Source: Streptomyces africanus
GTDB lineage: Bacteria > Actinomycetota > Actinomycetes > Streptomycetales > Streptomycetaceae
Direction: 5' to 3'
Assembly (NCBI RefSeq): GCF_002150735.1
Contig: NZ_MUKA01000054.1
Span: 1 to 64,000, forward strand
DNA length: 64,000 bases
The notes under the pieces are model-generated. The model was not told where the DNA came from. It did not search any database and worked only from the letters and a program-made list of their open reading frames with translations. The translations under genes were made by a program, and so were the position numbers. Numbering within the stretch: position 1 is the stretch's first letter; each line of letters opens with the position of its first letter. Positions 1 to 64,000 of the stretch are shown here, piece after piece.

Positions 1-2361
1 CGGAACGCCGGGGGCGCCCGAGCCGAGCCCGGCGAGGAAGCCGGTGAGGTACTGGCGTTCCTGGGCGGACAGGACCGGGGGAGGGGAGGGCTGGAGGCCG
101 AACGGGTCGGTCCCGGCGGGGGTGACGGCCGTGGGCGTCAGCGTCCCGGCCGGTTCCTCGCCCACGGAGCCCGCCGCCTCGTGCCCGGACGCCTCTCGCA
201 CGGGCGTCGCCACCTTCGCCAGCGACACCGCGCACACCTTGAACTCCGGCTGGAACGACAGCGGATCCACCGCGTCGCTCGTCACCGCGTTGATGCTCAG
301 GTACTCGCCGAACAGGTCGTTCCAGTGGAAGGGCGCGAAACAGCAGCCCGGCCGCACCCGGTCCGTCACCACCGCCGGCAGCACGGCCCGCCCGCGCCGC
401 GAGGCGACCTCGACCAGATCGCCCTCGGCGACCCCGAGCGCGTCCGCGTCCCGCGGGTGGAGCTCCACGAACGGACCGGGGTTCAGCTTGTTGAGCTTGG
501 CGACCTTCCCGGTCTTGGTGAGCGTGTGCCACTGGTGCTGCACCCGCCCGGTGTTGAGGACGAAGGGATAGTCGTCGTCCGGCAGCTCCGCGGCGGGCAG
601 ATGTGGCCGGGCGAAGAAGACGGCACGACCGCTCGCCGTCGGGAAGCGCAGCCCCTCGTCACCCACGTACCGGACGGGATTGCGCTCCGGCCCGTCCTCC
701 CGCGCCGCCGGCCACTGCACGGGCGTCCGGCGCAACCGCTCGTAGGAGACACCGCGCAGATCCCACTGCGTCTTCGGGTTGTAAAACCGCCGGATCTCCT
801 CGAAGACCTGCTCGGCGCTGTCGTACGAGAACCCCTTCTCGTACCCCATCGCGCACGCGACCTCCGCGATGATCCGCCAGTCGGCCATCGCCTCCCCGGG
901 CGGATCCGCGGCGGCCCGGGTCAGGGTGAGGTTGCGCTCGCTGTTGACGAAGACGCCCTCCGCCTCGGTCCACATGGCGCCGGGCAGGACCACATCGGCG
1001 TACGCGTTCGTCTCGGTGTCCGCGAACACGTCCTGCGTGACGACGAACTCGGCGGCCTCCAGGCCCTCGATGACCGTACGGCGGTTGGCGACCGAGGCGA
1101 CGGGGTTGGTGCAGATGATCCAGCAGGCCTTGATCTCCCCGTCGGCCATCTTCCGGAACATCTCGACGGTGCCCTGCCCGACCCCGTCGGCCCGCAGCGT
1201 CCCCGGCGGCAGCTCCCACACGTCCTCGGTGAACGCCCGCTCCTCCGGCACGAGCACCGACCGCTGCCCCGGCAGCCCCGGGCCCATGTAGCCCATCTCG
1301 CGCCCGCCCATGGCGTTGGGCTGGCCGGTGAGCGAGAACGGCCCGGCGCCCGGACGGCAGATCGCGCCCGTCGCCAGATGCAGGTTGACCAGGGCGTTGG
1401 TGTTCCAGGTGCCGTGCGTGGACTGGTTCAGCCCCATCGTCCAGCAGCTCATCCACTGCCGGCCGGCCTCGCCGATCAGCCGGGCGGCCCGGCGGATGTC
1501 GTCCTCGGCGAGCCCGGTGATCTCCGCGACCGCCGCCGGGGCGTAGTCGGCGAGGAACCCGGGCAGGTCCTCCCAGCCCTCGGTGTGGGCCGCGACGAAC
1601 TCCGGGTCGGTGTGCCCGTCCTCGTGCAGCAGGTGCAGCAGGCCGTTCAGCAGCGCGAGGTCGGTCCCCGGCCGGATCTGGAGGAACAGGTCCGCCTTGG
1701 CCGCGGTCGCGGTCCGCCGCGGATCGACGACGATCAGCCTGGCGCCCGCCTTGACCCGCTCCATCATCCGCAGGAAGAGGATCGGATGGCAGTCGGCCAT
1801 GTTCGAGCCGATGACGAGGAAGACGTCCGCCTGATCGAAGTCCTCGTACGAGCCGGGCGGCCCGTCCGCGCCCAGCGACAGCTTGTAGCCGGTGCCCGCG
1901 CTCGCCATGCACAGCCGCGAGTTCGACTCGATCGCGTTCGTCCCCACGAACCCCTTGGCCAGCTTGTTCGCCAGGTACTGCGCCTCCAGGCTCATCTGCC
2001 CGGACACATAGAAGGCGACCGCGTCCGGCCCGTGCGTGTCGACGATCGCCCGTAGCCGCGCGGCGGTCTCGGCGATCGCGTCGGAGACGGGCGAGGGCAC
2101 CGGCTCCTCGCCCCGGTCGTCCCGGACCAGCGCGCTGGTCAGCCGGCCGGGGGCGGCGAGCAGGTCGGCCGTGGTCGCGCCCTTGGTGCACAGCCGGCCC
2201 GCGTTCGCCGGGTGAGCCTTGTCACCGGACGCCTTCAGGACCGTGCGCCGCCCGTCCGGCCCCATGGCGACATCGAGCACGAGACCGCAGCCCACCCCGC
2301 AGTACGAGCAGACGGTGCGCACCGCTTGCGTCTCCTGCTGGGGACGGGGCGTCGTGGTCAT
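1..2361 (-). CDS. Assimilatory nitrate reductase, probable fusion to a sulfite-reductase-type flavoprotein (3' end outside window)
   Basis: Molybdopterin oxidoreductase that would reduce nitrate to nitrite in the cytoplasm for nitrogen assimilation. It starts at ATG 2361 and stays open for 787 codons to the window edge. The N-terminus carries the iron-sulfur motif VCSYCGVGCGL and a later Cys in AGRLCTKGA. The residues read from about 550-340 on the plus strand include NTGRVQHQWHTLTKTGK, typical of the C-terminal molybdopterin-dinucleotide domain. A proline-rich linker follows, then LSAQERQYLTGFLAGL, which resembles the start of CysJ-like flavoproteins. Stand-alone NasA-type enzymes are about 700 residues, so I infer the known streptomycete fusion of nitrate reductase with a sulfite reductase flavoprotein alpha part. 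The flavodoxin/FAD part is not in the window. Confidence 0.9.
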   Translation of the reverse strand, partial: MTTTPRPQQETQAVRTVCSYCGVGCGLVLDVAMGPDGRRTVLKASGDKAHPANAGRLCTKGATTADLLAAPGRLTSALVRDDRGEEPVPSPVSDAIAETAARLRAIVDTHGPDAVAFYVSGQMSLEAQYLANKLAKGFVGTNAIESNSRLCMASAGTGYKLSLGADGPPGSYEDFDQADVFLVIGSNMADCHPILFLRMMERVKAGARLIVVDPRRTATAAKADLFLQIRPGTDLALLNGLLHLLHEDGHTDPEFVAAHTEGWEDLPGFLADYAPAAVAEITGLAEDDIRRAARLIGEAGRQWMSCWTMGLNQSTHGTWNTNALVNLHLATGAICRPGAGPFSLTGQPNAMGGREMGYMGPGLPGQRSVLVPEERAFTEDVWELPPGTLRADGVGQGTVEMFRKMADGEIKACWIICTNPVASVANRRTVIEGLEAAEFVVTQDVFADTETNAYADVVLPGAMWTEAEGVFVNSERNLTLTRAAADPPGEAMADWRIIAEVACAMGYEKGFSYDSAEQVFEEIRRFYNPKTQWDLRGVSYERLRRTPVQWPAAREDGPERNPVRYVGDEGLRFPTASGRAVFFARPHLPAAELPDDDYPFVLNTGRVQHQWHTLTKTGKVAKLNKLNPGPFVELHPRDADALGVAEGDLVEVASRRGRAVLPAVVTDRVRPGCCFAPFHWNDLFGEYLSINAVTSDAVDPLSFQPEFKVCAVSLAKVATPVREASGHEAAGSVGEEPAGTLTPTAVTPAGTDPFGLQPSPPPVLSAQERQYLTGFLAGLGSGAPGVP

Positions 2362-2384
2362 GCCGTCGACGGTACGAACGCCCC

Positions 2385-2432
2385 GTTACGCAGGTGTCAC
2401 ATCGCTTGATCACGAGGAGTTACGCCCGTCAC
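2385..2432 (-). promoter_or_regulatory. GlnR-like half sites upstream of the nitrate reductase
   Basis: On the plus strand GTTAC-n6-GTCAC lies at 2385-2400 and GTTAC-n4-GTCAC at 2419-2432, in the gap just upstream of the nitrate reductase start. GlnR boxes in Streptomyces are built from GTnAC-like half sites six bases apart, and assimilatory nitrate reductase is a plausible GlnR target. The first pair has the right spacing, but the second half sites are not the canonical GaAAc, so the call is tentative. Confidence 0.3.
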
Positions 2433-2555
2433 ACAGCCGTCTTCCGGCCGTTGTGAGGTGCATCGAGGTGGCGGAGCGTGTCGCAGTTGGGCCGAACGGG
2501 TGACCGTACGCAAGAATTGGCCGATGGAGACAGCCAGCGCGAGCCAGGACGGAGC

Positions 2556-2951
2556 ATGCCGGTGAACAGCCACGATGTCACCGACGAACAGTGGGAGGGG
2601 CTCGCCCAGGTCGTGCCGCTGCGGGGCCGGGACGCCTGGCCGTCGTCCGTCGGCCACCGGTCCATGCCCGAGGCCGAGACGGAGGCGCGACGCCGCTTCG
2701 TCCTGTTGCGGGTGAACGTCTTCGCCGACGCCCGTGACGTCGCCGAGACCCTGATGGCGGGCGTGCCGGTGCTGCTCGACCTGACCGGCGCGGAGACGGA
2801 GGTCGCCAAGCGCGTCCTCGACTTCAGTACCGGTGTCGTCTTCGGCCTGGCGAGCGGAATGCACCGGGTGGACCGCAACGTGTTCCTGCTGACGCCGGCG
2901 GGGACCGAGGTGACGGGACTGATGGAGGGGGTCGGGGTTCCCGGGGTGTGA
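2556..2951 (+). CDS. SepF-family cell-division protein (SflB-like)
   Basis: Short SepF-type protein of 131 residues. Its core (residues ~40-115) contains the pattern FADARDVAETLMAGVPVLLDL and then FSTGVVFGLASGMHRVDRNVF, the beta-alpha-beta SepF fold that interacts with FtsZ at septa. Streptomyces have a main SepF in the dcw cluster and shorter SepF-like proteins (SflA, SflB). This stand-alone gene without ftsZ neighbours fits the second class. Start choice: GGACGGAG at 2548-2555 can serve ATG 2556 poorly or GTG 2562 well (7-nt spacing). A longer frame back to ATG 2478 lacks similarity in its extra N-terminus. Family assignment is firm; the exact paralogue is inferred. Confidence 0.8.
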   Translation: MPVNSHDVTDEQWEGLAQVVPLRGRDAWPSSVGHRSMPEAETEARRRFVLLRVNVFADARDVAETLMAGVPVLLDLTGAETEVAKRVLDFSTGVVFGLASGMHRVDRNVFLLTPAGTEVTGLMEGVGVPGV

Positions 2952-3038
2952 CGCCCGTCGGGGGCCGGGTCGCCCGATCGTAGGAAGCCCCAGGAGACGG
3001 AACGGTTCGTCCCGCGGGCGGAGTCCTACGGTCCGGAC

Positions 3039-4187
3039 ATGACCCAGCCCCCCGCTCCCACGCCTCCGGCCTCGCTCGTACGGCCGCGCATCACCGAACT
3101 GCGGCTCTCCGCCTTCGCCGGCCACCGGCGCGCCGCTCTCCCGCTCGGGCCGCTCACGCTCCTCGCTGGTGCCAGCGGCTGCGGCAAGTCGACCGCGCTG
3201 CGGGCGTACGAGGCGCTCGCCCGGCTCGGGGGAGGCGCGGCGCTCGGCGAGGCGTTCCCGGACCCCGTCGCCTGTGTACCGGAGCGGGCCCGGCCCGACG
3301 CGCAGCGCCGCCGCGGCTTCCGTATCGGCTGTACGGCCGACGGGCCCGCCGGCCCGGTCCGGCTCGATGTCGCCGTGCAGGCCGAGCCTCAACTGCGCGT
3401 CGTGGGCGAGCGGTTGACGGCCGACGGGCTGGTGCTGCTGGAGACGGCCCTGCGCGACCCCGGGAAGCGGGCCGTGCAGGCCGCCTGGCACACGGCCGGA
3501 CCGACGCCGGTGACCCGTGGCCCGCTGCCGGACGACCGGCTCGGCACCGCCCTGCTGCCGCTGCGCGTGGCAGGCCGGACGCCCGGGCAGCGCAGGGTGC
3601 TGTCCGCAGCCGAGCAGATGGTCGTCGCCCTGCGCTCCGCCTTCGCCTGCGATCCCGACCCCGGCCGGATGCGCGGCCCCGTGCCGGCCGGTTCCGGGCG
3701 GCTCCTGCGTGGCTGCGGCAACCTCGCCGACGTCCTGCTGCGCACGCGCTCCGAGTGCGGACACCGGCACACGCAGTTCGTCGCCGCGGTCCGGGCCGGC
3801 TGCGCGGGGCCGGTGGCGGACGTGCTCGCCGAGCCACTGGACGACGGGACGGTGCGGGCGGTGCTCGACCGGGGCGACGGCGTCCGGACCGGGCTGCGGC
3901 GGCTCGGTGACGGTGAACTGCGGTACACGGCCCTGGCCTTGGTGCTGCTCACCGGCCCCGGGGTGCTGGAGGTCGACCCGGCCAGTGAGGTGCCCGCCGC
4001 CCTCCAGACGCTCACCGTCCTCGCCGACGGCTTCGACCGGGGACTCGACCCCGGCCAGCGGGGCGAACTGCTGCGGCTCGCGGTCCGGATGTGCGAGCGC
4101 GGTCACGTCCGGCTGGTCGGCGCGGTGAGCGACCCGTCGTGGGCCGCCGGGACCGACGGGGTCACGGTGGTACACCTGAAGCCGTGA
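3039..4187 (+). CDS. AAA/ABC-type ATPase of RecF/SMC-like fold, function unknown
   Basis: A 382-residue ATP-binding protein. It begins with a RecF-like strand pattern (ITELRLSAFAGHRRAALPLG), followed by Walker A GASGCGKST near residue 50. A late segment LRRLGDGELRYTALALVLL resembles the signature region and helix of AAA_15/AAA_21-type ATPases. The middle is variable and lacks a recognisable long coiled coil. The gene overlaps the next start by four bases (GTGA), so it is probably co-translated with the MazG-like gene. A role in DNA metabolism or defence (OLD-like ATPases share this fold) is possible, but nothing here proves it. Confidence 0.75.
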   Translation: MTQPPAPTPPASLVRPRITELRLSAFAGHRRAALPLGPLTLLAGASGCGKSTALRAYEALARLGGGAALGEAFPDPVACVPERARPDAQRRRGFRIGCTADGPAGPVRLDVAVQAEPQLRVVGERLTADGLVLLETALRDPGKRAVQAAWHTAGPTPVTRGPLPDDRLGTALLPLRVAGRTPGQRRVLSAAEQMVVALRSAFACDPDPGRMRGPVPAGSGRLLRGCGNLADVLLRTRSECGHRHTQFVAAVRAGCAGPVADVLAEPLDDGTVRAVLDRGDGVRTGLRRLGDGELRYTALALVLLTGPGVLEVDPASEVPAALQTLTVLADGFDRGLDPGQRGELLRLAVRMCERGHVRLVGAVSDPSWAAGTDGVTVVHLKP

Positions 4188-4507
4188 CAGAACCTCTCGA
4201 CGTGGCGAAACTGCAGCGCCGGCTGGCCGAGTTCGCGGCCGCGCGGAACTGGCAGCCCTACCACACCCCCAAGAACCTGGTCGCCGCGCTCAGCGTGGAG
4301 GCGTCCGAACTGGTCGAGATCTTCCAGTGGCTGACGCCCGAGGAGTCGGCCCGTGTCATGAGCGATCCGGACACCGCGCACCGGGTCACGGACGAGGTCG
4401 CCGACGTGCTCGCGTATCTGCTCCAGCTGTGCCAGGTGCTCGGCATCGACCCGCTGGCCGCACTGGACGCGAAGATCGACCGGAACGAACGGAGGTTCCC
4501 GATCTAG
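4184..4507 (+). CDS. MazG-like nucleotide pyrophosphohydrolase
   Basis: A 107-residue all-alpha NTP pyrophosphohydrolase of the MazG/RS21-C6 type, which hydrolyses (often modified) nucleoside triphosphates to monophosphates and pyrophosphate. The metal-binding motif is visible as SVEASELVEIFQW and then TDEVADVLAYLLQL, giving the ExxE...ExxD arrangement. The GTG start overlaps the stop of the upstream ATPase gene. House-cleaning is the usual role of the family; the true substrate cannot be read from sequence. Confidence 0.88.
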   Translation: MTEPLDVAKLQRRLAEFAAARNWQPYHTPKNLVAALSVEASELVEIFQWLTPEESARVMSDPDTAHRVTDEVADVLAYLLQLCQVLGIDPLAALDAKIDRNERRFPI

Positions 4508-4684
4508 GAGTCGCACAGTCCACTTGTACTCTGTGTAACCAAAATGCAGCCCGAATCCGAATTGTTGTCCGCAGATTTCCGTCTTCCTCTGGCTTTTCGT
4601 CTCACACCCCTTCACTCTGGGTAGTGAACAAGGGAGTCGGGCGGACGGACGCGCGAAGCGCGTCGGACAGGACGGGGGCAGCGC

Positions 4685-5155
4685 ATGGACGCGGTGCGGC
4701 TCATCATGACGAGCAGGCGGTCCCTGGCGGCGGGCGGCGACGTGCCGGGAATCCTGGCCGAGGTGTGGCAGGCGCAGGCCCTCGCACAGGCGATAGGAAG
4801 CCGCCTCGCGGTCGCCGGCCCGCCCGAACTGCGCGGCGAGGCACTGGGGTTGACGGAGCTGGCGGGCCGCGGCTGCGGTGTCCTCGACCCGCCCGAACTG
4901 GCCCCCGGTGAGCTGCGGGCGGGCCGGCTCACCGAGTTGGGCGACGCCCGCCACACCCTGATGTGCCTCGGCGGCCTCCTCGGCGAGGTCGGCATCGCCC
5001 TCGTGGGCCTCGCCAGCGCCGCGGACGACGAGGGCGCGTACTGGCAGTGCATGGAAGCCATCGACGCGGCGGACGAGTCCCGGGACCGCGTCCTGGAAAT
5101 GCTCCGCAGACTCGCGGACCGGGAACAGGCGCTGCCGGAGAAGGAGGCGGGGTAG
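4685..5155 (+). CDS. Conserved Streptomyces hypothetical protein (possibly DUF6099)
   Basis: A 156-residue soluble, mostly helical protein with no signal peptide or membrane segment. I recognise it only as a conserved actinobacterial hypothetical, possibly the DUF6099 family; that name is from memory. It follows a 177-nt gap (4508-4684) that is less GC-rich than the surrounding genes and is the likely promoter region. ATG 4685 is preceded by GGGGGCAGCGC. No catalytic motif is evident. Confidence 0.7.
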   Translation: MDAVRLIMTSRRSLAAGGDVPGILAEVWQAQALAQAIGSRLAVAGPPELRGEALGLTELAGRGCGVLDPPELAPGELRAGRLTELGDARHTLMCLGGLLGEVGIALVGLASAADDEGAYWQCMEAIDAADESRDRVLEMLRRLADREQALPEKEAG

Positions 5156-5199
5156 CGGCCGCCGAAGGCCGGTCCCGGCCCGCCCCGCCGGAGCGGACC

Positions 5200-5373
5200 T
5201 CAGCCGACTGGCTCCTCCTCGCCCGGCCTCCGGTCGGCGTCCCCCGCCGCCTGAAGATCCGCGTCCAGCGCCGACAGGTCCGCGTTCAGCGCCGCCATCA
5301 GCTCCTCCATCTGCTGCAACAGCCCTTTCGGCTGCCCGGTCCCGCCCTGCTGCGGCACGGTCTCTTCGGACAT
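5200..5373 (-). CDS. Small acidic hypothetical protein, 57 aa
   Basis: Reading leftward from ATG 5373, a 57-codon frame encodes a Gln/Glu/Asp-rich protein starting MSEETVPQQGG, with a central helix LLQQMEELMAALNADLSALD and ending in EEEPVG. A strong ribosome site GAGGAGG lies about 4 nt upstream of the ATG. The heptad-like Leu/Met spacing suggests a short amphipathic or coiled-coil helix. It converges on the upstream hypothetical gene. Family unknown; the strong ribosome site and protein-like composition are the support. Confidence 0.6.
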   Translation of the reverse strand: MSEETVPQQGGTGQPKGLLQQMEELMAALNADLSALDADLQAAGDADRRPGEEEPVG

Positions 5374-5611
5374 GACGGCCTCCTCGGCCCCTGGCCCCCG
5401 GGGAGGCCGACGCGGGTGACGCCCCGGCGCTCACCGGCCGGTGCGGAAGCCGGGGGCTCCGGCTCCGCCCGAGCCAACGATCATCAACGGGGCCGGTCAC
5501 TGGCCCGGTCACGCGGGACCCGCGGTATGGACGTAATTTCACCCGACCGGGGACCGGGCGGGGCGGGGGTCCGATCGCGTCGTCCCACGGCCCGGCGTGC
5601 AGGATGGAAGC

Positions 5612-6535
5612 ATGGATCTTCGCATCTTCACCGAGCCCCAGCAGGGGGCCACCTACGACACTCTGCTCACCGTGGCCAAGGCCACGGAGGAGCTCGGCTT
5701 CGACGCATTTTTCCGTTCCGACCACTATCTCCGCATGGGCTCCGTGGACGGCCTGCCCGGCCCCACCGACGCCTGGATCACGCTGGCCGGACTCGCCCGC
5801 GAGACCAAGCGCATCCGGCTCGGCACCCTGATGACCGCCGGCACCTTCCGCCTGCCCGGCGTGCTCGCCATCCAGGTCGCGCAGGTCGACCAGATGTCCG
5901 GCGGCCGGGTCGAGCTCGGCCTCGGCGCGGGCTGGTTCGAGGAGGAGCACAAGGCCTACGGCATCCCGTTCCCCAAGGAGAAGTTCGCCCGCCTCGAGGA
6001 ACAGCTGGAGATCGTCACCGGCCTGTGGTCGACGGACCTCGGCAAGACCTACGACTTCCACGGCACCTACTACGACCTCACGGACTCTCCCGCGCTGCCC
6101 AAGCCCGCGCAGGAGAAGATCCCCGTGCTCGTCGGCGGCCACGGCGCCACCCGCACCCCGCGACTGGCCGCGAAGTACGCCGACGAGTTCAACATCCCGT
6201 TCGGCTCGATCGAGGACAGTGAGCGCCAGTTCGGCCGGGTCCGTGCCGCCGCCCAGGAGGCCGGCCGCAGCGGTGACGACCTCGTCTACTCCAACGCCCT
6301 CGTCGTCTGCGTCGGCCGGGACGACCAGGAGGTCGCCCGCCGGGCCGAGGCGATCGGCCGCGAGCCCGGCGAACTGAGGCTCAACGGCCTGGCGGGTACC
6401 CCGGCCGAGGTCGTCGACAAGATCGGCCGCTACGCCGAGATCGGCGCGAGCCGCATCTACCTCCAGATCCTCGACCTGGACGACCTCGACCACCTGGAGC
6501 TGATCTCCTCGCAGGTGCAGTCCCAGCTGTCGTAA
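5612..6535 (+). CDS. LLM-class F420-dependent oxidoreductase
   Basis: A 307-residue luciferase-like TIM-barrel protein. Family hallmarks visible are GFDAFFRSDHYLRMG, RIRLGTLMTAGTFRLPGVLA, DQMSGGRVELGLGAGWFEEE and IPVLVGGHGATRTPRLAAKYAD, matching actinobacterial F420-dependent LLM proteins. These use reduced coenzyme F420 (less often FMN) to transfer hydride to small substrates; the substrate is unknown. ATG 5612 is preferred over GTG 5597 because AGGA at 5601-5604 is well spaced and the family begins MDLRIFTEP. It is monocistronic, ending at a strong hairpin. Confidence 0.88.
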   Translation: MDLRIFTEPQQGATYDTLLTVAKATEELGFDAFFRSDHYLRMGSVDGLPGPTDAWITLAGLARETKRIRLGTLMTAGTFRLPGVLAIQVAQVDQMSGGRVELGLGAGWFEEEHKAYGIPFPKEKFARLEEQLEIVTGLWSTDLGKTYDFHGTYYDLTDSPALPKPAQEKIPVLVGGHGATRTPRLAAKYADEFNIPFGSIEDSERQFGRVRAAAQEAGRSGDDLVYSNALVVCVGRDDQEVARRAEAIGREPGELRLNGLAGTPAEVVDKIGRYAEIGASRIYLQILDLDDLDHLELISSQVQSQLS

Positions 6536-6556
6536 GGCCTGTACGGCCCGACAGCG

Positions 6557-6609
6557 GGACGGCCGTCCGGCGGATCGGGCGTGGAGCGCGATCCGCCGGA
6601 CAGCCGTCC
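6557..6609. terminator. Bidirectional hairpin terminator
   Basis: Left arm 6557-6577 and right arm 6589-6609 pair over 21 positions with one mismatch (core GTCCGGCGGATCG with CGATCCGCCGGAC) around an 11-nt loop. It lies between the convergent oxidoreductase (ends 6535) and DUF574 methyltransferase (ends 6630). There is no T-tract, as is usual in Streptomyces. Confidence 0.8.
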
Positions 6610-6629
6610 GTCGAGGCCCGCGCCGCCCG

Positions 6630-7451
6630 TCAGGGCTTGCGGCCGACCGCCACGTAGAGGGGCATCTCCTCGCCCTCGCCGCCGGTCTGTTCCCCGAGCT
6701 CGGGATGCCACCGAGCGGCCAGTGCCACCCCCGGCTCCACCAGCTCAAGTCCCGTGAAGAACGCCGAGAACTCGGCACGGGAGCGCACCTGCGCCGCCGT
6801 CCCGCCCTTGCGGTAGACCTCGACGACCCGCTCCCAGGTCTCCGGGTCGAAGTCGCCGGTGGCGTGCGAGAGCGTCACGTAGCTTCCGGACGGCAGGGGT
6901 TCGAGAAGCTCGCGGACGATCCGGGCGGGCTCGTCCTCGTCCCCCACCAGGTGCAGCAGGGCGACGAGGGACAGCGCGATCGGCTGAGTGAAGTCGAGGG
7001 TCTCCCGTGCCGCCGCGATGATCTTCCCCGGTTCCCGTACGTCGCCGTGGACGTAGGCGGTCCTTCCCTCCGGCGTGCTGTGCAGCAGGGCCTGGGCGTG
7101 CCGGAGGACGATCGGATCGTTGTCCGCGTACACCACCCGGGCCTCCGGGACGGTCTCCTGGACGATCTGGTGCAGGTTCGGCTCGGTCGGAATGCCGGTT
7201 CCGATGTCGAGGAACTGCCGGACGCCTCGCCCGGCCAGCAGCCGGGAGGCGCGGTGCATGAACAGGCGGTTGGTCCGCGCCAGTTCCCTGGCGGCGGGGA
7301 AGAGGGATATCACCTGCTCCGCCGCCTCCGCGTCGACCGGGTAGTTGTCCTTCCCGCCGAGGTAGTAGTCGTACATGCGTGCCGAGTGGGGTTTGCCGGT
7401 GTCGATGTGTCCCCCGCTGGTCCCGGCGTCTGTCACGTGAGGCCTCCGCAT
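6630..7451 (-). CDS. DUF574-type SAM-dependent methyltransferase
   Basis: A 273-residue S-adenosylmethionine methyltransferase of the streptomycete-expanded DUF574 (Methyltransf_19) family. The N-terminal signature HSARMYDYYLGGKDNYPVD is diagnostic. The SAM-binding motif is FLDIGTGIPTEPNLHQI, and VVYADNDPIV is motif II. Natural substrates are generally unknown. It stands alone between a terminator and the divergent hen1 promoter. Confidence 0.9.
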   Translation of the reverse strand: MRRPHVTDAGTSGGHIDTGKPHSARMYDYYLGGKDNYPVDAEAAEQVISLFPAARELARTNRLFMHRASRLLAGRGVRQFLDIGTGIPTEPNLHQIVQETVPEARVVYADNDPIVLRHAQALLHSTPEGRTAYVHGDVREPGKIIAAARETLDFTQPIALSLVALLHLVGDEDEPARIVRELLEPLPSGSYVTLSHATGDFDPETWERVVEVYRKGGTAAQVRSRAEFSAFFTGLELVEPGVALAARWHPELGEQTGGEGEEMPLYVAVGRKP

Positions 7452-7593
7452 CTGCGCGTGGGCGCCCTCCCGAATCCCCCTCGAACGCCCGGTCGATCAG
7501 GAGGCTAGCGAAAATTCCCGGGTGCCGCCGGTGCCCGCTCTGTACGGTGGGGCGTATCCGCAGTTCAGACCACTGATCAAAGGTCGACCCACC

Positions 7594-9057
7594 GTGTTTC
7601 TGACCATCACGACCACCGGCACCCCGGAGCACCCCGCCACCGAACTCGGCTTCCTGCTGCACAAGCATCCCGAGAAGGCGCAGGCGTTCTCCACCTCCTA
7701 CGGCACGGCCCACGTCCTCTACCCCGAGGCCGACGACCGGCGCTGCACGGCGGCGCTGCTGCTGGAGGTCGACGCGGTGGCCCTGGTCCGGCGCGGCAAG
7801 GGCAAGGGCCGGGGCGGCGCCCCGGACGCGGCACTCGCGAGTTACGTCAACGACCGCCCGTACGCCGCCTCCTCCCTCCTCGCCGTGGCGCTGAGCGGCG
7901 TGTTCTCCAGCGCGATGAAGGGCGTCTGCAACGCCCGGCCCGAACTGCCCGCCGTGCCCCGGCCGTTGCGCATCGAGGTGCCGGCGCTGCCCGCCCGGGG
8001 CGGCCCCGCGCTGGTACGACGGCTCTTCGAGCCGCTGGGCTGGACGGTCACCGCCGAGCCCGTGCCGCTGGACACCGCATTCCCGCAGTGGGGCGACTCG
8101 CGCTACGTCCGGCTCGAACTGGAGTCCGCGGACCGCACCCTCGCCGAGGCCCTGCGCCACCTCTACGTCCTGCTGCCGGTCCTGGACGACGCCAAGCACT
8201 ACTGGGTCGCCTCCGACGAGGTCGACAAGCTGCTGCGCGCCGGCGAGGGCTGGCTGCCCGGCCACCCGGAGCAGAAGCTGATCACCAGCCGCTACCTCTC
8301 GCGCCGCTGGTCGCTGACCCGGCAGGCGACGGAGCGGCTGGAGCTGGTGCGGCTGGCGGAGGCGGACGACAGCGAGGTCGAGGAGATCGACAACGCGGTG
8401 GAGGCGGAGACCGAGACCGAGGAGCGGCCGACCCCGCTGGCCGTGCAGCGCCGGGAGGCGATCACGGCCGCGCTCAAGTCGTCCGGTGCCGCCCGGGTGC
8501 TCGATCTCGGCTGCGGCCAGGGGCAGTTGGTGCAGGCGCTGCTCAAGGACCCGGCGTTCACGGAGATCGTGGGCCTGGACGTGTCGATGCGCGCGCTCAC
8601 CATCGCGTCCCGGCGGCTGAAGCTGGACCGCATGGGGGAGCGGCAGGCCGCGCGCGTCAAGCTCCTCCAGGGCTCGCTCGCCTACACGGACAACCGGCTC
8701 AAGGGGTACGACGCCGCCGTGCTCAGCGAGGTGATCGAGCACCTCGACCTGCCCCGGCTGCCCGCCCTGGAGTACGCCGTGTTCGGCGCAGCACGGCCCA
8801 GGACCGTCCTCGTGACGACCCCGAACGTCGAGTACAACGTGCGCTGGGAGAGCCTCCCGGCCGGCCACGTCCGGCACGGCGACCACCGCTTCGAGTGGAC
8901 CCGTGCGGAGTTCCGGGCCTGGGCGCAGGCGGTGGCCGAACGGCACGGATACGGGGCCGAGTTCGTACCCGTCGGCCCGGACGACCCGGAGGTGGGACCG
9001 CCCACCCAGATGGCCGTGTTCACCCTGACCACCCCGAAGGAGGCGAAGGCGGCATGA
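7594..9057 (+). CDS. hen1: Bacterial Hen1: 3'-terminal RNA ribose 2'-O-methyltransferase
   Basis: A 488-residue protein of the bacterial RNA-repair complex. It methylates the 2'-OH at the 3' end of a cleaved RNA before ligation, protecting the repaired RNA from renewed cleavage. The N-terminal half (from MFLTITTTGTPEHPATEL) matches the Pnkp-binding/ligase-activating domain. The C-terminal half is a SAM methyltransferase with VLDLGCGQGQLVQAL and the metal-binding SEVIEHLD plus a later His in HGDHRFEW. The start is GTG 7594, after AAAGG, which gives the usual N-terminus. The stop overlaps pnkp (ATGA), so the two are co-translated. Confidence 0.95.
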   Translation: MFLTITTTGTPEHPATELGFLLHKHPEKAQAFSTSYGTAHVLYPEADDRRCTAALLLEVDAVALVRRGKGKGRGGAPDAALASYVNDRPYAASSLLAVALSGVFSSAMKGVCNARPELPAVPRPLRIEVPALPARGGPALVRRLFEPLGWTVTAEPVPLDTAFPQWGDSRYVRLELESADRTLAEALRHLYVLLPVLDDAKHYWVASDEVDKLLRAGEGWLPGHPEQKLITSRYLSRRWSLTRQATERLELVRLAEADDSEVEEIDNAVEAETETEERPTPLAVQRREAITAALKSSGAARVLDLGCGQGQLVQALLKDPAFTEIVGLDVSMRALTIASRRLKLDRMGERQAARVKLLQGSLAYTDNRLKGYDAAVLSEVIEHLDLPRLPALEYAVFGAARPRTVLVTTPNVEYNVRWESLPAGHVRHGDHRFEWTRAEFRAWAQAVAERHGYGAEFVPVGPDDPEVGPPTQMAVFTLTTPKEAKAA

Positions 9058-11594
9058 CCGACGTACGCGAGGGGCGGGTCCTGCCCGTCACCGACCTCTC
9101 CCTGGTGGTGCTCGTCGGCGCCTCCGGCTCCGGCAAGTCCACGTTCGCGCGCAGGCACTTCAAGCCGACCGAGATCATCTCGTCGGACTTCTGCCGCGGT
9201 CTCGTCTCGGACGACGAGAACGACCAGAGCGCCACCAAGGACGCCTTCGATGTCCTGCACTACATCGCGGGCAAGCGCCTCGCGGCCGGCCGCCGCACCG
9301 TCGTGGACGCGACCAGCGTGCAGTCCGACGCCCGCCGTCAGCTCGTCGAGCTGGCCAGACGGTACGACGTGCTGCCGATCGCCATCGTGCTCGACGTGCC
9401 CGAGGAGGTGTGCGCCGAGCGCAACGCGGCCCGCACCGACCGCGCGGACATGCCCCGCAGGGTCATCCAGCGCCACACCCGCGAACTGCGCCGCTCCCTC
9501 AGGCACCTGGAGCGCGAGGGCTTCCGCAAGGTGCACGTCCTGCGCGGCGTGGAGGACGTCGAGACCGCCACCGTCGTCACCGAGAAGCGCTTCAACGACC
9601 TGACCCACCTCACCGGCCCCTTCGACATCATCGGCGACATCCACGGCTGCTCCGCCGAACTGGAGTCGCTGCTCGGCAAGCTGGGCTACACCGACGGCGT
9701 CCACCCCGAGGGCCGGACCGCCGTCTTCGTCGGCGACCTGGTCGACCGGGGCCCCGACAGCCCGGGCGTCCTGCGCCGCGTGATGGCCATGGTGAAGTCG
9801 GGCAACGCCCTGTGCGTGCCGGGCAACCACGAGAACAAGTACGGGCGGTACCTCAAGGGCCGCAAGGTCCAGCACACCCATGGCCTCGCCGAGACCATCG
9901 AGCAGATGGCGGGCGAGAGCGAGGAGTTCGCCGCCGAGGTACGGCAGTTCATCGACGGCCTCGTCAGCCACTACGTCCTCGACGGCGGCCGCCTGGTCGT
10001 CTGCCACGCCGGGCTGCCCGAGAGGTACCACGGCCGCACCTCCGGCCGGGTCCGCAGCCACGCCCTGTACGGCGACACGACCGGGGAGACCGACGAGTTC
10101 GGCCTGCCGGTGCGCTACCCGTGGGCGGAGGAGTACCGGGGCCGGGCGGCCGTCGTCTACGGCCACACCCCGGTCCCGGAGGCCACCTGGCTCAACAACA
10201 CCATCTGCCTGGACACCGGCGCCGTCTTCGGCGGCAAGCTCACCGCGCTGCGCTGGCCGGAGCGCGAGCTGGTCGACGTCCCCGCCGAGCGGGTCTGGTA
10301 CGAGCCGGCGAGGCCGCTGCGCTCCGAGGCCCCCGGCGGGCAGGACGGCCGCCCGCTGGACCTGGCGGACGTGCGGGGCCGGCGGGTCGTGGAGACCCGG
10401 CACCAGGGCCGGATCTCGATCCGCGAGGAGAACGCGGCGGCGGCCCTGGAGGTCATGAGCCGCTTCGCGGTGGACCCGCGGCTGCTGCCGTACCTCCCGC
10501 CGACGATGGCCCCGACCGCGACCTCAAACGTCGAGGGCTACCTGGAGCACCCGGCGGAGGCCTTCGCGCAGTACGCGGCGGACGGTGTCGCCCGGGTCGT
10601 GTGCGAGGAGAAGCACATGGGATCCAGGGCGGTCGCCCTGGTGTGCCGTGACGCGGAGACGGCCCGCAAGCGCTTCGGCGTCGACGGCCCCACGGGTTCC
10701 CTCTACACCCGCACCGGCCGCCCGTTCCTCGACGACGACGCCCTCACCGAGGAGATCCTCGGCCGAGTGCGCACGGCGATCGGCGAGGCCGGGCTCTGGG
10801 ACCAGTTGGAGACGGACTGGCTGCTGCTGGACGCCGAGCTGATGCCCTGGTCGCTGAAGGCGTCCGGGCTGCTGCGGTCGCAGTACGCCGCCGTGGGCGC
10901 CGCGTCCGGCGCGGTGCTCCCCGGCGCGCTGGCCGCACTGGAGGGAGCGGCGGCACGGGGCGTCGACGTGACCGGGCTGCTGTCCCGCACCCGCGAACGG
11001 TCCGCCGACGCGGCCGCGTTCACCGAGGCGTACCGCCGCTACTGCTGGACCACGGACGGCCTGGACGGCGTCCGCCTGGCACCGTTCCAGATCCTCGCGG
11101 TCCAGGGCCGCAGCCTCGCCGGACTGCCGCACGACGAGCAGCTCGCCCTGCTCGACCGGCTCGTCGAGCACGACGGCAGCGGCCTGCTCCAGACCACCCG
11201 GCGGCTCTACGTCGACACCGCCGACCCGCAGTCCGTGCGGGCCGGTGTCGACTGGTGGCTGGAGATGACCGGCCGCGGCGGCGAGGGCATGGTCGTCAAG
11301 CCCGTCGGCGCACTCGTGCGGGACAACCAGGGCCGCCTGGTGCAGCCCGGCATCAAGTGCCGGGGCCGCGAGTACCTGCGGATCATCTACGGCCCCGAGT
11401 ACACGCGCCCGGAGAACCTGGCCCGCCTGCGCTCGCGGTTCCTCAACCACAAGCGGTCCCTGGCGATCCGCGAGTACGCGCTCGGCCTGGAGGCCCTGGA
11501 CCGGCTGGCCGGGGGCGAGCCGCTGTGGCGGGTGCACGAGGCGGTGTTCGGGGTGCTGGCGCTGGAGTCGGAGCCGGTGGACCCGAGGCTGTGA
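9054..11594 (+). CDS. pnkp: Polynucleotide kinase-phosphatase-ligase Pnkp
   Basis: An 846-residue three-domain RNA end-healing and sealing enzyme. An N-terminal kinase domain carries GASGSGKST at residues 22-30. A central metallophosphoesterase has GDIHGC, GDLVDRGPDS and GNHENK. A C-terminal adenylyltransferase has the nucleotidyl lysine in EEKHMGSRAV. It forms the sealing complex with Hen1, whose gene it overlaps by four bases. Known substrates of such complexes are tRNAs or other RNAs cut by ribotoxins. The domain order and length are complete and no key motif is missing. Confidence 0.95.
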   Translation: MTDVREGRVLPVTDLSLVVLVGASGSGKSTFARRHFKPTEIISSDFCRGLVSDDENDQSATKDAFDVLHYIAGKRLAAGRRTVVDATSVQSDARRQLVELARRYDVLPIAIVLDVPEEVCAERNAARTDRADMPRRVIQRHTRELRRSLRHLEREGFRKVHVLRGVEDVETATVVTEKRFNDLTHLTGPFDIIGDIHGCSAELESLLGKLGYTDGVHPEGRTAVFVGDLVDRGPDSPGVLRRVMAMVKSGNALCVPGNHENKYGRYLKGRKVQHTHGLAETIEQMAGESEEFAAEVRQFIDGLVSHYVLDGGRLVVCHAGLPERYHGRTSGRVRSHALYGDTTGETDEFGLPVRYPWAEEYRGRAAVVYGHTPVPEATWLNNTICLDTGAVFGGKLTALRWPERELVDVPAERVWYEPARPLRSEAPGGQDGRPLDLADVRGRRVVETRHQGRISIREENAAAALEVMSRFAVDPRLLPYLPPTMAPTATSNVEGYLEHPAEAFAQYAADGVARVVCEEKHMGSRAVALVCRDAETARKRFGVDGPTGSLYTRTGRPFLDDDALTEEILGRVRTAIGEAGLWDQLETDWLLLDAELMPWSLKASGLLRSQYAAVGAASGAVLPGALAALEGAAARGVDVTGLLSRTRERSADAAAFTEAYRRYCWTTDGLDGVRLAPFQILAVQGRSLAGLPHDEQLALLDRLVEHDGSGLLQTTRRLYVDTADPQSVRAGVDWWLEMTGRGGEGMVVKPVGALVRDNQGRLVQPGIKCRGREYLRIIYGPEYTRPENLARLRSRFLNHKRSLAIREYALGLEALDRLAGGEPLWRVHEAVFGVLALESEPVDPRL

Positions 11595-11605
11595 CCCGTG
11601 GAGCC

Positions 11606-11652
11606 GACTTCCGGCCGGAGGCGCGCACCTGGCGCGAACCTGGCCGGAAGTC
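11606..11652. terminator. Hairpin terminator after hen1-pnkp
   Basis: GACTTCCGGCC at 11606-11616 pairs perfectly with GGCCGGAAGTC at 11642-11652, 11 nt downstream of the pnkp stop, with a 25-nt loop. It separates the RNA-repair operon from the conflict-type locus that begins at 11748. Confidence 0.6.
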
Positions 11653-11747
11653 GTGAGCCCGGTCCCAACCGTCCCTGGTGAACCGTTGGTTGCCGTGCTA
11701 ACTTCGCTGGTCGGTCAGGCAGGTGAACCGACTCAGGGGGAAAGTCG

Positions 11748-13265
11748 GTGCGGACAGGTGCGGCCGCCGGCGATCCCGGTGGCGACGGCGGGCATCAGCC
11801 GCCCTTCGAGCTGCTGTTACAGCTCACCGAAGTCCTCAGCGAGCTGGGCTGCGTGGAGGACGCGCCGAGCCGGGTGCAGTTCGCCGGCCTGCTGGGAGGC
11901 CAGCTCGGCCGGCAGGTGGACATCCGCGGCGTCAGGCTCCGTGAGGACGTCGTGACTCTGGTGACCGCCGCGCTGAGTGTGGCGGGCGGGGAACACGTAC
12001 TGGTCGGCGTGGTCCGCATCCTCGAAGGCGCCCCGGCCGGAGACGAACTCGCACGGCTGATCGCCCCCGCCCCCGCCCTGCCCGGACCGCTGTCCAAGGA
12101 GGACGAGAAGAGCGCCCGCGTCGCGCTCACCCGCGGCGACCTGCCCGCCGCACGGTTACGGGACGGTCTGGCCGAGGAACTCGTCGGCGTCGACCTCCCC
12201 GACGGGCTCACCCCCGAACAGCTCTTCGCGCACCTTCTCGAATGGAACGCACAGGACGACGGCCTGCCGCCCGCCGTCGTCCTCCTCGATCACGCGGCCC
12301 GTCTCGCCCGGACCCTCGACCACCGCCTCGCGCTGACCGCCTGGGTCGAGGACTGGGCCGGACGCGAGGGCCTGACCGCCGAACTGGCCGGACGCCGGGA
12401 GAGACGTGCCGAGGTGGTGTGGTCGCCCGACATCCCGCGCACCCTCGTCGTCGCCGTCGAACCGGCCCGGGACGGCAGCACGGACGTGGTCGTGCGGACC
12501 TGGACCAACGCGACCCCGGGCCGGTGGGACCCACGCCCCGGGGAGCCCGACACGATCCCCCTGGACGGCCTCGGCGAAGCGGTGGACGAGGCGCTCCGGA
12601 GCGGCACCCGGCTCTGGCTGGTGCCCCGCGAACCGGACCGGAGCGGACTCCAGGAGCCGCCTGCGTACATAGAGTTCATCCTTCCGTACGACCTGCTGAA
12701 CCACGATGTGGCGGGGTTGACGTTCGCCATCGGCGACGGTCAGCCCACTCCGCTCGGCCTGCGGTACGGGGTCCATCTACGCAGTCTCGAACGCATGCGT
12801 ACGGACAACGCCGTGGTCCGGCAGCAGTGGAAGCGGCGTTGGGCGGCTCTGAAGCAGCACGGGATCACGGTGCACGCCTGGAGACAAGCGGACGCCCGGC
12901 GGCTGCGCGCGTGGCAGATCGCGCTCGCCGGGGAATCGAGAAGTACGGCAGTGCTGTTGGACGCGCCGACCGGGGCGCCGGCCCGGGAGGCACTCAAAGC
13001 GGCGATCGCGGAGGGGATCGGGCTGGCTGTCTGGGACCGCAGAGGTGTGTTCATAGAGGAACGGCGCGAAGTGGTGACCGCGGTCTTCGCGGCCGTCACG
13101 ATGCCCGTGCAGCTTCCTTCCGTCATTCACCGCATGCGCAGGAACGCCGAGAGTGGCGCGGAGAACGCTGTCCAGTACCTGGCCCGGAACGTCGGATTCC
13201 TGTGGGACGACCCCACCCGAGTCGTCGACATCCAGGCCACCGACCCCGGCGATCTCGCCAGCTGA
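11748..13265 (+). CDS. VMAP-like protein with N-terminal effector-associated domain (EAD2)
   Basis: A 505-residue protein. Residues ~15-110 look like effector-associated domain 2, a small helical adaptor that pairs with the same domain on an effector. The rest, including the C-terminal motif VLLDAPTGAP and a late IGLAVWDRRG segment, resembles VMAP (vWA-MoxR-associated protein), the third partner of MoxR/vWA ternary conflict systems. The next genes supply a MoxR ATPase and a vWA-like domain, which supports the call. GTG 11748 is preceded by AGGGGGAAA. It is the first gene of a same-strand run. Molecular role (sensing or linking to an effector) is inferred from the family. Confidence 0.75.
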   Translation: MRTGAAAGDPGGDGGHQPPFELLLQLTEVLSELGCVEDAPSRVQFAGLLGGQLGRQVDIRGVRLREDVVTLVTAALSVAGGEHVLVGVVRILEGAPAGDELARLIAPAPALPGPLSKEDEKSARVALTRGDLPAARLRDGLAEELVGVDLPDGLTPEQLFAHLLEWNAQDDGLPPAVVLLDHAARLARTLDHRLALTAWVEDWAGREGLTAELAGRRERRAEVVWSPDIPRTLVVAVEPARDGSTDVVVRTWTNATPGRWDPRPGEPDTIPLDGLGEAVDEALRSGTRLWLVPREPDRSGLQEPPAYIEFILPYDLLNHDVAGLTFAIGDGQPTPLGLRYGVHLRSLERMRTDNAVVRQQWKRRWAALKQHGITVHAWRQADARRLRAWQIALAGESRSTAVLLDAPTGAPAREALKAAIAEGIGLAVWDRRGVFIEERREVVTAVFAAVTMPVQLPSVIHRMRRNAESGAENAVQYLARNVGFLWDDPTRVVDIQATDPGDLAS

Positions 13266-13281
13266 CCTAGGAGGCTTCGGC

Positions 13282-14373
13282 ATGAGCGCACAGGAACGGA
13301 CGGCAGCGGAGGACTGGCGGGTGTTCCACGCCACCGGGGGCCCGCGCGACGCCCCGCCCGTGCTGCCGGACCCGCCGCCCTGGCGGAGGTTCCGAGGCGG
13401 CCCGGTCGAGACCCCGCCCCCGGACGACGCCGAGGCCGAGCTGCGCCGCCTGGGGTCCGGCGGTCTCACACCCCAGCTCGACGAGGAGCAGATAGACACG
13501 GTCAACGCCGCCCTGCTGCTGCGCCGCCCGCTGCTGATCACCGGCCCTCCCGGCGTCGGCAAGTCGACGCTCGCCTACCTGATCTCGCGTGAGCTGGGGC
13601 TCGGCCGGGTGCTGGAATGGAACATCGTGAGCCGGACCAGCCTGCGTGACGGCTTGTACGTCCACGACGCCATGGGCCGTGCCCAGGCCATCGCCGCCTG
13701 GCAGGCGGGCCTGCGCGACGCGGACCGGACGCAGCCGGTGTTCGAAGACGGCGAACAGACCGTCAACCACACGACGCCGTCAAAAGATCGTCAACTTGCG
13801 CCGGTTATAGGCGAGTTCATTACACTGGGGCCCCTGGGAACCGCCTTGCTGCCCTACGAACGGCCCCGGGTGCTTCTCGTCGACGAACTCGACAAGAGCG
13901 ACATCGACCTGCCGAACGACCTGTTGCACGTTCTGGAGAATGGAAGTTATGAGGTTCCGGAGCTGGTGCGCGACGCCGCCGACACCGCGAGCGTGCACAC
14001 CAGCGACCCGGGGGGCCGGGCCGTGGTGCGCGGCGGGCGGGTCGAGTGCCGGGAGTTCCCGGTCGTGGTGATCACCAGCAACGGGGAGCGGGAATTCCCC
14101 GCCGCCTTCCGCCGCCGCTGTCTGCCGATGGAGATGCACACACCCACCCGGGAGCAACTACTGGCCATGGTGGAAGGGCACTTGGGACTCAGGCCGCGAG
14201 GCACCGAAGACCTCGTCGACCTGTTCGTTCAGCGGATCCAGGCGGGTGGTGTCCACTCCCTCGACCAGTTGCTCAACGCTGTCCAGATGACTACCGCGGG
14301 TGGTTTTCAGGCGGACGGTGACGGGCGTAAGCTCGTCGAAATGCTGCTCCGCGACCTCGCGAAGGGCCGCTGA
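13282..14373 (+). CDS. MoxR-type AAA+ ATPase
   Basis: A 363-residue AAA+ ATPase. Walker A is LITGPPGVGKST, Walker B is RVLLVDELDKSD, and sensor 1 is VVVITSNGEREFP, with an arginine-finger region AAFRRRCLP. This is the MoxR/AAA_5 layout. MoxR ATPases remodel partner proteins, usually with a vWA partner. Here it lies between the VMAP-like protein and a vWA-containing giant protein. GGAGG lies about 7 nt upstream of ATG 13282. The stop overlaps the next start (TGATG), so it is translationally coupled to the FxsT-like gene. Confidence 0.9.
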   Translation: MSAQERTAAEDWRVFHATGGPRDAPPVLPDPPPWRRFRGGPVETPPPDDAEAELRRLGSGGLTPQLDEEQIDTVNAALLLRRPLLITGPPGVGKSTLAYLISRELGLGRVLEWNIVSRTSLRDGLYVHDAMGRAQAIAAWQAGLRDADRTQPVFEDGEQTVNHTTPSKDRQLAPVIGEFITLGPLGTALLPYERPRVLLVDELDKSDIDLPNDLLHVLENGSYEVPELVRDAADTASVHTSDPGGRAVVRGGRVECREFPVVVITSNGEREFPAAFRRRCLPMEMHTPTREQLLAMVEGHLGLRPRGTEDLVDLFVQRIQAGGVHSLDQLLNAVQMTTAGGFQADGDGRKLVEMLLRDLAKGR

Positions 14374-17300
14374 TGACCCGGGAGCGCGCATCCGGACCGG
14401 GCGACGGGGATCCCGCATCGGGATCGTCGCCGCCTCCTTCGGTGTCCCCCGAGCCGCTCGCGCGTGCGAGCGAGCGCGGAGACCGGGTCGCCGCTCCCGA
14501 TCACTTCGTCCCGCGCTGGCAGGAGTTCGCCGACGCGGTGTGGCTCGCCGCGCACTGGAGCCGGTACGCAGGTCCCGGCAGCGCGCCTCCGGAGGCGCCG
14601 GCCCAGGCGGCAGAGGACGCGAGCCCACAGGGCGCAATCCCGCAGGACGCACTCCCGCAGGAAACCGACGCCGACGCCGGACGACCGGACCGGCCACCGG
14701 CGGACGACGACGCACTCCCCGGTCTGCCCGCGGCCGGCGACGCCCTCCCTCCCCAGCCGCCACCCACGAGCCACGCCCCCGACGCGCCGGTCCCTTCCGC
14801 CGACCGGACCGTCGCCCGGGCCGTGAGCCGCTTGTTACCCCACCCCGAAGGCCGCTTCACCCTGCGCCTCGGGCCGCCGCTGCTGCCCCAGGCCGGACCC
14901 GACCCGTCCGGCCCCGGCCGCGTCACGGCCCTGCTCGCACGCGCCCTGCACCAGCTGGCCCGCCGCATCCCCTCCCGCGACAGGCTGGAGCTGGACGAGG
15001 AGACCACCGCCGAACAGGGCCTCGTCGACGGGCTGTGGATGCCGTTTCTGCGGCCCGCCCGGGTCTCCGCCTTCGACCTGGTGCTGCTGCTCGACGACGC
15101 GCCCACGATGCGGATCTGGGAGGAGAGCGCCGCGCGCCTGGCCCACGCTGCCGAGCACAGCGGTGCCTTCCGGAGCGTGCGCACCCTCCGGGTGAACGTG
15201 CCGCGCACCGGTACCGCCACCCTGCGCTGGTCCACGGGACGGGCCGTCACCGACCCCGCCGAACTGCTCGACGGCCGGGGCAGCCGGATCTTCCTCGTCG
15301 TCACCGACGGACTCGCCCACGGCTGGGCCGCCACCGCCGCCGACCAGCTCCTCGGCCGCCTCGCCCACGCCGGCCCCACCGCCCTCGTCCATCTGCTGCC
15401 GCCGCATCTGCGCCACCGCTCCTCGCTCTACCCGTACCCGGCCGTCCTGGAGGCCGGCGGGTTCGGAGCCCCCAACGGCAGCCTCGGGCACTGGGCGCCG
15501 CCCGGCGGCCCCGACCCCATGCGGCCCCTGCCCGAAGCGGGCGACGGCTCCGTCGCCGTCCCGGTGCTCTCCCTGAAGCCCGCCTCCCTCGCCGCCTGGT
15601 CCGATCTGGTCACCGGTGGGCGCGGCGTGCGCCGTTCACTGCCCGTGGTGCTGGCGGGCGCCCTGAGCAAGGGCGCGCCCGCTCCCGGGCTGCGCGCCCC
15701 GCGCCTCCCGCGCGCCGCCACGGCCGCCGTACGGCGCTTCTTCAGCCTGGCCACCCCCTCCGCCCGCCGGCTCGCCACCCAACTCGCCGCCGTGCCCTTC
15801 GACTTCGACCTCGTCGAGCAGCTGCGGCGCCGCGTCATGCCGGAGGCCGGCCCCGACCACCTCGCCGAGATCCTGATGGGCGGGCTGATCGACTGGGAGG
15901 GCGGAGAGGAGGGGCGCCCCGAGTTCGCCGAGGGCGTCCGGGAGGCGCTGCTCGCGACCACCACGCGCAGCCAACTCGCCCAGACGGTCAGCGTGGTGGG
16001 CGAGCTGCCCGCCGCGGGGGAGCGGGGCGTCGCCCTGCGCGCCGCCCTGCACGACCCGCAGCGGACCCGGCTGCCCGACCCCGCCGACCGCGGCTGGGCG
16101 CGCAGCGAACTGGCCGTGATGCGAGCCCTGTCGGGGCCCTACTCCGAGCGGGCCCGGCGCATCGAACCGAATCTGTCCCGGAACCCGCCCGCCGCCGCGG
16201 CGGAACAGGTGGAGAACAGCGCGTCCGCCCATCCACCCCCACAGGTGAATAATCCGGACGAAGCGACTCCATCCAGCCCAACCGACATCAACCCGGAATC
16301 GGCTCAGTCCGATCCGACCGGAGAATCCGCGCCGTCCGAGACGGCCGGCGCCCACCCACAACAGACCCCGGAGGCAGAGCCGCTCATGCAGCGCACCACG
16401 ACCGCAACGCCGGCCCTACTGGTGAACGTGCCCATGCGCAACACCTCGTTCGTCGGCCGTCAGGCGCTGCTGAGGGCCGTGGAGGAGCAGCTCGCCGCCC
16501 AGGACACCGCGGCCGTGCTGCCCAACGCCCTGCACGGCCTCGGCGGCGTCGGCAAGTCCCAGCTGGCGCTGGAGTACATCTACACCCACCAGCGCGACTA
16601 CCGGATCATCTGCTGGATCCCCGCCGAGCGCGAGAGCCTCATCCTGGCGGCGCTGTCCTCCCTCGCCTCCCAGCTGGGCGTCGCCCCGGCCGGTCAGGAC
16701 AGCCTGGGCGCCGCCGCGGCCAACACCGCCGTGCCCGCCGTCCTGGAGGCGCTGCGCACGGGGACGCCGTACGACAACTGGCTGCTGGTCTTCGACAACG
16801 CCGAGGACATCGAGGCGGTGCGCGGCTACTTCCCGCACAACGGGCCGGGCAAGGTCATCGTCACCTCCCGGAACCGGGGCTGGGAACGGGTGGCCACCTC
16901 GCTGCCGGTGAACGTCTTCGAGCGCGACGAGTCCATCGAACTGCTCCAGAAGCGCGCCAAGGACCTGCCCCGGGACGACGCCGACCGGCTCGCCGAGGCG
17001 CTCGGTGACCTGCCGCTCGCCGTGGAGCAGGCGGGCGCCTGGCTCGGGGTGACCGGCATGGAGGTCGACGAGTACCTCGAACTGCTCGCCCAGCGCAGCC
17101 CGGAGATCCTGGAGATCGAGCAGAGCCCCGACTACCCGGTCTCCGTCGCCGCCGCCTGGGACATCTCCCTGGAGCGCATCAGGGAGAACAATCCGGGCGC
17201 CCGCCAGCTCCTCGACATCTGCGCCAGCATGGCTCCCGAGCCGATCCCGAGGTCGATCCTGCGCAGCAGCCGGGGCGTCAACATCACGCCCGAGATCGAC

Positions 17301-18908
17301 CCGATGCTGCGCGAGCCGATCAAACTGAACCGCGCCATCCGCGACCTCAGCCAGTTCTCCCTGCTCAGGGTCGACTCTCGCGCGGGCACCCTGCAGATGC
17401 ACCGCCTGCTCCAGACCGTGCTCCTCGCCAAGCTGAGCGAAGAGGAACGCGAGAGGATGCGGGACGCCGCCCACCAACTGCTGTCCGCCGCCAACCGGGG
17501 CCCCTACGGATCCTCCCAGGAGTGGCGCGACTACCAGGCGCTGCTGCCCCACGTCCTCGCCTCCCAGGCCGTGACCAGCACCGACCCCTATGTGCGCGAC
17601 CTGGTCTACGACACGATGTGGTTCCTCTACTACTGGGGCGACCACGAGGGCGCCGCGGCCTTCGGCCGGCAGGCGTGGAGCGCCTGGCTCGCCGCCTCGG
17701 GCGAGGAGGACATCTATGTCATCCGCATGACCAAGGGCTTCGCGTTCCTGCTGCGCCAGGTGGGTCAGATCGCCGAGTCGATCCCGCTCACCGAGAAGGC
17801 GCTGGAGGTCTCCCGCCGCGTGCAGGTCGAGACGGAGGAACTGATCGACTCCCTGTGCGAGATGTCCGACGCCCACCGGTACCAGGGCCGGTTCCAGGAA
17901 GCGCGGGACCTAGGCAAGGAGGCCACCGAGCTGGGCCGTTCCCTGTTCGGCCCCGAGGATCCGGCCACGTTGCGGGGCAGCCACAGCTGGGGCGTCGACC
18001 TGAGACTGTGCGGGGAGTTCAGGGAGGCGCTGCCACTGGACGAGGAGACCGCCCGCCAGCGCGACATGCTGCTCGGCGAATCCAGCTTCTTCACGCTCAA
18101 CACCCTGCACTGTGTCGCCATCGACATGCGTGAGGCGGGCCAGTACCCCAAGGCGCGCGAATGGCAGGAGGACGTCTTCCGCAGGGCGTTCACCGCGCTC
18201 GGCGAGAAGCACCCCCTGACCCTGCGTATCGCCCGCGACCTCGCGGTTTGCCGCCGCCGGGACGGAGACCTCGCCGAGGGCGCCAAGCTCGCCGAGGAGA
18301 CCCTGCTCAACTTCAAGTCCCGCTACGGCGACGAGCACCTCGACTCGCTGACCACGGCGACCAACGTCTGTGTCGACCGCCGTCTGTCCGGGGACCTGGA
18401 GGGTTCCCGGCGCCTCGCGGAGTCCACCGTGGCCAGGCTGGTGCGGCGCCTCGGACCGGACCACGCGCACACGCTGGCGGCCAGGGCGAACCAGGCCGCC
18501 ACCGAGCGGGCCCTGGGCGCCCTGGACACCGCGCAGGAACTGGAGGACGACGTCGAGCGCCGGCTCGGTGACACGGTCGGGGCGCACCACGTCATCACCC
18601 TCACCGTCGGCATCGGCCGGGCCAACACCGCGTACGCCCGGCTCGACTTCGAGCGGGCGCACGCCATCGACTCCGCCAACCTGCCGCTGCTGGAGGAGGT
18701 GGCGGGCGGGGACCATCCGCTCACCCTCTCCTGCACCTCCAACCTCGCCCTCGATCTGCGGGGCCTCGGACGGGCCGACGAGGCGGACGTGCTCCAGCGC
18801 AAGGCCGTGGAGGGCCTCGCCGCGGTGCTGCGCAACGACCACCCCTGGCTCCAGGCCGCCCGCCAGCGCCGCCGCATCGAGTGCGACATCGCGCCCATGC
18901 CCATGTGA
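14373..18908 (+). CDS. fxsT: FxsT-like protein: vWA-like, NB-ARC NTPase and TPR repeats
   Basis: A 1511-residue multidomain protein of the FxSxx-COOH-system TPR family. A low-complexity Pro/Ala N-terminus is followed (~220-370) by a SAV_2336-like, vWA-like domain with a degenerate MIDAS (LVLLLDDAPTM). After a Pro/Ser-rich linker comes an NB-ARC STAND NTPase from ~residue 680, with Walker A HGLGGVGKSQLA near 720 and NWLLVFDNAED as Walker B. From ~1050 to the end are tandem tetratricopeptide repeats (for example RYQGRFQEARDLGKEATELG). STAND proteins of this type act as sensors or scaffolds that assemble when triggered. Coupling to MoxR and proximity to VMAP and caspase genes suggest it is the regulatory core. 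Confidence 0.85.
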   Translation: MTRERASGPGDGDPASGSSPPPSVSPEPLARASERGDRVAAPDHFVPRWQEFADAVWLAAHWSRYAGPGSAPPEAPAQAAEDASPQGAIPQDALPQETDADAGRPDRPPADDDALPGLPAAGDALPPQPPPTSHAPDAPVPSADRTVARAVSRLLPHPEGRFTLRLGPPLLPQAGPDPSGPGRVTALLARALHQLARRIPSRDRLELDEETTAEQGLVDGLWMPFLRPARVSAFDLVLLLDDAPTMRIWEESAARLAHAAEHSGAFRSVRTLRVNVPRTGTATLRWSTGRAVTDPAELLDGRGSRIFLVVTDGLAHGWAATAADQLLGRLAHAGPTALVHLLPPHLRHRSSLYPYPAVLEAGGFGAPNGSLGHWAPPGGPDPMRPLPEAGDGSVAVPVLSLKPASLAAWSDLVTGGRGVRRSLPVVLAGALSKGAPAPGLRAPRLPRAATAAVRRFFSLATPSARRLATQLAAVPFDFDLVEQLRRRVMPEAGPDHLAEILMGGLIDWEGGEEGRPEFAEGVREALLATTTRSQLAQTVSVVGELPAAGERGVALRAALHDPQRTRLPDPADRGWARSELAVMRALSGPYSERARRIEPNLSRNPPAAAAEQVENSASAHPPPQVNNPDEATPSSPTDINPESAQSDPTGESAPSETAGAHPQQTPEAEPLMQRTTTATPALLVNVPMRNTSFVGRQALLRAVEEQLAAQDTAAVLPNALHGLGGVGKSQLALEYIYTHQRDYRIICWIPAERESLILAALSSLASQLGVAPAGQDSLGAAAANTAVPAVLEALRTGTPYDNWLLVFDNAEDIEAVRGYFPHNGPGKVIVTSRNRGWERVATSLPVNVFERDESIELLQKRAKDLPRDDADRLAEALGDLPLAVEQAGAWLGVTGMEVDEYLELLAQRSPEILEIEQSPDYPVSVAAAWDISLERIRENNPGARQLLDICASMAPEPIPRSILRSSRGVNITPEIDPMLREPIKLNRAIRDLSQFSLLRVDSRAGTLQMHRLLQTVLLAKLSEEERERMRDAAHQLLSAANRGPYGSSQEWRDYQALLPHVLASQAVTSTDPYVRDLVYDTMWFLYYWGDHEGAAAFGRQAWSAWLAASGEEDIYVIRMTKGFAFLLRQVGQIAESIPLTEKALEVSRRVQVETEELIDSLCEMSDAHRYQGRFQEARDLGKEATELGRSLFGPEDPATLRGSHSWGVDLRLCGEFREALPLDEETARQRDMLLGESSFFTLNTLHCVAIDMREAGQYPKAREWQEDVFRRAFTALGEKHPLTLRIARDLAVCRRRDGDLAEGAKLAEETLLNFKSRYGDEHLDSLTTATNVCVDRRLSGDLEGSRRLAESTVARLVRRLGPDHAHTLAARANQAATERALGALDTAQELEDDVERRLGDTVGAHHVITLTVGIGRANTAYARLDFERAHAIDSANLPLLEEVAGGDHPLTLSCTSNLALDLRGLGRADEADVLQRKAVEGLAAVLRNDHPWLQAARQRRRIECDIAPMPM

Positions 18909-18947
18909 CCACCGGTATCCAAGGGCAGTCGTGTCACGGGGGGGCGT

Positions 18948-20042
18948 ATGACGGCGGTGGTCTTCGTTCATGGGACCGGGGTTCGTGAACCGGGCCTGGC
19001 CGCGCTGGTGGGGCGGGTGACGGCCGGACTGGCCGCCCAGCGTGCGGGGGTGCGCATCGTGTCCTACGACTGGGGAGCGGCACACGGTGCCAGACTCATG
19101 GCCGGCGGGGCGAGCCTGCCGCCCCGGTCCGGTACGACGCGCGGTCCCGCCGACGGCCCGGGGGCGGACCCGGGCGACGAAGCGGCCGCGGCCTGGGCCG
19201 CTCTCTACGCCGACCCGTACGCCGAACTGGCCCTGGCCGCCGCCCGGTCCGGTCCGGCCGCCGAACGCCCGCCCGGCTCCATACCGCCGGAGCAGCGCAT
19301 ACGGGCGCAGCTCACCGCACTCGCCGCCGGAGGCGACGCACCAGGAGCCGAGGTGGGCCCCGGGCTGGCCCGCGCCGCCACCGACCTGACCGCCCGCCTC
19401 ATCGCCGACGCCCTCGACGCCGACTCCCCGCTGGTGCCGGTCGGTGAGACACGGGACGCCGTCACCGACCGGATCGCCGAGGCCCTCGGGGCACCGCCCC
19501 GGGGCACGGAACGGGGCCTGCGCTCCTACCTGCTGCGGTCGGCCGGAGCCATGGCCGCGCGGGCCGTGGAACGCCGTCGAAGGGCCCTCACCGAGGCCGC
19601 CCACCCCGCCGCCGGTGACATCCTGCGCTATCTGAGCCGGGGCGCGGCCTTCCGCGACGGCCTGCGCGCCCTCGTCGCCGGCCTGGAGCCGCCCGTCGCC
19701 CTGGTCGGCCACAGTCTCGGCGGCATCATCGCCCTCGACACGCTGATCTCCGCCCCGCTGCCGCAGGTCGGGCTCCTGGTGACGGCCGGCTCCCAGGGGC
19801 CCTTCCTCTACGAGTCGGGCTGCCTGCCGACCCTCGAACACCCCGCGCCCCTGCCGTCGTACGTCCCCGCCTGGCTGAACCTCTACGACCCGCGCGATCT
19901 GCTCGGCTATCTCGGGGCGGAACTCTTCCCGGGCCGCGTCAGAGATGTCGCCGTCGACAGCGGCCAGCCGTTCCCCGCCGCGCACAGCGCCTACTGGACG
20001 AACCCCGCCGTGTACCGCCACATCGTGGACCGCCTGCCGTGA
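18948..20042 (+). CDS. Alpha/beta-hydrolase, lipase-like, of the conflict locus
   Basis: A 364-residue hydrolase. It opens with VVFVHGTGVREPG (oxyanion-hole strand) and carries the nucleophile elbow LVGHSLGGIIALD near residue 255. A late His (DVAVDSGQPFPAAHSAYW) could complete the triad. No signal peptide is seen, so it is probably cytoplasmic. Its stop overlaps the caspase-like gene start by GTGA, indicating a coupled pair. In such loci hydrolases can be effectors acting on lipids or small molecules; that role is inferred. Start ATG 18948 follows a G-rich stretch. Confidence 0.8.
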   Translation: MTAVVFVHGTGVREPGLAALVGRVTAGLAAQRAGVRIVSYDWGAAHGARLMAGGASLPPRSGTTRGPADGPGADPGDEAAAAWAALYADPYAELALAAARSGPAAERPPGSIPPEQRIRAQLTALAAGGDAPGAEVGPGLARAATDLTARLIADALDADSPLVPVGETRDAVTDRIAEALGAPPRGTERGLRSYLLRSAGAMAARAVERRRRALTEAAHPAAGDILRYLSRGAAFRDGLRALVAGLEPPVALVGHSLGGIIALDTLISAPLPQVGLLVTAGSQGPFLYESGCLPTLEHPAPLPSYVPAWLNLYDPRDLLGYLGAELFPGRVRDVAVDSGQPFPAAHSAYWTNPAVYRHIVDRLP

Positions 20043-21166
20043 CCGGGCCCATGCCGTCCGTCGACCCCACCCGGGTGCACGCCCTCGTCGTCGGGATCGA
20101 GGCGTACGAGGCCGGGGACGCCTGGCGGCTGCCCGGGCCCGCGCGGGACGCCGTACGGTTCTGGCGGCTGCTGCGGGACGCCGGGGTCCCCGAGTCCCAA
20201 CTGCGGCTGCACCTGAGCCCGTTGTCCCCCTACGACCCGCACGTCCCCTACGGGCGCGCGGACCAGGCGACCTTGCGCCGGGTCCTCGTGCGTGAACTGT
20301 CCCCGCAGCAGGGCGACCTGCTGTGGGTGTGGTGGGGCGGGCACGGTGTGCTGGACCGGGCCGGGCGGCTCCGGCTGTTCTGCGCGGACGCGGGTGCCGC
20401 CGACAAGGTGGGCATCGACCTGGACAGCGCGCTCGCCCGGTACGCGGGCGACGCCGTGCCGGGGCTGCGTGAGCAGATGTGGATCGTGGACGCCTGCGAG
20501 ACCTTCGAGCAGGACCTGGCCTTCCAGGAGGCGCTGCCCGCCGACGCCCTGCCGGTGGGCCGGCCCAACCACGCGCACCGGCAGACCGTGCTGCGCGCGG
20601 CCGGCCGGGGCAGGGTCGCGGCCAACGACCCCGTCCGTGCCACCGGCCTGTTCTCCGACGTCCTGCTGGGTCTGCTGGCCGACCGGGCGGCCGTTCTGCC
20701 CGCACCGCCCGATCCGGAGGAACTGTTTCCGGCCGTTCGAGCGCGCATCGCGGCCCTCAGGGAAGAGGGCCGTACTCTTCAGCATCCCGAGATCCGGCTC
20801 CAGGGACCCGACCGCACCGAGACCCTGCCCCCCGCGGGACCGCCCGCCGGCTCGCGCCCCCTCGCGGCCTTGCAGCGTGCGGTGGAGGCCCTCCTCGCGT
20901 ACTCCCTCATGCACGACCCCGACGAGCGACAGACGGTCGTCGCCGCGCTGAACCCGCGTGTCACAGCCGTACTGCGCCGTCACAGCAGGGCGCGCACCGA
21001 CGTCGTCAACATCCTCGGCGGGCTCGCCCGGCGGAATCCGGAGGCACTGTGGGACCTGTTCGACGCCGTGGTGTCCGTCGACGACGACCCGGAACTGAAG
21101 GACGAACTGGGCGCGGCACTGACCGAGTTGGTGGCCTCCTCGGCGCGCCGGCGTGATCGGGAGTGA
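20039..21166 (+). CDS. Caspase-like protease with C-terminal effector-associated domain
   Basis: A 375-residue caspase/peptidase C14-fold protein. The first strand is VHALVVGIEAYEAG. The catalytic dyad is His102 in WVWWGGHGVLD and Cys153 in MWIVDACETFE. Residues ~285-370 form a second domain (RRHSRARTDVVNILGGLARRN) with the EAD2 pattern, the same kind of adaptor as at the N-terminus of the VMAP-like protein. A VMAP-recruited protease effector is therefore likely. GTG 20039 overlaps the preceding stop. The proteolytic target is unknown; the nearby precursor peptide or FxsT are candidates only. Confidence 0.85.
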   Translation: MTGPMPSVDPTRVHALVVGIEAYEAGDAWRLPGPARDAVRFWRLLRDAGVPESQLRLHLSPLSPYDPHVPYGRADQATLRRVLVRELSPQQGDLLWVWWGGHGVLDRAGRLRLFCADAGAADKVGIDLDSALARYAGDAVPGLREQMWIVDACETFEQDLAFQEALPADALPVGRPNHAHRQTVLRAAGRGRVAANDPVRATGLFSDVLLGLLADRAAVLPAPPDPEELFPAVRARIAALREEGRTLQHPEIRLQGPDRTETLPPAGPPAGSRPLAALQRAVEALLAYSLMHDPDERQTVVAALNPRVTAVLRRHSRARTDVVNILGGLARRNPEALWDLFDAVVSVDDDPELKDELGAALTELVASSARRRDRE

Positions 21167-21263
21167 TCAGTGGCGTGATCGTACGGTTTTCGCTCCGTGA
21201 GGTATTGGCCATGATGGAAAGACACGGGGCATCGAGTGCCACCGTGCGAGAAGGGGGAGCATC

Positions 21264-21503
21264 TTGGTCCAGCCGCCCGCTCTGCACCACGCCGGAGCCG
21301 CCGCCGCACCTGAACCGGTCGTCGCCACACAGGGGACCGATGTCTGGGAATCCGATCTGGCGGACCTCGCGGCGCTGCCCCTGAGCGCCGTGGACGGTCT
21401 CCCCGCCCTGCCTTCCACCACGCGCCTGCTGACCGAGGTGCTGCGCGCCCGTAGCAGCATGCGGAGCGGCGAAGGAGGAGGCCAGGGCGCCCGAGCCGAC
21501 TAG
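21264..21503 (+). CDS. FxSxx-like RiPP precursor peptide
   Basis: A 79-residue peptide read from TTG 21264, chosen because AAGGGGGAG stands about 5 nt upstream and no better start fits. A variable N-terminus is followed by the leader-like core SDLADLAALPLSAVDGLP and LLTEVLRARSS, closely resembling the conserved segment of FxSxx-COOH precursor peptides. The C-terminus (SSMRSGEGGGQGARAD) lacks the canonical Phe-x-Ser-x-x end, so any modified core would differ. The gene sits between the caspase-like gene and an HExxH peptide hydroxylase. Assignment as a ribosomally made, modified peptide is inferred from this context. Confidence 0.65.
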   Translation: MVQPPALHHAGAAAAPEPVVATQGTDVWESDLADLAALPLSAVDGLPALPSTTRLLTEVLRARSSMRSGEGGGQGARAD

Positions 21504-21528
21504 CCGTCGACCGCGTTCCGACGGCAGT

Positions 21529-21561
21529 ACCCCGGTGCGACACCCGCACGCGCACCGGGGT
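21529..21561. terminator. Hairpin between precursor and hydroxylase genes
   Basis: ACCCCGGTGCG at 21529-21539 pairs perfectly with CGCACCGGGGT at 21551-21561 (11 bp, 11-nt loop). It lies 26 nt after the precursor stop and 39 nt before the hydroxylase start. Partial termination or RNA stabilisation here would favour precursor mRNA over enzyme mRNA, a common arrangement in RiPP clusters. Confidence 0.6.
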
Positions 21562-21599
21562 CCCCGCATGTCCGCCAACCCGTCCGGAGGTCCGCGACG

Positions 21600-23294
21600 A
21601 TGACCAGCGAGCAGCACCTCGCTCCCTTCCGCATGCCGGACCGGCTCTTCGCGGAGTTGGCCGCCGGAGGTGGTTCGGCAGCGGCCGTCGCCTTCCTCGA
21701 ACGAGCAGAACGCGCGCGGCGGTTGCTGCTCCTGCGCACCCTCCTCGGTCACCTCGACGCCCTGCCCACCCCCCTCACCCCGGTCGCCGAAGCCTGGCGG
21801 GTGCTCAAGGATGCGGCCGAGAAGGCGCCCGAGCCGGTCGAACGCCTGCTGCTGGCCCCGGCGACCGGCGGCTGGATCTCCCACATGCTGCGCCGGGTGC
21901 ACGGAACGGCGAGCGGACCGCCCCTGTGGGCGGAGGCGGGTCACCTCAGCGCACTGGCCCTCTCGGCCTCCTTGCACGCGGGCACCGAGACGGCCCTCGA
22001 CGTTCCCCTCACCAGCGGGCGGTTGCCCCTGCCCGGTCTCGGCATGATCCAACTGCCCGACGCGCAGGAGGGCCTGGCGGTCGGCCGGGTCACCACGGCC
22101 GGGGGAGAGGTGACGGTCACCGGGCCGGGGCACCCGACCGGCTCGGTGCGGGTGACCTGCCGTCCGTTGACGCGGTGTGCCGACGCCGAACGGGGCACCT
22201 GGCTCCCGCTGCGCACCCTCACCCACACCGGCCCCGACGGCAGAGCCCCCGTCACCGTCGTCCTCGACGACCTCGACCCCTACCGCGATCTCGACGACCA
22301 CCTGCCCCCCGCCCGGCTCGACGAGGACGAGGCACAGGAGTGGCAGCGGTTGTTCGGGGAGGCCGCGCGGATCCTCGCACGCCCTGGCGTACCGGGCCCC
22401 GGCCGGGTCGACCCCGCCATGATCCGGGCGATCGTGCCCTTCGGACGCACCGCCGCCAGCCCGCCCCCGCCGCCCTTCGTGCAGGTGTCGGCCTCCAGCG
22501 GTGACTCCTTCGGCGGCATGCTCATCGTCCGGCCGGCCTCCGCGCTCGCCCTCGCCGAAACCCTGGTGCACGAGCTCCAGCACAGCAAACTGGCCGCCCT
22601 CCTCCACCTGTTCCCGCTGCTGGAGGACGACCGGGCCGAGCGCTACTACGCCCCCTGGCGCACCGACCCGCGCCATCTCACCGGCCTGCTGCACGGCGCC
22701 TACGCCTTCACCGGCGTCGCGGGTTTCTGGCGGGACCGGCTGGCCGGTGCGCAGGAGGGTGAGGCGGTCGAGCGGGCCGCCTACTTCTTCGCGCTGCGCC
22801 GGCTGCAGAGCCGCGTCGCCGTGCGCACCCTGCTGACCAGCGGCCGCCTGACCCCGCAGGGCCGCGCCCTCGTCTCGGGCCTCGCCCGCACCCTCGACGG
22901 CTGGCTGCGCGAACCGGTCCCGTACGCCGCCCTCACCCGTGCCCGTACGGCCGCCGCGCTGCACCGCACCGAGTGGCGGCTGCGCAACGTCGACCCCGCG
23001 GTGGAGATACCGTCGGACGGCCCCCGCTTCCGCCCCGACCGCAGCTCCTGGCCCGACGTGCGCACGCACGCCTTCGCCACCCGCGTCGCCGCCCCGCGCA
23101 CCGGCGACGAGCACCTGGCCGCCGGGGACGCGGCCGCCGCACTCGCCCGGTACGCCGGGCAGCTGGCCGCCGACCCCGCCGAGCCGCACGCCCTGGCCGG
23201 CTGGATCGTCGCCCGGGCCGTGCTCGAACCGGGCCGGGCCACGCGGCGCATGCTGGCCCGGCCGGAGCGGCTCCAGCCGCTGCCCAGCGGCTGA
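21600..23294 (+). CDS. alpha-KG/HExxH-type peptide beta-hydroxylase-like protein
   Basis: A 564-residue protein of the HEXXH-motif peptide-modification family found beside FxSxx-type precursors. The motif reads LVHELQHSKLAALLHL, with His324, Glu325 and His328 as likely metal ligands. Family members studied elsewhere use iron and 2-oxoglutarate to beta-hydroxylate residues of a precursor peptide. The N-terminal third is helical and may bind the leader peptide; the C-terminus ends in a helical repeat-like segment. ATG 21600 follows GGAGGTCCGCG. No radical-SAM FxsB gene, the usual partner, is present here. Substrate assignment to the 79-aa peptide is by proximity. Confidence 0.8.
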   Translation: MTSEQHLAPFRMPDRLFAELAAGGGSAAAVAFLERAERARRLLLLRTLLGHLDALPTPLTPVAEAWRVLKDAAEKAPEPVERLLLAPATGGWISHMLRRVHGTASGPPLWAEAGHLSALALSASLHAGTETALDVPLTSGRLPLPGLGMIQLPDAQEGLAVGRVTTAGGEVTVTGPGHPTGSVRVTCRPLTRCADAERGTWLPLRTLTHTGPDGRAPVTVVLDDLDPYRDLDDHLPPARLDEDEAQEWQRLFGEAARILARPGVPGPGRVDPAMIRAIVPFGRTAASPPPPPFVQVSASSGDSFGGMLIVRPASALALAETLVHELQHSKLAALLHLFPLLEDDRAERYYAPWRTDPRHLTGLLHGAYAFTGVAGFWRDRLAGAQEGEAVERAAYFFALRRLQSRVAVRTLLTSGRLTPQGRALVSGLARTLDGWLREPVPYAALTRARTAAALHRTEWRLRNVDPAVEIPSDGPRFRPDRSSWPDVRTHAFATRVAAPRTGDEHLAAGDAAAALARYAGQLAADPAEPHALAGWIVARAVLEPGRATRRMLARPERLQPLPSG

Positions 23295-23392
23295 CCCGCC
23301 CGGGCTGATTGTCGTCAGGCAGACGCAAACGAGAGTTCGCCGAAACGCGCGAGCAGCGCGTCAACAGGCGCTCCGATGGTCAGGATGGAGAC

Positions 23393-24616
23393 ATGGCTTA
23401 CCACGTCCACTCCGAGGCCGGGCGGCTGCGCCGCGTCATCCTGCACCGGCCCGATCTCGAGCTCAAAAGGCTCACCCCCAGCAACAAGACCTCGCTGCTC
23501 TTCGACGACGTGCTGTGGGTGCGCAGGGCCCGCGCCGAGCACGACGGGTTCGCCGACGTGCTGCGCGACCGGGGCGTCGCCGTCCACCTCTTCGGTGACC
23601 TGCTGGCCGAGACCCTCCAGGTCCCGGCGGCCAGGGTCCTCGTCCTGGACCGGGTCTTCGACGAGAAGGAGTACGGCCCGCTGGCCACCGACCATCTGAG
23701 AGCCGCCTTCGAGAACCTGCCCGGGGCGGAGCTGGCCGAGCTCCTGGTCGGCGGCATGACCAAGCGGGAGTTCCTCGACGTGCACCCGGAGCCGACCTCG
23801 GTGCGCTTCCACGTCATGGAACTGGACGACTTCCTGCTGGACCCCCTGCCCAACCACCTCTTCACCCGCGACACCTCCGCGTGGATCTACGACGGCGTCT
23901 CCATCAACGCGATGCGCTGGCCCGCCCGGCAGCGCGAGACCGTGCACTTCGAGGCGATCTACCGGCACCACCCGCTGTTCCGCGACGAGACCTTCCACCT
24001 CTGGTCCGAGGGACAGGCCGACTACCCGTCCACCATCGAGGGCGGGGACGTGCTCGTCATCGGCAACGGGGCGGTGCTCATCGGCATGAGCGAGCGCACC
24101 ACGCCCCAGGCCGTCGAGATGCTCGCGCACAAGCTGTTCGCCGCCGGTTCCGCCGAGACGATCGTGGCCCTCGACATGCCCAAGCGGCGTGCCTTCATGC
24201 ACCTCGACACCGTGATGACGATGGTCGACGGCGACACCTTCACCCAGTACGCGGGGCTCGGCATGCTCCGCTCGTACACCATCGAACCGGGCGTCGGCGA
24301 GAAGGAGCTCAAGGTCACCGACCATCCGCCGGAGCACATGCACCGCGCGATCGCCGCGGCGCTCGGCCTGAACGAGATCCGGGTGCTGACCGCCACCCAG
24401 GACGTGCACGCGGCCGAACGAGAGCAGTGGGACGACGGCTGCAACGTCCTGGCCGTCGAACCCGGCGTCGTGGTCGCCTACGAGCGGAACGCCACCACCA
24501 ACACCCACCTGCGCAAACAGGGCATCGAAGTGATAGAGATCCCGGGCAGCGAGCTGGGGCGGGGCAGGGGCGGGCCGCGCTGCATGAGCTGCCCGGTCGA
24601 ACGGGAGGCCGTTTAA
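23393..24616 (+). CDS. arcA: Arginine deiminase
   Basis: A 407-residue enzyme hydrolysing L-arginine to citrulline and ammonia. Visible motifs are [39 protein letters not shown] (catalytic His and Asp) and the C-terminal GGPRCMSCP with nucleophile Cys397. The length is normal for the family. ATG 23393 follows GGATGGAG. The adjacent ornithine carbamoyltransferase gene would convert citrulline onward, but carbamate kinase is absent from this window, so a full ATP-yielding deiminase pathway is not shown. Confidence 0.96.
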
Positions 24617-24628
24617 GCACCCACGCGA

Positions 24629-24655
24629 CGTATAGGCATGCTGAGTTTCGTATAG
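24629..24655 (+). promoter_or_regulatory. Promoter region with CGTATAG direct repeat upstream of argF
   Basis: The 90-nt gap between arcA and the ornithine carbamoyltransferase gene is AT-rich for this genome. It contains CGTATAG twice, at 24629-24635 and 24649-24655, 20 nt apart (about two helical turns), near GCATGCTGAGTTTC. This could be a -10 region plus binding half sites for an arginine regulator. I did not find a clear ArgR box. Confidence 0.35.
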
Positions 24656-24706
24656 TATTCCAGCAGTCCTGTCCGTCCCCGTACCGCCGTATCCCTGGAG
24701 CGCCCC

Positions 24707-25714
24707 ATGGCGACAGTCCCGACCGCCCTCGCCGGCCGCCACTTCCTCAAGGAGCTGGACTTCACTGAGGAGGAGTTCCGCGGTCTGGTGGAGCTGGCCG
24801 CCGAGCTGAAGGCCGCCAAGAAGGCCGGGGCCGAGACGCAGTACCTGCGGGGCCGTAACATCGCGCTGATCTTCGAGAAGACCTCCACCCGCACTCGCTG
24901 CGCCTTCGAGGTCGCGGCCGCCGACCAGGGCGCCTCGACGACGTACCTCGACCCGTCCGGCTCGCAGATCGGTCACAAGGAGTCGGTGCGGGACACCGCG
25001 CGGGTGCTGGGCCGGATGTACGACGGGATCGAGTACCGGGGCGACAGCCAGCAGAAGGTGGAGGAGCTGGCCGCGCACGCCGGGGTGCCGGTCTACAACG
25101 GGCTCACCGACGACTGGCACCCCACCCAGATGCTCGCCGACGTGCTCACCATGACCGAGCACTGCGCCAAGCCGCTGACCCGGATCGCCTTCGCCTACCT
25201 GGGCGACGCCCGCTTCAACATGGGCAACTCCTACCTGGTCACCGGCGCCCTGCTCGGTATGGACGTGCGTCTCGTCGCCCCGAAGGAGTACTGGCCGGCC
25301 GAGGAGGTCGTCGACCGGGCCCGCGCGCTCGCCGAGACCAGCGGCGCCCGCATCACCCTCACCGAGACCGTGGACGAGGGCGTCCGGGGCGCCGATTTCG
25401 TCGCCACCGACGTCTGGGTCTCCATGGGCGAGCCGAAGGAGGTCTGGGCCGAGCGCATCACCGCCCTCGCCCCGTACGCCGTGACCATGGACGTCCTGCG
25501 CGCCACCGGCAACCCGGACGTGAAGTTCCTGCACTGCCTGCCCGCCTTCCACGACCTCGGCACCAAGATCGGCCAGGACGTCCACGCGGCCCACGGCCTG
25601 AAGTACATGGAGGTGTCGGACGAGGTCTTCGAGTCGGCGCACTCCGTGGTCTTCGACGAGGCGGAGAACCGTCTGCACACCATCAAGGCGGTGCTGGTCG
25701 CGACGCTCGGCTGA
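24707..25714 (+). CDS. argF: Ornithine carbamoyltransferase
   Basis: A 335-residue enzyme interconverting ornithine plus carbamoyl phosphate with citrulline plus phosphate. Diagnostic motifs are [14 protein letters not shown] (carbamoyl-phosphate binding), [13 protein letters not shown] and [10 protein letters not shown] (catalytic Cys, ornithine binding). It follows arginine deiminase, so it may act in the catabolic direction (arcB-like) as well as biosynthetically. The sequence cannot decide between them. ATG 24707 lies behind TGGAGCGCCCC. It converges on the ATPase gene with a 6-nt gap. Confidence 0.95.
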
Positions 25715-25720
25715 ACCGCG

Positions 25721-26188
25721 TCAGACCGACGAGCGGCGCTGGGCCGGTACCACCGGCAGCCTGAACCACACCGCCTTGCCGGACTCGGTCGGCCGGTGCC
25801 CGCACGAGGAGCTCAGGGCGCGGATCAGCAGCAGACCGCGTCCGTGCTCCTGCCAGGGGTCGGGCAGTGAGCCGGAGGGGCACGTCAGATCGCCGGGCGG
25901 CTTCGGGTCGGTGTCGTGCACCTCGACCTGGCAGCCCGACGGCCTCAGCTCCACCACCAGCTCTATCGGCGTCTCGCCGGAGGTGTGCTCCACGGCGTTC
26001 GCCACCAGCTCCGCCGTGAGCAGCTCCGCGGTGTCGCGGTCGGCCCCGTGCTCCAGCTCGGCCAGAGCCGTACGGACCAGGGCGCGGGCGACGGGCACCG
26101 CCGCTGCGGTGTGCGGCAGCGCGACGCGCCAGGAGGCGGGGGCTGAGGGGAGTTCGTACAAGGCGGGTCCGTTCATGGAGCAGGACAT
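25721..26188 (-). CDS. Anti-sigma-factor-type GHKL ATPase (ATP-binding regulator)
   Basis: A ~155-residue single-domain histidine-kinase-like ATPase of the RsbW/SpoIIAB class abundant in Streptomyces. The N box is TAELVANAVEHT. The G1 region is VHDTDPKP, and a G2-like loop is EHGRGLLLIRALS. Members bind anti-anti-sigma factors or sigma factors. No partner lies next to it, so its target is unknown. Start is uncertain: ATG 26188 has AGCAGG close upstream, ATG 26176 lies four codons later. Confidence 0.82.
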   Translation of the reverse strand: MSCSMNGPALYELPSAPASWRVALPHTAAAVPVARALVRTALAELEHGADRDTAELLTAELVANAVEHTSGETPIELVVELRPSGCQVEVHDTDPKPPGDLTCPSGSLPDPWQEHGRGLLLIRALSSSCGHRPTESGKAVWFRLPVVPAQRRSSV

Positions 26189-26496
26189 CCTGCTTTCAAC
26201 CTTATGAATGGTACGGGGCCACTCCTGTGTGGCCTCCGAGGGGCTCTGCCGAGGGCCCTGCGGCCCCCTTGCCGCACGGCTTACCCAGGTGAACGCGGTG
26301 CCGCGCACAGCTGCTCCCGCCGTTACGCCGGTGTGGACGATCTGTGACGGATGTGACCGGCCCGGTTCACGCCCGGCTCCCCAGGAAGAGTTACCCGGAC
26401 GGCCTATCGCGCACTCATGACGACAGTCACGAATGAGTGATAACTTCGTGGGGTAGAGCTCAGTGAGGCAGTGCCCGCCCGAGGAGGCCGCCCGTC
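26189..26496. promoter_or_regulatory. 308-nt divergent intergenic region with promoter/operator for the aromatic-acid operon
   Basis: No gene is supported here. Near its right end TGACGACAGTCA (26418-26429) is followed after exactly 9 nt by GATAAC (26439-26444, a good -10 element), 52 nt before the enoyl-CoA hydratase start. The same arrangement recurs at 32171-32197. An additional inverted repeat CACTCAT (26412-26418)/ATGAGTG (26433-26439) overlaps it, a likely binding site for the PaaX-type regulator of the cluster. Confidence 0.55.
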
Positions 26497-27324
26497 ATGA
26501 GTCCCTTCACCGGCTCCGCCGCCCGCACCCCGAGCTGGGAGCACCTGCGCGTCGACCTCGCCGACGGCGTCGCCACCGTCACCCTGGCCCGCCCCGAGAA
26601 ACTCAACGCGCTCACCTTCGGCGCCTACGCCGACCTGCGCGACCTGCTCGCGGAGCTGTCCCGGGAGCGGTCCGTACGGGCCCTGGTGCTGGCCGGCGAG
26701 GGCCGCGGCTTCTGCTCCGGCGGCGACGTCGACGAGATCATCGGCGCCACGCTGGCCATGGACACCGCCCAGCTCCTCGACTTCAACCGGATGACCGGCC
26801 AGGTGGTCCGCGCCCTGCGGGAGTGCCCCTTCCCGGTGATCGCGGCGGTCCAGGGCGTGGCGGCCGGCGCCGGAGCGGTCCTCGCCCTGGCCGCCGACTT
26901 CCGCGTGGCCGACCCCACGGCCCGCTTCGCCTTCCTCTTCACCCGCGTCGGCCTCTCCGGCGGCGACATGGGCGCGGCCTACCTCCTGCCCAGGGTCGTG
27001 GGCCTCGGCCACGCCACCCGCCTGTTGATGCTGGGCGACCCCGTCCGGGCCCCCGAGGCGGAGCGCATCGGCCTGATCAGCGAACTGACGGAGGAGGGCC
27101 GCACCGACGAGGCAGCCCACCACCTGGCCCACCGCCTGGCAACGGGCCCGGCCCTGGCCCACGCCCAGACGAAGGCCCTCCTCACGGCAGAACTGGACAT
27201 GCCCCTGGCGGCATCGGTGGAACTCGACGCCTCCACCCAAGCCCTCCTGATGACAGGGGAGGACTACGCAGAGTTCCACGCGGCGTTCACGGACAAGCGC
27301 CCTCCCAAATGGAGCGGACGGTGA
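26497..27324 (+). CDS. Enoyl-CoA hydratase/isomerase family protein
   Basis: A 275-residue crotonase-fold enzyme. The oxyanion-hole segments are RSVRALVLAGEGRGFCSGGD and AVQGVAAGAGAVLALAADFR. The catalytic region FTRVGLSGGDMGAAYLLPRV is intact. Such enzymes hydrate or hydrolyse CoA-thioester intermediates. It is first in an operon with the fused monooxygenase/reductase, so it probably acts on the dearomatised ring or the first beta-oxidation intermediate. GAGGAGG lies upstream of ATG 26497. The exact substrate is inferred. Confidence 0.9.
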   Translation: MSPFTGSAARTPSWEHLRVDLADGVATVTLARPEKLNALTFGAYADLRDLLAELSRERSVRALVLAGEGRGFCSGGDVDEIIGATLAMDTAQLLDFNRMTGQVVRALRECPFPVIAAVQGVAAGAGAVLALAADFRVADPTARFAFLFTRVGLSGGDMGAAYLLPRVVGLGHATRLLMLGDPVRAPEAERIGLISELTEEGRTDEAAHHLAHRLATGPALAHAQTKALLTAELDMPLAASVELDASTQALLMTGEDYAEFHAAFTDKRPPKWSGR

Positions 27325-29666
27325 GCGCGTCACCCTCAGGGGCGCGGGGAACTGCGCGATCAGCCCCCACGCACCCGCAGCCGCACCACGACACAAGCCA
27401 CCCCCTACGCGTGGCCATCATCGGCGGCGGCCCCGGCGGCCTCTACGCCGCCGCCCTCCTCAAACGCCTCGACCCCACCCGCGACATCACCGTCTGGGAA
27501 CGAAACGCCCCCGACGACACCTTCGGCTTCGGAGTCGTCCTCTCCGACGAAACCCTCGGCGGCATAGAACACGCCGACCCCCAGGTCTACGAGGCCCTCC
27601 AGAGACACTTCGTCCGCTGGGACGACATCGACATCGTGCACCGAGGCGTACGGCACACCTCGGGCGGCCACGGATTCGCCGCACTCGGCAGAAAGCGCCT
27701 CCTGGAGATCCTCCACGCCCGCTGCCGCGACCTCGGCGTCGACCTCCGCTTCCACACCGAGGCCCCGCACGACCTCCCACGCACCCACGACCTGGTCATC
27801 GCCGCGGACGGCATCCACAGCACCACCCGCGAGGCCCACGCGGACGTCTTCCGCCCCCGCGTCACCACCCACCGCTGCCGCTACATCTGGCTCGCCGCCG
27901 ACTTCCCCTTCGACTCCTTCCGCTTCGAGATCGCCGAAACGGAACACGGCGTGATGCAGCTCCACGGCTACCCCTACGCGCCGGACGCCTCCACCGTGAT
28001 CATCGAGATGCGCGAGGAGGTCTGGCACGCGGCCGGCTTCGACGAGCTCGGCGAGGCGGAGTCGGTCGAACGCTGCGCCAAGATCTTCGCGGAGGCACTC
28101 CGCGGACGCCCCCTGAAGTCGAACAACTCCACCTGGACGACGTTCCGCACGGTCGTCAACGACCGCTGGTCGCACGGCAACGTCGTCCTCCTCGGCGACG
28201 CCGCCCACACCGCCCACTTCTCCATCGGCTCCGGCACCAAGCTCGCCGTCGAGGACGCCCTGGCCCTTGCCGCCTGCCTGGAGGAACAGGACACCCTGGA
28301 CGAGGCCCTGACCGCGTACGAGGCGGAACGGCGGCCTGTCGTCGCCTCCACGCAGCGCGCGGCCCGGGCCAGCCTGGAGTGGTTCGAGAACCTCGCCCTG
28401 TACCTGGACCAGCCGCCCCGCCAGTTCGCCTTCAACCTGCTCACCCGCAGCCGCCGCGTCACCCACGACAACCTGCGGCTGCGCGATGCGCGCTTCACGG
28501 AGGCGGTGGAGCGGGAGTTCGGCTGCCCGCCCGGCACGCCCCCGATGTTCACGCCGTTCCGGCTGCGCGGCCTGACCCTGCGCAACCGGGTCGTCGTCTC
28601 GCCCATGGACATGTACTCGGCGGTCGACGGCGTCCCCGGCGACTTCCACCTCGTCCATCTGGGCGCGCGGGCGATGGGCGGGGCCGGGCTGGTGATGACC
28701 GAGATGGTGTGCGTCAGCGAGCAGGGCCGGATCACGCCCGGATGCGCCGGCCTCTACACCGGCCGGCAGGCCGAAGCCTGGCGGCGGATCACGAACTTCG
28801 TGCACGAGCAGGCGCCCGGCACCGCCATCGGCGTGCAGCTCGGCCACAGCGGCCGCAAGGGCTCCACGAAGCTGATGTGGGAGGGCATGGACGAGCCGCT
28901 TCAGGAGGGCAACTGGCCGCTGGTGGCCGCCTCCGCGCTCCCGTACAAGCGGTTCAGCCAGACTCCGCGCGAGCTGTCCCGCGCCCAGCTCACCGACCTC
29001 CGCGAGCAGTTCGCGGCCGCCGCCTGCCGCGCCGCCCGGGCCGGATTCGACCTCCTCGAACTGCACTGCGCCCACGGCTATCTGCTCTCCGGCTTCCTCT
29101 CCCCGCTGACCAACCGCCGCACCGACGCCTACGGCGGCCCGCTGGAGAAGCGGCTCCGCTTCCCGCTGGAGGTGTTCGACGCCGTACGGAACGTCTGGCC
29201 GGGGGAGCGGCCCATGACCGTACGGATCTCCGCCACCGACTGGGCCGAGGGCGGGACCACGGCCGAGGACGCCGTCGAGATCGCCCGGGCCTTCGCCGCG
29301 CACGGCGCCGACGCGATCGACGTGTCGACGGGGCAGGTCGTGGCCGACGAGCGGCCCGAGTTCGGACGGTCGTACCAGACGCCGTTCGCGGACCGGATCC
29401 GCCGCACCACCGGCATCCCGGTGATCGCGGTCGGCGCGATCTCCTCCTGGGACGACGTCAACTCCCTGATCCTGGCGGGCCGCACCGACCTGTGTGCCCT
29501 GGCCCGCCCGCACCTCTACGACCCCCACTGGACGCTGCACGCGGCGGCCGAACAGGGCTACACGGGTCCCGGCGCCGTCTGGCCGGCCCCGTACCGCGCG
29601 GGCAGCCGCCGCCCCCGGACGGGCCGCACGGACGCGCCCAAGCCGCGCCTCACTCTGGGGCGCTGA
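27321..29666 (+). CDS. Bifunctional salicylyl-CoA 5-hydroxylase / 2-aminobenzoyl-CoA monooxygenase-reductase-like fusion
   Basis: A ~780-residue fusion. The N-terminal half is a class A FAD monooxygenase (VAIIGGGPGGLYAAALLKRL, VVLLGDAAHTAHFSIGSG). The C-terminal half, from FTPFRLRGLTLRNRVVVSPM, is an old-yellow-enzyme NADH:flavin oxidoreductase (SGRKGSTKLMWEG, CAHGYLLSGFLSPLTNRRTD). This architecture is known for 2-aminobenzoyl-CoA monooxygenase/reductase and salicylyl-CoA 5-hydroxylase. It overlaps the convergent paaX-like gene by 17 nt. The start is uncertain. GTG 27321 overlaps the previous stop, but a dispersed repeat occupies 27337-27384, so GTG 27411 just before the Rossmann motif may be real. 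Confidence 0.9.
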   Translation: MSASPSGARGTARSAPTHPQPHHDTSHPLRVAIIGGGPGGLYAAALLKRLDPTRDITVWERNAPDDTFGFGVVLSDETLGGIEHADPQVYEALQRHFVRWDDIDIVHRGVRHTSGGHGFAALGRKRLLEILHARCRDLGVDLRFHTEAPHDLPRTHDLVIAADGIHSTTREAHADVFRPRVTTHRCRYIWLAADFPFDSFRFEIAETEHGVMQLHGYPYAPDASTVIIEMREEVWHAAGFDELGEAESVERCAKIFAEALRGRPLKSNNSTWTTFRTVVNDRWSHGNVVLLGDAAHTAHFSIGSGTKLAVEDALALAACLEEQDTLDEALTAYEAERRPVVASTQRAARASLEWFENLALYLDQPPRQFAFNLLTRSRRVTHDNLRLRDARFTEAVEREFGCPPGTPPMFTPFRLRGLTLRNRVVVSPMDMYSAVDGVPGDFHLVHLGARAMGGAGLVMTEMVCVSEQGRITPGCAGLYTGRQAEAWRRITNFVHEQAPGTAIGVQLGHSGRKGSTKLMWEGMDEPLQEGNWPLVAASALPYKRFSQTPRELSRAQLTDLREQFAAAACRAARAGFDLLELHCAHGYLLSGFLSPLTNRRTDAYGGPLEKRLRFPLEVFDAVRNVWPGERPMTVRISATDWAEGGTTAEDAVEIARAFAAHGADAIDVSTGQVVADERPEFGRSYQTPFADRIRRTTGIPVIAVGAISSWDDVNSLILAGRTDLCALARPHLYDPHWTLHAAAEQGYTGPGAVWPAPYRAGSRRPRTGRTDAPKPRLTLGR
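27337..27384. repeat. Dispersed Streptomyces intergenic repeat copy
   Basis: The sequence beginning CAGGGGCGCGGGGAACTGCG and ending CCCGCAGCCGC matches a short repeat that I recognise from many Streptomyces intergenic regions. GGGGC and GCCCC near its left and central parts can pair. Its position at the junction of the hydratase and monooxygenase genes means it may be translated as a linker or lie in an untranslated gap. Only one copy was noticed in this window. Confidence 0.6.
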
Positions 29667-30477
29667 GCAGCCCCGTGAACTCGGCCCCCGCGTCCCGCAG
29701 CCGCTCGTGCAGGCCCTGGAACACCGCCGAGGAGCGGGTGCCCGGCCAGTCCCGGGGGAGCAGTTCGGACGGCAGGCCCGGGTCGGTGTAGGGCAGGTGG
29801 CGCCAGGAGTCCAGGGCGAGGAGGTAGTCGCGGTAGGCCTCCTCCGGCGGGGTGTCCTCGCGCTTCTCCCAGTCGCGCAGGACGCGTTCGTGGCGGTCGA
29901 GGAATGCCTCGTGCTCCTTGGCGATGGCGGCCAGGTCCCACCAGCGGGCCACGGCCTGCGCGGTCGGGGCGAAGCCGAGGTGGTCGCCGCGGAAGAAGTC
30001 GACGTACGCGTCCAGACGCAGCCGCTGGAGCGTGTGCCGGGTCTCCTCGTACAACCGTGCGGGCGCGATCCACACGCCCGGCGCGGCGGTTCCGAAACCG
30101 AGGCCGGCCAGCCGGGAGCGCAGCACGTGCCGCTTCTGCCGCTCCGACTCCGGCACGGAGAACACGGCGAGCACCCAGCCCTCGTCCCCGGGCGGCGCCG
30201 TGGTGTAGATGCGCCGGTCGCCGTCGTCGAGCAACTGGCGGGCGTCCGGGGACAGTTCGTACCCGGCCGCGCCCTGGGCGGTGCGGGCGGGCACGAGCAG
30301 TCCGCGTCTCTTCAGCCGTGACACCGAGGAGCGTACGGACGGGGCGTCGACACCGACCGCGGCGAGCAGCCGGATCAGTTCGGCGACGGGCACGGGACCC
30401 GTCGCGAAGCGGCCGTACGCGCCGTAGAGCGTGACGATGAGAGACCGTGGTGCATGCTGGTCGGACACGTTGATCAT
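29650..30477 (-). CDS. PaaX-family transcriptional regulator
   Basis: A 275-residue regulator with an N-terminal winged helix (RSLIVTLYGAYGRFATG, VRSSVSRLKRRGLLVPA) and the PaaX central and C-terminal domains (GWVLAVFSVPESERQKRHVLRSRL). PaaX repressors respond to aryl-CoA thioesters, first described for phenylacetyl-CoA. It lies downstream of the CoA ligase in the same direction with a 15-nt gap, so the two form an operon. Its likely operator is the motif repeated at 26418 and 32171, by context only. ATG 30477 has no strong ribosome site. Confidence 0.9.
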   Translation of the reverse strand: MINVSDQHAPRSLIVTLYGAYGRFATGPVPVAELIRLLAAVGVDAPSVRSSVSRLKRRGLLVPARTAQGAAGYELSPDARQLLDDGDRRIYTTAPPGDEGWVLAVFSVPESERQKRHVLRSRLAGLGFGTAAPGVWIAPARLYEETRHTLQRLRLDAYVDFFRGDHLGFAPTAQAVARWWDLAAIAKEHEAFLDRHERVLRDWEKREDTPPEEAYRDYLLALDSWRHLPYTDPGLPSELLPRDWPGTRSSAVFQGLHERLRDAGAEFTGLLSAPE

Positions 30478-30492
30478 CTTAGGTCGTACGGG

Positions 30493-32118
30493 TCACTCCC
30501 GGTCGTCTTCGGTGCCGCCGTCCGGGAGGAGCTCTCCCGTGCGCAGCCTGAACCGCTGGAGCTTGCCGGTGGCCGTGCGCGGCAGCGCGTCCAGGAAGAC
30601 GATCTCCCGCGGGCACTTGTACGGTGCCAGCTCGCTCTTGACGAAGGCGCGCAGCGCCCCGGCGTCCCGGCCGGCGCCCTCCTTGAGGACCGCGAAGGCC
30701 ACGACGACCTGCCCGCGCTCCTCGTCGGGCCGCCCCACGACCGCCGCCTCCACCACGTCCGGGTGCCGCAGCAGCGCGTCCTCGACCTCCGGTCCGGCGA
30801 TGTTGTACCCGGCCGAGATGATCATGTCGTCGGCGCGGGCGACATACCGGAAGTAGCCGTCGGGTTCGCGGACGTAGGTGTCGCCGGTGACGTTCCAGCC
30901 GCCGCGCACGTACTCCCGCTGCCGCGGGTCGGCGAGGTAGCGGCAGCCGACCGGGCCGCGCACCGCGAGCAGCCCCGGCTCCCCGTCGGGCACCGGCTCG
31001 CCGTGCTCGTCCTGCACGCGCGCGTGCCAGCCCGGCACGGGCACGCCCGTCGTGCCGGGGCGGATCCGTTCGTCGGCGGCGGAGATGAAGATGTGCAGCA
31101 GTTCGGTGGCGCCGATGCCGTTGATCAGCCGCAGGCCGGTGCGCTCGTGCCAGGCCTGCCAGGTGGCCGCCGGCAGGTTCTCGCCGGCGGAGACGCAGCG
31201 GCGCAGGGACGAGACGTCGTACCCGTCGAGTTCGTCGAGCATCGCGCGGTACGCCGTGGGGGCCGTGAACAGCACGGACACCCGGTGCCGGGCGATGGCC
31301 GGGAGCAACTGCTTCGGGCCGGCCTGTTCGAGCAGCAGGGCACTCGCCCCGGCCCGCAGCGGGAAGACCACCAGCCCGCCGAGCCCGAAGGTGAAGCCGA
31401 GCGGGGGGCTGCCCGTGAACACGTCGTCGGCGCGCGGGCGCAGCACGTGCCGGGAGAAGGTGTCGGCGACGGCCAGGACGTCCCGGTGGAGGTGCATGCA
31501 GCCCTTGGGGCGGCCGGTGGTGCCGGAGGTGAAGGCGATCAGCGCGACGTCGTCGGCCGCCGTGTCGACGGGCTCGTACGGGGTGCCGGGCGCCGGGCGG
31601 TTGAGGAGGTCGTCCGGGGCGTCACCGCCGTAGGCCGTGATCCGCAGGTCCGGGATCTCGGCCTTGGCGAGGTCGTCGACGGCCCGGATGTCGCACAGCG
31701 CGTGCCGGACCCGGGCGATCTCGCACATCGTGCTCAGCTCGTGCGGGCGCTGCTGGGCGAGCACGGTGACCGCGACGGCCCCCGCCTTCAGCACCGCCAG
31801 CCAGCAGGCCGCGAGCCACGGTGTGGTGGGGCCGCGCAGCAGCACGCGGTTGCCGGGGACGACGCCGAGTTCGCCGGTGAGCAGGTGCGCGACGCGGTCG
31901 ACGCGGGCGCGCAGGTCGCCGTACGTCCACGGCTCGCCGGTGGCGGTGAGGAACGCCGGGCGGTCGTCGGGCGGGCCGCTGAGCAGTTCGGCGGCGCAGT
32001 TGAGCCGTTCGGGGTAGCGCAGCTCCGGCAGGTCGAAACGGAGCTCGGGCCATTGGTCCGGGGGTGGCAGATGGTCACGGGCGAAGGTGTCGACGTGGGC
32101 CGTACCCCGTGGATTCAT
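30493..32118 (-). CDS. Benzoate/aminobenzoate-type CoA ligase (AMP-forming)
   Basis: A 541-residue ANL-superfamily ligase that would activate an aromatic acid with ATP to its CoA thioester. The P-loop-like motif is LIAFTSGTTGRPKGCMHLH. The aryl-pocket region includes SPPLGFTFGLGGL, and the C-terminal domain has DDMIISAGYNIAGPEVEDAL and catalytic Lys in PRTATGKLQRF. It resembles benzoate- and 2-aminobenzoate-CoA ligases. It supplies the substrate for the monooxygenase/reductase in the neighbouring operon. ATG 32118 opens the conserved N-terminus MNPRGTAHVDTFARDHLPP. Confidence 0.9.
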   Translation of the reverse strand: MNPRGTAHVDTFARDHLPPPDQWPELRFDLPELRYPERLNCAAELLSGPPDDRPAFLTATGEPWTYGDLRARVDRVAHLLTGELGVVPGNRVLLRGPTTPWLAACWLAVLKAGAVAVTVLAQQRPHELSTMCEIARVRHALCDIRAVDDLAKAEIPDLRITAYGGDAPDDLLNRPAPGTPYEPVDTAADDVALIAFTSGTTGRPKGCMHLHRDVLAVADTFSRHVLRPRADDVFTGSPPLGFTFGLGGLVVFPLRAGASALLLEQAGPKQLLPAIARHRVSVLFTAPTAYRAMLDELDGYDVSSLRRCVSAGENLPAATWQAWHERTGLRLINGIGATELLHIFISAADERIRPGTTGVPVPGWHARVQDEHGEPVPDGEPGLLAVRGPVGCRYLADPRQREYVRGGWNVTGDTYVREPDGYFRYVARADDMIISAGYNIAGPEVEDALLRHPDVVEAAVVGRPDEERGQVVVAFAVLKEGAGRDAGALRAFVKSELAPYKCPREIVFLDALPRTATGKLQRFRLRTGELLPDGGTEDDRE

Positions 32119-32170
32119 ACGATTCGCCCCCTTGGCGTGGTGGGCTCGCTCCAGGAGCGTATCGTGTTGG

Positions 32171-32197
32171 TGACGGCAGTCAACGGTCCGCGATAAC
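32171..32197. promoter_or_regulatory. Second copy of the TGACGRCAGTCA-N9-GATAAC motif
   Basis: TGACGGCAGTCA at 32171-32182 is followed after exactly 9 nt by GATAAC at 32192-32197 and then CTCG, 49 nt before the acyl-CoA dehydrogenase start. The same layout (one base different in the palindrome, same spacing) precedes the enoyl-CoA hydratase. The TGAC/GTCA arms also sit upstream of the divergent CoA ligase, so one site could control both directions. Confidence 0.55.
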
Positions 32198-32245
32198 CTC
32201 GGAGTGGCCCGGCCGGGAGGCTGGGTGGCGCAGAAGGGACCGGCG

Positions 32246-33372
32246 ATGACCGCATTCTCGCTCGAACCGGCACAACTCGCCTGGTGCGCCGAGCTGCGCG
32301 CCCTCGCCGCGGAGCGGCTCCGCCCGCTGGCCGAGAAGGGTGAACCGGGCCGGGTGAACCGGGCCCTGGTCGCCGAACTCGGCGGCCTCGGCCTGCTCGG
32401 CCGCCTCTTCACCTCCGGCGCGCTCGACCTGTGCCTGATGCGCGAGTCCCTCGCCCACGCCTGCACGGAAGCCGAAACGGCCCTGGCCCTCCAAGGCCTG
32501 GGCGCCCACCCGGTCCACGCCCACGGCACGCAGGCCCAACGGGCGCGCTGGCTCCCCCGGGTGGCCGACGGCACGGCGATCGCGGCCTTCGCCCTGAGCG
32601 AGCCGGGGGCGGGGTCGGACGCGGCGGCGCTGGACCTGACCGCCACCCCCGACGGTCCCGCCGGCTGGCGCCTCTCCGGCGAGAAGTGCTGGATCTCCAA
32701 CGCCCCCGAGGCCGACTTCTGCACCGTCTTCGCCCGGACCACCCCGGGGGCGGGCGCGCGTGGCGTCACGGCGTTTCTCGTCCCGGGCGATCGGCCGGGC
32801 CTGACCGGGGCCGGGCTCGACATGCTCTCCCCGCATCCCATCGGCACGCTCGACTTCGACGCCGTACCCGTGACGGCCGACGACGTGCTCGGCGAGGTCG
32901 ACCGGGGCTTCCGGGTCGCCATGGGCACGCTCAACCTGTTCCGGCCCAGCGTCGGCGCCTTCGCGGTGGGCATGGCGCAGGCGGCCCTCGACGCGACCCT
33001 CGCGCACACGGCCGGGCGGGACGCCTTCGGCGGCAAGCTGCGGGACCTGCAGGCCGTCTCCCACCAGGTCGCCGAGATGGCCCTGCGCACGGAGGCGGCC
33101 CGGCTGATGGTCTACGCGGCGGCGACGGCGTACGACCAGGGCGCCCCGGACGTGCCCCGGCGCGCCGCCATGGCGAAACTGCTCGCCACCGAGACCGCGC
33201 AGTACGTCGTCGACACGGCCGTCCAGTTGCACGGCGCCCGTGCGCTGCAACGCGGTCACCTGCTCGAACACCTCTACCGGGAGGTGCGCGCCCCCCGCAT
33301 CTACGAGGGAGCCAGCGAGGTTCAACGCGGCATCATCGCCAAGGAGTTGTACGCAGCCCACCAGGAGGCCCG

Positions 33373-33376
<4 letters not shown>
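32246..33376 (+). CDS. Acyl-CoA dehydrogenase family protein
   Basis: A 376-residue flavoprotein. The FAD/substrate motifs FALSEPGAGSDAAAL and LSGEKCWISNAPEADF are conserved. A C-terminal IYEGASEVQRGIIAKEL carries the catalytic-base Glu region typical of the family. It would oxidise a CoA thioester in the ring-degradation sequence, electrons going to ETF. AAGGGA lies ahead of ATG 32246. The stop overlaps the RidA gene (GTGA), so the two are co-translated. Confidence 0.92.
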
Positions 33377-34312
<936 letters not shown>

Positions 34313-34330
34313 GCGCGAGGTCCCCTCTTG

Positions 34331-34364
34331 GACGGCCGCCCGGCCCGGCTGCCGGGCGGCCGTC
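34331..34364. terminator. Bidirectional hairpin terminator
   Basis: GACGGCCGCCCGGC (34331-34344) and GCCGGGCGGCCGTC (34351-34364) form a perfect 14-bp stem with a 6-nt loop between the convergent secreted-protein gene and the ArsR-like gene. Confidence 0.8.
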
Positions 34365-34398
34365 GCGGCGTCTCGGCCATGTGACGCGCCGGTGTGCG

Positions 34399-34635
34399 TC
34401 ACTCCTGCGCGTGCCGGATGGCGTCCAGCACGATGTGCGCCACATGGTCGTCGGTGAGGGTGTACCGCGTCTCGCGGGCCTGACGCCGGGCGGCGACGAT
34501 CCGGGACGTGCGCAGTACCCGCAGATGCTGGGAGACCAGCGGCTGGCTCACGCCCAGCGCGGTCACCAGCTCATGGACGTACTTCCCGCCGCCGGACAGT
34601 TCGCGCATGATCCCCAGGCGTACGGGCGAGCGCAT
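34399..34635 (-). CDS. ArsR-like winged-helix regulator, short
   Basis: A 78-residue HTH protein: SPVRLGIMRELSGGG, then HELVTALGVSQPLVSQHLRV (recognition helix) and a wing region RRQARETRYTLTDDHV. No Cys or His metal-site cluster typical of ArsR/SmtB is visible. The protein is shorter than usual (~100 aa). ATG 34635 has no clear ribosome site and no other start is available upstream in frame. It follows the methyltransferase by 59 nt and is probably in the same transcript as the PLP-enzyme cluster. Confidence 0.75.
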   Translation of the reverse strand: MRSPVRLGIMRELSGGGKYVHELVTALGVSQPLVSQHLRVLRTSRIVAARRQARETRYTLTDDHVAHIVLDAIRHAQE

Positions 34636-34694
34636 GTATTGTCCGGGCGACCGGCGCCGCCCGCGAGCCGAGAGCGGCGCAGGGGGAACCGGGG

Positions 34695-35459
34695 TCAGCG
34701 AACCGCGACGACCACGCAGCTGTCGCCGTACTGCCAGACCGGGCCCGCCGTGGCGAAGCCCGCCTGCCGCAGCAGCTCCAGATGGGCGAAGAGGGACAGT
34801 TCGGCGGGGCGGGCGGTGCCGAGAGGCGCCTCGCGGCGGCGGCGCTCGGCGAGCAGGTCCGTCAGCTCGGGGTCGTCGGCGACGGCGGCCCACCAGGAGC
34901 CCCAGTCCTCGTGCGCGAACACCCGCTGCCGGTCGGCCCGGCACCGCCCGACATGGGCGGCGATCCCGGCCGGGCCCGTGTCGTCCTGGGGGAGATGGTC
35001 GCCGTTGACGAGGACGCCGCCGGGCCGCAGCAGCGCGGCGAGCTGCCGGTAGACGCGCAGCAGGGTGTCGCGGTCGAGGTAGTGCAGGGCCGTCGTGGAG
35101 ACGGCCGCGTCCAGGGGCCGGTCCAGGTCCAGGGCCCAGGTCCAGCCGAGTGCCCCGATCTCGGCGTCGACGTAGCGGGCCGCGTCCGGGTGGTGCGTCC
35201 GGCCCAGCTCCAGCAGCACGGGATCGCGGTCCACGGCGACGATCTCCGCGTCCGGCAGCCGCCGGACCAGCCGGGCCGCCAGGGAGCCGGGCCCGCAGCC
35301 CAGGTCGACGACCAGGGGCCGGGGGTCCTGTCCGGCCGTCACGTGCTCGACGACATCGGCGATCACCGTGAACCGCTCCTCGCGGTCGACCGCGTACCGC
35401 TGCTGCTGGAGCTCCCAGCGCTCCACCCATCGCTCCGCCGTCGCCAGACTCAGCCCCAT
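34695..35459 (-). CDS. Class I SAM-dependent methyltransferase
   Basis: A 254-residue methyltransferase. SAM-binding motif I is LVVDLGCGPGSLAARL, motif II AEIVAVDRDPVLLELG, and a later PGGVLVNGDHLPQDD gives motif IV/V features. It resembles small-molecule methyltransferases. It lies 90 nt downstream of the cysteine desulfurase-like gene in the same direction and may tailor the product of that pathway. ATG 35459 follows AAGGTGG; a longer frame to 35531 adds an unlikely N-terminus. Confidence 0.85.
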   Translation of the reverse strand: MGLSLATAERWVERWELQQQRYAVDREERFTVIADVVEHVTAGQDPRPLVVDLGCGPGSLAARLVRRLPDAEIVAVDRDPVLLELGRTHHPDAARYVDAEIGALGWTWALDLDRPLDAAVSTTALHYLDRDTLLRVYRQLAALLRPGGVLVNGDHLPQDDTGPAGIAAHVGRCRADRQRVFAHEDWGSWWAAVADDPELTDLLAERRRREAPLGTARPAELSLFAHLELLRQAGFATAGPVWQYGDSCVVVAVR

Positions 35460-35515
35460 CCGGTCGCGCCACCTTGCCGTCTCGCACCTGATCCTTGCCG
35501 GTCCGAGCCTACAGG

Positions 35516-35530
35516 TGGAAACGGTTCCCA
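35516..35530. promoter_or_regulatory. 15-bp palindrome, Zur-box-like, upstream of the methyltransferase
   Basis: TGGAAACGGTTCCCA is a near-perfect 7-1-7 inverted repeat. It matches the Streptomyces Zur consensus at 10 of 15 positions by eye; LacI-type regulators can also use similar sites. It sits 57-71 nt upstream of the methyltransferase start. The identity of the regulator is uncertain. Confidence 0.35.
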
Positions 35531-35549
35531 TTACGTATAGTCGGCGGAG

Positions 35550-36746
35550 TCACGCGAGTGAGGCGAGGACGGACAGCAACCGGTCGATCTCCTCAACGGT
35601 GTTGTACACATGCAGACTCACCCGGACCGAACCGGTCTTCTCGCCCGCGTCGCCCTGGCAGTGGTGGTCCGAGCGGACCATGAAACCGTGGCTGAAGAGG
35701 ATGAACCCCAGGTCGCCCGAGTCGATGGCGCGATGCCGCAGGGTGACGATGCCCTGGCGCCGCTGCACGGCCGAGTCGGCGGCCAGGCTCAGCGGGCAGC
35801 CGAGGATCTCGTAGGCGTCCAGATGGCGCAGCCCCTCGGTGAGCCGGGCCGCCAGGGCGACCGTCCAGTGCTCGACGCGCTCCACACCGGCGGCGTCCAG
35901 CCAGTCCAGCGCCGCTTCGAGGGAGGCGATGCCGACCGTGTTCGGGGTGCCGCTCCACCCGCCGGGCGTGAACGCCGGGCCGCGCGCCTGCCGGGCCCAC
36001 ACCGCCCCGGAGCCGGGCAGGGCCAGCGCCTTGTGCCCGGAGAAGACGACGAAGTCGACGTCCAGCCCGGCCACGGACACCGGCAGATGCCCGACGCTCT
36101 GCGCCGCGTCCAGACAGATCACCGCGTCCGGTCCGACCGCCCGGCGGATGCGCTGCACGTTCATGTCGCCGCCGTAGACGTGGTGCACATGGGTCGTGGC
36201 GACGAACCGGGTGCGCGGCCCGGCCCGTTCGGCCAGCGCGCGATGGTCGTAGTCCCCGGAACCGCTCTGGTACGGCATCGGCACCACCCGGACGTGAGTG
36301 CCCTCGCGGGCGAGCAGCCGCTGTGCCTCCCGCCAGGGCGCGATGTTGGCCTGGTGGTCGGCGTCCGGTACGACGATCTCGTCGCCGTCGCGCAGGAACC
36401 CCGGCAGCCAGTCGCGGGCGATCGTGCGCAGCCCCTCGGTCGTGCCGCTCGTGAAGTGGACGGCGGAGCGCTCCGGTTGCCGGTCTCCGAGGAACCGGGC
36501 GACGCGTTCGCGCGTGCGCTCGACCAGCTCCGTCGTCCGGTTGGCCCACGTGTAGGTGCCGCGTGCCGCGTTGGCGTTGCCGGTGGTGAGATAGCTCTGC
36601 ACGGCGTCTAATACGGCCTGCGGCTTCTGCGCCGTGGCCGCGCTGTCCAGGTACGCCAGCTCCGGGTGCCCGGTGACGATGGGGAACTGGGCGCGCAGCG
36701 CCTGCTGCCACGAGCGCAGATCGTCATGGATCGCGGGTGCGGTCAT
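35550..36746 (-). CDS. Cysteine desulfurase-like PLP enzyme (aminotransferase class V fold)
   Basis: A 398-residue SufS-like fold-type I enzyme. PLP lysine lies in VVFSGHKALALPGSG. The phosphate and ring contacts are FTSGTTEGLRTIARD and ICLDAAQSVGHLPV. A C-terminal VRSDHHCQGDAGEK resembles the loop that carries the catalytic Cys in SufS enzymes. It may mobilise sulfur or catalyse a Cys-derived elimination for a small-molecule pathway. It is not next to any suf/isc genes. ATG 36746 is 5 nt after the upstream stop, so the genes are coupled. Confidence 0.85.
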   Translation of the reverse strand: MTAPAIHDDLRSWQQALRAQFPIVTGHPELAYLDSAATAQKPQAVLDAVQSYLTTGNANAARGTYTWANRTTELVERTRERVARFLGDRQPERSAVHFTSGTTEGLRTIARDWLPGFLRDGDEIVVPDADHQANIAPWREAQRLLAREGTHVRVVPMPYQSGSGDYDHRALAERAGPRTRFVATTHVHHVYGGDMNVQRIRRAVGPDAVICLDAAQSVGHLPVSVAGLDVDFVVFSGHKALALPGSGAVWARQARGPAFTPGGWSGTPNTVGIASLEAALDWLDAAGVERVEHWTVALAARLTEGLRHLDAYEILGCPLSLAADSAVQRRQGIVTLRHRAIDSGDLGFILFSHGFMVRSDHHCQGDAGEKTGSVRVSLHVYNTVEEIDRLLSVLASLA

Positions 36747-36751
36747 GGCGG

Positions 36752-38071
36752 TCAGTCCCGCACCAGGGGCGCGCCCGCGTCCCGCCAGGCGATGATGCCG
36801 CCGGCCAGGCTGCGTACGTCGGGATGGCCCATCCGGGTCAGCAGCGCCGCGTACCGGGCGGACTGCTCGCCCACCGGGCACGCCAGCAGCACCGGCCGGC
36901 TCCGGCTGAACGGCAGGCCGCCCTGGAGGAGTTCGGCGAACATCTCGTCGACGATGTTGACCGACCCGTCGATGTGCAGCGCCGCGTACGCGAACGGGCT
37001 GCGCAGGTCGACCACGAGCGGCCCCTCGGAGTCGATCCACCGCCGGGCCTCGGCCACCGTGACCGACGGCGCCCCGCCGACCTCCGCCTCGGTCAGATCG
37101 GCCGGCGAGTTCTTCCGGGGCGGCCGGCCCAGCAGATCGGGCCGCCGCTGCCGGACGTAGCTCAGATAGCTCTCCACGCGGTCGCAGACGATGAACACCG
37201 CCGTCCGGCGCTCCGTCGACTCCTCGTCCACGGCGCGCAGATGGCGGACGGCCCCGTGGTAGGCGGCGCCGCCGGTGGGTCCGCCCAGGATGCCGCAGCG
37301 GCGGTTCAGGGTCAGCATCCCCTCGATCGCCTCGTCGGAGCTGACCGACTCCATCGAGTCGTACGTCTCCGGGTCGAACAGGCCGACCTCCTGCACCTCG
37401 TCGATGGTGCGGATCCCGGGGATGAAGTCGGACTTGGCCGCGACCAGCCCGACCACCCGTACCGAGGGATCCTCCTCCCGCAGCGCGCGGGCCACGCCCG
37501 TGGAGGAACCGGCCGTGCCCACACAGGCGACGAACCAGTCCGGCACCCGGCCGTCCAGGTCCTTGACGATCTCCGGGCCGGTGCCGGTGAGATGCGCCTC
37601 GGTGTTGCGCGGGTTGAAGTACTGGTCCGTGTGGAGAAAGGCGGTGCCGGAGGCGGACAGCGTGCGGTGGAAGAGGGTCAGCGGATCGTCCGTCGCGGTC
37701 GGGTCCAGACACTCGCTCTGTCCCGGCAGCTCCTCGATCTCCGCTCCGAGCAGCAGCAGGAGGTCCTTGATCTCCGGCACCCGCATCCGGTTGGTGACGC
37801 TCTTGAAGCCCAGGCCGTGCATGCCCGCCAGGACCGCCAGTGCCTTCGCCGTGTTGCCGCTGGACAGCTCCACGACCTGGCTGCCGTGTCCGACCGCCTC
37901 GGCCAGCAGCGGACGCGCCATGTTCCAGGCAGCCCGGTCCTTGACCGAGCCGAAGGGGTTGAGCATCTCCAGCTTGGCGTACAGGTCGATGGTGCGCAGG
38001 CCGTGCACGGCCGGGTCGATCCGCACCAGCGGGGTGTTGCCTATGGCCTCGGTGATGCTGTCGTACCTCAC
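36752..38071 (-). CDS. Cysteine synthase-like PLP enzyme fused to a rhodanese domain
   Basis: A 439-residue fusion. Residues 1-~320 are a fold-type II beta-replacement enzyme (IGNTPLVRI, NPFGSVKDRAAWNMA with the PLP Lys, ELSSGNTAKALAVLAG, GGPTGGAAYHG). Residues ~340-439 are a rhodanese domain with VVDLRSPFAYAALHIDGS and the active-site loop LLACPVGEQSARY. This pairs sulfur-donor chemistry with O-acetyl- or O-phosphoserine-like substrates. GTG 38071 has GGGGGGAG upstream. It lies between two other PLP-enzyme genes in one operon. It could make cysteine, diaminopropionate or a thio-amino acid; the product cannot be told. Confidence 0.88.
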   Translation of the reverse strand: MRYDSITEAIGNTPLVRIDPAVHGLRTIDLYAKLEMLNPFGSVKDRAAWNMARPLLAEAVGHGSQVVELSSGNTAKALAVLAGMHGLGFKSVTNRMRVPEIKDLLLLLGAEIEELPGQSECLDPTATDDPLTLFHRTLSASGTAFLHTDQYFNPRNTEAHLTGTGPEIVKDLDGRVPDWFVACVGTAGSSTGVARALREEDPSVRVVGLVAAKSDFIPGIRTIDEVQEVGLFDPETYDSMESVSSDEAIEGMLTLNRRCGILGGPTGGAAYHGAVRHLRAVDEESTERRTAVFIVCDRVESYLSYVRQRRPDLLGRPPRKNSPADLTEAEVGGAPSVTVAEARRWIDSEGPLVVDLRSPFAYAALHIDGSVNIVDEMFAELLQGGLPFSRSRPVLLACPVGEQSARYAALLTRMGHPDVRSLAGGIIAWRDAGAPLVRD

Positions 38072-38082
38072 TGGGCTCCCCC

Positions 38083-39534
38083 CTAGGGCGTGATCGGCCA
38101 GAACTGCTCGTCGAGGCACCAGCGCCAGGCGTCGCCGTCCTGCCAGGCGGCGACCTTGCGGGCGGCGGGCTGGTGCTGGGCGCGGGTGGCGTGGAAGTCC
38201 ATGGCGTAGCCGGCGGTGTTGGCGAAGGCCAGCAGGTCGCCGGGGACCGGACGGCGCGGCAGGAAGACCGTACGCCGGGTGATCAGGTCGGTCTCCAGGC
38301 ACAGGCCGCCGAAGAGGTGCACGGCGACGGGCCCGCCGCCCGGCCCGGCTCCCCTTCCGGGGATGACCACCGGGTCCATCAGCACTCCGTGGTCCTCCAG
38401 GGCGATGTCGTCCGCCTTCGCGGCCAGCCGTACGAGCAGTGCGCCGCCCGTCTCCTCGGAGCGGACCTCCAGCACCCTCGCCAGCGTCAGCCCGCACTGG
38501 TCCAGCAGCGCCCGGCCGGGCTCGCTGTGCAGGTCGTATAGGTGCTCCAGCAGCAGCGCGGCCAGCGGGCGGCCGCCCAGCGAGGCGGCGGGCTGGGCCA
38601 GCAGCTCGTCCAGATAGGCCGGGCCGGCGACGGACCGGTGGGCGGGGTAGAGGCCGAGCGCGCCGCGCAGGGTGCCGGACTCGTTACGCAGCCCGTAACC
38701 GTGCCCGCCCCAGGTCAGGGGCGGGCGGCGGCCCAGGACGGCGGCCGTGAGCGCGCTCGTGTACGCCTCCCACTGCTCCCGCTCGGCGAGGTAACTGACG
38801 CCGAATCCGCCGCCGACGTCCACGGCCCGCGGCCGCAGCCCCCGGCTCCGGCACGCCTCCAGGGCCGCGAGGGCCCCTTCGAGGGCGGTCGCCTTCTCCG
38901 CGACGCTCGTCGTGTCCAGGTGGTAGGCCACGCCCGTCAGCTCGACCGTGTCGCCGTGCCGCTCGACCGCATCCAGCAGTGGCTTCAACTCCCGTACGGG
39001 CGTGCCGAACCGGCTGCGCCGGCTCAGCACCTTCACCCCCGACGTCTCGAACCCCGACAGCCGCGGCAGCACCCGCACCGGCGCGAGCGCGTGCCCTCGC
39101 ACCAGCGCGGCGACTTGGTCCAGCTCGGCGATGCCGTCGACGGCGACCGTGACGCCCGTGCGGGCCGCGAGCCACAGGAACTCGGGGTCCTTCGGACCGG
39201 TGGCCGTGATCCGGTCGGCGGTGAAACCGGCCCCCAGCGCATGCTGCAACTCGCCCAGCGACGCGACGTCCACGCCCGCGTCCGTGGCGGCGAGCCGGCG
39301 CAGCAGCGCGCTGGAGCGGTTCGCCTTGTGGGCGTAGTAGACCTGGCCGGACAGGTGGTGCCCGCGGTACACGGCGCGGAACCGCTCCAGGTTCTCGGCG
39401 ATCTGGTCCGGTACCACGACGTGCAGGGGCGAGCCGAGCGCGTCGGTGAGCGAGTGCAGCGTCCCGGTCGCGGCCAGGAGCGAACCGAGCCGTGGTTCCA
39501 GTCGGGGTTCGAGATACAAGGGCCGGCCGTCCAT
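38083..39534 (-). CDS. Y4yA-like PLP-dependent decarboxylase (fold type III)
   Basis: A 483-residue alanine-racemase/ornithine-decarboxylase-fold protein. PLP Lys is in VYYAHKANRSSALLRRL. Other marks are GVDVASLGELQHALGAG, AVDVGGGFGVSYL (phosphate loop) and a C-terminal sheet domain with FANTAGYAMDFHATRAQH. It resembles diaminopimelate decarboxylase and especially the Y4yA family. It heads the three-PLP-enzyme operon. GGGGGAGGGAG lies ahead of ATG 39534. It probably decarboxylates an amino acid made by its neighbours. Confidence 0.85.
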   Translation of the reverse strand: MDGRPLYLEPRLEPRLGSLLAATGTLHSLTDALGSPLHVVVPDQIAENLERFRAVYRGHHLSGQVYYAHKANRSSALLRRLAATDAGVDVASLGELQHALGAGFTADRITATGPKDPEFLWLAARTGVTVAVDGIAELDQVAALVRGHALAPVRVLPRLSGFETSGVKVLSRRSRFGTPVRELKPLLDAVERHGDTVELTGVAYHLDTTSVAEKATALEGALAALEACRSRGLRPRAVDVGGGFGVSYLAEREQWEAYTSALTAAVLGRRPPLTWGGHGYGLRNESGTLRGALGLYPAHRSVAGPAYLDELLAQPAASLGGRPLAALLLEHLYDLHSEPGRALLDQCGLTLARVLEVRSEETGGALLVRLAAKADDIALEDHGVLMDPVVIPGRGAGPGGGPVAVHLFGGLCLETDLITRRTVFLPRRPVPGDLLAFANTAGYAMDFHATRAQHQPAARKVAAWQDGDAWRWCLDEQFWPITP

Positions 39535-39842
39535 GCGCGCTCCCTCCCCCTGTAGCGGCTGGGCCCGGCATCCGGGCACGTCCGACACTCCCCGCGTTTC
39601 GCCGTATAGCCCCTATCCATTCTTCGGTCGCTTTACGCCCTGTAAGACCCGGGCCTGCCCCCGCGCCGGTGTGAAGCGGACCACGGACGGGCCGGGCGGC
39701 GCGCGCCCGGCGCGGGGCCGCGGCATCCGCCGTTCGGCGCCCTCCCCGGCAGTCCGGGAGGGGTCCCGGCGGGGGCTCCCTACCCTGACGTCCCGCGCCG
39801 CCGCATCGGCGGGCGGGCGCAGGGGGACCGGCGACGTCGCGG
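39535..39842. other. 308-nt divergent intergenic region
   Basis: No supported gene. It must hold promoters for the leftward PLP operon (GTATAGCCCC and TTTACG segments near 39605-39640) and for the rightward chaperone cluster (TACCCT near 39781). An imperfect GC-rich hairpin lies around 39740-39765. I see no clear operator. Confidence 0.4.
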
Positions 39843-40016
39843 GTGGATTCACCGGTGGGGAAGGTGCGTGAGCACGTGCTCGACCGCACGCAGGACACGG
39901 CGACGGGCGTCGCCGAGGCCGCCGGCCTGCTGGAGGAGACCACCGGCCGCTGCCCGCCGCTGCGCGAGCGGCATCCGACACGGCTCATGACCTGGCGCCG
40001 GGGGGTGATCATGTGA
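39843..40016 (+). CDS. Possible small coupled ORF upstream of the J-like gene
   Basis: A 57-codon frame from GTG 39843 (or GTG 39876, better spaced behind GGGGAAGG) to TGA 40016. It overlaps the GTG start of the next gene by four bases, as in genuine coupled pairs. The protein includes AEAAGLLEETTGRCPPLRER and ends RRGVIM. I do not recognise it. The overlap is its main support; it could be a leader frame driving translation of the next gene. Confidence 0.4.
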   Translation: MDSPVGKVREHVLDRTQDTATGVAEAAGLLEETTGRCPPLRERHPTRLMTWRRGVIM

Positions 40017-41284
40017 CCACGCCGGTGCGGGAGTTCGACCGTTTCGAGGAACTGGCGGGCACACAGCTGTACCGCAGGAACGTCTTCGCCGTGACCGGCC
40101 TGCCCACCCGCGCGAGCGGACCGGCCGTGCGGCGGCACCGGCAGAAGGCGGAGGCGCGGCTGGCCGTCGAGGACCGCTGGCCCGGAGCGCCGGACCTGGC
40201 CCCGGCCGGCGGCTACGGCAAGGACGAGGTGCGGGCCTCCTTCGAGGGCCTCCAGGACCCGCGCCGGCGCATGGTCGACGAGCTGCTGTGGCTGTGGGAC
40301 ACCCCGGACTCCGGCTGCGACTGCGCCCCGGACGTGCACGAACGGCACGACACCGCCGTGCTGCTGCACGCCCGGGTACTGGAGGCGGAGACCGGGCGGT
40401 CCCCGCTGCCCGTCGAGCAGCGGGCGCCCCTGTGGGAGGGCGCGGCGTCCGCCTGGGGCCGCCTGCTGGCGGACGGGGCACTGCGGCGGCACGTCCGGCA
40501 CCGGATCAGGGCGCTCGGCGACCCCCGGCTCGACGAGGGCGCGGCCGACGACCTCCTGGCCGGGCTGCCCCGACTGCTCGTCTCGCCCTTCCCCCAGCTC
40601 TTCGCCGACCGGGCCGACGCGACCCGGCTGACGCCCGTCTGCTCGGCCTGGGCCGGATTCCCGCCCTTCGCCGGCCTGTTCTCCGAGTTGTTCGAGGGCG
40701 CGGTGGAAGAGGCGTACGAGAAGATCCACGGCGACCTTCTGACGGCGGAGCGGGAGCGTGAGGCCGCCCACTACCGCGAGGCGTTCCTGCTGCTGCGCGA
40801 CCACGTGGTGCCCGCCTTCGAGGACATGGCGCCGCTCAGAGCGTTCGTCTCCGACTGGCGCTACGACGAGACCGCCCACATCGTCGCCGTCGGGCTGAAC
40901 AACCTCGCGGTGGAACTCCTCGGCGTGTCCGTGCACCGCCCGCCGAGCGCCTCCCGGCGCGAGGAGATGCTCTGGCTCGCGGAGAAGGCGTACGAGATCG
41001 GCCCGGACCGCGACTCGGACGGGCTGAAGGAGAACTGGGAGTTCATCTACGACCACCTCACGGGCACCGGTCGCCGCCCCGCGCGGGTCAGGCGGCCGTT
41101 CCCCTGGTTCTGGTTCCTGCTGGTGCTCGCCGTCATCGGCGGCTCGCTCTCCGCCCTGATCGAGATCTACGGCATCGTCCCCGTGCTCATCGTCGGGCTC
41201 GGCGGCATCGGCGTACTCGGCTACTTCGTCCAGATGGTGGTGTCCTTCGCCGACGCCGCACGCAGCGTACGGAGGAGGAAATGA
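40013..41284 (+). CDS. J-domain-like membrane protein of the divergent Hsp70 cluster
   Basis: A 423-residue protein. Its N-terminus (LYRRNVFAVTGLPTRASGPA, then a helix with RRHRQKAE) resembles degenerate J-domain-like modules that lack the HPD motif. The middle is helical. Residues ~363-420 form two membrane segments (WFWFLLVLAVIGGSLSAL and VLIVGLGGIGVLGYFV) with a basic tail RSVRRRK. The stop overlaps the GrpE-like gene. Followed by GrpE-like and Hsp70 genes, it may anchor that chaperone at the membrane. J-like identity is inferred; there is no HPD. Confidence 0.6.
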   Translation: MTTPVREFDRFEELAGTQLYRRNVFAVTGLPTRASGPAVRRHRQKAEARLAVEDRWPGAPDLAPAGGYGKDEVRASFEGLQDPRRRMVDELLWLWDTPDSGCDCAPDVHERHDTAVLLHARVLEAETGRSPLPVEQRAPLWEGAASAWGRLLADGALRRHVRHRIRALGDPRLDEGAADDLLAGLPRLLVSPFPQLFADRADATRLTPVCSAWAGFPPFAGLFSELFEGAVEEAYEKIHGDLLTAEREREAAHYREAFLLLRDHVVPAFEDMAPLRAFVSDWRYDETAHIVAVGLNNLAVELLGVSVHRPPSASRREEMLWLAEKAYEIGPDRDSDGLKENWEFIYDHLTGTGRRPARVRRPFPWFWFLLVLAVIGGSLSALIEIYGIVPVLIVGLGGIGVLGYFVQMVVSFADAARSVRRRK

Positions 41285-41820
41285 GCTTCCCCTCAGGCCG
41301 CGGAGGCCGGACCGGCCGCGGCAGCCGGGTGCGCGCCGCCCTCGGCCAGTTGCGGCACCCGCCCGAGTTCCGCGTCCCGCCGCCGTTCCTCGGCACCGGC
41401 CAGGCGGACTGGGTCGCCGGCGTACTCGCCGACGCCGGGACCGCCACGGACGAGCCCGCTCCGGCCGGCGCGGACGCCGGCACGCTGCTCGCCGCCGCCA
41501 CCGGCATCTGGCGCGCCCAGCGCAAGCTGGACCAGCGCGCCGGCGAACTGTCGGCCGCGGACCTCAGGCAGGTGCGCCGCTATGTCCAGGCCGGCCGGCA
41601 GGCGCTCGCCGACGGCGGACTGGAGATCCAGGAGCACGACGGCGCCCCCTTCGACCCGGGCCAGTCCCTCGAAGTCCTCGCCTTCCAGGACGAACCCGGA
41701 CTGACCCAGGAGGTGGTGCTGGAGACCCTCCGGCCCAGCGTCTACTACCGCGGCGAGCGGATCCAGATGGGGCAGGTCGTCGTCGGCCGGCCCGCGCCCG
41801 GCCCCACCCACGGCATGTGA
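41281..41820 (+). CDS. GrpE-like protein of the divergent Hsp70 cluster
   Basis: A 179-residue protein whose C-terminal half (GAPFDPGQSLEVLAFQDEPG, then VVLETLRPSVYYRGERIQMG) closely follows the GrpE beta-domain pattern (FDP...V...LRPGY...G). A preceding helix supplies dimer-like heptads. GrpE proteins release ADP from Hsp70. It overlaps the J-like gene by four bases and lies 21 nt upstream of Hsp70. Divergence from canonical GrpE suggests it is dedicated to this Hsp70. Confidence 0.75.
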   Translation: MSFPSGRGGRTGRGSRVRAALGQLRHPPEFRVPPPFLGTGQADWVAGVLADAGTATDEPAPAGADAGTLLAAATGIWRAQRKLDQRAGELSAADLRQVRRYVQAGRQALADGGLEIQEHDGAPFDPGQSLEVLAFQDEPGLTQEVVLETLRPSVYYRGERIQMGQVVVGRPAPGPTHGM

Positions 41821-41841
41821 ACGACCAAGGAGACGACCGCA

Positions 41842-44346
41842 ATGCGCGAGACCATCGACTTCGGCATCGACCTCGGCACCACCAACAGCGCCATCGCGGT
41901 GGCGGACGACGACGGCGTACGCGTCATCAAGAACAACGACGGCTGGGACTGCACCCCGTCCGCCGTGTGGATGCCCAAGCCGGACGTGATCCACGTGGGC
42001 CGCCGCGCCCGCGAGCGCACCGACACCCAGCCCGACGACGCCCACGCCGAGTTCAAGCTGGAGATGGGCGTGGCCGGATACCACCGGCGGTTCGGCCGCG
42101 CCCAGGTGTCCCTCACCCCCGAGCAGCTCTCCGCCGAAGTGCTCAAGTCCCTGCGCCAGGACGCCGCACACGACACCGGAAGCCCGCCGGAAGCGGCCGT
42201 GATCACCGTGCCCGCCTCCTTCGCGCTGCACCAGAACAGCGCCACGTCCGCCGCCGCGGTCCTCGCCGGCCTCGGCGAGCACTGCCCCCTGGTCCAGGAA
42301 CCGACGGCCGCCGCCATCGCGTACGGCGTGCAGGACGCCTCCGAGTCCACCCACTGGATGGTGTTCGACCTGGGCGGCGGCACCTTCGACGCGGCCGTGA
42401 TGAGCAAGCGCGACGGCGAACTGCAGCTGCTCCAGCACGCCGGCGACCCGCGCCTGGGCGGCAAACTCATCGACTGGGCCATCGTGGAGGACCTGCTCGT
42501 CCCCGCCGTCCGGCGCGACCTCGCTCTGCCCGACTTCGCCCGCCGCAACCCCCGCCGGCGAGCCGACTTCGCCAAGCTCAAACTGGCCGCCGAGGACGCC
42601 AAGATCGAGCTGTCCCGGCGCGCCGCCCACGACATCGTCCTCGACCTCTCCGACGGCGAAGGCGGCACGACCCCCTTCGAGTACACCCTCACCCGGGGCG
42701 CCCTGGACGACCTCGCCCAGCCCTTCTACGCCCGCGCGATCAGGCTCTGCCGGGACGCCCTCGCGGAGAGCTCGCTGCGGCCCGACCACATCGACCGGCT
42801 GCTGCTCGTCGGCGGGGCGACCCTCGCGCCGGGGCTGCGCGACCTCCTGGCCGATCCCGTCGAAGGCCTGGGCATCCCGCTCGACCACAGCCAGGACCCG
42901 ACCACCGTGGTGGCGCGCGGCGCCGCCGTCTTCGCCCGTACCGTGCGGATGCCGAGCAAGCCGCGCACGGCCGCGCCGGGCGAGTTCACCGTGGAACTCC
43001 ACTACGAACCCCAGTCGCTGGAGACCACCGGCATCCCCGTCTCCGGCCGGATCAGCGGCGGCACCGCCGTGCCCGACTGGACCCGCTACACCGTCACCCT
43101 CACCAACCCCGACGGCCACCCGCCCTTCCGGGGACCGCAGACCAGCCTCACCCCCGACGGCGCCTTCTACACCGAGGTGACCATCGACTCCGGCACCCGG
43201 TCCCGGTTCACCGTGGAACTCTCCGACGGCACCCGCACCCGGCAGCGGCTCGCCCCGGACACCCTGTCCATCACCCACGCCCGGGTGCTGCCCGGCGACG
43301 CCGTGCTCACCAGCACGCTCGGCATCGGCAAGGCCGACGGCTCCTTCGCGCCGATGCTGCGCAAGGGCACCGCCCTGCCGACCTCGATCACCAAGACGTT
43401 CGAGACGTCCATCCCGCTGCGCCGCTCCCAGCCGGACGCCGTCATCCGCATCCCGCTGCTGGAGGGCGAACGCCGGCGCGCCGACCGCAACACCCGCGTC
43501 GGGCTGCTGGAGATCCGGCCCCGGGACGTCCGCTTCGACCTGCCCGCGCAGACGCCCGTCGAGGTGACCTTCGAGATCAACGCGACGAACCGGGAGGTCA
43601 CCGTCACCGCCGACATCCCCGTCGCCGACGCCCAGTTCGAGGCGACCATCGACCGCTCCCAGCTAGTGGCGCCCACGCACGACGAGCTGGTCGACCGGCT
43701 GCACGACCTGGAGCAGCGCACGCACGCCCTGCGGGAACGCGCCGAGGAGGTGCACTCCGAGCAGGCCCTCACCCGGCTCGACGGCCTGTCGGACGAGAAG
43801 GCCTTCGTCCACCTGCGCAAGGAGGTCGACGCGGCGGCCGTCGACACGGGGGCGGCCGGGACGGGCGACCGGCGCATCCGTGACCTGGAGGCCCAGCTCG
43901 ACGACGTCGAGGAGGCCATCGACATCCCCGGCCTCCAGCACGAACTGTGGGACCTCCTCAACAACTGCGAGGACCTCATCGAACAGACCGGGGGCGGGCC
44001 GGCCGAACGCCGCGAACTGGAGAACCTCCGCACCCGCGCGACCAGCGCCGGCGAGGACGGCAGCCCGGCCGGACTGCGCCGGCTCGCCGACCGGGTGCGC
44101 GACTTCCAGGTCGACCTCCTGCGCCGCAGCGACCAGTGGGACTTCCTCGTCTTTGACTCCCTCGTCGAACTGCGCGACGAGATGATCTCCCGCGCGCAGG
44201 CGGACGCCGCGATCGCCGACGGCCGCCGAGCCGTCGCCGCGGGCGACCGCACGGCCCTGTCCGCCGTCAACCAGCGCCTGCGCCGCCTGCTGCCTCCGGG
44301 TGTCTCGGAGGAGCGGCGGATCGGCGGGGTGCAGGAGAGCCGGTGA
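41842..44346 (+). CDS. Divergent Hsp70-family chaperone with inserted domain and coiled-coil tail
   Basis: An 834-residue Hsp70 protein. The ATPase domain (1-~370) is well conserved: FGIDLGTTNSAIAVADDDG, VQEPTAAAIAYGV, FDLGGGTFDAAVMS, LLVGGATLAPGL. Residues ~380-480 form an extra beta-rich domain (SGRISGGTAVPDWTRYTVTL), not found in DnaK. A substrate-binding-like beta domain follows (~480-610, VGLLEIRPRDVRFDLPAQTP), then a long coiled-coil C-terminus. AAGGAG precedes ATG 41842. It is not the housekeeping DnaK; partners are probably the adjacent J-like and GrpE-like proteins. Confidence 0.88.
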   Translation: MRETIDFGIDLGTTNSAIAVADDDGVRVIKNNDGWDCTPSAVWMPKPDVIHVGRRARERTDTQPDDAHAEFKLEMGVAGYHRRFGRAQVSLTPEQLSAEVLKSLRQDAAHDTGSPPEAAVITVPASFALHQNSATSAAAVLAGLGEHCPLVQEPTAAAIAYGVQDASESTHWMVFDLGGGTFDAAVMSKRDGELQLLQHAGDPRLGGKLIDWAIVEDLLVPAVRRDLALPDFARRNPRRRADFAKLKLAAEDAKIELSRRAAHDIVLDLSDGEGGTTPFEYTLTRGALDDLAQPFYARAIRLCRDALAESSLRPDHIDRLLLVGGATLAPGLRDLLADPVEGLGIPLDHSQDPTTVVARGAAVFARTVRMPSKPRTAAPGEFTVELHYEPQSLETTGIPVSGRISGGTAVPDWTRYTVTLTNPDGHPPFRGPQTSLTPDGAFYTEVTIDSGTRSRFTVELSDGTRTRQRLAPDTLSITHARVLPGDAVLTSTLGIGKADGSFAPMLRKGTALPTSITKTFETSIPLRRSQPDAVIRIPLLEGERRRADRNTRVGLLEIRPRDVRFDLPAQTPVEVTFEINATNREVTVTADIPVADAQFEATIDRSQLVAPTHDELVDRLHDLEQRTHALRERAEEVHSEQALTRLDGLSDEKAFVHLRKEVDAAAVDTGAAGTGDRRIRDLEAQLDDVEEAIDIPGLQHELWDLLNNCEDLIEQTGGGPAERRELENLRTRATSAGEDGSPAGLRRLADRVRDFQVDLLRRSDQWDFLVFDSLVELRDEMISRAQADAAIADGRRAVAAGDRTALSAVNQRLRRLLPPGVSEERRIGGVQESR

Positions 44347-45245
44347 GCGACATGAGCGACCAGGCCGGCGCCGAGGGCTCCGCCGCGCCCGGCGTCGTCC
44401 TGCTCGTGTCGCGGGCCCGGGGGCTCGCCCGGGCGGGCGAACTGGAGGACGCCCTACGGCTGTTGCGGGAGGCCGAGGCCACCGAACCCGGCACCCATCG
44501 GGACGTGCTCGACCTGCGGGCGCGGGTGCACGCACAGCGCGGGGAGACGGCCGAGGCGGCGGAGTGCTGGCGACGGGTCCTGGCCCGGCACCCGGACGAC
44601 CCGGCGGCCCGAGCGGGACTCGCCCGGCTCGGCCGCACCGGGCCGGTGGCGGCGCTCGGCCGGCACCGCGCCCGTACGGCCCTGGTCGCGGCGGCGTGCG
44701 TGACCGCCGTCGCGGTGGGCGTGCTCACCACCCTGGACGGCCCACGCCCGGCCCGAGCGGACACGGACCGGGCGGCGGGCGGCCGGCAGATCCCCGGTGC
44801 GGGCGGTACCGCCGACGCCGGGCAGGACAAGGACCAGGCCGAAGCCCGTCGGGCCGCCGCGCTCGCCGATGACCTGCGCGCACCCGGTCTGCGCGTCACC
44901 GTGCACGGCGGGTCCGTCGAAGTCGCCTTCGCCCAGGGGCTGTTCTCCGAAGGCGCCCGACTCACCCCGGCGGGAGCCCGTCACCTGGCCCTGCTCGGTG
45001 AGCGGCTGGCCGGGCGGCACCTGTCCGTCACCGTGCACGGCCACGCGGCCACCGTCCCCGGCGCCCCGCGCAGCGGCGGTTCCGTCGTCGCGCTGTGGCG
45101 CGCCCTGGTCGCCGCCCGCGAACTCGGCGCCGCGAGCGGCGAACCCCTCACGGCGTTCACCACGGACAGCGCGGACCAGCGCGACGCCCCGTACCCGGAC
45201 CCGGCCCGCAACCGCACGGTCACCCTCGTGATCTCACCTGGCTAG
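44343..45245 (+). CDS. TPR and OmpA-like membrane protein
   Basis: A 300-residue single-pass protein. Residues ~15-95 look like TPR repeats (ARAGELEDALRLLREAEATE, RGETAEAAECWRRVLARHP). A membrane segment spans ~112-131. The outside part ends in an OmpA-like segment (FSEGARLTPAGARHLALLGE ... RNRTVTLVI), a possible cell-wall-binding fold. GTG 44343 overlaps the Hsp70 stop, so it belongs to the same operon. It may link the chaperone system to the envelope. Confidence 0.7.
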   Translation: MSDMSDQAGAEGSAAPGVVLLVSRARGLARAGELEDALRLLREAEATEPGTHRDVLDLRARVHAQRGETAEAAECWRRVLARHPDDPAARAGLARLGRTGPVAALGRHRARTALVAAACVTAVAVGVLTTLDGPRPARADTDRAAGGRQIPGAGGTADAGQDKDQAEARRAAALADDLRAPGLRVTVHGGSVEVAFAQGLFSEGARLTPAGARHLALLGERLAGRHLSVTVHGHAATVPGAPRSGGSVVALWRALVAARELGAASGEPLTAFTTDSADQRDAPYPDPARNRTVTLVISPG

Positions 45246-46051
45246 GGCTGTGCGGGCGACCCGTCCTGGAGTTCCGGAGTGCCGGGGGTGTCGTCCATCA
45301 GGTCGAGGTCCGGCGGCACCAGCGTCGTCGACTCGACCAGGCCCTTGAGCAGGTTGTGCAGCAGCGTGTTGTCGTAGGGCCGCCGCTCCTCCGTCTTGTC
45401 GTGCACCAGCGGGTACTTGAAGCCGGTGCCGTGCAGGCGGTGGCGTACCACCTCGATGCGGTGCTCGATCCTGCGTTCCGTCCAGTTGCCGTCCGGACGC
45501 AGGTGGACGAGCTGCCGGGCGGCCATGGAGTACGTCAGGGGGCGTGGGTCCTCCTCGTACAGCAGGTACCGCTGGCCGAGGACGACCAGCAGCAGCCGTT
45601 CGTCGTCGTCGAGCGCCCAGGTCTCCGGCCGCAGGGTCGCGGCCGGGCGGCGCGACACCGGCCCCTGGTCGTCGTGGTCGGCCACGTACAGCTCGATCAG
45701 GTGCTCGCGGTAGCCGGAGCCCTTCACGAACAGCGGGGTGTAGCCGGTGGCGAGGGGGAGCGGCTCGGTGGTGGTGTGCATCATCCGGCCGCGCGGCAGC
45801 CGCACCAGCTGCCGCCCGGTGTTGCGCAGCCACCACTGCCCGCGCAGGTACGTCAGTTCCCCGTGCCGGCGGCTCACCCGCAGGTCGTCCACGCCGACCT
45901 CCAGGTCCACGTCCGGCCGCTCGCCCCGCCCGAAGCGGACGGTCAGTCCCGGACGCGGCGGGGCACACAGGTCGCCGGTGACCGTGCGCGCGTGCAGGGT
46001 TCCGGGCGCGGTGGGCGCGACACCGCGCGCGAGGCTGGCGGAGAAGGTCAT
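45242..46051 (-). CDS. FHA-domain protein
   Basis: A 269-residue protein with an FHA phosphothreonine-binding domain at ~30-100 (VRFGRGERPDVDLEVGVDDL, RVSRRHGELTYLRGQWWLRN). The C-terminal part has a winged-helix-like segment (YSMAARQLVHLRPDGNW, RRIEHRIEVVRHRL), which may be regulatory. It is transcribed towards the chaperone cluster and lies next to a Ser/Thr kinase, a probable functional partner. ATG 46051 follows GAGGAG; a longer frame from 46123 would add residues encoded by a short direct repeat. Confidence 0.82.
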   Translation of the reverse strand: MTFSASLARGVAPTAPGTLHARTVTGDLCAPPRPGLTVRFGRGERPDVDLEVGVDDLRVSRRHGELTYLRGQWWLRNTGRQLVRLPRGRMMHTTTEPLPLATGYTPLFVKGSGYREHLIELYVADHDDQGPVSRRPAATLRPETWALDDDERLLLVVLGQRYLLYEEDPRPLTYSMAARQLVHLRPDGNWTERRIEHRIEVVRHRLHGTGFKYPLVHDKTEERRPYDNTLLHNLLKGLVESTTLVPPDLDLMDDTPGTPELQDGSPAQP

Positions 46052-46082
46052 CGCTGGTCTCCTCGGTGCGTGGGCGTGCAAC

Positions 46083-46111
46083 TCGTCCTGCGACTCGTCC
46101 TGCGACTCGTA
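46083..46111. repeat. Short tandem repeat of GACTCGTCCTGC
   Basis: About two and a half copies of a 12-nt unit (GACTCGTCCTGC) lie just upstream of the FHA gene start. They would encode a repeated ESQD if translation began earlier. No function is assigned. Confidence 0.5.
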
Positions 46112-46132
46112 CGGAATCGGCACGGTGCGGCC

Positions 46133-46154
46133 CCGGCGGGGCGGGCCCCGCCGG
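46133..46154. terminator. Hairpin after the Ser/Thr kinase gene
   Basis: CCGGCGGGGC (46133-46142) and GCCCCGCCGG (46145-46154) form a 10-bp stem with only two loop bases as written (the real loop would open a little). It is about 60 nt past the kinase stop on the leftward strand. Confidence 0.55.
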
Positions 46155-46210
46155 ACGTACCCGTCAGCGTGGCCCGACCCGCTCGGGACCCCTCCCCATG
46201 GCTTCGGGGA

Positions 46211-48196
46211 TCAGCGCGTTCGCAGCTTCGCTGACGCGGAGGCGGCGAGCTCCGTGGCCAGATGGCACAGTTCGCCGCTGGACCGCTGCCCGCCGACGTG
46301 CAGCCGCAGCATCTCGACGGCCGTCTCGGCGTCCCGGCCACCGTACTCGCGGAACGGGACGAACACCGTGCAGGTGCCCTCGCCGTTGCCCTCCGGTTCG
46401 ACGACGGCGTCGTAGCCGCTGAGCCGGACGATGCGGCCGTTACGCGCGGACTTGGGTTCGTCGCGGAAGAAGGCGATCTCCGCCTCCAGGTCGTCGACGT
46501 CGCTGAACCACTCGCAGTCCCAGCCCGCGACACCGGCCTCCGGCACGTCGGCCCTGATGCCGGGGACGACGGACAGCGCCTCGGCGTCGAGCAGCGCGCA
46601 GGCGCTCCGCCAGGCCAGCGAGGCGGCCGGGTAGGGCGGGGAACGGCGGGGGAGCGGGCCGCGGTTCAGGACCTCGGCCGCGCTGCGGGCGGCGGTGTCG
46701 GCGACCGCGCACAGCGCCGCGGCACCGCCCGCCACCGTGCCGTGCCCCACGTCGACACGGACCCCTACGAACATGTCACCGCCGGTGCTGCGGGGGCGGT
46801 CGCTGCCGCCGGCCGCGTCGTCCCGGGACAGCAGCAGCCCGCACTCGCCCTCCTTCGGCGGCGCCTCCCGTACGGCGATGCCCCCGATGGTCCTGACGGG
46901 ATCCGACGCCTCGGGCGGCGAGCCCCGGCGCACCTGGACCGACACGTCGATACGGGACCTGTCGTCCGGGTGGACGAGCACGTCGCAGCGGTCGAAGTTG
47001 CCGTAGTCGACGTCGACTTCGCTCTCCCCGAACCGGTCGAGCGCGTCGGCGTCGGCCAGGGCGCACACGTCGGCGGTGCGCGGATCACCGATCAGGGCCC
47101 GCGTCCCGCCGTTCGAGGGGTCCTTCGGCAGCTGTCTCCCGGCGGACCCACGGGTGCCCTTCCGGCCGTCGCCCGGCTTGTCGCCGTCCCCGGGAAGGGC
47201 GACGAGACTCAGGACGACCGCGGCGCCGACGCCGAGGGCCGCCGCGATCAGGGCCCGGCGCCGCCGCCGCGGGCGCCCGCCGCCGGGCGGGGCGGGCCGG
47301 CCGTCCGGGGCCGGCGTCCGGTGTTCCGCCACGGCCGCCAGCAGCCGCCCGGCCTCGGCCGCATCCGGGCGCTGCCCCGGGTCGCGACGCAGCATGGCGC
47401 CGAGCACGGGGTGGAGGGGGCCCAGCGCATCGGCGTCCATCTCGACGACGCCCTGCTCGGCCTTCCAGTACGTCAGACGGTCCTGGTCCTCCCCGGCGGC
47501 CCCCGCCCCGTCACCGTCCGCCGGGGGCTCGCCGCCGCGCGGCGGGGAACCGGTGACCAGGGCGTGCAGGGTGGCGGCCAGGCAGAACACGTCGGAGGCC
47601 GGCCGGGGGACGTTTCCCCGGGCCAGCTCGGGGGCGGCGTAGTCCGGGGTGAAGCTGTAGGGCCCGTTGGCCGTGATGGTCTCGCCGCCGCCGGCCCGGT
47701 AGGCGGCACCGAAGTCCAGCAGCTTCGCGGCCCCGCGCCGGGTGAGGCCGACGTTGGCGGGCTTGACGTCGCAGTGGACGATGCCCGCCTGGTGCAACGC
47801 GGCGAGCGCGTCGGCGAGCTGGGCCCCGATCCGGGCCACGCGCCCGGGGCTCATGGGCGGCTGCCGGTCGAGGCCGCCGCCGGGCACGTACTCCATGACG
47901 AACCAGTACGTCTCGCCGCCCCCGCCGGTGTCCCCGCCCGTGTCCTCGCCCGAGGGCACCGTGACGACGTCGAACAGCGTCACGACATGGGGGTGATCAC
48001 GGAACTTGGCCAGGGCGCGCGGCTCGCCCAGCAACTGCCGCACCGCGGTCTCGCGGTCGCCCTCGGCCCGCTCCGGCTTCAGCGCGACGTCCTGCCCCAC
48101 CACCGTGTCGTGGGCCAGCCACACGTCGCCGCCGCGCCCTGCGCCGATGACCTCCTTGAGGACATAGCGGCCGGCGAACTCGTCTCCGGGACGCAC
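46211..48196 (-). CDS. Membrane Ser/Thr protein kinase with extracellular domain
   Basis: A 661-residue Pkn-type kinase. The glycine loop is EVIGAGRGGDVWLAHD, the ATP-lysine lies in QDVALKPERA, the catalytic loop is GIVHCDVKPANVGL (Cys for the usual Arg of HRD) and the Mg motif is LLDFGAAY. The kinase domain ends near 270. A membrane segment lies at ~312-332, after a basic stretch. The outer part has repeated Cys residues (DVCALADADALDRFG, RSACALLDAEALS) forming two related lipobox-free DUF3558-like halves. GTG 48196 follows GAGGGGGAG. Probably signals to the adjacent FHA protein and chaperone cluster. Confidence 0.85.
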   Translation of the reverse strand: MRPGDEFAGRYVLKEVIGAGRGGDVWLAHDTVVGQDVALKPERAEGDRETAVRQLLGEPRALAKFRDHPHVVTLFDVVTVPSGEDTGGDTGGGGETYWFVMEYVPGGGLDRQPPMSPGRVARIGAQLADALAALHQAGIVHCDVKPANVGLTRRGAAKLLDFGAAYRAGGGETITANGPYSFTPDYAAPELARGNVPRPASDVFCLAATLHALVTGSPPRGGEPPADGDGAGAAGEDQDRLTYWKAEQGVVEMDADALGPLHPVLGAMLRRDPGQRPDAAEAGRLLAAVAEHRTPAPDGRPAPPGGGRPRRRRRALIAAALGVGAAVVLSLVALPGDGDKPGDGRKGTRGSAGRQLPKDPSNGGTRALIGDPRTADVCALADADALDRFGESEVDVDYGNFDRCDVLVHPDDRSRIDVSVQVRRGSPPEASDPVRTIGGIAVREAPPKEGECGLLLSRDDAAGGSDRPRSTGGDMFVGVRVDVGHGTVAGGAAALCAVADTAARSAAEVLNRGPLPRRSPPYPAASLAWRSACALLDAEALSVVPGIRADVPEAGVAGWDCEWFSDVDDLEAEIAFFRDEPKSARNGRIVRLSGYDAVVEPEGNGEGTCTVFVPFREYGGRDAETAVEMLRLHVGGQRSSGELCHLATELAASASAKLRTR

Positions 48197-48466
48197 GTCG
48201 TTCTCCCCCTCGCATCGGCCCAGAACGCGCGCCGCCACCCTCGCGCGCGTAGAGCGAACCTACTGCGTACAGGGGGCGTTACTCACGGTATCCCCAGAGC
48301 CTCCATCAGCCGCACGCATGCGCGAGCCGACGCCCTGTGACGCGCCGGTGACATTCGGGACGAACCCGTAGCGGGTGAGCAGGGCAACGTATGCGGGGGG
48401 TGGCGGGTCGTAGTGGGTGCAAGGGCTGAAGCCCGCGCGTTCACACGCAGACCCATGGGGGAAAAC

Positions 48467-49096
48467 ATGCAGGTCCGTATCCGAGGCATCCGTACCACCG
48501 TGGCGGCGCTGGCAGCGCTGTCGGCCATGGCCGGTGTCACCGCGGCAGCCCTCCCGGCCGCCGCCGCCACCGCACCGGCTTCCGACGCACCCCGGTTCCT
48601 GGAGCCGGCCGAACTGCCGCCGCACCCGACCTCGCCCTGGTACGCCGGTCAGGTCACCGCGGGTCAGCCGGACCCGCTGCCGGCCTGTGTGGGCGAGGCC
48701 CTGCCGTCCACCGCCTCGTACCGCTCGTACTGGACCGACTACGACACCAACGCCCAGCAGATCACGGTCCAGGAGCGCAGTGTGCAGCGGGCCAAGGACT
48801 TCGCGGCGCTGCTGCGCAAGGACCTCGCCGGCTGCGCGAAGAAGCTGATGCAGCAGGACCCCGACATCACGGCGACGCAGAAGAACTACGGCCGGCTGGA
48901 CGTCGAGGAGGGCGCCTACGTCTACGGCGTCCACACCGCTTCGACGTGGGGTTCCTCCGACATCAACCTGTTCTCGGTCGGCCGCGACGGCACGACCGTG
49001 ACGGTCGTCCGGTGGGGCCAGATGGGCACCTTCCAGCACGCCCAGGTGTCCGACTTCAAGGCCACCACCGTCACGGCGGTCGACAAGCTGCTCTGA
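48467..49096 (+). CDS. Secreted hypothetical protein
   Basis: A 209-residue exported protein. The N-terminus MQVRIRGIRTTVAALAALSA continues through MAGVTAAALPAAAA, a Sec signal. The mature part contains two Cys (DPLPACVGEAL, LAGCAKKLMQ) and a Trp/Gly-rich end. ATG 48467 follows GGGGGAAAAC; ATG 48455 is an alternative. The family is not recognised, but similar sensor-like lipid-free extracellular proteins are common in Streptomyces. It faces the divergent kinase gene. Confidence 0.7.
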   Translation: MQVRIRGIRTTVAALAALSAMAGVTAAALPAAAATAPASDAPRFLEPAELPPHPTSPWYAGQVTAGQPDPLPACVGEALPSTASYRSYWTDYDTNAQQITVQERSVQRAKDFAALLRKDLAGCAKKLMQQDPDITATQKNYGRLDVEEGAYVYGVHTASTWGSSDINLFSVGRDGTTVTVVRWGQMGTFQHAQVSDFKATTVTAVDKLL

Positions 49097-49101
49097 GGGG
49101 C

Positions 49102-49632
49102 TCAGCCAGGACCGTCGTACACGACGAGCCCGTCCTCGCGCAGACGGGCGCCGGGCGTCGGCGCATGAGCGCTGAGGCGCCCGTCGTGCATGAGGTGGTG
49201 CACCGGTACGCCGCGCGCGAGTACCGCGAAGTCGGCGATCAGCCGGCGGTGGCAGCGCCACCAGACCGCCTCGCTGCACATCACGGCGGTACGGACATCC
49301 GCGGCCTCGCGCAGCACCCGGTCCATCGCGGTGACGAACTCGGGGGCGCGGGTGTGGGCGGCGTAGCCGCGGAAGGAGGCGTTGCGCCAGACGGTGTCCG
49401 GGCTGTCCACGGGAGGTGTGCGGAACCCGCCGAGGGCGGGTTCCCACCGGTAGGCGATGCCGAGGCCCGGCATCCACTCGGCGAGCCGCCGCCGCGACAG
49501 ATCGGGGTCGCGGCGGCTGCCGGGAGCGGTCCGCACGTCCACGACGGCCGTGACGCCGGCGTGACCCAGCAGCTCGGCGATCCGGTCCCGGCCGGCGGTG
49601 CTGTGCCCGAAGGTCACCAGGTCCACGTCCAC
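49102..49632 (-). CDS. DUF488 domain-containing protein
   Basis: A 176-residue DUF488 protein. Family marks are VTFGHSTAGRDRIAELL at the N-terminus, VVDVRTAPGSRRDPD, and a later VMCSEAVWWRCHRRLIAD (conserved Cys and HR). The biochemical function of DUF488 is unknown. It ends 6 nt from the convergent secreted-protein gene. Confidence 0.88.
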   Translation of the reverse strand: MDVDLVTFGHSTAGRDRIAELLGHAGVTAVVDVRTAPGSRRDPDLSRRRLAEWMPGLGIAYRWEPALGGFRTPPVDSPDTVWRNASFRGYAAHTRAPEFVTAMDRVLREAADVRTAVMCSEAVWWRCHRRLIADFAVLARGVPVHHLMHDGRLSAHAPTPGARLREDGLVVYDGPG

Positions 49633-49689
49633 AGCCCCGGACTTTCCCGTTCTCGCGGATCCACACGTGCCCCTGGCGGGACAGCGCGG

Positions 49690-50694
49690 TCAGGTCCGAG
49701 CGGGTCCGTAAGGAGCTGTCAGGAAACGCGCTGCGACCGCCAGCCATGCCGCCGCGGCGACGCACACGAGCGGGCGCTCGACGGCCGTCAGGGCGGTCGT
49801 TCCTCGTACGGTGGCGAGCTGGGCGGTGGCCGTGGTGTACATGCCCAGGGGGAAGACGATGCACCAGAGGGTGAGGTCGTAGGGGAGGGGAACGCGGTGG
49901 TACAGGTGCCGCCACACCCCTGCGGCCAGCAAAGGGACGATCAGCACCGTGGCCCAGGACCACAGGACGGTGACCGCGGTGTCGAGAGGGACTCGGGCGG
50001 GGCGAGGCAAGAGCCGTTCAGATGTGATCAGTTGGGCGCCCGCGAGGGTGCTGATGGCGGCGGCACCCATGGTGATCCAGTAGGTGGGCGCCAGGTGCGC
50101 CGCCTCGGGCGGATCGCGCAGCAGCCGAAGGACGACCGAGGTGAGGGTGACCGTGTACATGAGGACCCCGGTCGCCCAGAGCGCGAGGGTGGCCGTGATG
50201 ACGGCACGACCGGGGTGCAGGCCGACGACGGTGAGGGCAAGGGCCTGCAGGCCGACGGTGGCCAGAAACCAGGTGCCGTCGGCGTACCGCAGCATGGTGC
50301 GTCCACCCGAGCGCGCGAGGGCGACGGCCGCGCCGGCCAAGGCCGTCCACACGACCGCCGCGACGCAGAGCAGGGCGTAGGCGGCGCCTCGGGTGGGGCC
50401 GTGGACGAGCCGCGTGGCTAGGACCCCGCTGGCGGCGACGAACGTGAAGTGGCCGAAGAGCCGGGCCGGGTCGCGGAGTTCCGCCCTGAGGGCGTCCCGG
50501 TGGTGGAGTGCCTTGAGGACGGTGGCGGCCAGGAGTGTGACGTAGGCGGCCACCGCGATGCCGAGCAGCAGGGCGGACGTCGTACGTGCGTCGGACTGCG
50601 CCAGGACACGGGAGACGGCGCCGGTGGCCATCACGGGCGCGAAGCAGGCCGGGGGAAGCCGTCGGCACCGGTCGAGGAGCGCCGGCCGCGTCAC
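49690..50694 (-). CDS. SLAC1/TehA (TDT)-family transporter, last gene of the nar operon
   Basis: A 334-residue membrane protein with about ten hydrophobic segments (for example LLGIAVAAYVTLLAATVLKA and LWCIVFPLGMYTTATAQL, the latter typical of the family). TDT proteins are anion channels or dicarboxylate/tellurite transporters. Plant SLAC1 conducts nitrate. GTG 50694 overlaps the narI stop (GTGA), so it is translated with the nitrate reductase. It may supply or release nitrate/nitrite; no NarK gene is present here. Frames extending upstream through narI/narJ are not real. Confidence 0.85.
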   Translation of the reverse strand: MTRPALLDRCRRLPPACFAPVMATGAVSRVLAQSDARTTSALLLGIAVAAYVTLLAATVLKALHHRDALRAELRDPARLFGHFTFVAASGVLATRLVHGPTRGAAYALLCVAAVVWTALAGAAVALARSGGRTMLRYADGTWFLATVGLQALALTVVGLHPGRAVITATLALWATGVLMYTVTLTSVVLRLLRDPPEAAHLAPTYWITMGAAAISTLAGAQLITSERLLPRPARVPLDTAVTVLWSWATVLIVPLLAAGVWRHLYHRVPLPYDLTLWCIVFPLGMYTTATAQLATVRGTTALTAVERPLVCVAAAAWLAVAARFLTAPYGPART

Positions 50695-51434
50695 CGGCGT
50701 ACGGCGGCGGGCGGTGCCGGCTGCTGACCCGGCCGGTGCGCGGTCGGGGCGCGCCGCGTGCCGCGGGAGCGGTAGACGACATAGGGGCGGGCCAGGTAAC
50801 CGAGGGGTGCGGTGAAGGCGTGGACGAGGCGGCTGAAGGGCCACAGCGCGAACAGGGCCATGGCGAGCAGGGCGTGGACCTGGTAGGCGAGCGGTGCGTG
50901 GGCCATGGCGGGCACGTTCGGGTCGAGGGTGAACAGGGAGCGGAACCACAGCGAGACGCCGAGGCGGTAGTCGTAGGGGTGCGGTCGGAGAGTGGTGGCC
51001 GTGGCGGTGAGTCCTGCCAGCAGGACGCAGACCAGGATCGGGTAGACGGCGCGGTCGCTGCGGCTGGTCGCGGCCCGGACGGCGGGCACGCGCAGCCGCC
51101 GGTGGAGGAGGATCGCCAGGCCGGCGAGGGTGGCGAGGCCCGCGGTGCCGCCGACGATCAGGGCGTTGGCGTGGTACAGCCTCTCGTGCACATGGACGCG
51201 TTCGGTGAACGACTCGGGTACGAGCAGGCCGATGACGTGCCCGGCCGCCACGAACAGCAGCCCGTAGTGGAACAGCGGGCCTCCGATGCTCAGCAGGCGG
51301 TGTTCGTGCAGCTGGCTGGAGCGGGTGGTGAAGCCGAACCGGTCGTAGCGGTAACGCCAGGCGGTACCGGCGACCAGGACGGTGAGGACGAGATAGGGCA
51401 GTACGCCCCACAGGGCGATGTGGAGATGGTTCAC
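50691..51434 (-). CDS. narI: Respiratory nitrate reductase gamma subunit, cytochrome b
   Basis: A 247-residue membrane subunit with five hydrophobic segments that binds two b-hemes and takes electrons from menaquinol. Candidate heme histidines are in LFHYGLLFVAAGHVIGL and YQVHALLAMALFALWPFSRLVHA, as in NarI. GTG 51434 overlaps the narJ stop; its stop overlaps the transporter start. It has an Arg/Pro-rich cytoplasmic tail. Confidence 0.93.
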   Translation of the reverse strand: MNHLHIALWGVLPYLVLTVLVAGTAWRYRYDRFGFTTRSSQLHEHRLLSIGGPLFHYGLLFVAAGHVIGLLVPESFTERVHVHERLYHANALIVGGTAGLATLAGLAILLHRRLRVPAVRAATSRSDRAVYPILVCVLLAGLTATATTLRPHPYDYRLGVSLWFRSLFTLDPNVPAMAHAPLAYQVHALLAMALFALWPFSRLVHAFTAPLGYLARPYVVYRSRGTRRAPTAHRPGQQPAPPAAVRR

Positions 51435-52054
51435 CGGGAAGTCTCCTCGACGTGCGGGACCGTCGGGCGCGCGGGAAAGGGCAGCAGGCCGACGGACTCG
51501 GTGGGCGGGCCGGAGCGGGCCAGGCGCAGGGCGGCGGCGCGATCGGCGGGGGAAGCGCCGGGCAGGGTGCCGCAGACCGCTTCCAGGATGTCGGCGTAGG
51601 GGCTGCGGTGCTCGTGCAGCGCGAGGCGGAGGAGTTCCAGTGCCGCGCGGTGATCCTGCAAGGCCCTGCGGCCCGGCTCGGGGCAGCGGGCGGCGAACTC
51701 CAGGGCCAGGGGCAGGAAGTCGGGCAGTTCGTCGGCGGGCGGCTGCCAGCCGTGCGCGCGGTACAGCTCACGCCAGTCCAGCAGCGACCGGCCGCGGCGG
51801 CGGGTGTCACCGTCCGTGTAGTAGGTCAGGTGCAGGGTGCGCCGCCGGCTGCGGTCGAACGTGGTCACATAGCGGGCCGACAACTCCAGGGCGGATACGC
51901 CCGTGACGGCCGCGCAGAACCGTGTCAGCGGCTCGGCCTGCGCGCGTGGCACGCCGCCCAGGGCGTCCGTGACCAGGTGCAGACGGCGGGGCCAGTCCCG
52001 GTCGGGGTGGAGCAGGAGCAGCGAGGCCGCCTGGTGGATCAGTGCCGTGCTCAC
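51431..52054 (-). CDS. narJ: Nitrate reductase molybdenum cofactor assembly chaperone
   Basis: A 207-residue TorD-like chaperone needed for cofactor insertion into NarG. Recognisable are ARYVTTFDRSRRRTLHLTYY, TDGDTRRRGRSLLDW and DELPDFLPLALEFAA. GTG 52054 overlaps the narH stop by four bases. It is not part of the mature enzyme. Confidence 0.92.
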   Translation of the reverse strand: MSTALIHQAASLLLLHPDRDWPRRLHLVTDALGGVPRAQAEPLTRFCAAVTGVSALELSARYVTTFDRSRRRTLHLTYYTDGDTRRRGRSLLDWRELYRAHGWQPPADELPDFLPLALEFAARCPEPGRRALQDHRAALELLRLALHEHRSPYADILEAVCGTLPGASPADRAAALRLARSGPPTESVGLLPFPARPTVPHVEETSR

Positions 52055-53649
52055 GTCCGGTTCCCCCCGCCGCGCGGGAAGAGGCCGTCGGGACGCCCGC
52101 GCCCGTTCCAGTTCAGAAGGTTGACGCGGCCGCGCAGCGACGCCTGCGCGCCCTCCGGCTCGGGGGCGGGCGTGGCGTGAAAGGTGCCCGGGTCGTACAT
52201 GCCCGGGCCGCCGGGGCCGTCGAGACCGCAGCCGCCCAGCTCGTCCTCGGGAGTGCCGGCGGTGTAGCCGGTGGGGATCACGTAGCGCTCGTCGTACTTG
52301 GCGAGGGCGAGCAGCCGGTACATGCCCTCGATGTCCTCGGCGTCCATGCCGACGGCGCGGGCGATGGCCGGGTCCCGCTCCTCGCCGAGGTTGACGCGCC
52401 GCATGTGGGAGCGCATCGCCGCGAGCCGGCACAGCGCGGCCTCCACGGGAGCCACGTCGCCCGCGGTGAAGAGCCCGGCGAGGTATTCCAGGGGGATGCG
52501 CAGGGAGTCGATCGCCGCGAACAGTTTCGCGGGATCCTCCCCGTCGTGGCCGGTGGCGGTGAGGGACTCCACGACCGGCGACAGGGGCGGGACGTACCAG
52601 ACCATGGGCATCGTGCGGTACTCGGGATGCAGGGGCAGCGCGACCTTGTAACGGCTGATGAGGGCGTGCACGGGTGAGCGCCGGGCCGCGGTGACCCAGT
52701 CGTGCGGGATGCCGGCGTCCTCGGCGGCCCGCTGCACCGCGGGGTCGCCGGGGTCGAGGAAGCAGCCCAACTGCGCCTCGTACAGGTCCTGTTCATCGGC
52801 GGTGGCGGCGGCCTCGCCCACCTTGTCGGCGTCGTAGAGGATGACGCCGAGATAGCGCAGGCGGCCCACGCAGGTCTCGGAGCAGACGGTGGGCTGCCCG
52901 GCCTCGATGCGCGGGTAGCACAGCGTGCACTTCTCGGCCTTGCCGGTGGCGTGGTTGAAGTACACCTTCTTGTACGGGCATCCGGTCACGCACATGCGCC
53001 AGCCGCGGCAGCGGTCCTGGTCGACGAGGACGATGCCGTCCTCGATCCGCTTGTACAGCGCCCCGGAGGGACACACCGCGACGCACGAGGGGTTGAGGCA
53101 GTGCTCGCAGATGCGCGGGAGGTAGAACATGAACGCCTGCTCGTACTCCAGCCGCACCCGCTCGTTCATCTGCTTCAGGACCGGGTCGCCCGCGATGTGC
53201 TCGGGTCCGCCGCCCAGGTCGTCGTCCCAGTTGGGGCCCCAGGTCACGCGGGTGGGCTCGCCGTCGATCAGGGAGCGGGGCGGGGCTGTGGGGACGTCGT
53301 CGCCGAGCGGCGCGCTGATCAGGTTCTCGTAGTCGTAGGTCCACGGCTCGTAGTAGTCGTCGAGCGAGGGCAGGCCGGGGTTGGCGAACAGGCGGGCCAG
53401 GCGCCGGGCCCGGCCGCCGCTGCGCGGCACCAGGCGGCCGTGTTTGAGCCGCCAGCCGCCCTGCCATCGCTCCTGGTCCTCGTAGCCGCGGGGGTAGCCC
53501 TGGCCGGGGCGCGTCTCGACGTTGTTGAACCACACGTACTCGGTGCCGGACCGGTTGGTCCAGGTCTGTTTGCAGGTGACCGAGCAGGTGTGGCAGCCGA
53601 TGCACTTGTCGAGGTTCATCACCATCGCCACCTGGGCCATGATCCTCAT
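52051..53649 (-). CDS. narH: Respiratory nitrate reductase beta subunit, iron-sulfur protein
   Basis: A 532-residue electron-transfer subunit. Four Cys clusters are seen: CIGCHTCSVTCK, CEHCLNPSCVAVCPSG, CRGWRMCVTGCPYKK (Trp replacing one Cys, giving a 3Fe-4S centre) and CTLCYPRIEAGQPTVCSETC. It passes electrons from NarI hemes to NarG. Start ATG 53649 overlaps the narG stop (TGATG). Confidence 0.95.
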   Translation of the reverse strand: MRIMAQVAMVMNLDKCIGCHTCSVTCKQTWTNRSGTEYVWFNNVETRPGQGYPRGYEDQERWQGGWRLKHGRLVPRSGGRARRLARLFANPGLPSLDDYYEPWTYDYENLISAPLGDDVPTAPPRSLIDGEPTRVTWGPNWDDDLGGGPEHIAGDPVLKQMNERVRLEYEQAFMFYLPRICEHCLNPSCVAVCPSGALYKRIEDGIVLVDQDRCRGWRMCVTGCPYKKVYFNHATGKAEKCTLCYPRIEAGQPTVCSETCVGRLRYLGVILYDADKVGEAAATADEQDLYEAQLGCFLDPGDPAVQRAAEDAGIPHDWVTAARRSPVHALISRYKVALPLHPEYRTMPMVWYVPPLSPVVESLTATGHDGEDPAKLFAAIDSLRIPLEYLAGLFTAGDVAPVEAALCRLAAMRSHMRRVNLGEERDPAIARAVGMDAEDIEGMYRLLALAKYDERYVIPTGYTAGTPEDELGGCGLDGPGGPGMYDPGTFHATPAPEPEGAQASLRGRVNLLNWNGRGRPDGLFPRGGGNRT

Positions 53650-56600
53650 CAGTAGTCGACCTCCTGGGAGCGGCGGCGGATGACGGTGACGGCGTCGCGC
53701 TGGTTGCCGGTGGGGCCGTAGTAGTTGGGGGCGAAGGACAACTGCGCGTGGCCGCCGATGAGATGGGTCGGCTTGATCAGGAGCCGGGTGAGGGCGTTGT
53801 GGACGCCGCCGCGCCGGCCGGTGGCCTCGGACTTGGGGACGTTCACGAGGCGTTCCTGGACGTGGTACATGAACACGGTGCCCGGCGGCATGCGATGGGA
53901 GACGACCGCGCGGGCCACGACGACGCCGTTGCGGTTGACCGCCTCGATCCAGTCGTTGTCGGCCACGCCGATCGCGGCGGCGTCGTCCACGCTGATCCAG
54001 ATGACCGGGCCGCCGCGGGCCAGGGTCTGCATCAGCAGGTTCTCCTGGTACTCGGAGTGGATCGACCATTTCGAGTGGGGCGTCAGATAGCGCACGGTCA
54101 CCGAACGCCCTTCGTCGCCGCCGGTGACGCGCGGCTGCTCGCCGAGGACGTTCAGGTCCAGTGGCGGCCGGTAGACCGGGAGTTGTTCGCCGTACTCGGC
54201 GATCCAGGGATGGTCGAGGTAGAAGTGCTGGCGCCCGGTGAGCGTGTGCCAGGGCTTGAAGTGCTCGGTGTTGATCGTGAACGGTGAGTAGCGGCGGTCC
54301 GGTGCCTCCTTCCCCGACCACTCGAAGCTCGCCCCGACCTGCACCGGGCGGGCCTGCGTGTCGGAGAACTCCACGCGCCGCTCGGCCACCGACGAGGCCA
54401 GCTCGGCGAGGCCGGTGTCGGCGCCGCAGCGCTCGGCGAGCCGCTCGAAGCCCTCCGCGGCCAGCCTGCCGTTGGTCGTGCCCGACAGGGCCAGGATCGC
54501 CTCGCACAGCTTGACGTCCGTGTCGAGCAGGGGCCGTCCGCGCGCAGGGCCACGGGACGCCGTACCGCACCGCGCGGCGAGCCAGCCGGCTTCCTGTACG
54601 GGCGACACGGTCACGCCCTTCACCGTCATGCCCTGTTCCTCGGCCAGCGGGCCCAGTGCGGCGATCTGGTCGCCGATCGCGGTGTAGTCCCGTTCGACGA
54701 CCGTGAACCGGGGGCCGGTGGGCCCGTCGGGCGGGGCCTCCCCGGGGGTGTCGTGCTGCAGCGCGGTGGCCACCAGGTCATGGGCCACGTCCAGGCGTCC
54801 CGCGGCCAGCCGGCTGACCTCGGCGGCCAGTCCGTGGAAGATCTCGAAGTCCGTGCGCGCCTGCCAGGGCGGGCTGATCGCCGGGGAGAAGGCGTGCACG
54901 TAGGGGTGCATGTCCGTGCTGGACAGGTCGTGCTTCTCGTACCACGTGGCCGCGGGCAGCACCAGGTCGGCGAAGAGCGTCGTGGACGTCATGCGGAAGT
55001 CCAGCGCCAGCAGCAGGTCGAGCTTGCCGCGGGGGGCCTCGTCCCGCCAGGTCACGTCCCGGGGCCTGAGTTCGGGCGGGGCCTCTTCGGCCGTGGCGTT
55101 GTCGGACGCGCCCAGCAGGTGCCGCAGGAAGAACTCGTTGCCCTTGGCCGAGGAACCGATCAGGTTGGCCCGCCACACGGTGAGCACCCGCGGCCAGTTG
55201 GCCGGATCGTCGGGGTCCTCACAGGCGTAGGAGAGCCGGCCGGCGTCCCGCTCGCGGGCCACCCACCGCGCCGGATCGACGCCCTCCTCATGGACGCGGC
55301 GCCCGAGCTCCAGGGGGTTGGCGCCGAAGGTGGGGGCGGACGGCATCCACCCCTGCCGGGCGGACCGTGCGACGAGGTCGGCCGTGTGCAGGCCGGTGAG
55401 GGCGCCGGGTGCGGTCGGCGAGGTCAGAGCGTCGGTGGTGAACCCCTCGTAGCGCCACTGGTCCGTGTGCAGATACCAGTACGGCGTGCCCGCCATCTGG
55501 CGCGAGGGGCGCACCCAGTCGGAGGCCGTGGCCATCTGCTGCCAGCCCGCGTACGGCCGCACCTTCTCCTGCCCCACGTAGTGCGCCCAGCCGCCGCCGT
55601 TGACGCCCTGGCAGCCCGTGAGCAGCAGGAGCGAAAGGAAGGACCGGTAGATCGTGTCGGAGTGGAACCAGTGGTTGGTGCCGGCCCCCATCACGATCAT
55701 GCAGCGGCCCTTGGTCTGCTCCGCGGTCCGCGCGAACTCCCGCGCCGCACGCACCACCGCCATCGCGGGCACCGACGTGATCGCCTCCTGCCAGGCGGGA
55801 GTACCCGGCGTTGCCGCGTCCTCGTACGGCACGGGCCGGCCGTCGCGGCCCACACCGTACTGGGCCAGCATCAGGTCGAAGACGGTCGTGACCAGGCGGT
55901 CGCCCAGCCGCAGCGCCGGCACCGTACGCCGTACCGTCTCTCCCCGCTCGTCGAAGCGCGGCAGTTCGATGCCGGCCGGCACCGCGCCGGGGCGGCCGTG
56001 GAAGCTCAGCAGCGGCTCGGTGTCGCCGAGATCCAGGTTCCAGCGGCCCTCGCTCGACTTGCCCCAGCGGTCGCCCAGGGTGCCGTTCGGCACGACCGGC
56101 CGGTCGGACACCGTGTCGTAGAGCACCGGCATCCAGCGCCGTGCCGCCGCCTCGGCGTCCCTGGCCAGATCCAGGTCCCGGGCCGTCACGAACGCCCCGG
56201 GGGTGTGCGTGTCCGTCCCCCGCTCGTCTAGGGCGACGAGGAACGGCAGGTCGGTGAACCGCTTGACGTAGTCGGTGAAGTACGGGACCTGCCGTTCGAC
56301 GAAGCACTCGCGCAGGATGACGTGCCCCATGGCCATGGCGAGCGCCCCGTCGGTGCCCGGATGGGGGTGCAGCCACTCGTCGGCGAACTTCGTGGCATCC
56401 GCGTAGTCCGGGGAGACCACCACGACCTTCTGGCCGCGGTAGCGGGCCTCGGCCATCCAGTGGGCGTCCGGGGTACGGGTGACCGGGACGTTGGAGCCCC
56501 ACAGCATCAGATACGCCGCGTCCCACCAGTCGCCCGACTCGGGCACGTCGGTCTGGTCACCGAACACCTGCGGCGAGGCGACCGGCAGATCCGCGTACCA

Positions 56601-57308
56601 GTCGTAGAACGACAGCATCGGCGCGCCGATCAAGGCGTGGAAGCGGGCACCGACCGCGTGCGAGGCCATCGACATCGCCGGGATGGGGGAGAAGCCGGCG
56701 ATCCGGTCCGGGCCGTACTCCCGCAGCGTGTGCACGTGTGCGGCGGCGGCGATCTCCAGCGCCTCGTCCCAGCCGATGCGCACCAGGCCGCCCTTGCCGC
56801 GTGCCGACTGGTAGCGGCGCCGCTTGTCCGGATCACCGGTGATCTCCGCCCACGCCGCGACCGGGTCTCCGTCCGCACGGCGCTTGGCCTCGCGGAACAT
56901 CTCCACCAGCACGCCGCGTGCGTGCGGGTAGCGCACCCGTGTCGGCGAGTACGTGTACCAGGAGAACGAGGCGCCGCGCGGGCAGCCCCGCGGTTCGTAG
57001 TCGGGGCGGTCCGGGCCCGCCGAGGGGTAATCGGTCGCCTGGGTCTCCCAGGTGATCAGGCCGTCCTTGACGTACACCTGCCATGAACACGAACCCGTGC
57101 AGTTCACTCCGTGAGTGGAGCGCACCACCTTGTCGTGCGCCCACCGATCCCGGTACGGCTGGTCATTGACCCGCTGATCCGTGCGGAAGACCGCCCGCCC
57201 CTCCGGCGTGGTCGGTGCCCGCTGCAGCAACTGCCCTGCCGCGAACAGCCGTTCGGCCGCGTCCGAAGCGATCTGTTCCCACCTGGTCCTGGCACGTCCC
57301 ACGCCCAC
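53649..57308 (-). CDS. narG: Respiratory nitrate reductase alpha subunit, Mo-bisMGD catalytic subunit
   Basis: A 1219-residue catalytic subunit that reduces nitrate to nitrite on the cytoplasmic side of the membrane. The FS0 cluster ligands are His66, Cys70, Cys74 and Cys109 (THGVNCTGSC ... EPRGCPRG). The Mo-ligand Asp is in SFYDWYADLPVASPQ. There is no Tat signal, as in other cytoplasmic NarG proteins. GTG 57308 follows GAGGGGAG. First gene of narGHJI-transporter. It allows anaerobic or microaerobic respiration, or survival of spores/hyphae without oxygen. Confidence 0.96.
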   Translation of the reverse strand: MGVGRARTRWEQIASDAAERLFAAGQLLQRAPTTPEGRAVFRTDQRVNDQPYRDRWAHDKVVRSTHGVNCTGSCSWQVYVKDGLITWETQATDYPSAGPDRPDYEPRGCPRGASFSWYTYSPTRVRYPHARGVLVEMFREAKRRADGDPVAAWAEITGDPDKRRRYQSARGKGGLVRIGWDEALEIAAAAHVHTLREYGPDRIAGFSPIPAMSMASHAVGARFHALIGAPMLSFYDWYADLPVASPQVFGDQTDVPESGDWWDAAYLMLWGSNVPVTRTPDAHWMAEARYRGQKVVVVSPDYADATKFADEWLHPHPGTDGALAMAMGHVILRECFVERQVPYFTDYVKRFTDLPFLVALDERGTDTHTPGAFVTARDLDLARDAEAAARRWMPVLYDTVSDRPVVPNGTLGDRWGKSSEGRWNLDLGDTEPLLSFHGRPGAVPAGIELPRFDERGETVRRTVPALRLGDRLVTTVFDLMLAQYGVGRDGRPVPYEDAATPGTPAWQEAITSVPAMAVVRAAREFARTAEQTKGRCMIVMGAGTNHWFHSDTIYRSFLSLLLLTGCQGVNGGGWAHYVGQEKVRPYAGWQQMATASDWVRPSRQMAGTPYWYLHTDQWRYEGFTTDALTSPTAPGALTGLHTADLVARSARQGWMPSAPTFGANPLELGRRVHEEGVDPARWVARERDAGRLSYACEDPDDPANWPRVLTVWRANLIGSSAKGNEFFLRHLLGASDNATAEEAPPELRPRDVTWRDEAPRGKLDLLLALDFRMTSTTLFADLVLPAATWYEKHDLSSTDMHPYVHAFSPAISPPWQARTDFEIFHGLAAEVSRLAAGRLDVAHDLVATALQHDTPGEAPPDGPTGPRFTVVERDYTAIGDQIAALGPLAEEQGMTVKGVTVSPVQEAGWLAARCGTASRGPARGRPLLDTDVKLCEAILALSGTTNGRLAAEGFERLAERCGADTGLAELASSVAERRVEFSDTQARPVQVGASFEWSGKEAPDRRYSPFTINTEHFKPWHTLTGRQHFYLDHPWIAEYGEQLPVYRPPLDLNVLGEQPRVTGGDEGRSVTVRYLTPHSKWSIHSEYQENLLMQTLARGGPVIWISVDDAAAIGVADNDWIEAVNRNGVVVARAVVSHRMPPGTVFMYHVQERLVNVPKSEATGRRGGVHNALTRLLIKPTHLIGGHAQLSFAPNYYGPTGNQRDAVTVIRRRSQEVDY

Positions 57309-57503
57309 GGACTCCCCTCAAGCGCGCACCCGTCTGCTGACGAGAGTCAGGTTGCGCCTTCAAGGGCCGGTACACCGATCTATTTTTAGCCAGTTGAATG
57401 TACCTAGAATTTGTTTTCCCTTCCTTTTGCAAAAGGGCTTTACAAATTCGGTCACCCAGGCGAAAAACGAGTGTTCGGGAATCACCGTGGCCGAATCTGT
57501 CGT
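57309..57503. promoter_or_regulatory. nar promoter region and AT-rich junction with the Rhs fragment
   Basis: The 195 nt between narG and recognisable Rhs coding sequence. The left part must contain the leftward nar promoter. The segment 57380-57450 is strikingly AT-rich for this genome (ATCTATTTTTAGCC, AATTTGTTTTCCCTTCC) and probably marks the breakpoint where the Rhs gene lost its 5' end. No oxygen or nitrate regulator site was recognised. Confidence 0.4.
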
Positions 57504-59827
57504 TCAGACACAACTCCGACACCCAGAACACTGCGAAGACCGGCACCTGGACCAAGGCTGACATCGCCGGCCAGCAGGGTTACAACCACGAGACCCACGC
57601 GGCGGGTGCCGGCCCGGACGCCTTCACGTGGACGCTCAACATCCCCAAGGACGGCACGTACACCGCGTACGTGAAGTTCCCCAAGGTCACGGGCGCCGCG
57701 ACGACGGCCAAGTACACGCTCACCCATGAGACCGGGACGGCCGACAAGACGATCGACCAGAACGCGACAGCCAACCAGGGCACCTGGGTCTCGCTGGGCT
57801 CCTACTCCTTCCAGCAGGGCAACGACGCCAAGCTGCAACTGTTCCAGAACAGCGGCGGCGTGGTCGTCGCGGACGGCGTGAAACTCGTCCGTGACACCAG
57901 CGGCGACCCGGCCGACACGGAGAAGAGCGACTTCGCCTACTCCTACGACCTCAACGGCAACCTCACGTCGATCGACGACACCTCGTCGACCGCGGAGATC
58001 GACGCGTACGCGATCACCTACACGGGCCTCAATCAGGTCCAGAAGGTGACCGAGGCGCTGTCCGGGCAGGAGAAGAAGTGCACGTCGTACACCTACGACG
58101 CGAACAGCCAGCCGGACACGATCACGCACCCCGACCAGTTCTCCAAGTACACGTACGACCTGCGTGAGCTGGTGAAGACAGTCTCGGTCGGCAAGACGGC
58201 GACGGACACCGATCCCAAGGTGACGTCCTACACCTACACCGACCGCGGCCAGACGCTCCAGCAGACCAAGGCCAACGGCAACACCGTTGACTACAGGTAC
58301 TACCTGGACGCGGCGCTGAAGTCGACCACGGAGAAGAAGCCGAACGGCACCCTTGTCTCCTCGCACACCTATGCCTACGACCCCAACGGGAACAAGTCGC
58401 AGGACGTGGCGCAGAAGATGAACGCCGACAACCACGCGGCGTACCTGTCGTCGACCACGCACTACACCTACGACCCGGCCGACCGCCTCACCAAGTCGGT
58501 CAAGACGGGTAACGGCGCGGAGACCGAGAGCTACGTCTACGACAACAACGCCAACGTCATCAGCCAGACCGTCCGCAACGTCACAACCGACTACGACTAC
58601 GACCGCAACCGCCTGCTGAGCGCCACCGCTGACGGCGCAGCCACGTCGAACTACAACTACGACCCGTTCGGCCGCCAGGAATCCGTCACCTCGGGCGGGC
58701 AGATCATCGACAGGAGCGTGTACGACGGCTTCGACCACGTCGTGGAGTCCCAGAAGAGGGACGACACAGGTGCGATGAAGTCCACCACGTACACGTACGA
58801 CCCGCTCGACCGCACCACGTCCAAAACAGCGGACGGCAAGACCACGGACTACGCGTACCTGGGCCTGTCCAACGAGGTCCTGGACGAGAAGGTCGCGGGC
58901 GAGCTGACCAAGTCGTACCAGTACAGCCCGTGGGGGGAGCGCCTGTCGCAGGTCACGCACAACGGCGACGGCACAACCGAGGACGGCTACTACGGCTACA
59001 ACAGCCACACCGACGTCGAAACGCTCACGGACAACAACGGTGACACGAAGGCCACCTACGGCTACACCGCCTACGGCTCCGACGACACCTCCGAGTTCAC
59101 CGGCATCGACAAGCCGAGCACCACGGATCCGACCAAGGAGACCTATAACCCCTACCGCTACAACCCCTACCGCTACAACGCCAAGCGCTGGGACGCTCAG
59201 TCCGGCACCTACGACATGGGCTTCCGTGACTACAACCCGGGTCTGAACCGCTTCACCAGCCGGGACATGTACAACGGCGCGCTCGCGGACATGGGCCTCG
59301 GTGCCGATCCCTTCACCGGGAACCGCTACGCCTTCACCGGCGGAAATCCCATTTCGCAGATCGAAGTCGATGGCCATACGTCGGTCGATGCCCTGTGTGG
59401 GGGGATCAGCGGGTGCAATGCCGTCACGATCGGCCGGAACGCACTTCCCGGCAAGACAGGGAACAAGACCAGTCGACACAATGCGGCCCAGGACCGTGCG
59501 ATCCTGGAAATCGAGGCGCAAGCCGCAAGCATCGGGGCGACTGACTTCTCAGTGCTGCCGCCGACGAAGATTGACGGGGCGAACAAGGAGTGCATGTACC
59601 CCCGCAACGGCAATCGAGGGACACCGCGGAGGAACCGAGGACTCGCGGTTCCCGACTGCAGTGTCGGCACACCCGACATCCTCGGATACGACGCCAAGGC
59701 CGACGTCTACTACGTCTGGGAGGTCAAGTCGGCCGGGGACGCGAGCAAGGCGGTACCCGAGGCCGAGTGGTACGTGAACCGTCTCAAGGCCCAGGGGAAG
59801 AAGCGAAATAACTGGTGGTGGCCGTGA
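57504..59827 (+). pseudogene. 5'-truncated Rhs/YD-repeat protein with C-terminal nuclease-like toxin
   Basis: The open frame can be read from ATG 57398, but recognisable sequence starts near 57504. First comes a golvesin-C-terminal-like beta domain (SGTWTKADIAGQQGYN-type pattern, VVVADGVKLVRD). About a dozen YD repeats follow (FAYSYDLNGNLTSIDD, YDPFGRQESVTSGGQ). The Rhs core ends GFRDYNPGLNRFTSRDMYNG and GGNPISQIEVDGH. The last ~150 residues are a variable tail with PDILGYDAKADVYYVWEVKS, a PD-(D/E)xK-nuclease-like pattern. The signal peptide and the thousands of bases usually upstream are missing and no ribosome site is seen. It is therefore probably a displaced toxin-tail fragment. Confidence 0.8.
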
Positions 59828-60453
59828 AGGAACTGTCCGACTTCTTGAAAGAGTTTGTAACGCCCAAGCTGAAGCCCCTTGGCTTCAGAAAGAAGGGGCA
59901 GGTGTACAGACTCGACGGTGACTCCGGGGACGTTGCCTTCATCCACTTCACGCCCGTGCGTGTTGATCCTCAGGCAGTGGTTTTTCATGCCCAGTGTTCG
60001 TTCGTTCCGGAGCCTCATTGGCAGTTCTTGAACCGGCAGTACATGGTTGCCGGAGTTCCCGAGGTCAAGGAATCGGGAGCCCTGGCGTCCTACTCTTTGA
60101 TTCCGCCGGATTCGGCGGCTCACGACCCTGCTTCGTCGGGTGTTTTCCGTACGAGGTGGGCCTTTGGTGACAGGAACCGCGCCGAGGTGGGGAAGGTCCT
60201 TGGGGAAACGCTGGTGGCCGAGGTTCCAAGGATCCGACAACTGCTCGTCCGAGAGAACCTTCTCGCGGCGATCCAGTCGTCGGAAACGCCGTCCATTCGT
60301 CGTCGCGGGGCGCTCCAGTCGGAGTTGCTGCTCATGGTTGACGACTATCCTCCGGAGAGGGTTCAGGATCTGCTCTCCAGGATGGGCGAAAACGATCCGT
60401 TCATTGAACTCTTCACCCAATGGGCCGATATGAGACGCGGTCTTCAGCCCTGA
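59815..60453 (+). CDS. DUF4304-like immunity protein for the Rhs toxin
   Basis: A 212-residue protein that begins KELSDFLKEFVTPKLKPLGF, followed by RKKGQVYRLDGDSGDVAFIH, the DUF4304 pattern often found as immunity proteins beside Rhs or CDI toxins. Its start (GTG 59815, or the GTG at 59824) overlaps the end of the toxin frame, the usual toxin-immunity order. Base composition is lower in GC than the surrounding chromosome. It presumably binds and blocks the nuclease-like tail. Because the Rhs gene lacks its 5' part, the pair may be an orphan immunity cassette. Confidence 0.75.
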   Translation: MVAVKELSDFLKEFVTPKLKPLGFRKKGQVYRLDGDSGDVAFIHFTPVRVDPQAVVFHAQCSFVPEPHWQFLNRQYMVAGVPEVKESGALASYSLIPPDSAAHDPASSGVFRTRWAFGDRNRAEVGKVLGETLVAEVPRIRQLLVRENLLAAIQSSETPSIRRRGALQSELLLMVDDYPPERVQDLLSRMGENDPFIELFTQWADMRRGLQP

Positions 60454-60784
60454 CAGAATTGACGACGATGCCGGTTTCTCGTGGACCTCTTCGGCTGTGA
60501 CGGCTACCTGACGCCCGTCGTTTCAGTCGCGTCACACGCGCGTTGTGTGCCGGTCCAGGATGTCGCGCAGGCGTGATCCCGGCCGGAGACACGCTGGCGT
60601 GGTACTCGCCCTGCCAGCCGACGATCCGCCGCAAGACTCGAAAAGGTTGTACGTCTCCTGTGGCTTTCTTATGTGGCAATCATCACGACTGTGACCCGTG
60701 ATGTCGGTGACGCGACATCCGCTTGATCGATCGGGAGTGCCGGAAGCAGGACTTCCCGCTGATCGAGCGAAGGGGTGGGGTCTC
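60454..60784. other. 331-nt intergenic region without a supported gene
   Basis: Small frames on both strands show no recognisable protein. Composition is intermediate between the low-GC toxin/immunity genes and the chromosome. It may be debris of the same insertion. No tRNA or integrase attachment site was identified. Confidence 0.5.
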
Positions 60785-61216
60785 ATGAGCGCAGTGGACG
60801 GACGCGACCTGGGGGCTGAATTGATGCGGTCGCGCGCTGCGAAGTTCGTCGCCCGCGTCACCGTGCGCAACCGGCTGCCGCTGGACTACTCCGTGGCCAG
60901 CCTGCGGATCGTGGACTTCCTGATCGACGGGCTGCGCAAGGGCGGCGCGGGGGGAGAGCAGTTGCAGGAGCCGTTGTTCGGGCTCGGTGCCTACGTCGGT
61001 GAGGTGCTCGTGCGCCGCGCGGGCGCGGTGTGGGTGGACTTCGACGCCGACCAGCGCGCCTACTTCGGCCAGCCGGTCGGGGTGCGGATGCCGGACGGCC
61101 GGGTCTGGAACCCGCTCGGCAAGGTCCGTAACGGCTTCGACCTCGGTGGACCCGGGGAATCCCTACAGACCTTCTACCTGACGCTGCACGGGCGGGCCAG
61201 GAGGGACCTCGCGTGA
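60785..61216 (+). CDS. Conserved hypothetical protein, 143 aa
   Basis: An unrecognised protein with a compact alpha/beta pattern: helix LRIVDFLIDGLRKGGA, then GLGAYVGEVLVRRAGAVWVD and RNGFDLGGPGESLQTFYL. The arrangement (helix, strand pair with Gly-Glu, C-terminal SLQTFY) recalls small DUF families near toxin-immunity genes, but I cannot name one. ATG 60785 follows AAGGGGTGGGG. An upstream frame from 60698 adds unlikely residues. Confidence 0.65.
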   Translation: MSAVDGRDLGAELMRSRAAKFVARVTVRNRLPLDYSVASLRIVDFLIDGLRKGGAGGEQLQEPLFGLGAYVGEVLVRRAGAVWVDFDADQRAYFGQPVGVRMPDGRVWNPLGKVRNGFDLGGPGESLQTFYLTLHGRARRDLA

Positions 61217-61345
61217 GAAGGACCTCTGCCGCACTCGGCCACGCCGCCGTCGACGCGGTCTTCGCGTAGCCCGGACGACCGGCAGGAGCCCGGTCCTGGC
61301 CCAAAGTCCCAGAGAAGTCCCAGAGGTGCCGTCACAATCCCTTCC

Positions 61346-61367
61346 TGACCTGCATTCGTGCAGGTCA
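61346..61367. terminator. UUCG-tetraloop hairpin terminator
   Basis: TGACCTGCA (61346-61354), loop TTCG, TGCAGGTCA (61359-61367): a perfect 9-bp stem capped by a stable UUCG tetraloop, between the convergent hypothetical gene (ends 61216) and the MurA fusion gene (ends 61393). It can serve both. Confidence 0.75.
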
Positions 61368-61392
61368 TGCGAGGTGCGGCGGCACCCGCCAT

Positions 61393-62922
61393 TCAGATGT
61401 CCCGGAAGATCTCGATCTGCGCCCCGATCGAGTTCAGCCGCTCCGCCAGGTCCTCGTAACCCCGGTTGATGACATACACGTTGCGCAGCACCGACGTGCC
61501 CTCCGCCGCCATCATCGCCAGCAGGACGACCACCGCGGGGCGCAGGGCCGGCGGGCACATCATCTCTGCGGCGCGCCAGCGGGTCGGGCCCTCGACCAGG
61601 ACGCGGTGCGGGTCGAGGAGCTGGAGTCGGCCGCCGAGGCGGTTCAGGTCCGTCAGGTAGATGGCGCGGTTGTCGTAGACCCAGTCGTGGATGAGGGTCT
61701 TGCCCTGGGCGACCGCCGCGATGGCCGCGAAGAACGGGACGTTGTCGATGTTCAGGCCGGGGAACGGCATGGGGTGGATCTTGTCGATCGGCGCCTCCAG
61801 CTTGGAGGGCCGTACGGTGAGGTCCACCAGCCGGGTGCGGCCGTTGTCGGCGAAGTACTCGGGCGTGCGGTCGTGGTCGAGGCCCATCTCCTCCAGGACC
61901 GCCAGCTCGATCTCCAGGAACTCGATCGGCACGCGGCGCACCGTCAGCTCCGACTCGGTGACCACGGCCGCCGCGACCAGGCTCATCGCCTCGACCGGGT
62001 CCTCGGAGGGGGAGTAGTCCACGTCGACGTCGATGGTCGGCACGCCGTGCACGGTGAGCGTGGTGGTGCCGATGCCGTCGACCTTGACGCCGAGGGCCTC
62101 CAGGAAGAAGCACAGGTCCTGGACCATGTAGTTGGAGGAGGCGTTGCGGATGACGGTGGTGCCGTCGTGCCGGGCGGCGGCCAGCAGCGCGTTCTCGGTC
62201 ACCGTGTCGCCGCGCTCGGTCAGCACGATGGGGCGGTCGGGGCGGACCGAGCGGTCGACCCTCGCGTGGTACTGGCCCTCGGTGGCCGCGATGTCGAGAC
62301 CGAACCGGCGCAGGGCGATCATGTGCGGCTCGACCGTGCGTGTGCCGAGGTCGCAGCCGCCGGCGTAGGGCAGCTTGAAGGAGTCCATGCGGTGCAGCAG
62401 CGGACCGAGGAACATGATGATCGAGCGGGTGCGGCGGGCCGCGTCCGCGTCGATCGCCGCCAGGTCCAGCTCGGCCGACGGCACGATCTCCAGGTCGACA
62501 CCGTCGTTGATCCAGCGGGTGCGGACGCCGATCGAGCCCAGCACCTCCAGGAGGCGGTACACCTCCTCGATGCGGGCGACGCGGCGCAGCACCGTGCGCC
62601 CCTGGTTGAGCAGTGAGGCGCACAGCAGCGCCACGCACGCGTTCTTGCTCGTCTTCACGTCGATGGCGCCGGACAGCCGGCGGCCACCGACGACCCGCAG
62701 GTGCATCGGACCGGCGTAGCCGAGCGACACGATCTCGCTGTCGAGGGCCTCCCCGATACGCGCGATCATCTCAAGGCTGATGTTCTGGTTGCCGCGCTCG
62801 ATCCGGTTCACGGCGCTCTGGCTGGTGCCGAGCGCCTCCGCCAGCTGCGACTGGGTCCAGCCCCGGTGCTGCCGGGCGTCACGGATGAGCTTGCCGATGC
62901 GTACGAGGTAGTCGTCTGCCAT
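61393..62922 (-). CDS. XRE-type HTH domain fused to a MurA-like enolpyruvyl transferase
   Basis: A 509-residue fusion. Residues 1-~70 are a Cro/XRE helix-turn-helix (GWTQSQLAEALGTSQSAVNR, IERGNQNISLEMIARI). Residues ~75-509 are an EPSP/MurA fold: KTSKNACVALLCASLL (Lys-Asn), the catalytic Cys in YAGGCDLGTRTVEPH, FPGLNIDNVPFFAAI (Asp) and VYVINRGYEDLAERL (Arg). MurA adds enolpyruvate to UDP-GlcNAc in the first step of peptidoglycan synthesis. Key residues are kept, so it may be active as a second MurA. The HTH suggests DNA binding as well. A palindrome starts 11 nt upstream of ATG 62922, hinting at autoregulation. Confidence 0.9.
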   Translation of the reverse strand: MADDYLVRIGKLIRDARQHRGWTQSQLAEALGTSQSAVNRIERGNQNISLEMIARIGEALDSEIVSLGYAGPMHLRVVGGRRLSGAIDVKTSKNACVALLCASLLNQGRTVLRRVARIEEVYRLLEVLGSIGVRTRWINDGVDLEIVPSAELDLAAIDADAARRTRSIIMFLGPLLHRMDSFKLPYAGGCDLGTRTVEPHMIALRRFGLDIAATEGQYHARVDRSVRPDRPIVLTERGDTVTENALLAAARHDGTTVIRNASSNYMVQDLCFFLEALGVKVDGIGTTTLTVHGVPTIDVDVDYSPSEDPVEAMSLVAAAVVTESELTVRRVPIEFLEIELAVLEEMGLDHDRTPEYFADNGRTRLVDLTVRPSKLEAPIDKIHPMPFPGLNIDNVPFFAAIAAVAQGKTLIHDWVYDNRAIYLTDLNRLGGRLQLLDPHRVLVEGPTRWRAAEMMCPPALRPAVVVLLAMMAAEGTSVLRNVYVINRGYEDLAERLNSIGAQIEIFRDI

Positions 62923-62932
62923 GCGGTTGAGG

Positions 62933-62950
62933 TTATCTCAGATATGAGAT
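62933..62950. promoter_or_regulatory. Palindrome upstream of the HTH-MurA gene
   Basis: TTATCTCAGATATGAGAT contains arms ATCTCA (62935-62940) and TGAGAT (62945-62950). TTATCTC-n6-GAGAT has the same spacing as the site upstream of aconitase (63323-63340). It covers positions -11 to -28 relative to the start codon of the leftward gene. Confidence 0.55.
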
Positions 62951-63006
62951 GGGACTCGGCTGGGGGGTCCATTCGGGTGACGGGAGGTCAATCCTCCCTG
63001 GTGGCT

Positions 63007-63207
63007 TCAGGGTCGGCGACTCGTGCGCGTACGCCGCCACCCGAAAGGTCCGGGCAGATCCATGGATGTCGTGCGACGTCCCGTACTGCTGCGGGTGTGA
63101 CGCGGGCCGTTCTTTCCGCCGCCGGTCGTGATGGACCAGGAGCGCTTGTTGATGTTCAGGCGCACCCCCGGAAGGATCCGGAAACTCTTGCGGAACGTGA
63201 GCGGCAT
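63007..63207 (-). CDS. DUF4236 domain small protein
   Basis: A 66-residue basic protein starting MPLTFRKSFRILPGVRLNIN and continuing KRSWSITTGG, the DUF4236 signature (family usually opens with FRKS...PGVRLN.SK). GGAGAGGAG is well spaced before ATG 63207. The C-terminus is Arg/Thr rich. Function of DUF4236 is unknown. It is divergent from the aconitase gene. Confidence 0.8.
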   Translation of the reverse strand: MPLTFRKSFRILPGVRLNINKRSWSITTGGGKNGPRHTRSSTGRRTTSMDLPGPFGWRRTRTSRRP

Positions 63208-63323
63208 GCCTGTCTCCTCTCCGTTTGCGGCGTGGACTTCTGGTTCGGATACCCCGGAGAGGGATGTGCATGACCGCATGACGGACGCCGGGGCATGACC
63301 TACGGGCCCCGGTGTACTAGAGT

Positions 63324-63341
63324 TATCTCGACATCGAGATA
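63324..63341. promoter_or_regulatory. 18-bp palindrome upstream of aconitase
   Basis: TATCTCGA-CA-TCGAGATA, two perfect 8-bp arms around a 2-nt centre, lies 130 nt before the aconitase start and 117 nt before the divergent DUF4236 start. It shares TTATCTC-n6-GAGAT with the palindrome upstream of the HTH-MurA gene, so one regulator could bind both. Confidence 0.65.
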
Positions 63342-63383
63342 TCTGCCGGGGAGCACCGCAGCCGCCAGCCCGGTAAGGCCTAC

Positions 63384-63402
63384 CTAACTTAGCCTTACCT
63401 TA
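63384..63402. promoter_or_regulatory. Iron-box-like site (DmdR1/IdeR type) upstream of aconitase
   Basis: CTAACTTAGCCTTACCTTA matches the reverse complement of the actinobacterial iron-box consensus (TTAGGTTAGGCTAACCTAA) at 14 of 19 positions counted by eye. It lies 69 nt upstream of the aconitase start. Aconitase is an iron-sulfur enzyme, so iron control is plausible. Confidence 0.5.
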
Positions 63403-63470
63403 GCGGATCGGCCGAGATGCCGTGGCGGCAGGATCGTGGTGGTACGCGCACATCAATGAAGGAGACTGTC

Positions 63471-64000
63471 GTGTCGGCGAACAGCTTCGACGCCCGCAGC
63501 ACGCTGCAGGTGGGCGACGAGTCGTACGAGATCTTCCGGCTGGACAAGGTCGAGGGCGCCGCGCGCCTCCCTTACAGCCTGAAGGTGCTGCTGGAGAACC
63601 TCCTCCGCACCGAGGACGGCGCGAACATCACCGCCGACCACATCCGCGCCCTCGGCGGCTGGGACTCCCAGGCCCAGCCGTCGCAGGAGATCCAGTTCAC
63701 GCCGGCCCGCGTGATCATGCAGGACTTCACCGGCGTGCCCTGTGTCGTGGACCTCGCGACCATGCGTGAGGCCGTGAAGGAGCTGGGCGGCGACCCGGCG
63801 AAGGTCAACCCCCTCTCCCCGGCCGAGCTGGTCATCGACCACTCCGTCATCGCCGACAAGTTCGGCACCAACGAGGCCTTCGCGCAGAACGTCGAGCTGG
63901 AGTACGGCCGCAACAAGGAGCGCTACCAGTTCCTGCGCTGGGGCCAGACCGCCTTCGACGACTTCAAGGTCGTCCCGCCCGGCACCGGCATCGTCCACCA
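63471..64000 (+). CDS. acnA: Aconitate hydratase, N-terminal part (continues beyond window)
   Basis: The first 176 residues of an AcnA-type aconitase, which isomerises citrate and isocitrate in the TCA cycle with a 4Fe-4S cluster. Family marks are [40 protein letters not shown] and [14 protein letters not shown], as in bacterial AcnA and IRP1. GTG 63471 follows GAAGGAGA. The cluster Cys residues lie beyond the window. Confidence 0.95.

What the first reader, a model, noticed from the sequence alone, without database searches (positions are those of the whole stretch)
21264..23294. Short precursor peptide paired with an HExxH peptide hydroxylase but no radical SAM enzyme
The 79-aa peptide has the leader-like segment of FxSxx precursors, but its C-terminus ends in a Gly/Ser/Arg-rich stretch instead of Phe-x-Ser-x-x. 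The only modifying enzyme next to it is the HExxH protein. A product bearing only beta-hydroxylation would be a new class within this group.
Basis: partly seen in the sequence, partly recalled or inferred. Interest (0 to 1): 0.72.

Follow-up and report, generated by a model that had tools for sequence, protein, structure and literature searches.

The report
Conflict-operon peptide with dedicated HExxH enzyme
A small peptide of a Streptomyces-like bacterium, with a strongly conserved C-terminal tail, sits beside one iron-type peptide-modifying enzyme at the end of a predicted anti-invader gene set; the arrangement was described before, but the tail resembles that of a peptide whose related enzyme cuts the backbone and leaves an amide, which gives a testable idea of what this enzyme does.

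Summary
In detail: a 79-codon TTG-start peptide gene (21264-21503) directly precedes an HExxH enzyme gene (21600-23294), and no radical SAM domain was found on the contig. FxSxx leader kinship is not supported. The pair closes a VMAP-type conflict operon: VMAP(EAD2), MoxR, SAV_2336/NB-ARC/TPR, hydrolase, caspase-EAD2, peptide, HExxH. A 2020 eLife paper (PMC7159879) already describes 'RxD-type' peptide-processing systems for which no radical SAM is listed, taking the enzyme for a metallopeptidase. So the proposed new class is in print as an arrangement. What my searches did not find in print is the link to chemistry: PosC/PflC, distant relatives, hydroxylate side chains and cut oxidatively before the Ala of C-terminal A-R-M-D, leaving an amide. 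The window peptide ends A-R-A-D. I favour oxidation at Ala/Gly(-4) with loss of the last four residues and amidation, over plain beta-hydroxylation (nearly as likely) or hydrolysis. The reaction is untested; mass spectrometry would separate the outcomes: -414.19, +15.99 or -413.20 Da.

The parts
11748..13265 (+). VMAP protein: EAD2 + VMAP-M0 + VMAP-C
   Evidence: Pfam PF19956, PF19916, PF20028, all above gathering score
13282..14373 (+). MoxR-like AAA+ ATPase (start estimated by eye; the open frame begins at 13153)
   Evidence: PF00004 and PF07728 above gathering score; conserved with the operon. MoxR identity rests on position and on the paper's description, no MoxR model was passed
14373..18908 (+). 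SAV_2336 N-terminal domain (inferred vWA component) + NB-ARC + TPR; FxSxx_TPR family
   Evidence: NF041121 389.9 bits, NF040586 780.6 bits, NB-ARC 33.0 bits (cut-off 23.5), TPR_12 114.3 bits
18948..20042 (+). alpha/beta-hydrolase-like protein (GHSLGG seen by eye)
   Evidence: only Pfam hits below cut-off; conserved with the operon
20039..21166 (+). caspase-like protein with C-terminal EAD2
   Evidence: PF19956 39.1 bits (cut-off 23.8); NF047832 38.3 bits, below its cut-off of 140
21164..21259 (+). non-coding element before the peptide, conserved in most orthologues: TGATC-N7-TGATC, CATGATGGA, GGCATCGAGTGCC, then RBS AAGGGGGAG
   Evidence: 36 orthologous upstream regions, of which L123, L128, L131 and L142 depart clearly; 22-base core occurs once in the own genome with up to 3 mismatches
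21264..21503 (+). precursor-like peptide, TTG start, C-terminus A-R-A-D
21600..23294 (+). HExxH enzyme of the aKG-HExxH peptide hydroxylase family (HELQH at residues 324-328, APWRTDPRHLTGLLHG)

Best explanation
This is the peptide-modification module of a VMAP ternary conflict system, of the RxD type. The N-terminal two thirds of the peptide (ESDLxDL...RLLxExxRxR) serve as leader. The HExxH protein, an Fe(II)/alpha-ketoglutarate enzyme of the ChlH/PosC/PflC family, binds the leader and oxidises the C-terminal tail. The favoured outcome is hydroxylation of the alpha carbon of the Ala or Gly at position -4, loss of the last four residues ([AG]RA[DE]) as an oxo-acyl tripeptide, and a C-terminal amide on the rest. 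The mature peptide then acts as signal or effector for the NB-ARC/TPR and caspase proteins of the operon. Shown: gene order, conservation, enzyme family, intact HExxH, no radical SAM on the contig. Inferred: leader role, enzyme chemistry and site, and the role of the product.
For: 48 of 50 distinct orthologues end [AG]RA[DE]; -4 is A or G in 48 of 50 while -5 is A or G in 16 of 50. Several synonymous codons are used at the conserved Arg and Ala/Gly, so selection is on the protein. PosC/PflC cut before the Ala of C-terminal ARMD; the A-to-G variant is partly cut; Q, S and V variants are oxidised without cutting (PMC12636437). PesO hydroxylates the Pro before a C-terminal R(V/T)DN (PMC13060819, passages). 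HExxH is intact, and His365 of LLHG, which aligns with His in ChlH and in PosC-like proteins, is kept in 34 of 34 distinct sequences scoring 290 bits or more. Family; homology to PDB 22nu over residues 12-440 and to ChlH 8s5f over 315-429. Operon context.
Against: PosC-like enzymes are distant (at best 31.4 bits, 24-26% identity) and their precursors have a different leader. In PosC the R, M and D of ARMD are each dispensable, so a conserved R-A-[DE] may mean something else. A Gly-rich tail makes A/G at -4 only moderately telling. At more divergent HExxH loci -4 can be S, K, Q, M or R, and of 24 leader-motif peptides there 8 end R-x-[DE]; one of the 8 (L133) is in fact of the window type, leaving 7 of 23. 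Two of the 50 orthologues lack the motif (ends SQAH and DDRM). The profile that collected most orthologues included the C-terminus. His365 is Gln in 38 of 55 mid-range homologues, so it is not a family-wide active-site residue. The structure model was too poor to use (mean pLDDT 43.6).
Confidence: 0.42

Rival explanations
1. The HExxH enzyme only beta-hydroxylates a side chain in the C-terminal tail (Arg -3, the acidic C-terminal residue, or a residue further in) and the tail stays on: the first reader's proposal.
For: The family is named for beta-hydroxylation. ChlH acts on Asp/His (as told in PMC12636437) and PesO on Pro. -3 is R in 48 of 50 and -1 is E/D in 48 of 50; the odd orthologue L044 ends in His, also a ChlH-type target.
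Against: Does not explain why -4 is limited to A/G in the window group, the two residues at which PosC was seen to cut.
Confidence: 0.33
2. The HExxH protein is a zincin-like metallopeptidase that hydrolyses the precursor and releases a small C-terminal peptide as toxin or signal, as the 2020 eLife paper proposed.
For: Section 24 of PMC7159879. PflC hydrolyses ARMD off truncated, leaderless substrates.
Against: The members whose chemistry I saw described (ChlH, PosC/PflC, PesO) are oxygenases on their natural substrates; PflC did not hydrolyse full-length substrate without oxygen. The 2020 proposal predates these papers.
Confidence: 0.1
3. No covalent modification: the peptide is a small regulatory or adaptor subunit bound by an HExxH protein, or its C-terminal motif docks to another operon protein.
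For: No modification has been shown; a conserved C-terminal R-A-[DE]-COOH could be a docking tail.
Against: HE..H is present in 130 of 131 homologous frames (the one without is a 270-residue fragment, and some genes appear twice, cut differently), and the two genes stay paired (61 of 62).
Confidence: 0.1
4. A radical SAM enzyme encoded elsewhere also acts on the peptide.
For: 16 radical SAM domains exist in the own genome.
Against: None on this contig and no FxsB above cut-off; the tail lacks the FxSxx motif.
Confidence: 0.05

Closest known systems
RxD-type peptide-processing system of VMAP ternary conflict systems (eLife 2020, PMC7159879; author name Kaur et al. recalled)
   Same: VMAP and MoxR-like genes, NB-ARC/TPR fused to the presumed vWA part, zincin-like HExxH gene, small protein with conserved R-x-acidic C-terminus, no radical SAM found
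   Different: Here -1 is mostly Glu (35 of 50) and the motif is four residues, [AG]RA[DE]; the enzyme belongs to a family since reported as alpha-ketoglutarate oxygenases; a conserved non-coding element precedes the peptide in most orthologues. The paper's own alignment of RxD peptides is in its source data, which I did not see
PflC/PosC with PflA/PosA, Pseudomonas (PMC12636437)
   Same: Stand-alone HExxH enzyme; substrate C-terminus A-R-x-D; shared HExxH, PW....R and H[GA] residues
   Different: Distant sequence, nitrile-hydratase-type leader, Gln-rich core, MNIO-nitroreductase partner in the cluster (as told in the paper)
FxsA/FxsB(H) FxSxx cyclophane peptides
   Same: FxSxx_TPR-family protein in the window operon; small precursor next to an enzyme whose C-terminal half is related to the window enzyme
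   Different: Radical SAM present and no HE..H in 8 of 8 loci, peptide ends FxSxx; window-type profile does not match these peptides
ChlH (PDB 8s5f) and PDB 22nu/22ob
   Same: HExxH motif and homology by sequence
   Different: ChlH acts on a preformed cyclophane (as told in PMC12636437); the function and title of 22nu I do not know
PesO of nitrilobacillin clusters (PMC13060819, passages)
   Same: HExxH enzyme acting just before a C-terminal R-x-D motif
   Different: Target is Pro; further enzymes (MNIO, nitrile synthetase) act on the same peptide; sequence kinship of PesO not tested here

Membership tests
RxD-type VMAP peptide-processing system | VMAP and MoxR genes in order | tested here: met
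   VMAP by Pfam; AAA+ ATPase by Pfam, MoxR identity by position
RxD-type VMAP peptide-processing system | vWA protein fused to AP-ATPase and TPRs | tested here: inconclusive
   NB-ARC and TPR met; the N-terminal part matches SAV_2336_NTERM but no vWA model was listed; vWA identity is inferred
RxD-type VMAP peptide-processing system | small protein with C-terminal RxD motif | tested here: met
   window ends R-A-D; R-x-[DE] in 48 of 50 orthologues, but 35 of 50 end in E, so the orthologue group as a whole is R-A-[DE]
RxD-type VMAP peptide-processing system | zincin-like HExxH gene, no radical SAM gene beside it | tested here: met
aKG-HExxH peptide hydroxylase (TIGR04267) | family model passed and HExxH intact | tested here: met
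aKG-HExxH peptide hydroxylase (TIGR04267) | Fe(II)/alpha-ketoglutarate-dependent oxidation of a peptide | not testable with these tools
   needs an enzyme assay
FxSxx (FxsA/FxsB) | C-terminal FxSxx and TIGR04268 match | tested here: not met
   control (one of two FxSxx peptides passes the cut-off)
FxSxx (FxsA/FxsB) | FxsB radical SAM gene | tested here: not met
PflC/PosC-type oxidative amidation | substrate C-terminus with Ala/Gly before R-x-acidic | tested here: met
PflC/PosC-type oxidative amidation | backbone cleavage with C-terminal amide | not testable with these tools
   needs mass spectrometry
PflC/PosC-type oxidative amidation | close sequence kinship to PosC | tested here: not met
   24-26% identity, at best 31.4 bits
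PflC/PosC-type oxidative amidation | MNIO-nitroreductase partner in the cluster | not tested
   no model search for MNIO or nitroreductase was made; none of the operon proteins scanned gave such a hit

The most novel reading that the evidence does not exclude
A predicted bacterial immune/cell-death operon arms a peptide signal by oxidative C-terminal amidation: the HExxH enzyme hydroxylates Ala/Gly(-4), sheds the conserved [AG]RA[DE] tail and leaves an amide that the NB-ARC/TPR or caspase partner reads, so that RxD-type conflict peptides and Pseudomonas ARMD peptides share one chemistry.
Probability: 0.3. Interest if true: 0.75.

Novelty: new member of a known kind. Interest (0 to 1): 0.5.

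Why it matters
In 2020 the peptide module of VMAP conflict systems was read as a peptidase plus a toxin or signal; my paper searches turned up no experimental test of it. Tying its conserved tail to a characterised enzyme family gives one cheap experiment (co-express two genes, weigh the peptide) that tells hydroxylation, oxidative amidation and hydrolysis apart. If amidation is found, it would be a chemical switch inside a bacterial NLR/caspase-type system.

Tried and rejected
FxSxx leader kinship was tested and not supported. A radical SAM partner on the contig was sought and not found. The idea that R-x-[DE] is universal for this enzyme family was rejected (8 of 24, or 7 of 23 without L133; other ends include GAGC, SCVS, SFTV). 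Pro as the general target (PesO-like) was set aside for the window, which has no Pro in its last 19 residues. A sigma-70/terminator scan of 20900-23450 gave nothing. The single-sequence AlphaFold model was too poor to use, and no fold search was run. The second HExxH gene of the genome (C292, L061) showed no convincing precursor among frames passing my filters between 6.5 and 14.5 kb of that stretch. Papers seen: PMC12636437, parts 1-3 of 6 of the whole text plus passages; PMC7159879, section 24, part 1 of section 9, and passages; PMC13060819, PMC12257519 and PMC8195603, passages only; all others as search listings. The link between VMAP/RxD systems and alpha-ketoglutarate HExxH enzymes was not seen in any listing or passage; listings are capped, subscription papers are mostly not held, and supplements could not be read.

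Rows dropped or kept apart: peptides of 45 bits or less (14 distinct) are not in the 50 counted; 9 of these 14 end R-x-[DE]. The first count used a 55-bit bar: 35 of 37. One strong orthologue (L153) was left out because no start codon was picked. For L044 the start is uncertain (I began it at a Leu codon; one search chose GTG for the same gene, L142), and I wrote Met for every start, so the 'invariant' first column of alignment A1 means nothing.

Full report
What is there. The finding's coordinates are right: a 79-aa TTG-start ORF with a strong ribosome-binding site, then 96 bases, then a 564-aa ORF with HELQH. The enzyme scores 169.8 bits against NCBIfam TIGR04267 (aKG-HExxH-type peptide beta-hydroxylase, cut-off 40) and 98.8 bits, below the cut-off of 225, against the inactivated C-terminal half of FxsBH. 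By sequence it resembles PDB 22nu over residues 12-440 (E 1.5e-35) and ChlH, 8s5f, over 315-429 (E 4.7e-10).

Is the peptide real? Starting from the enzyme, 108 of 150 genomes of the genus have some match at E 0.001. I took 34 stretches around matches. Among the 15 loci with the closest enzymes the peptide is found in 14; in the fifteenth (L033) the contig ends there. All seven operon genes lie in one stretch in the same order in 9 of the 15 (L032, L034, L038-L043, L045). In L035 and L037 the hydrolase and caspase genes follow the HExxH gene, in L035 after a second TPR gene; L036 shows neither in its stretch; the contig of L044 starts inside the TPR gene and shows no hydrolase match; L053 shows part of the caspase, the peptide and a split enzyme match. 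A profile of 15 peptides then matched 51 of 392 genomes of the genus and 28 of 197 genomes of the order (one lies outside the genus, and the two samples overlap). Of 50 distinct peptides above 45 bits, the window's own included, 48 end [AG]-R-A-[DE]; by position: -1 E35 D13 H1 M1; -2 A49 R1; -3 R48 Q1 D1; -4 A28 G20 S1 D1; -5 P20 G15 S6 T4 N3 A1 Q1. As background, 44 of 7235 stop-to-stop frames of 45 or more residues in the 34 stretches end R-x-[DE], and 14 of these end [AG]RA[DE], 13 of which are the orthologues themselves (with the peptides). Several codons are used for the conserved residues. The conserved parts are ESDLxDL, RLLxExxRxR and the C-terminus. An HExxH frame follows in 61 of 62 loci with enough downstream sequence.

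Caveats on that count. The profile used to collect the orthologues included the C-terminus. A test that picks peptides by a leader motif next to more divergent HExxH genes gives 8 of 24 ending R-x-[DE], or 7 of 23 after dropping L133, which is of the window type. So the motif recurs beyond the window group but is not universal.

Context. The upstream genes are VMAP with EAD2, an AAA+ ATPase that I take for MoxR, a SAV_2336/NB-ARC/TPR protein, a hydrolase-like protein and a caspase-like protein with EAD2. EAD2 occurs in both VMAP and the caspase-like protein, the kind of pairing that PMC7159879 describes for effector-associated domains (passages). Downstream are arginine deiminase and ornithine carbamoyltransferase, which I take to be unrelated. 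Section 24 of that paper describes peptide-processing systems in about 20% of actinobacterial VMAP systems: a zincin-like metallopeptidase and a small protein whose C-terminus is of FxSxx, RxD, acidic or FtsH-associated type; a radical SAM gene is named for the FxSxx and FtsH types, and AP-ATPase/TPR is fused to the vWA protein for the RxD and acidic types. The window fits the RxD type on the features tested; the vWA identity of the SAV_2336 part is inferred. So the arrangement is known.

FxSxx as a control. Eight loci chosen for FxsBH-like matches each have a CxxxCxxC motif in a frame of over 740 residues, no HE..H in it, and an adjacent peptide ending FxSxx. The enzyme of L188, the only one scanned, is FxsB with the inactivated half (591.5 and 436.8 bits, both above cut-off). 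Of two of these peptides scanned, one passes the TIGR04268 cut-off (31.1 of 28) and one does not (21.5). None of 15 window-type peptides matches any NCBIfam model up to E 10, and the FxSxx peptides do not match the window-type profile (best E 64). In these samples the two systems look complementary: the FxSxx type has radical SAM and has lost HExxH; the window type keeps HExxH and has no radical SAM on its contig.

Chemistry. PMC12636437 (parts 1-3 of 6 read) reports that PflC and PosC hydroxylate Gln residues and remove a C-terminal ARMD oxidatively, leaving an amide. Ala to Gly is partly cut; Ala to Gln, Ser or Val is oxidised but not cut; R, M and D are each dispensable. PMC13060819 (passages) reports that PesO hydroxylates a Pro just before a C-terminal R(V/T)DN motif. 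I recovered ARMD peptides from nine Pseudomonas records, and a PosC-like enzyme frame in five of the nine stretches, one of them cut at the end. Four of these align to the window enzyme at 24-26% identity, sharing HExxH, PW....R and H[GA]. The His of LLHG is present in 34 of 34 distinct sequences scoring 290 bits or more, but 38 of 55 mid-range homologues have Gln there. The restriction of -4 to Ala/Gly (48 of 50, against 16 of 50 at -5) is what an enzyme with the PosC rule would need; hence my preference for oxidative amidation. The case is suggestive, not proven, and plain hydroxylation is nearly as likely. The role of the product as a signal for the NB-ARC/caspase parts is inference from gene order.

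Regulation. The roughly 100 bases before the peptide are conserved in most of 36 aligned upstream regions, which include the window's: GGCATC.GTGCC.CCG and CATgATG at or near the 90% level, two TGATC boxes at 70% or more, then the ribosome-binding site; L123, L128, L131 and L142 depart clearly. The start codon picked was TTG in 32 of the 36 and GTG in 4. A 22-base core occurs once in the own genome with up to 3 mismatches. This suggests that peptide and enzyme have their own promoter or operator inside the operon; no sigma-70-type promoter was matched.

Verdict. Real and conserved, a new member of a described kind; the proposed new class is not new as an arrangement, while the reaction remains open and is easy to test.

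Noticed in passing
window 21164-21259: Non-coding element (TGATC repeats, CATGATGGA, GGCATCGNGTGCC) before the peptide, conserved in most of 36 upstream regions, one copy in the genome; looks like a dedicated promoter/operator.
   Followed up: partly
window 7522-11594: Hen1 methyltransferase and Pnkp-type kinase/phosphatase/ligase genes side by side (Pfam Hen1_L 366 bits, PNKP_ligase 581.5 bits): an RNA-repair pair next to the conflict operon.
   Followed up: partly
L187-L194: FxsBH-like frames lack HE..H in 8 of 8 loci and pair with FxSxx peptides, the mirror image of the window type, which keeps HExxH and lacks radical SAM on its contig.
   Followed up: partly
L017, L020, L027, L028, L031: Divergent HExxH genes (194-283 bits) sit by leader-motif peptides with quite different C-termini (GTPE, SCVS, SGGC, GAGC, SASM), so further core types exist.
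   Followed up: no
L035 15903-19899 and L037 17316-19660, coordinates with the HExxH gene turned to +: In these orthologous operons the hydrolase and caspase genes lie after the HExxH gene, in L035 after a second TPR gene: duplication or rearrangement. L036 shows neither gene in its stretch.
   Followed up: no
L044 and L142 (same gene), L150: The two orthologues without the motif end SQAH and DDRM; both keep an HExxH frame (L015 and L150).
   Followed up: no
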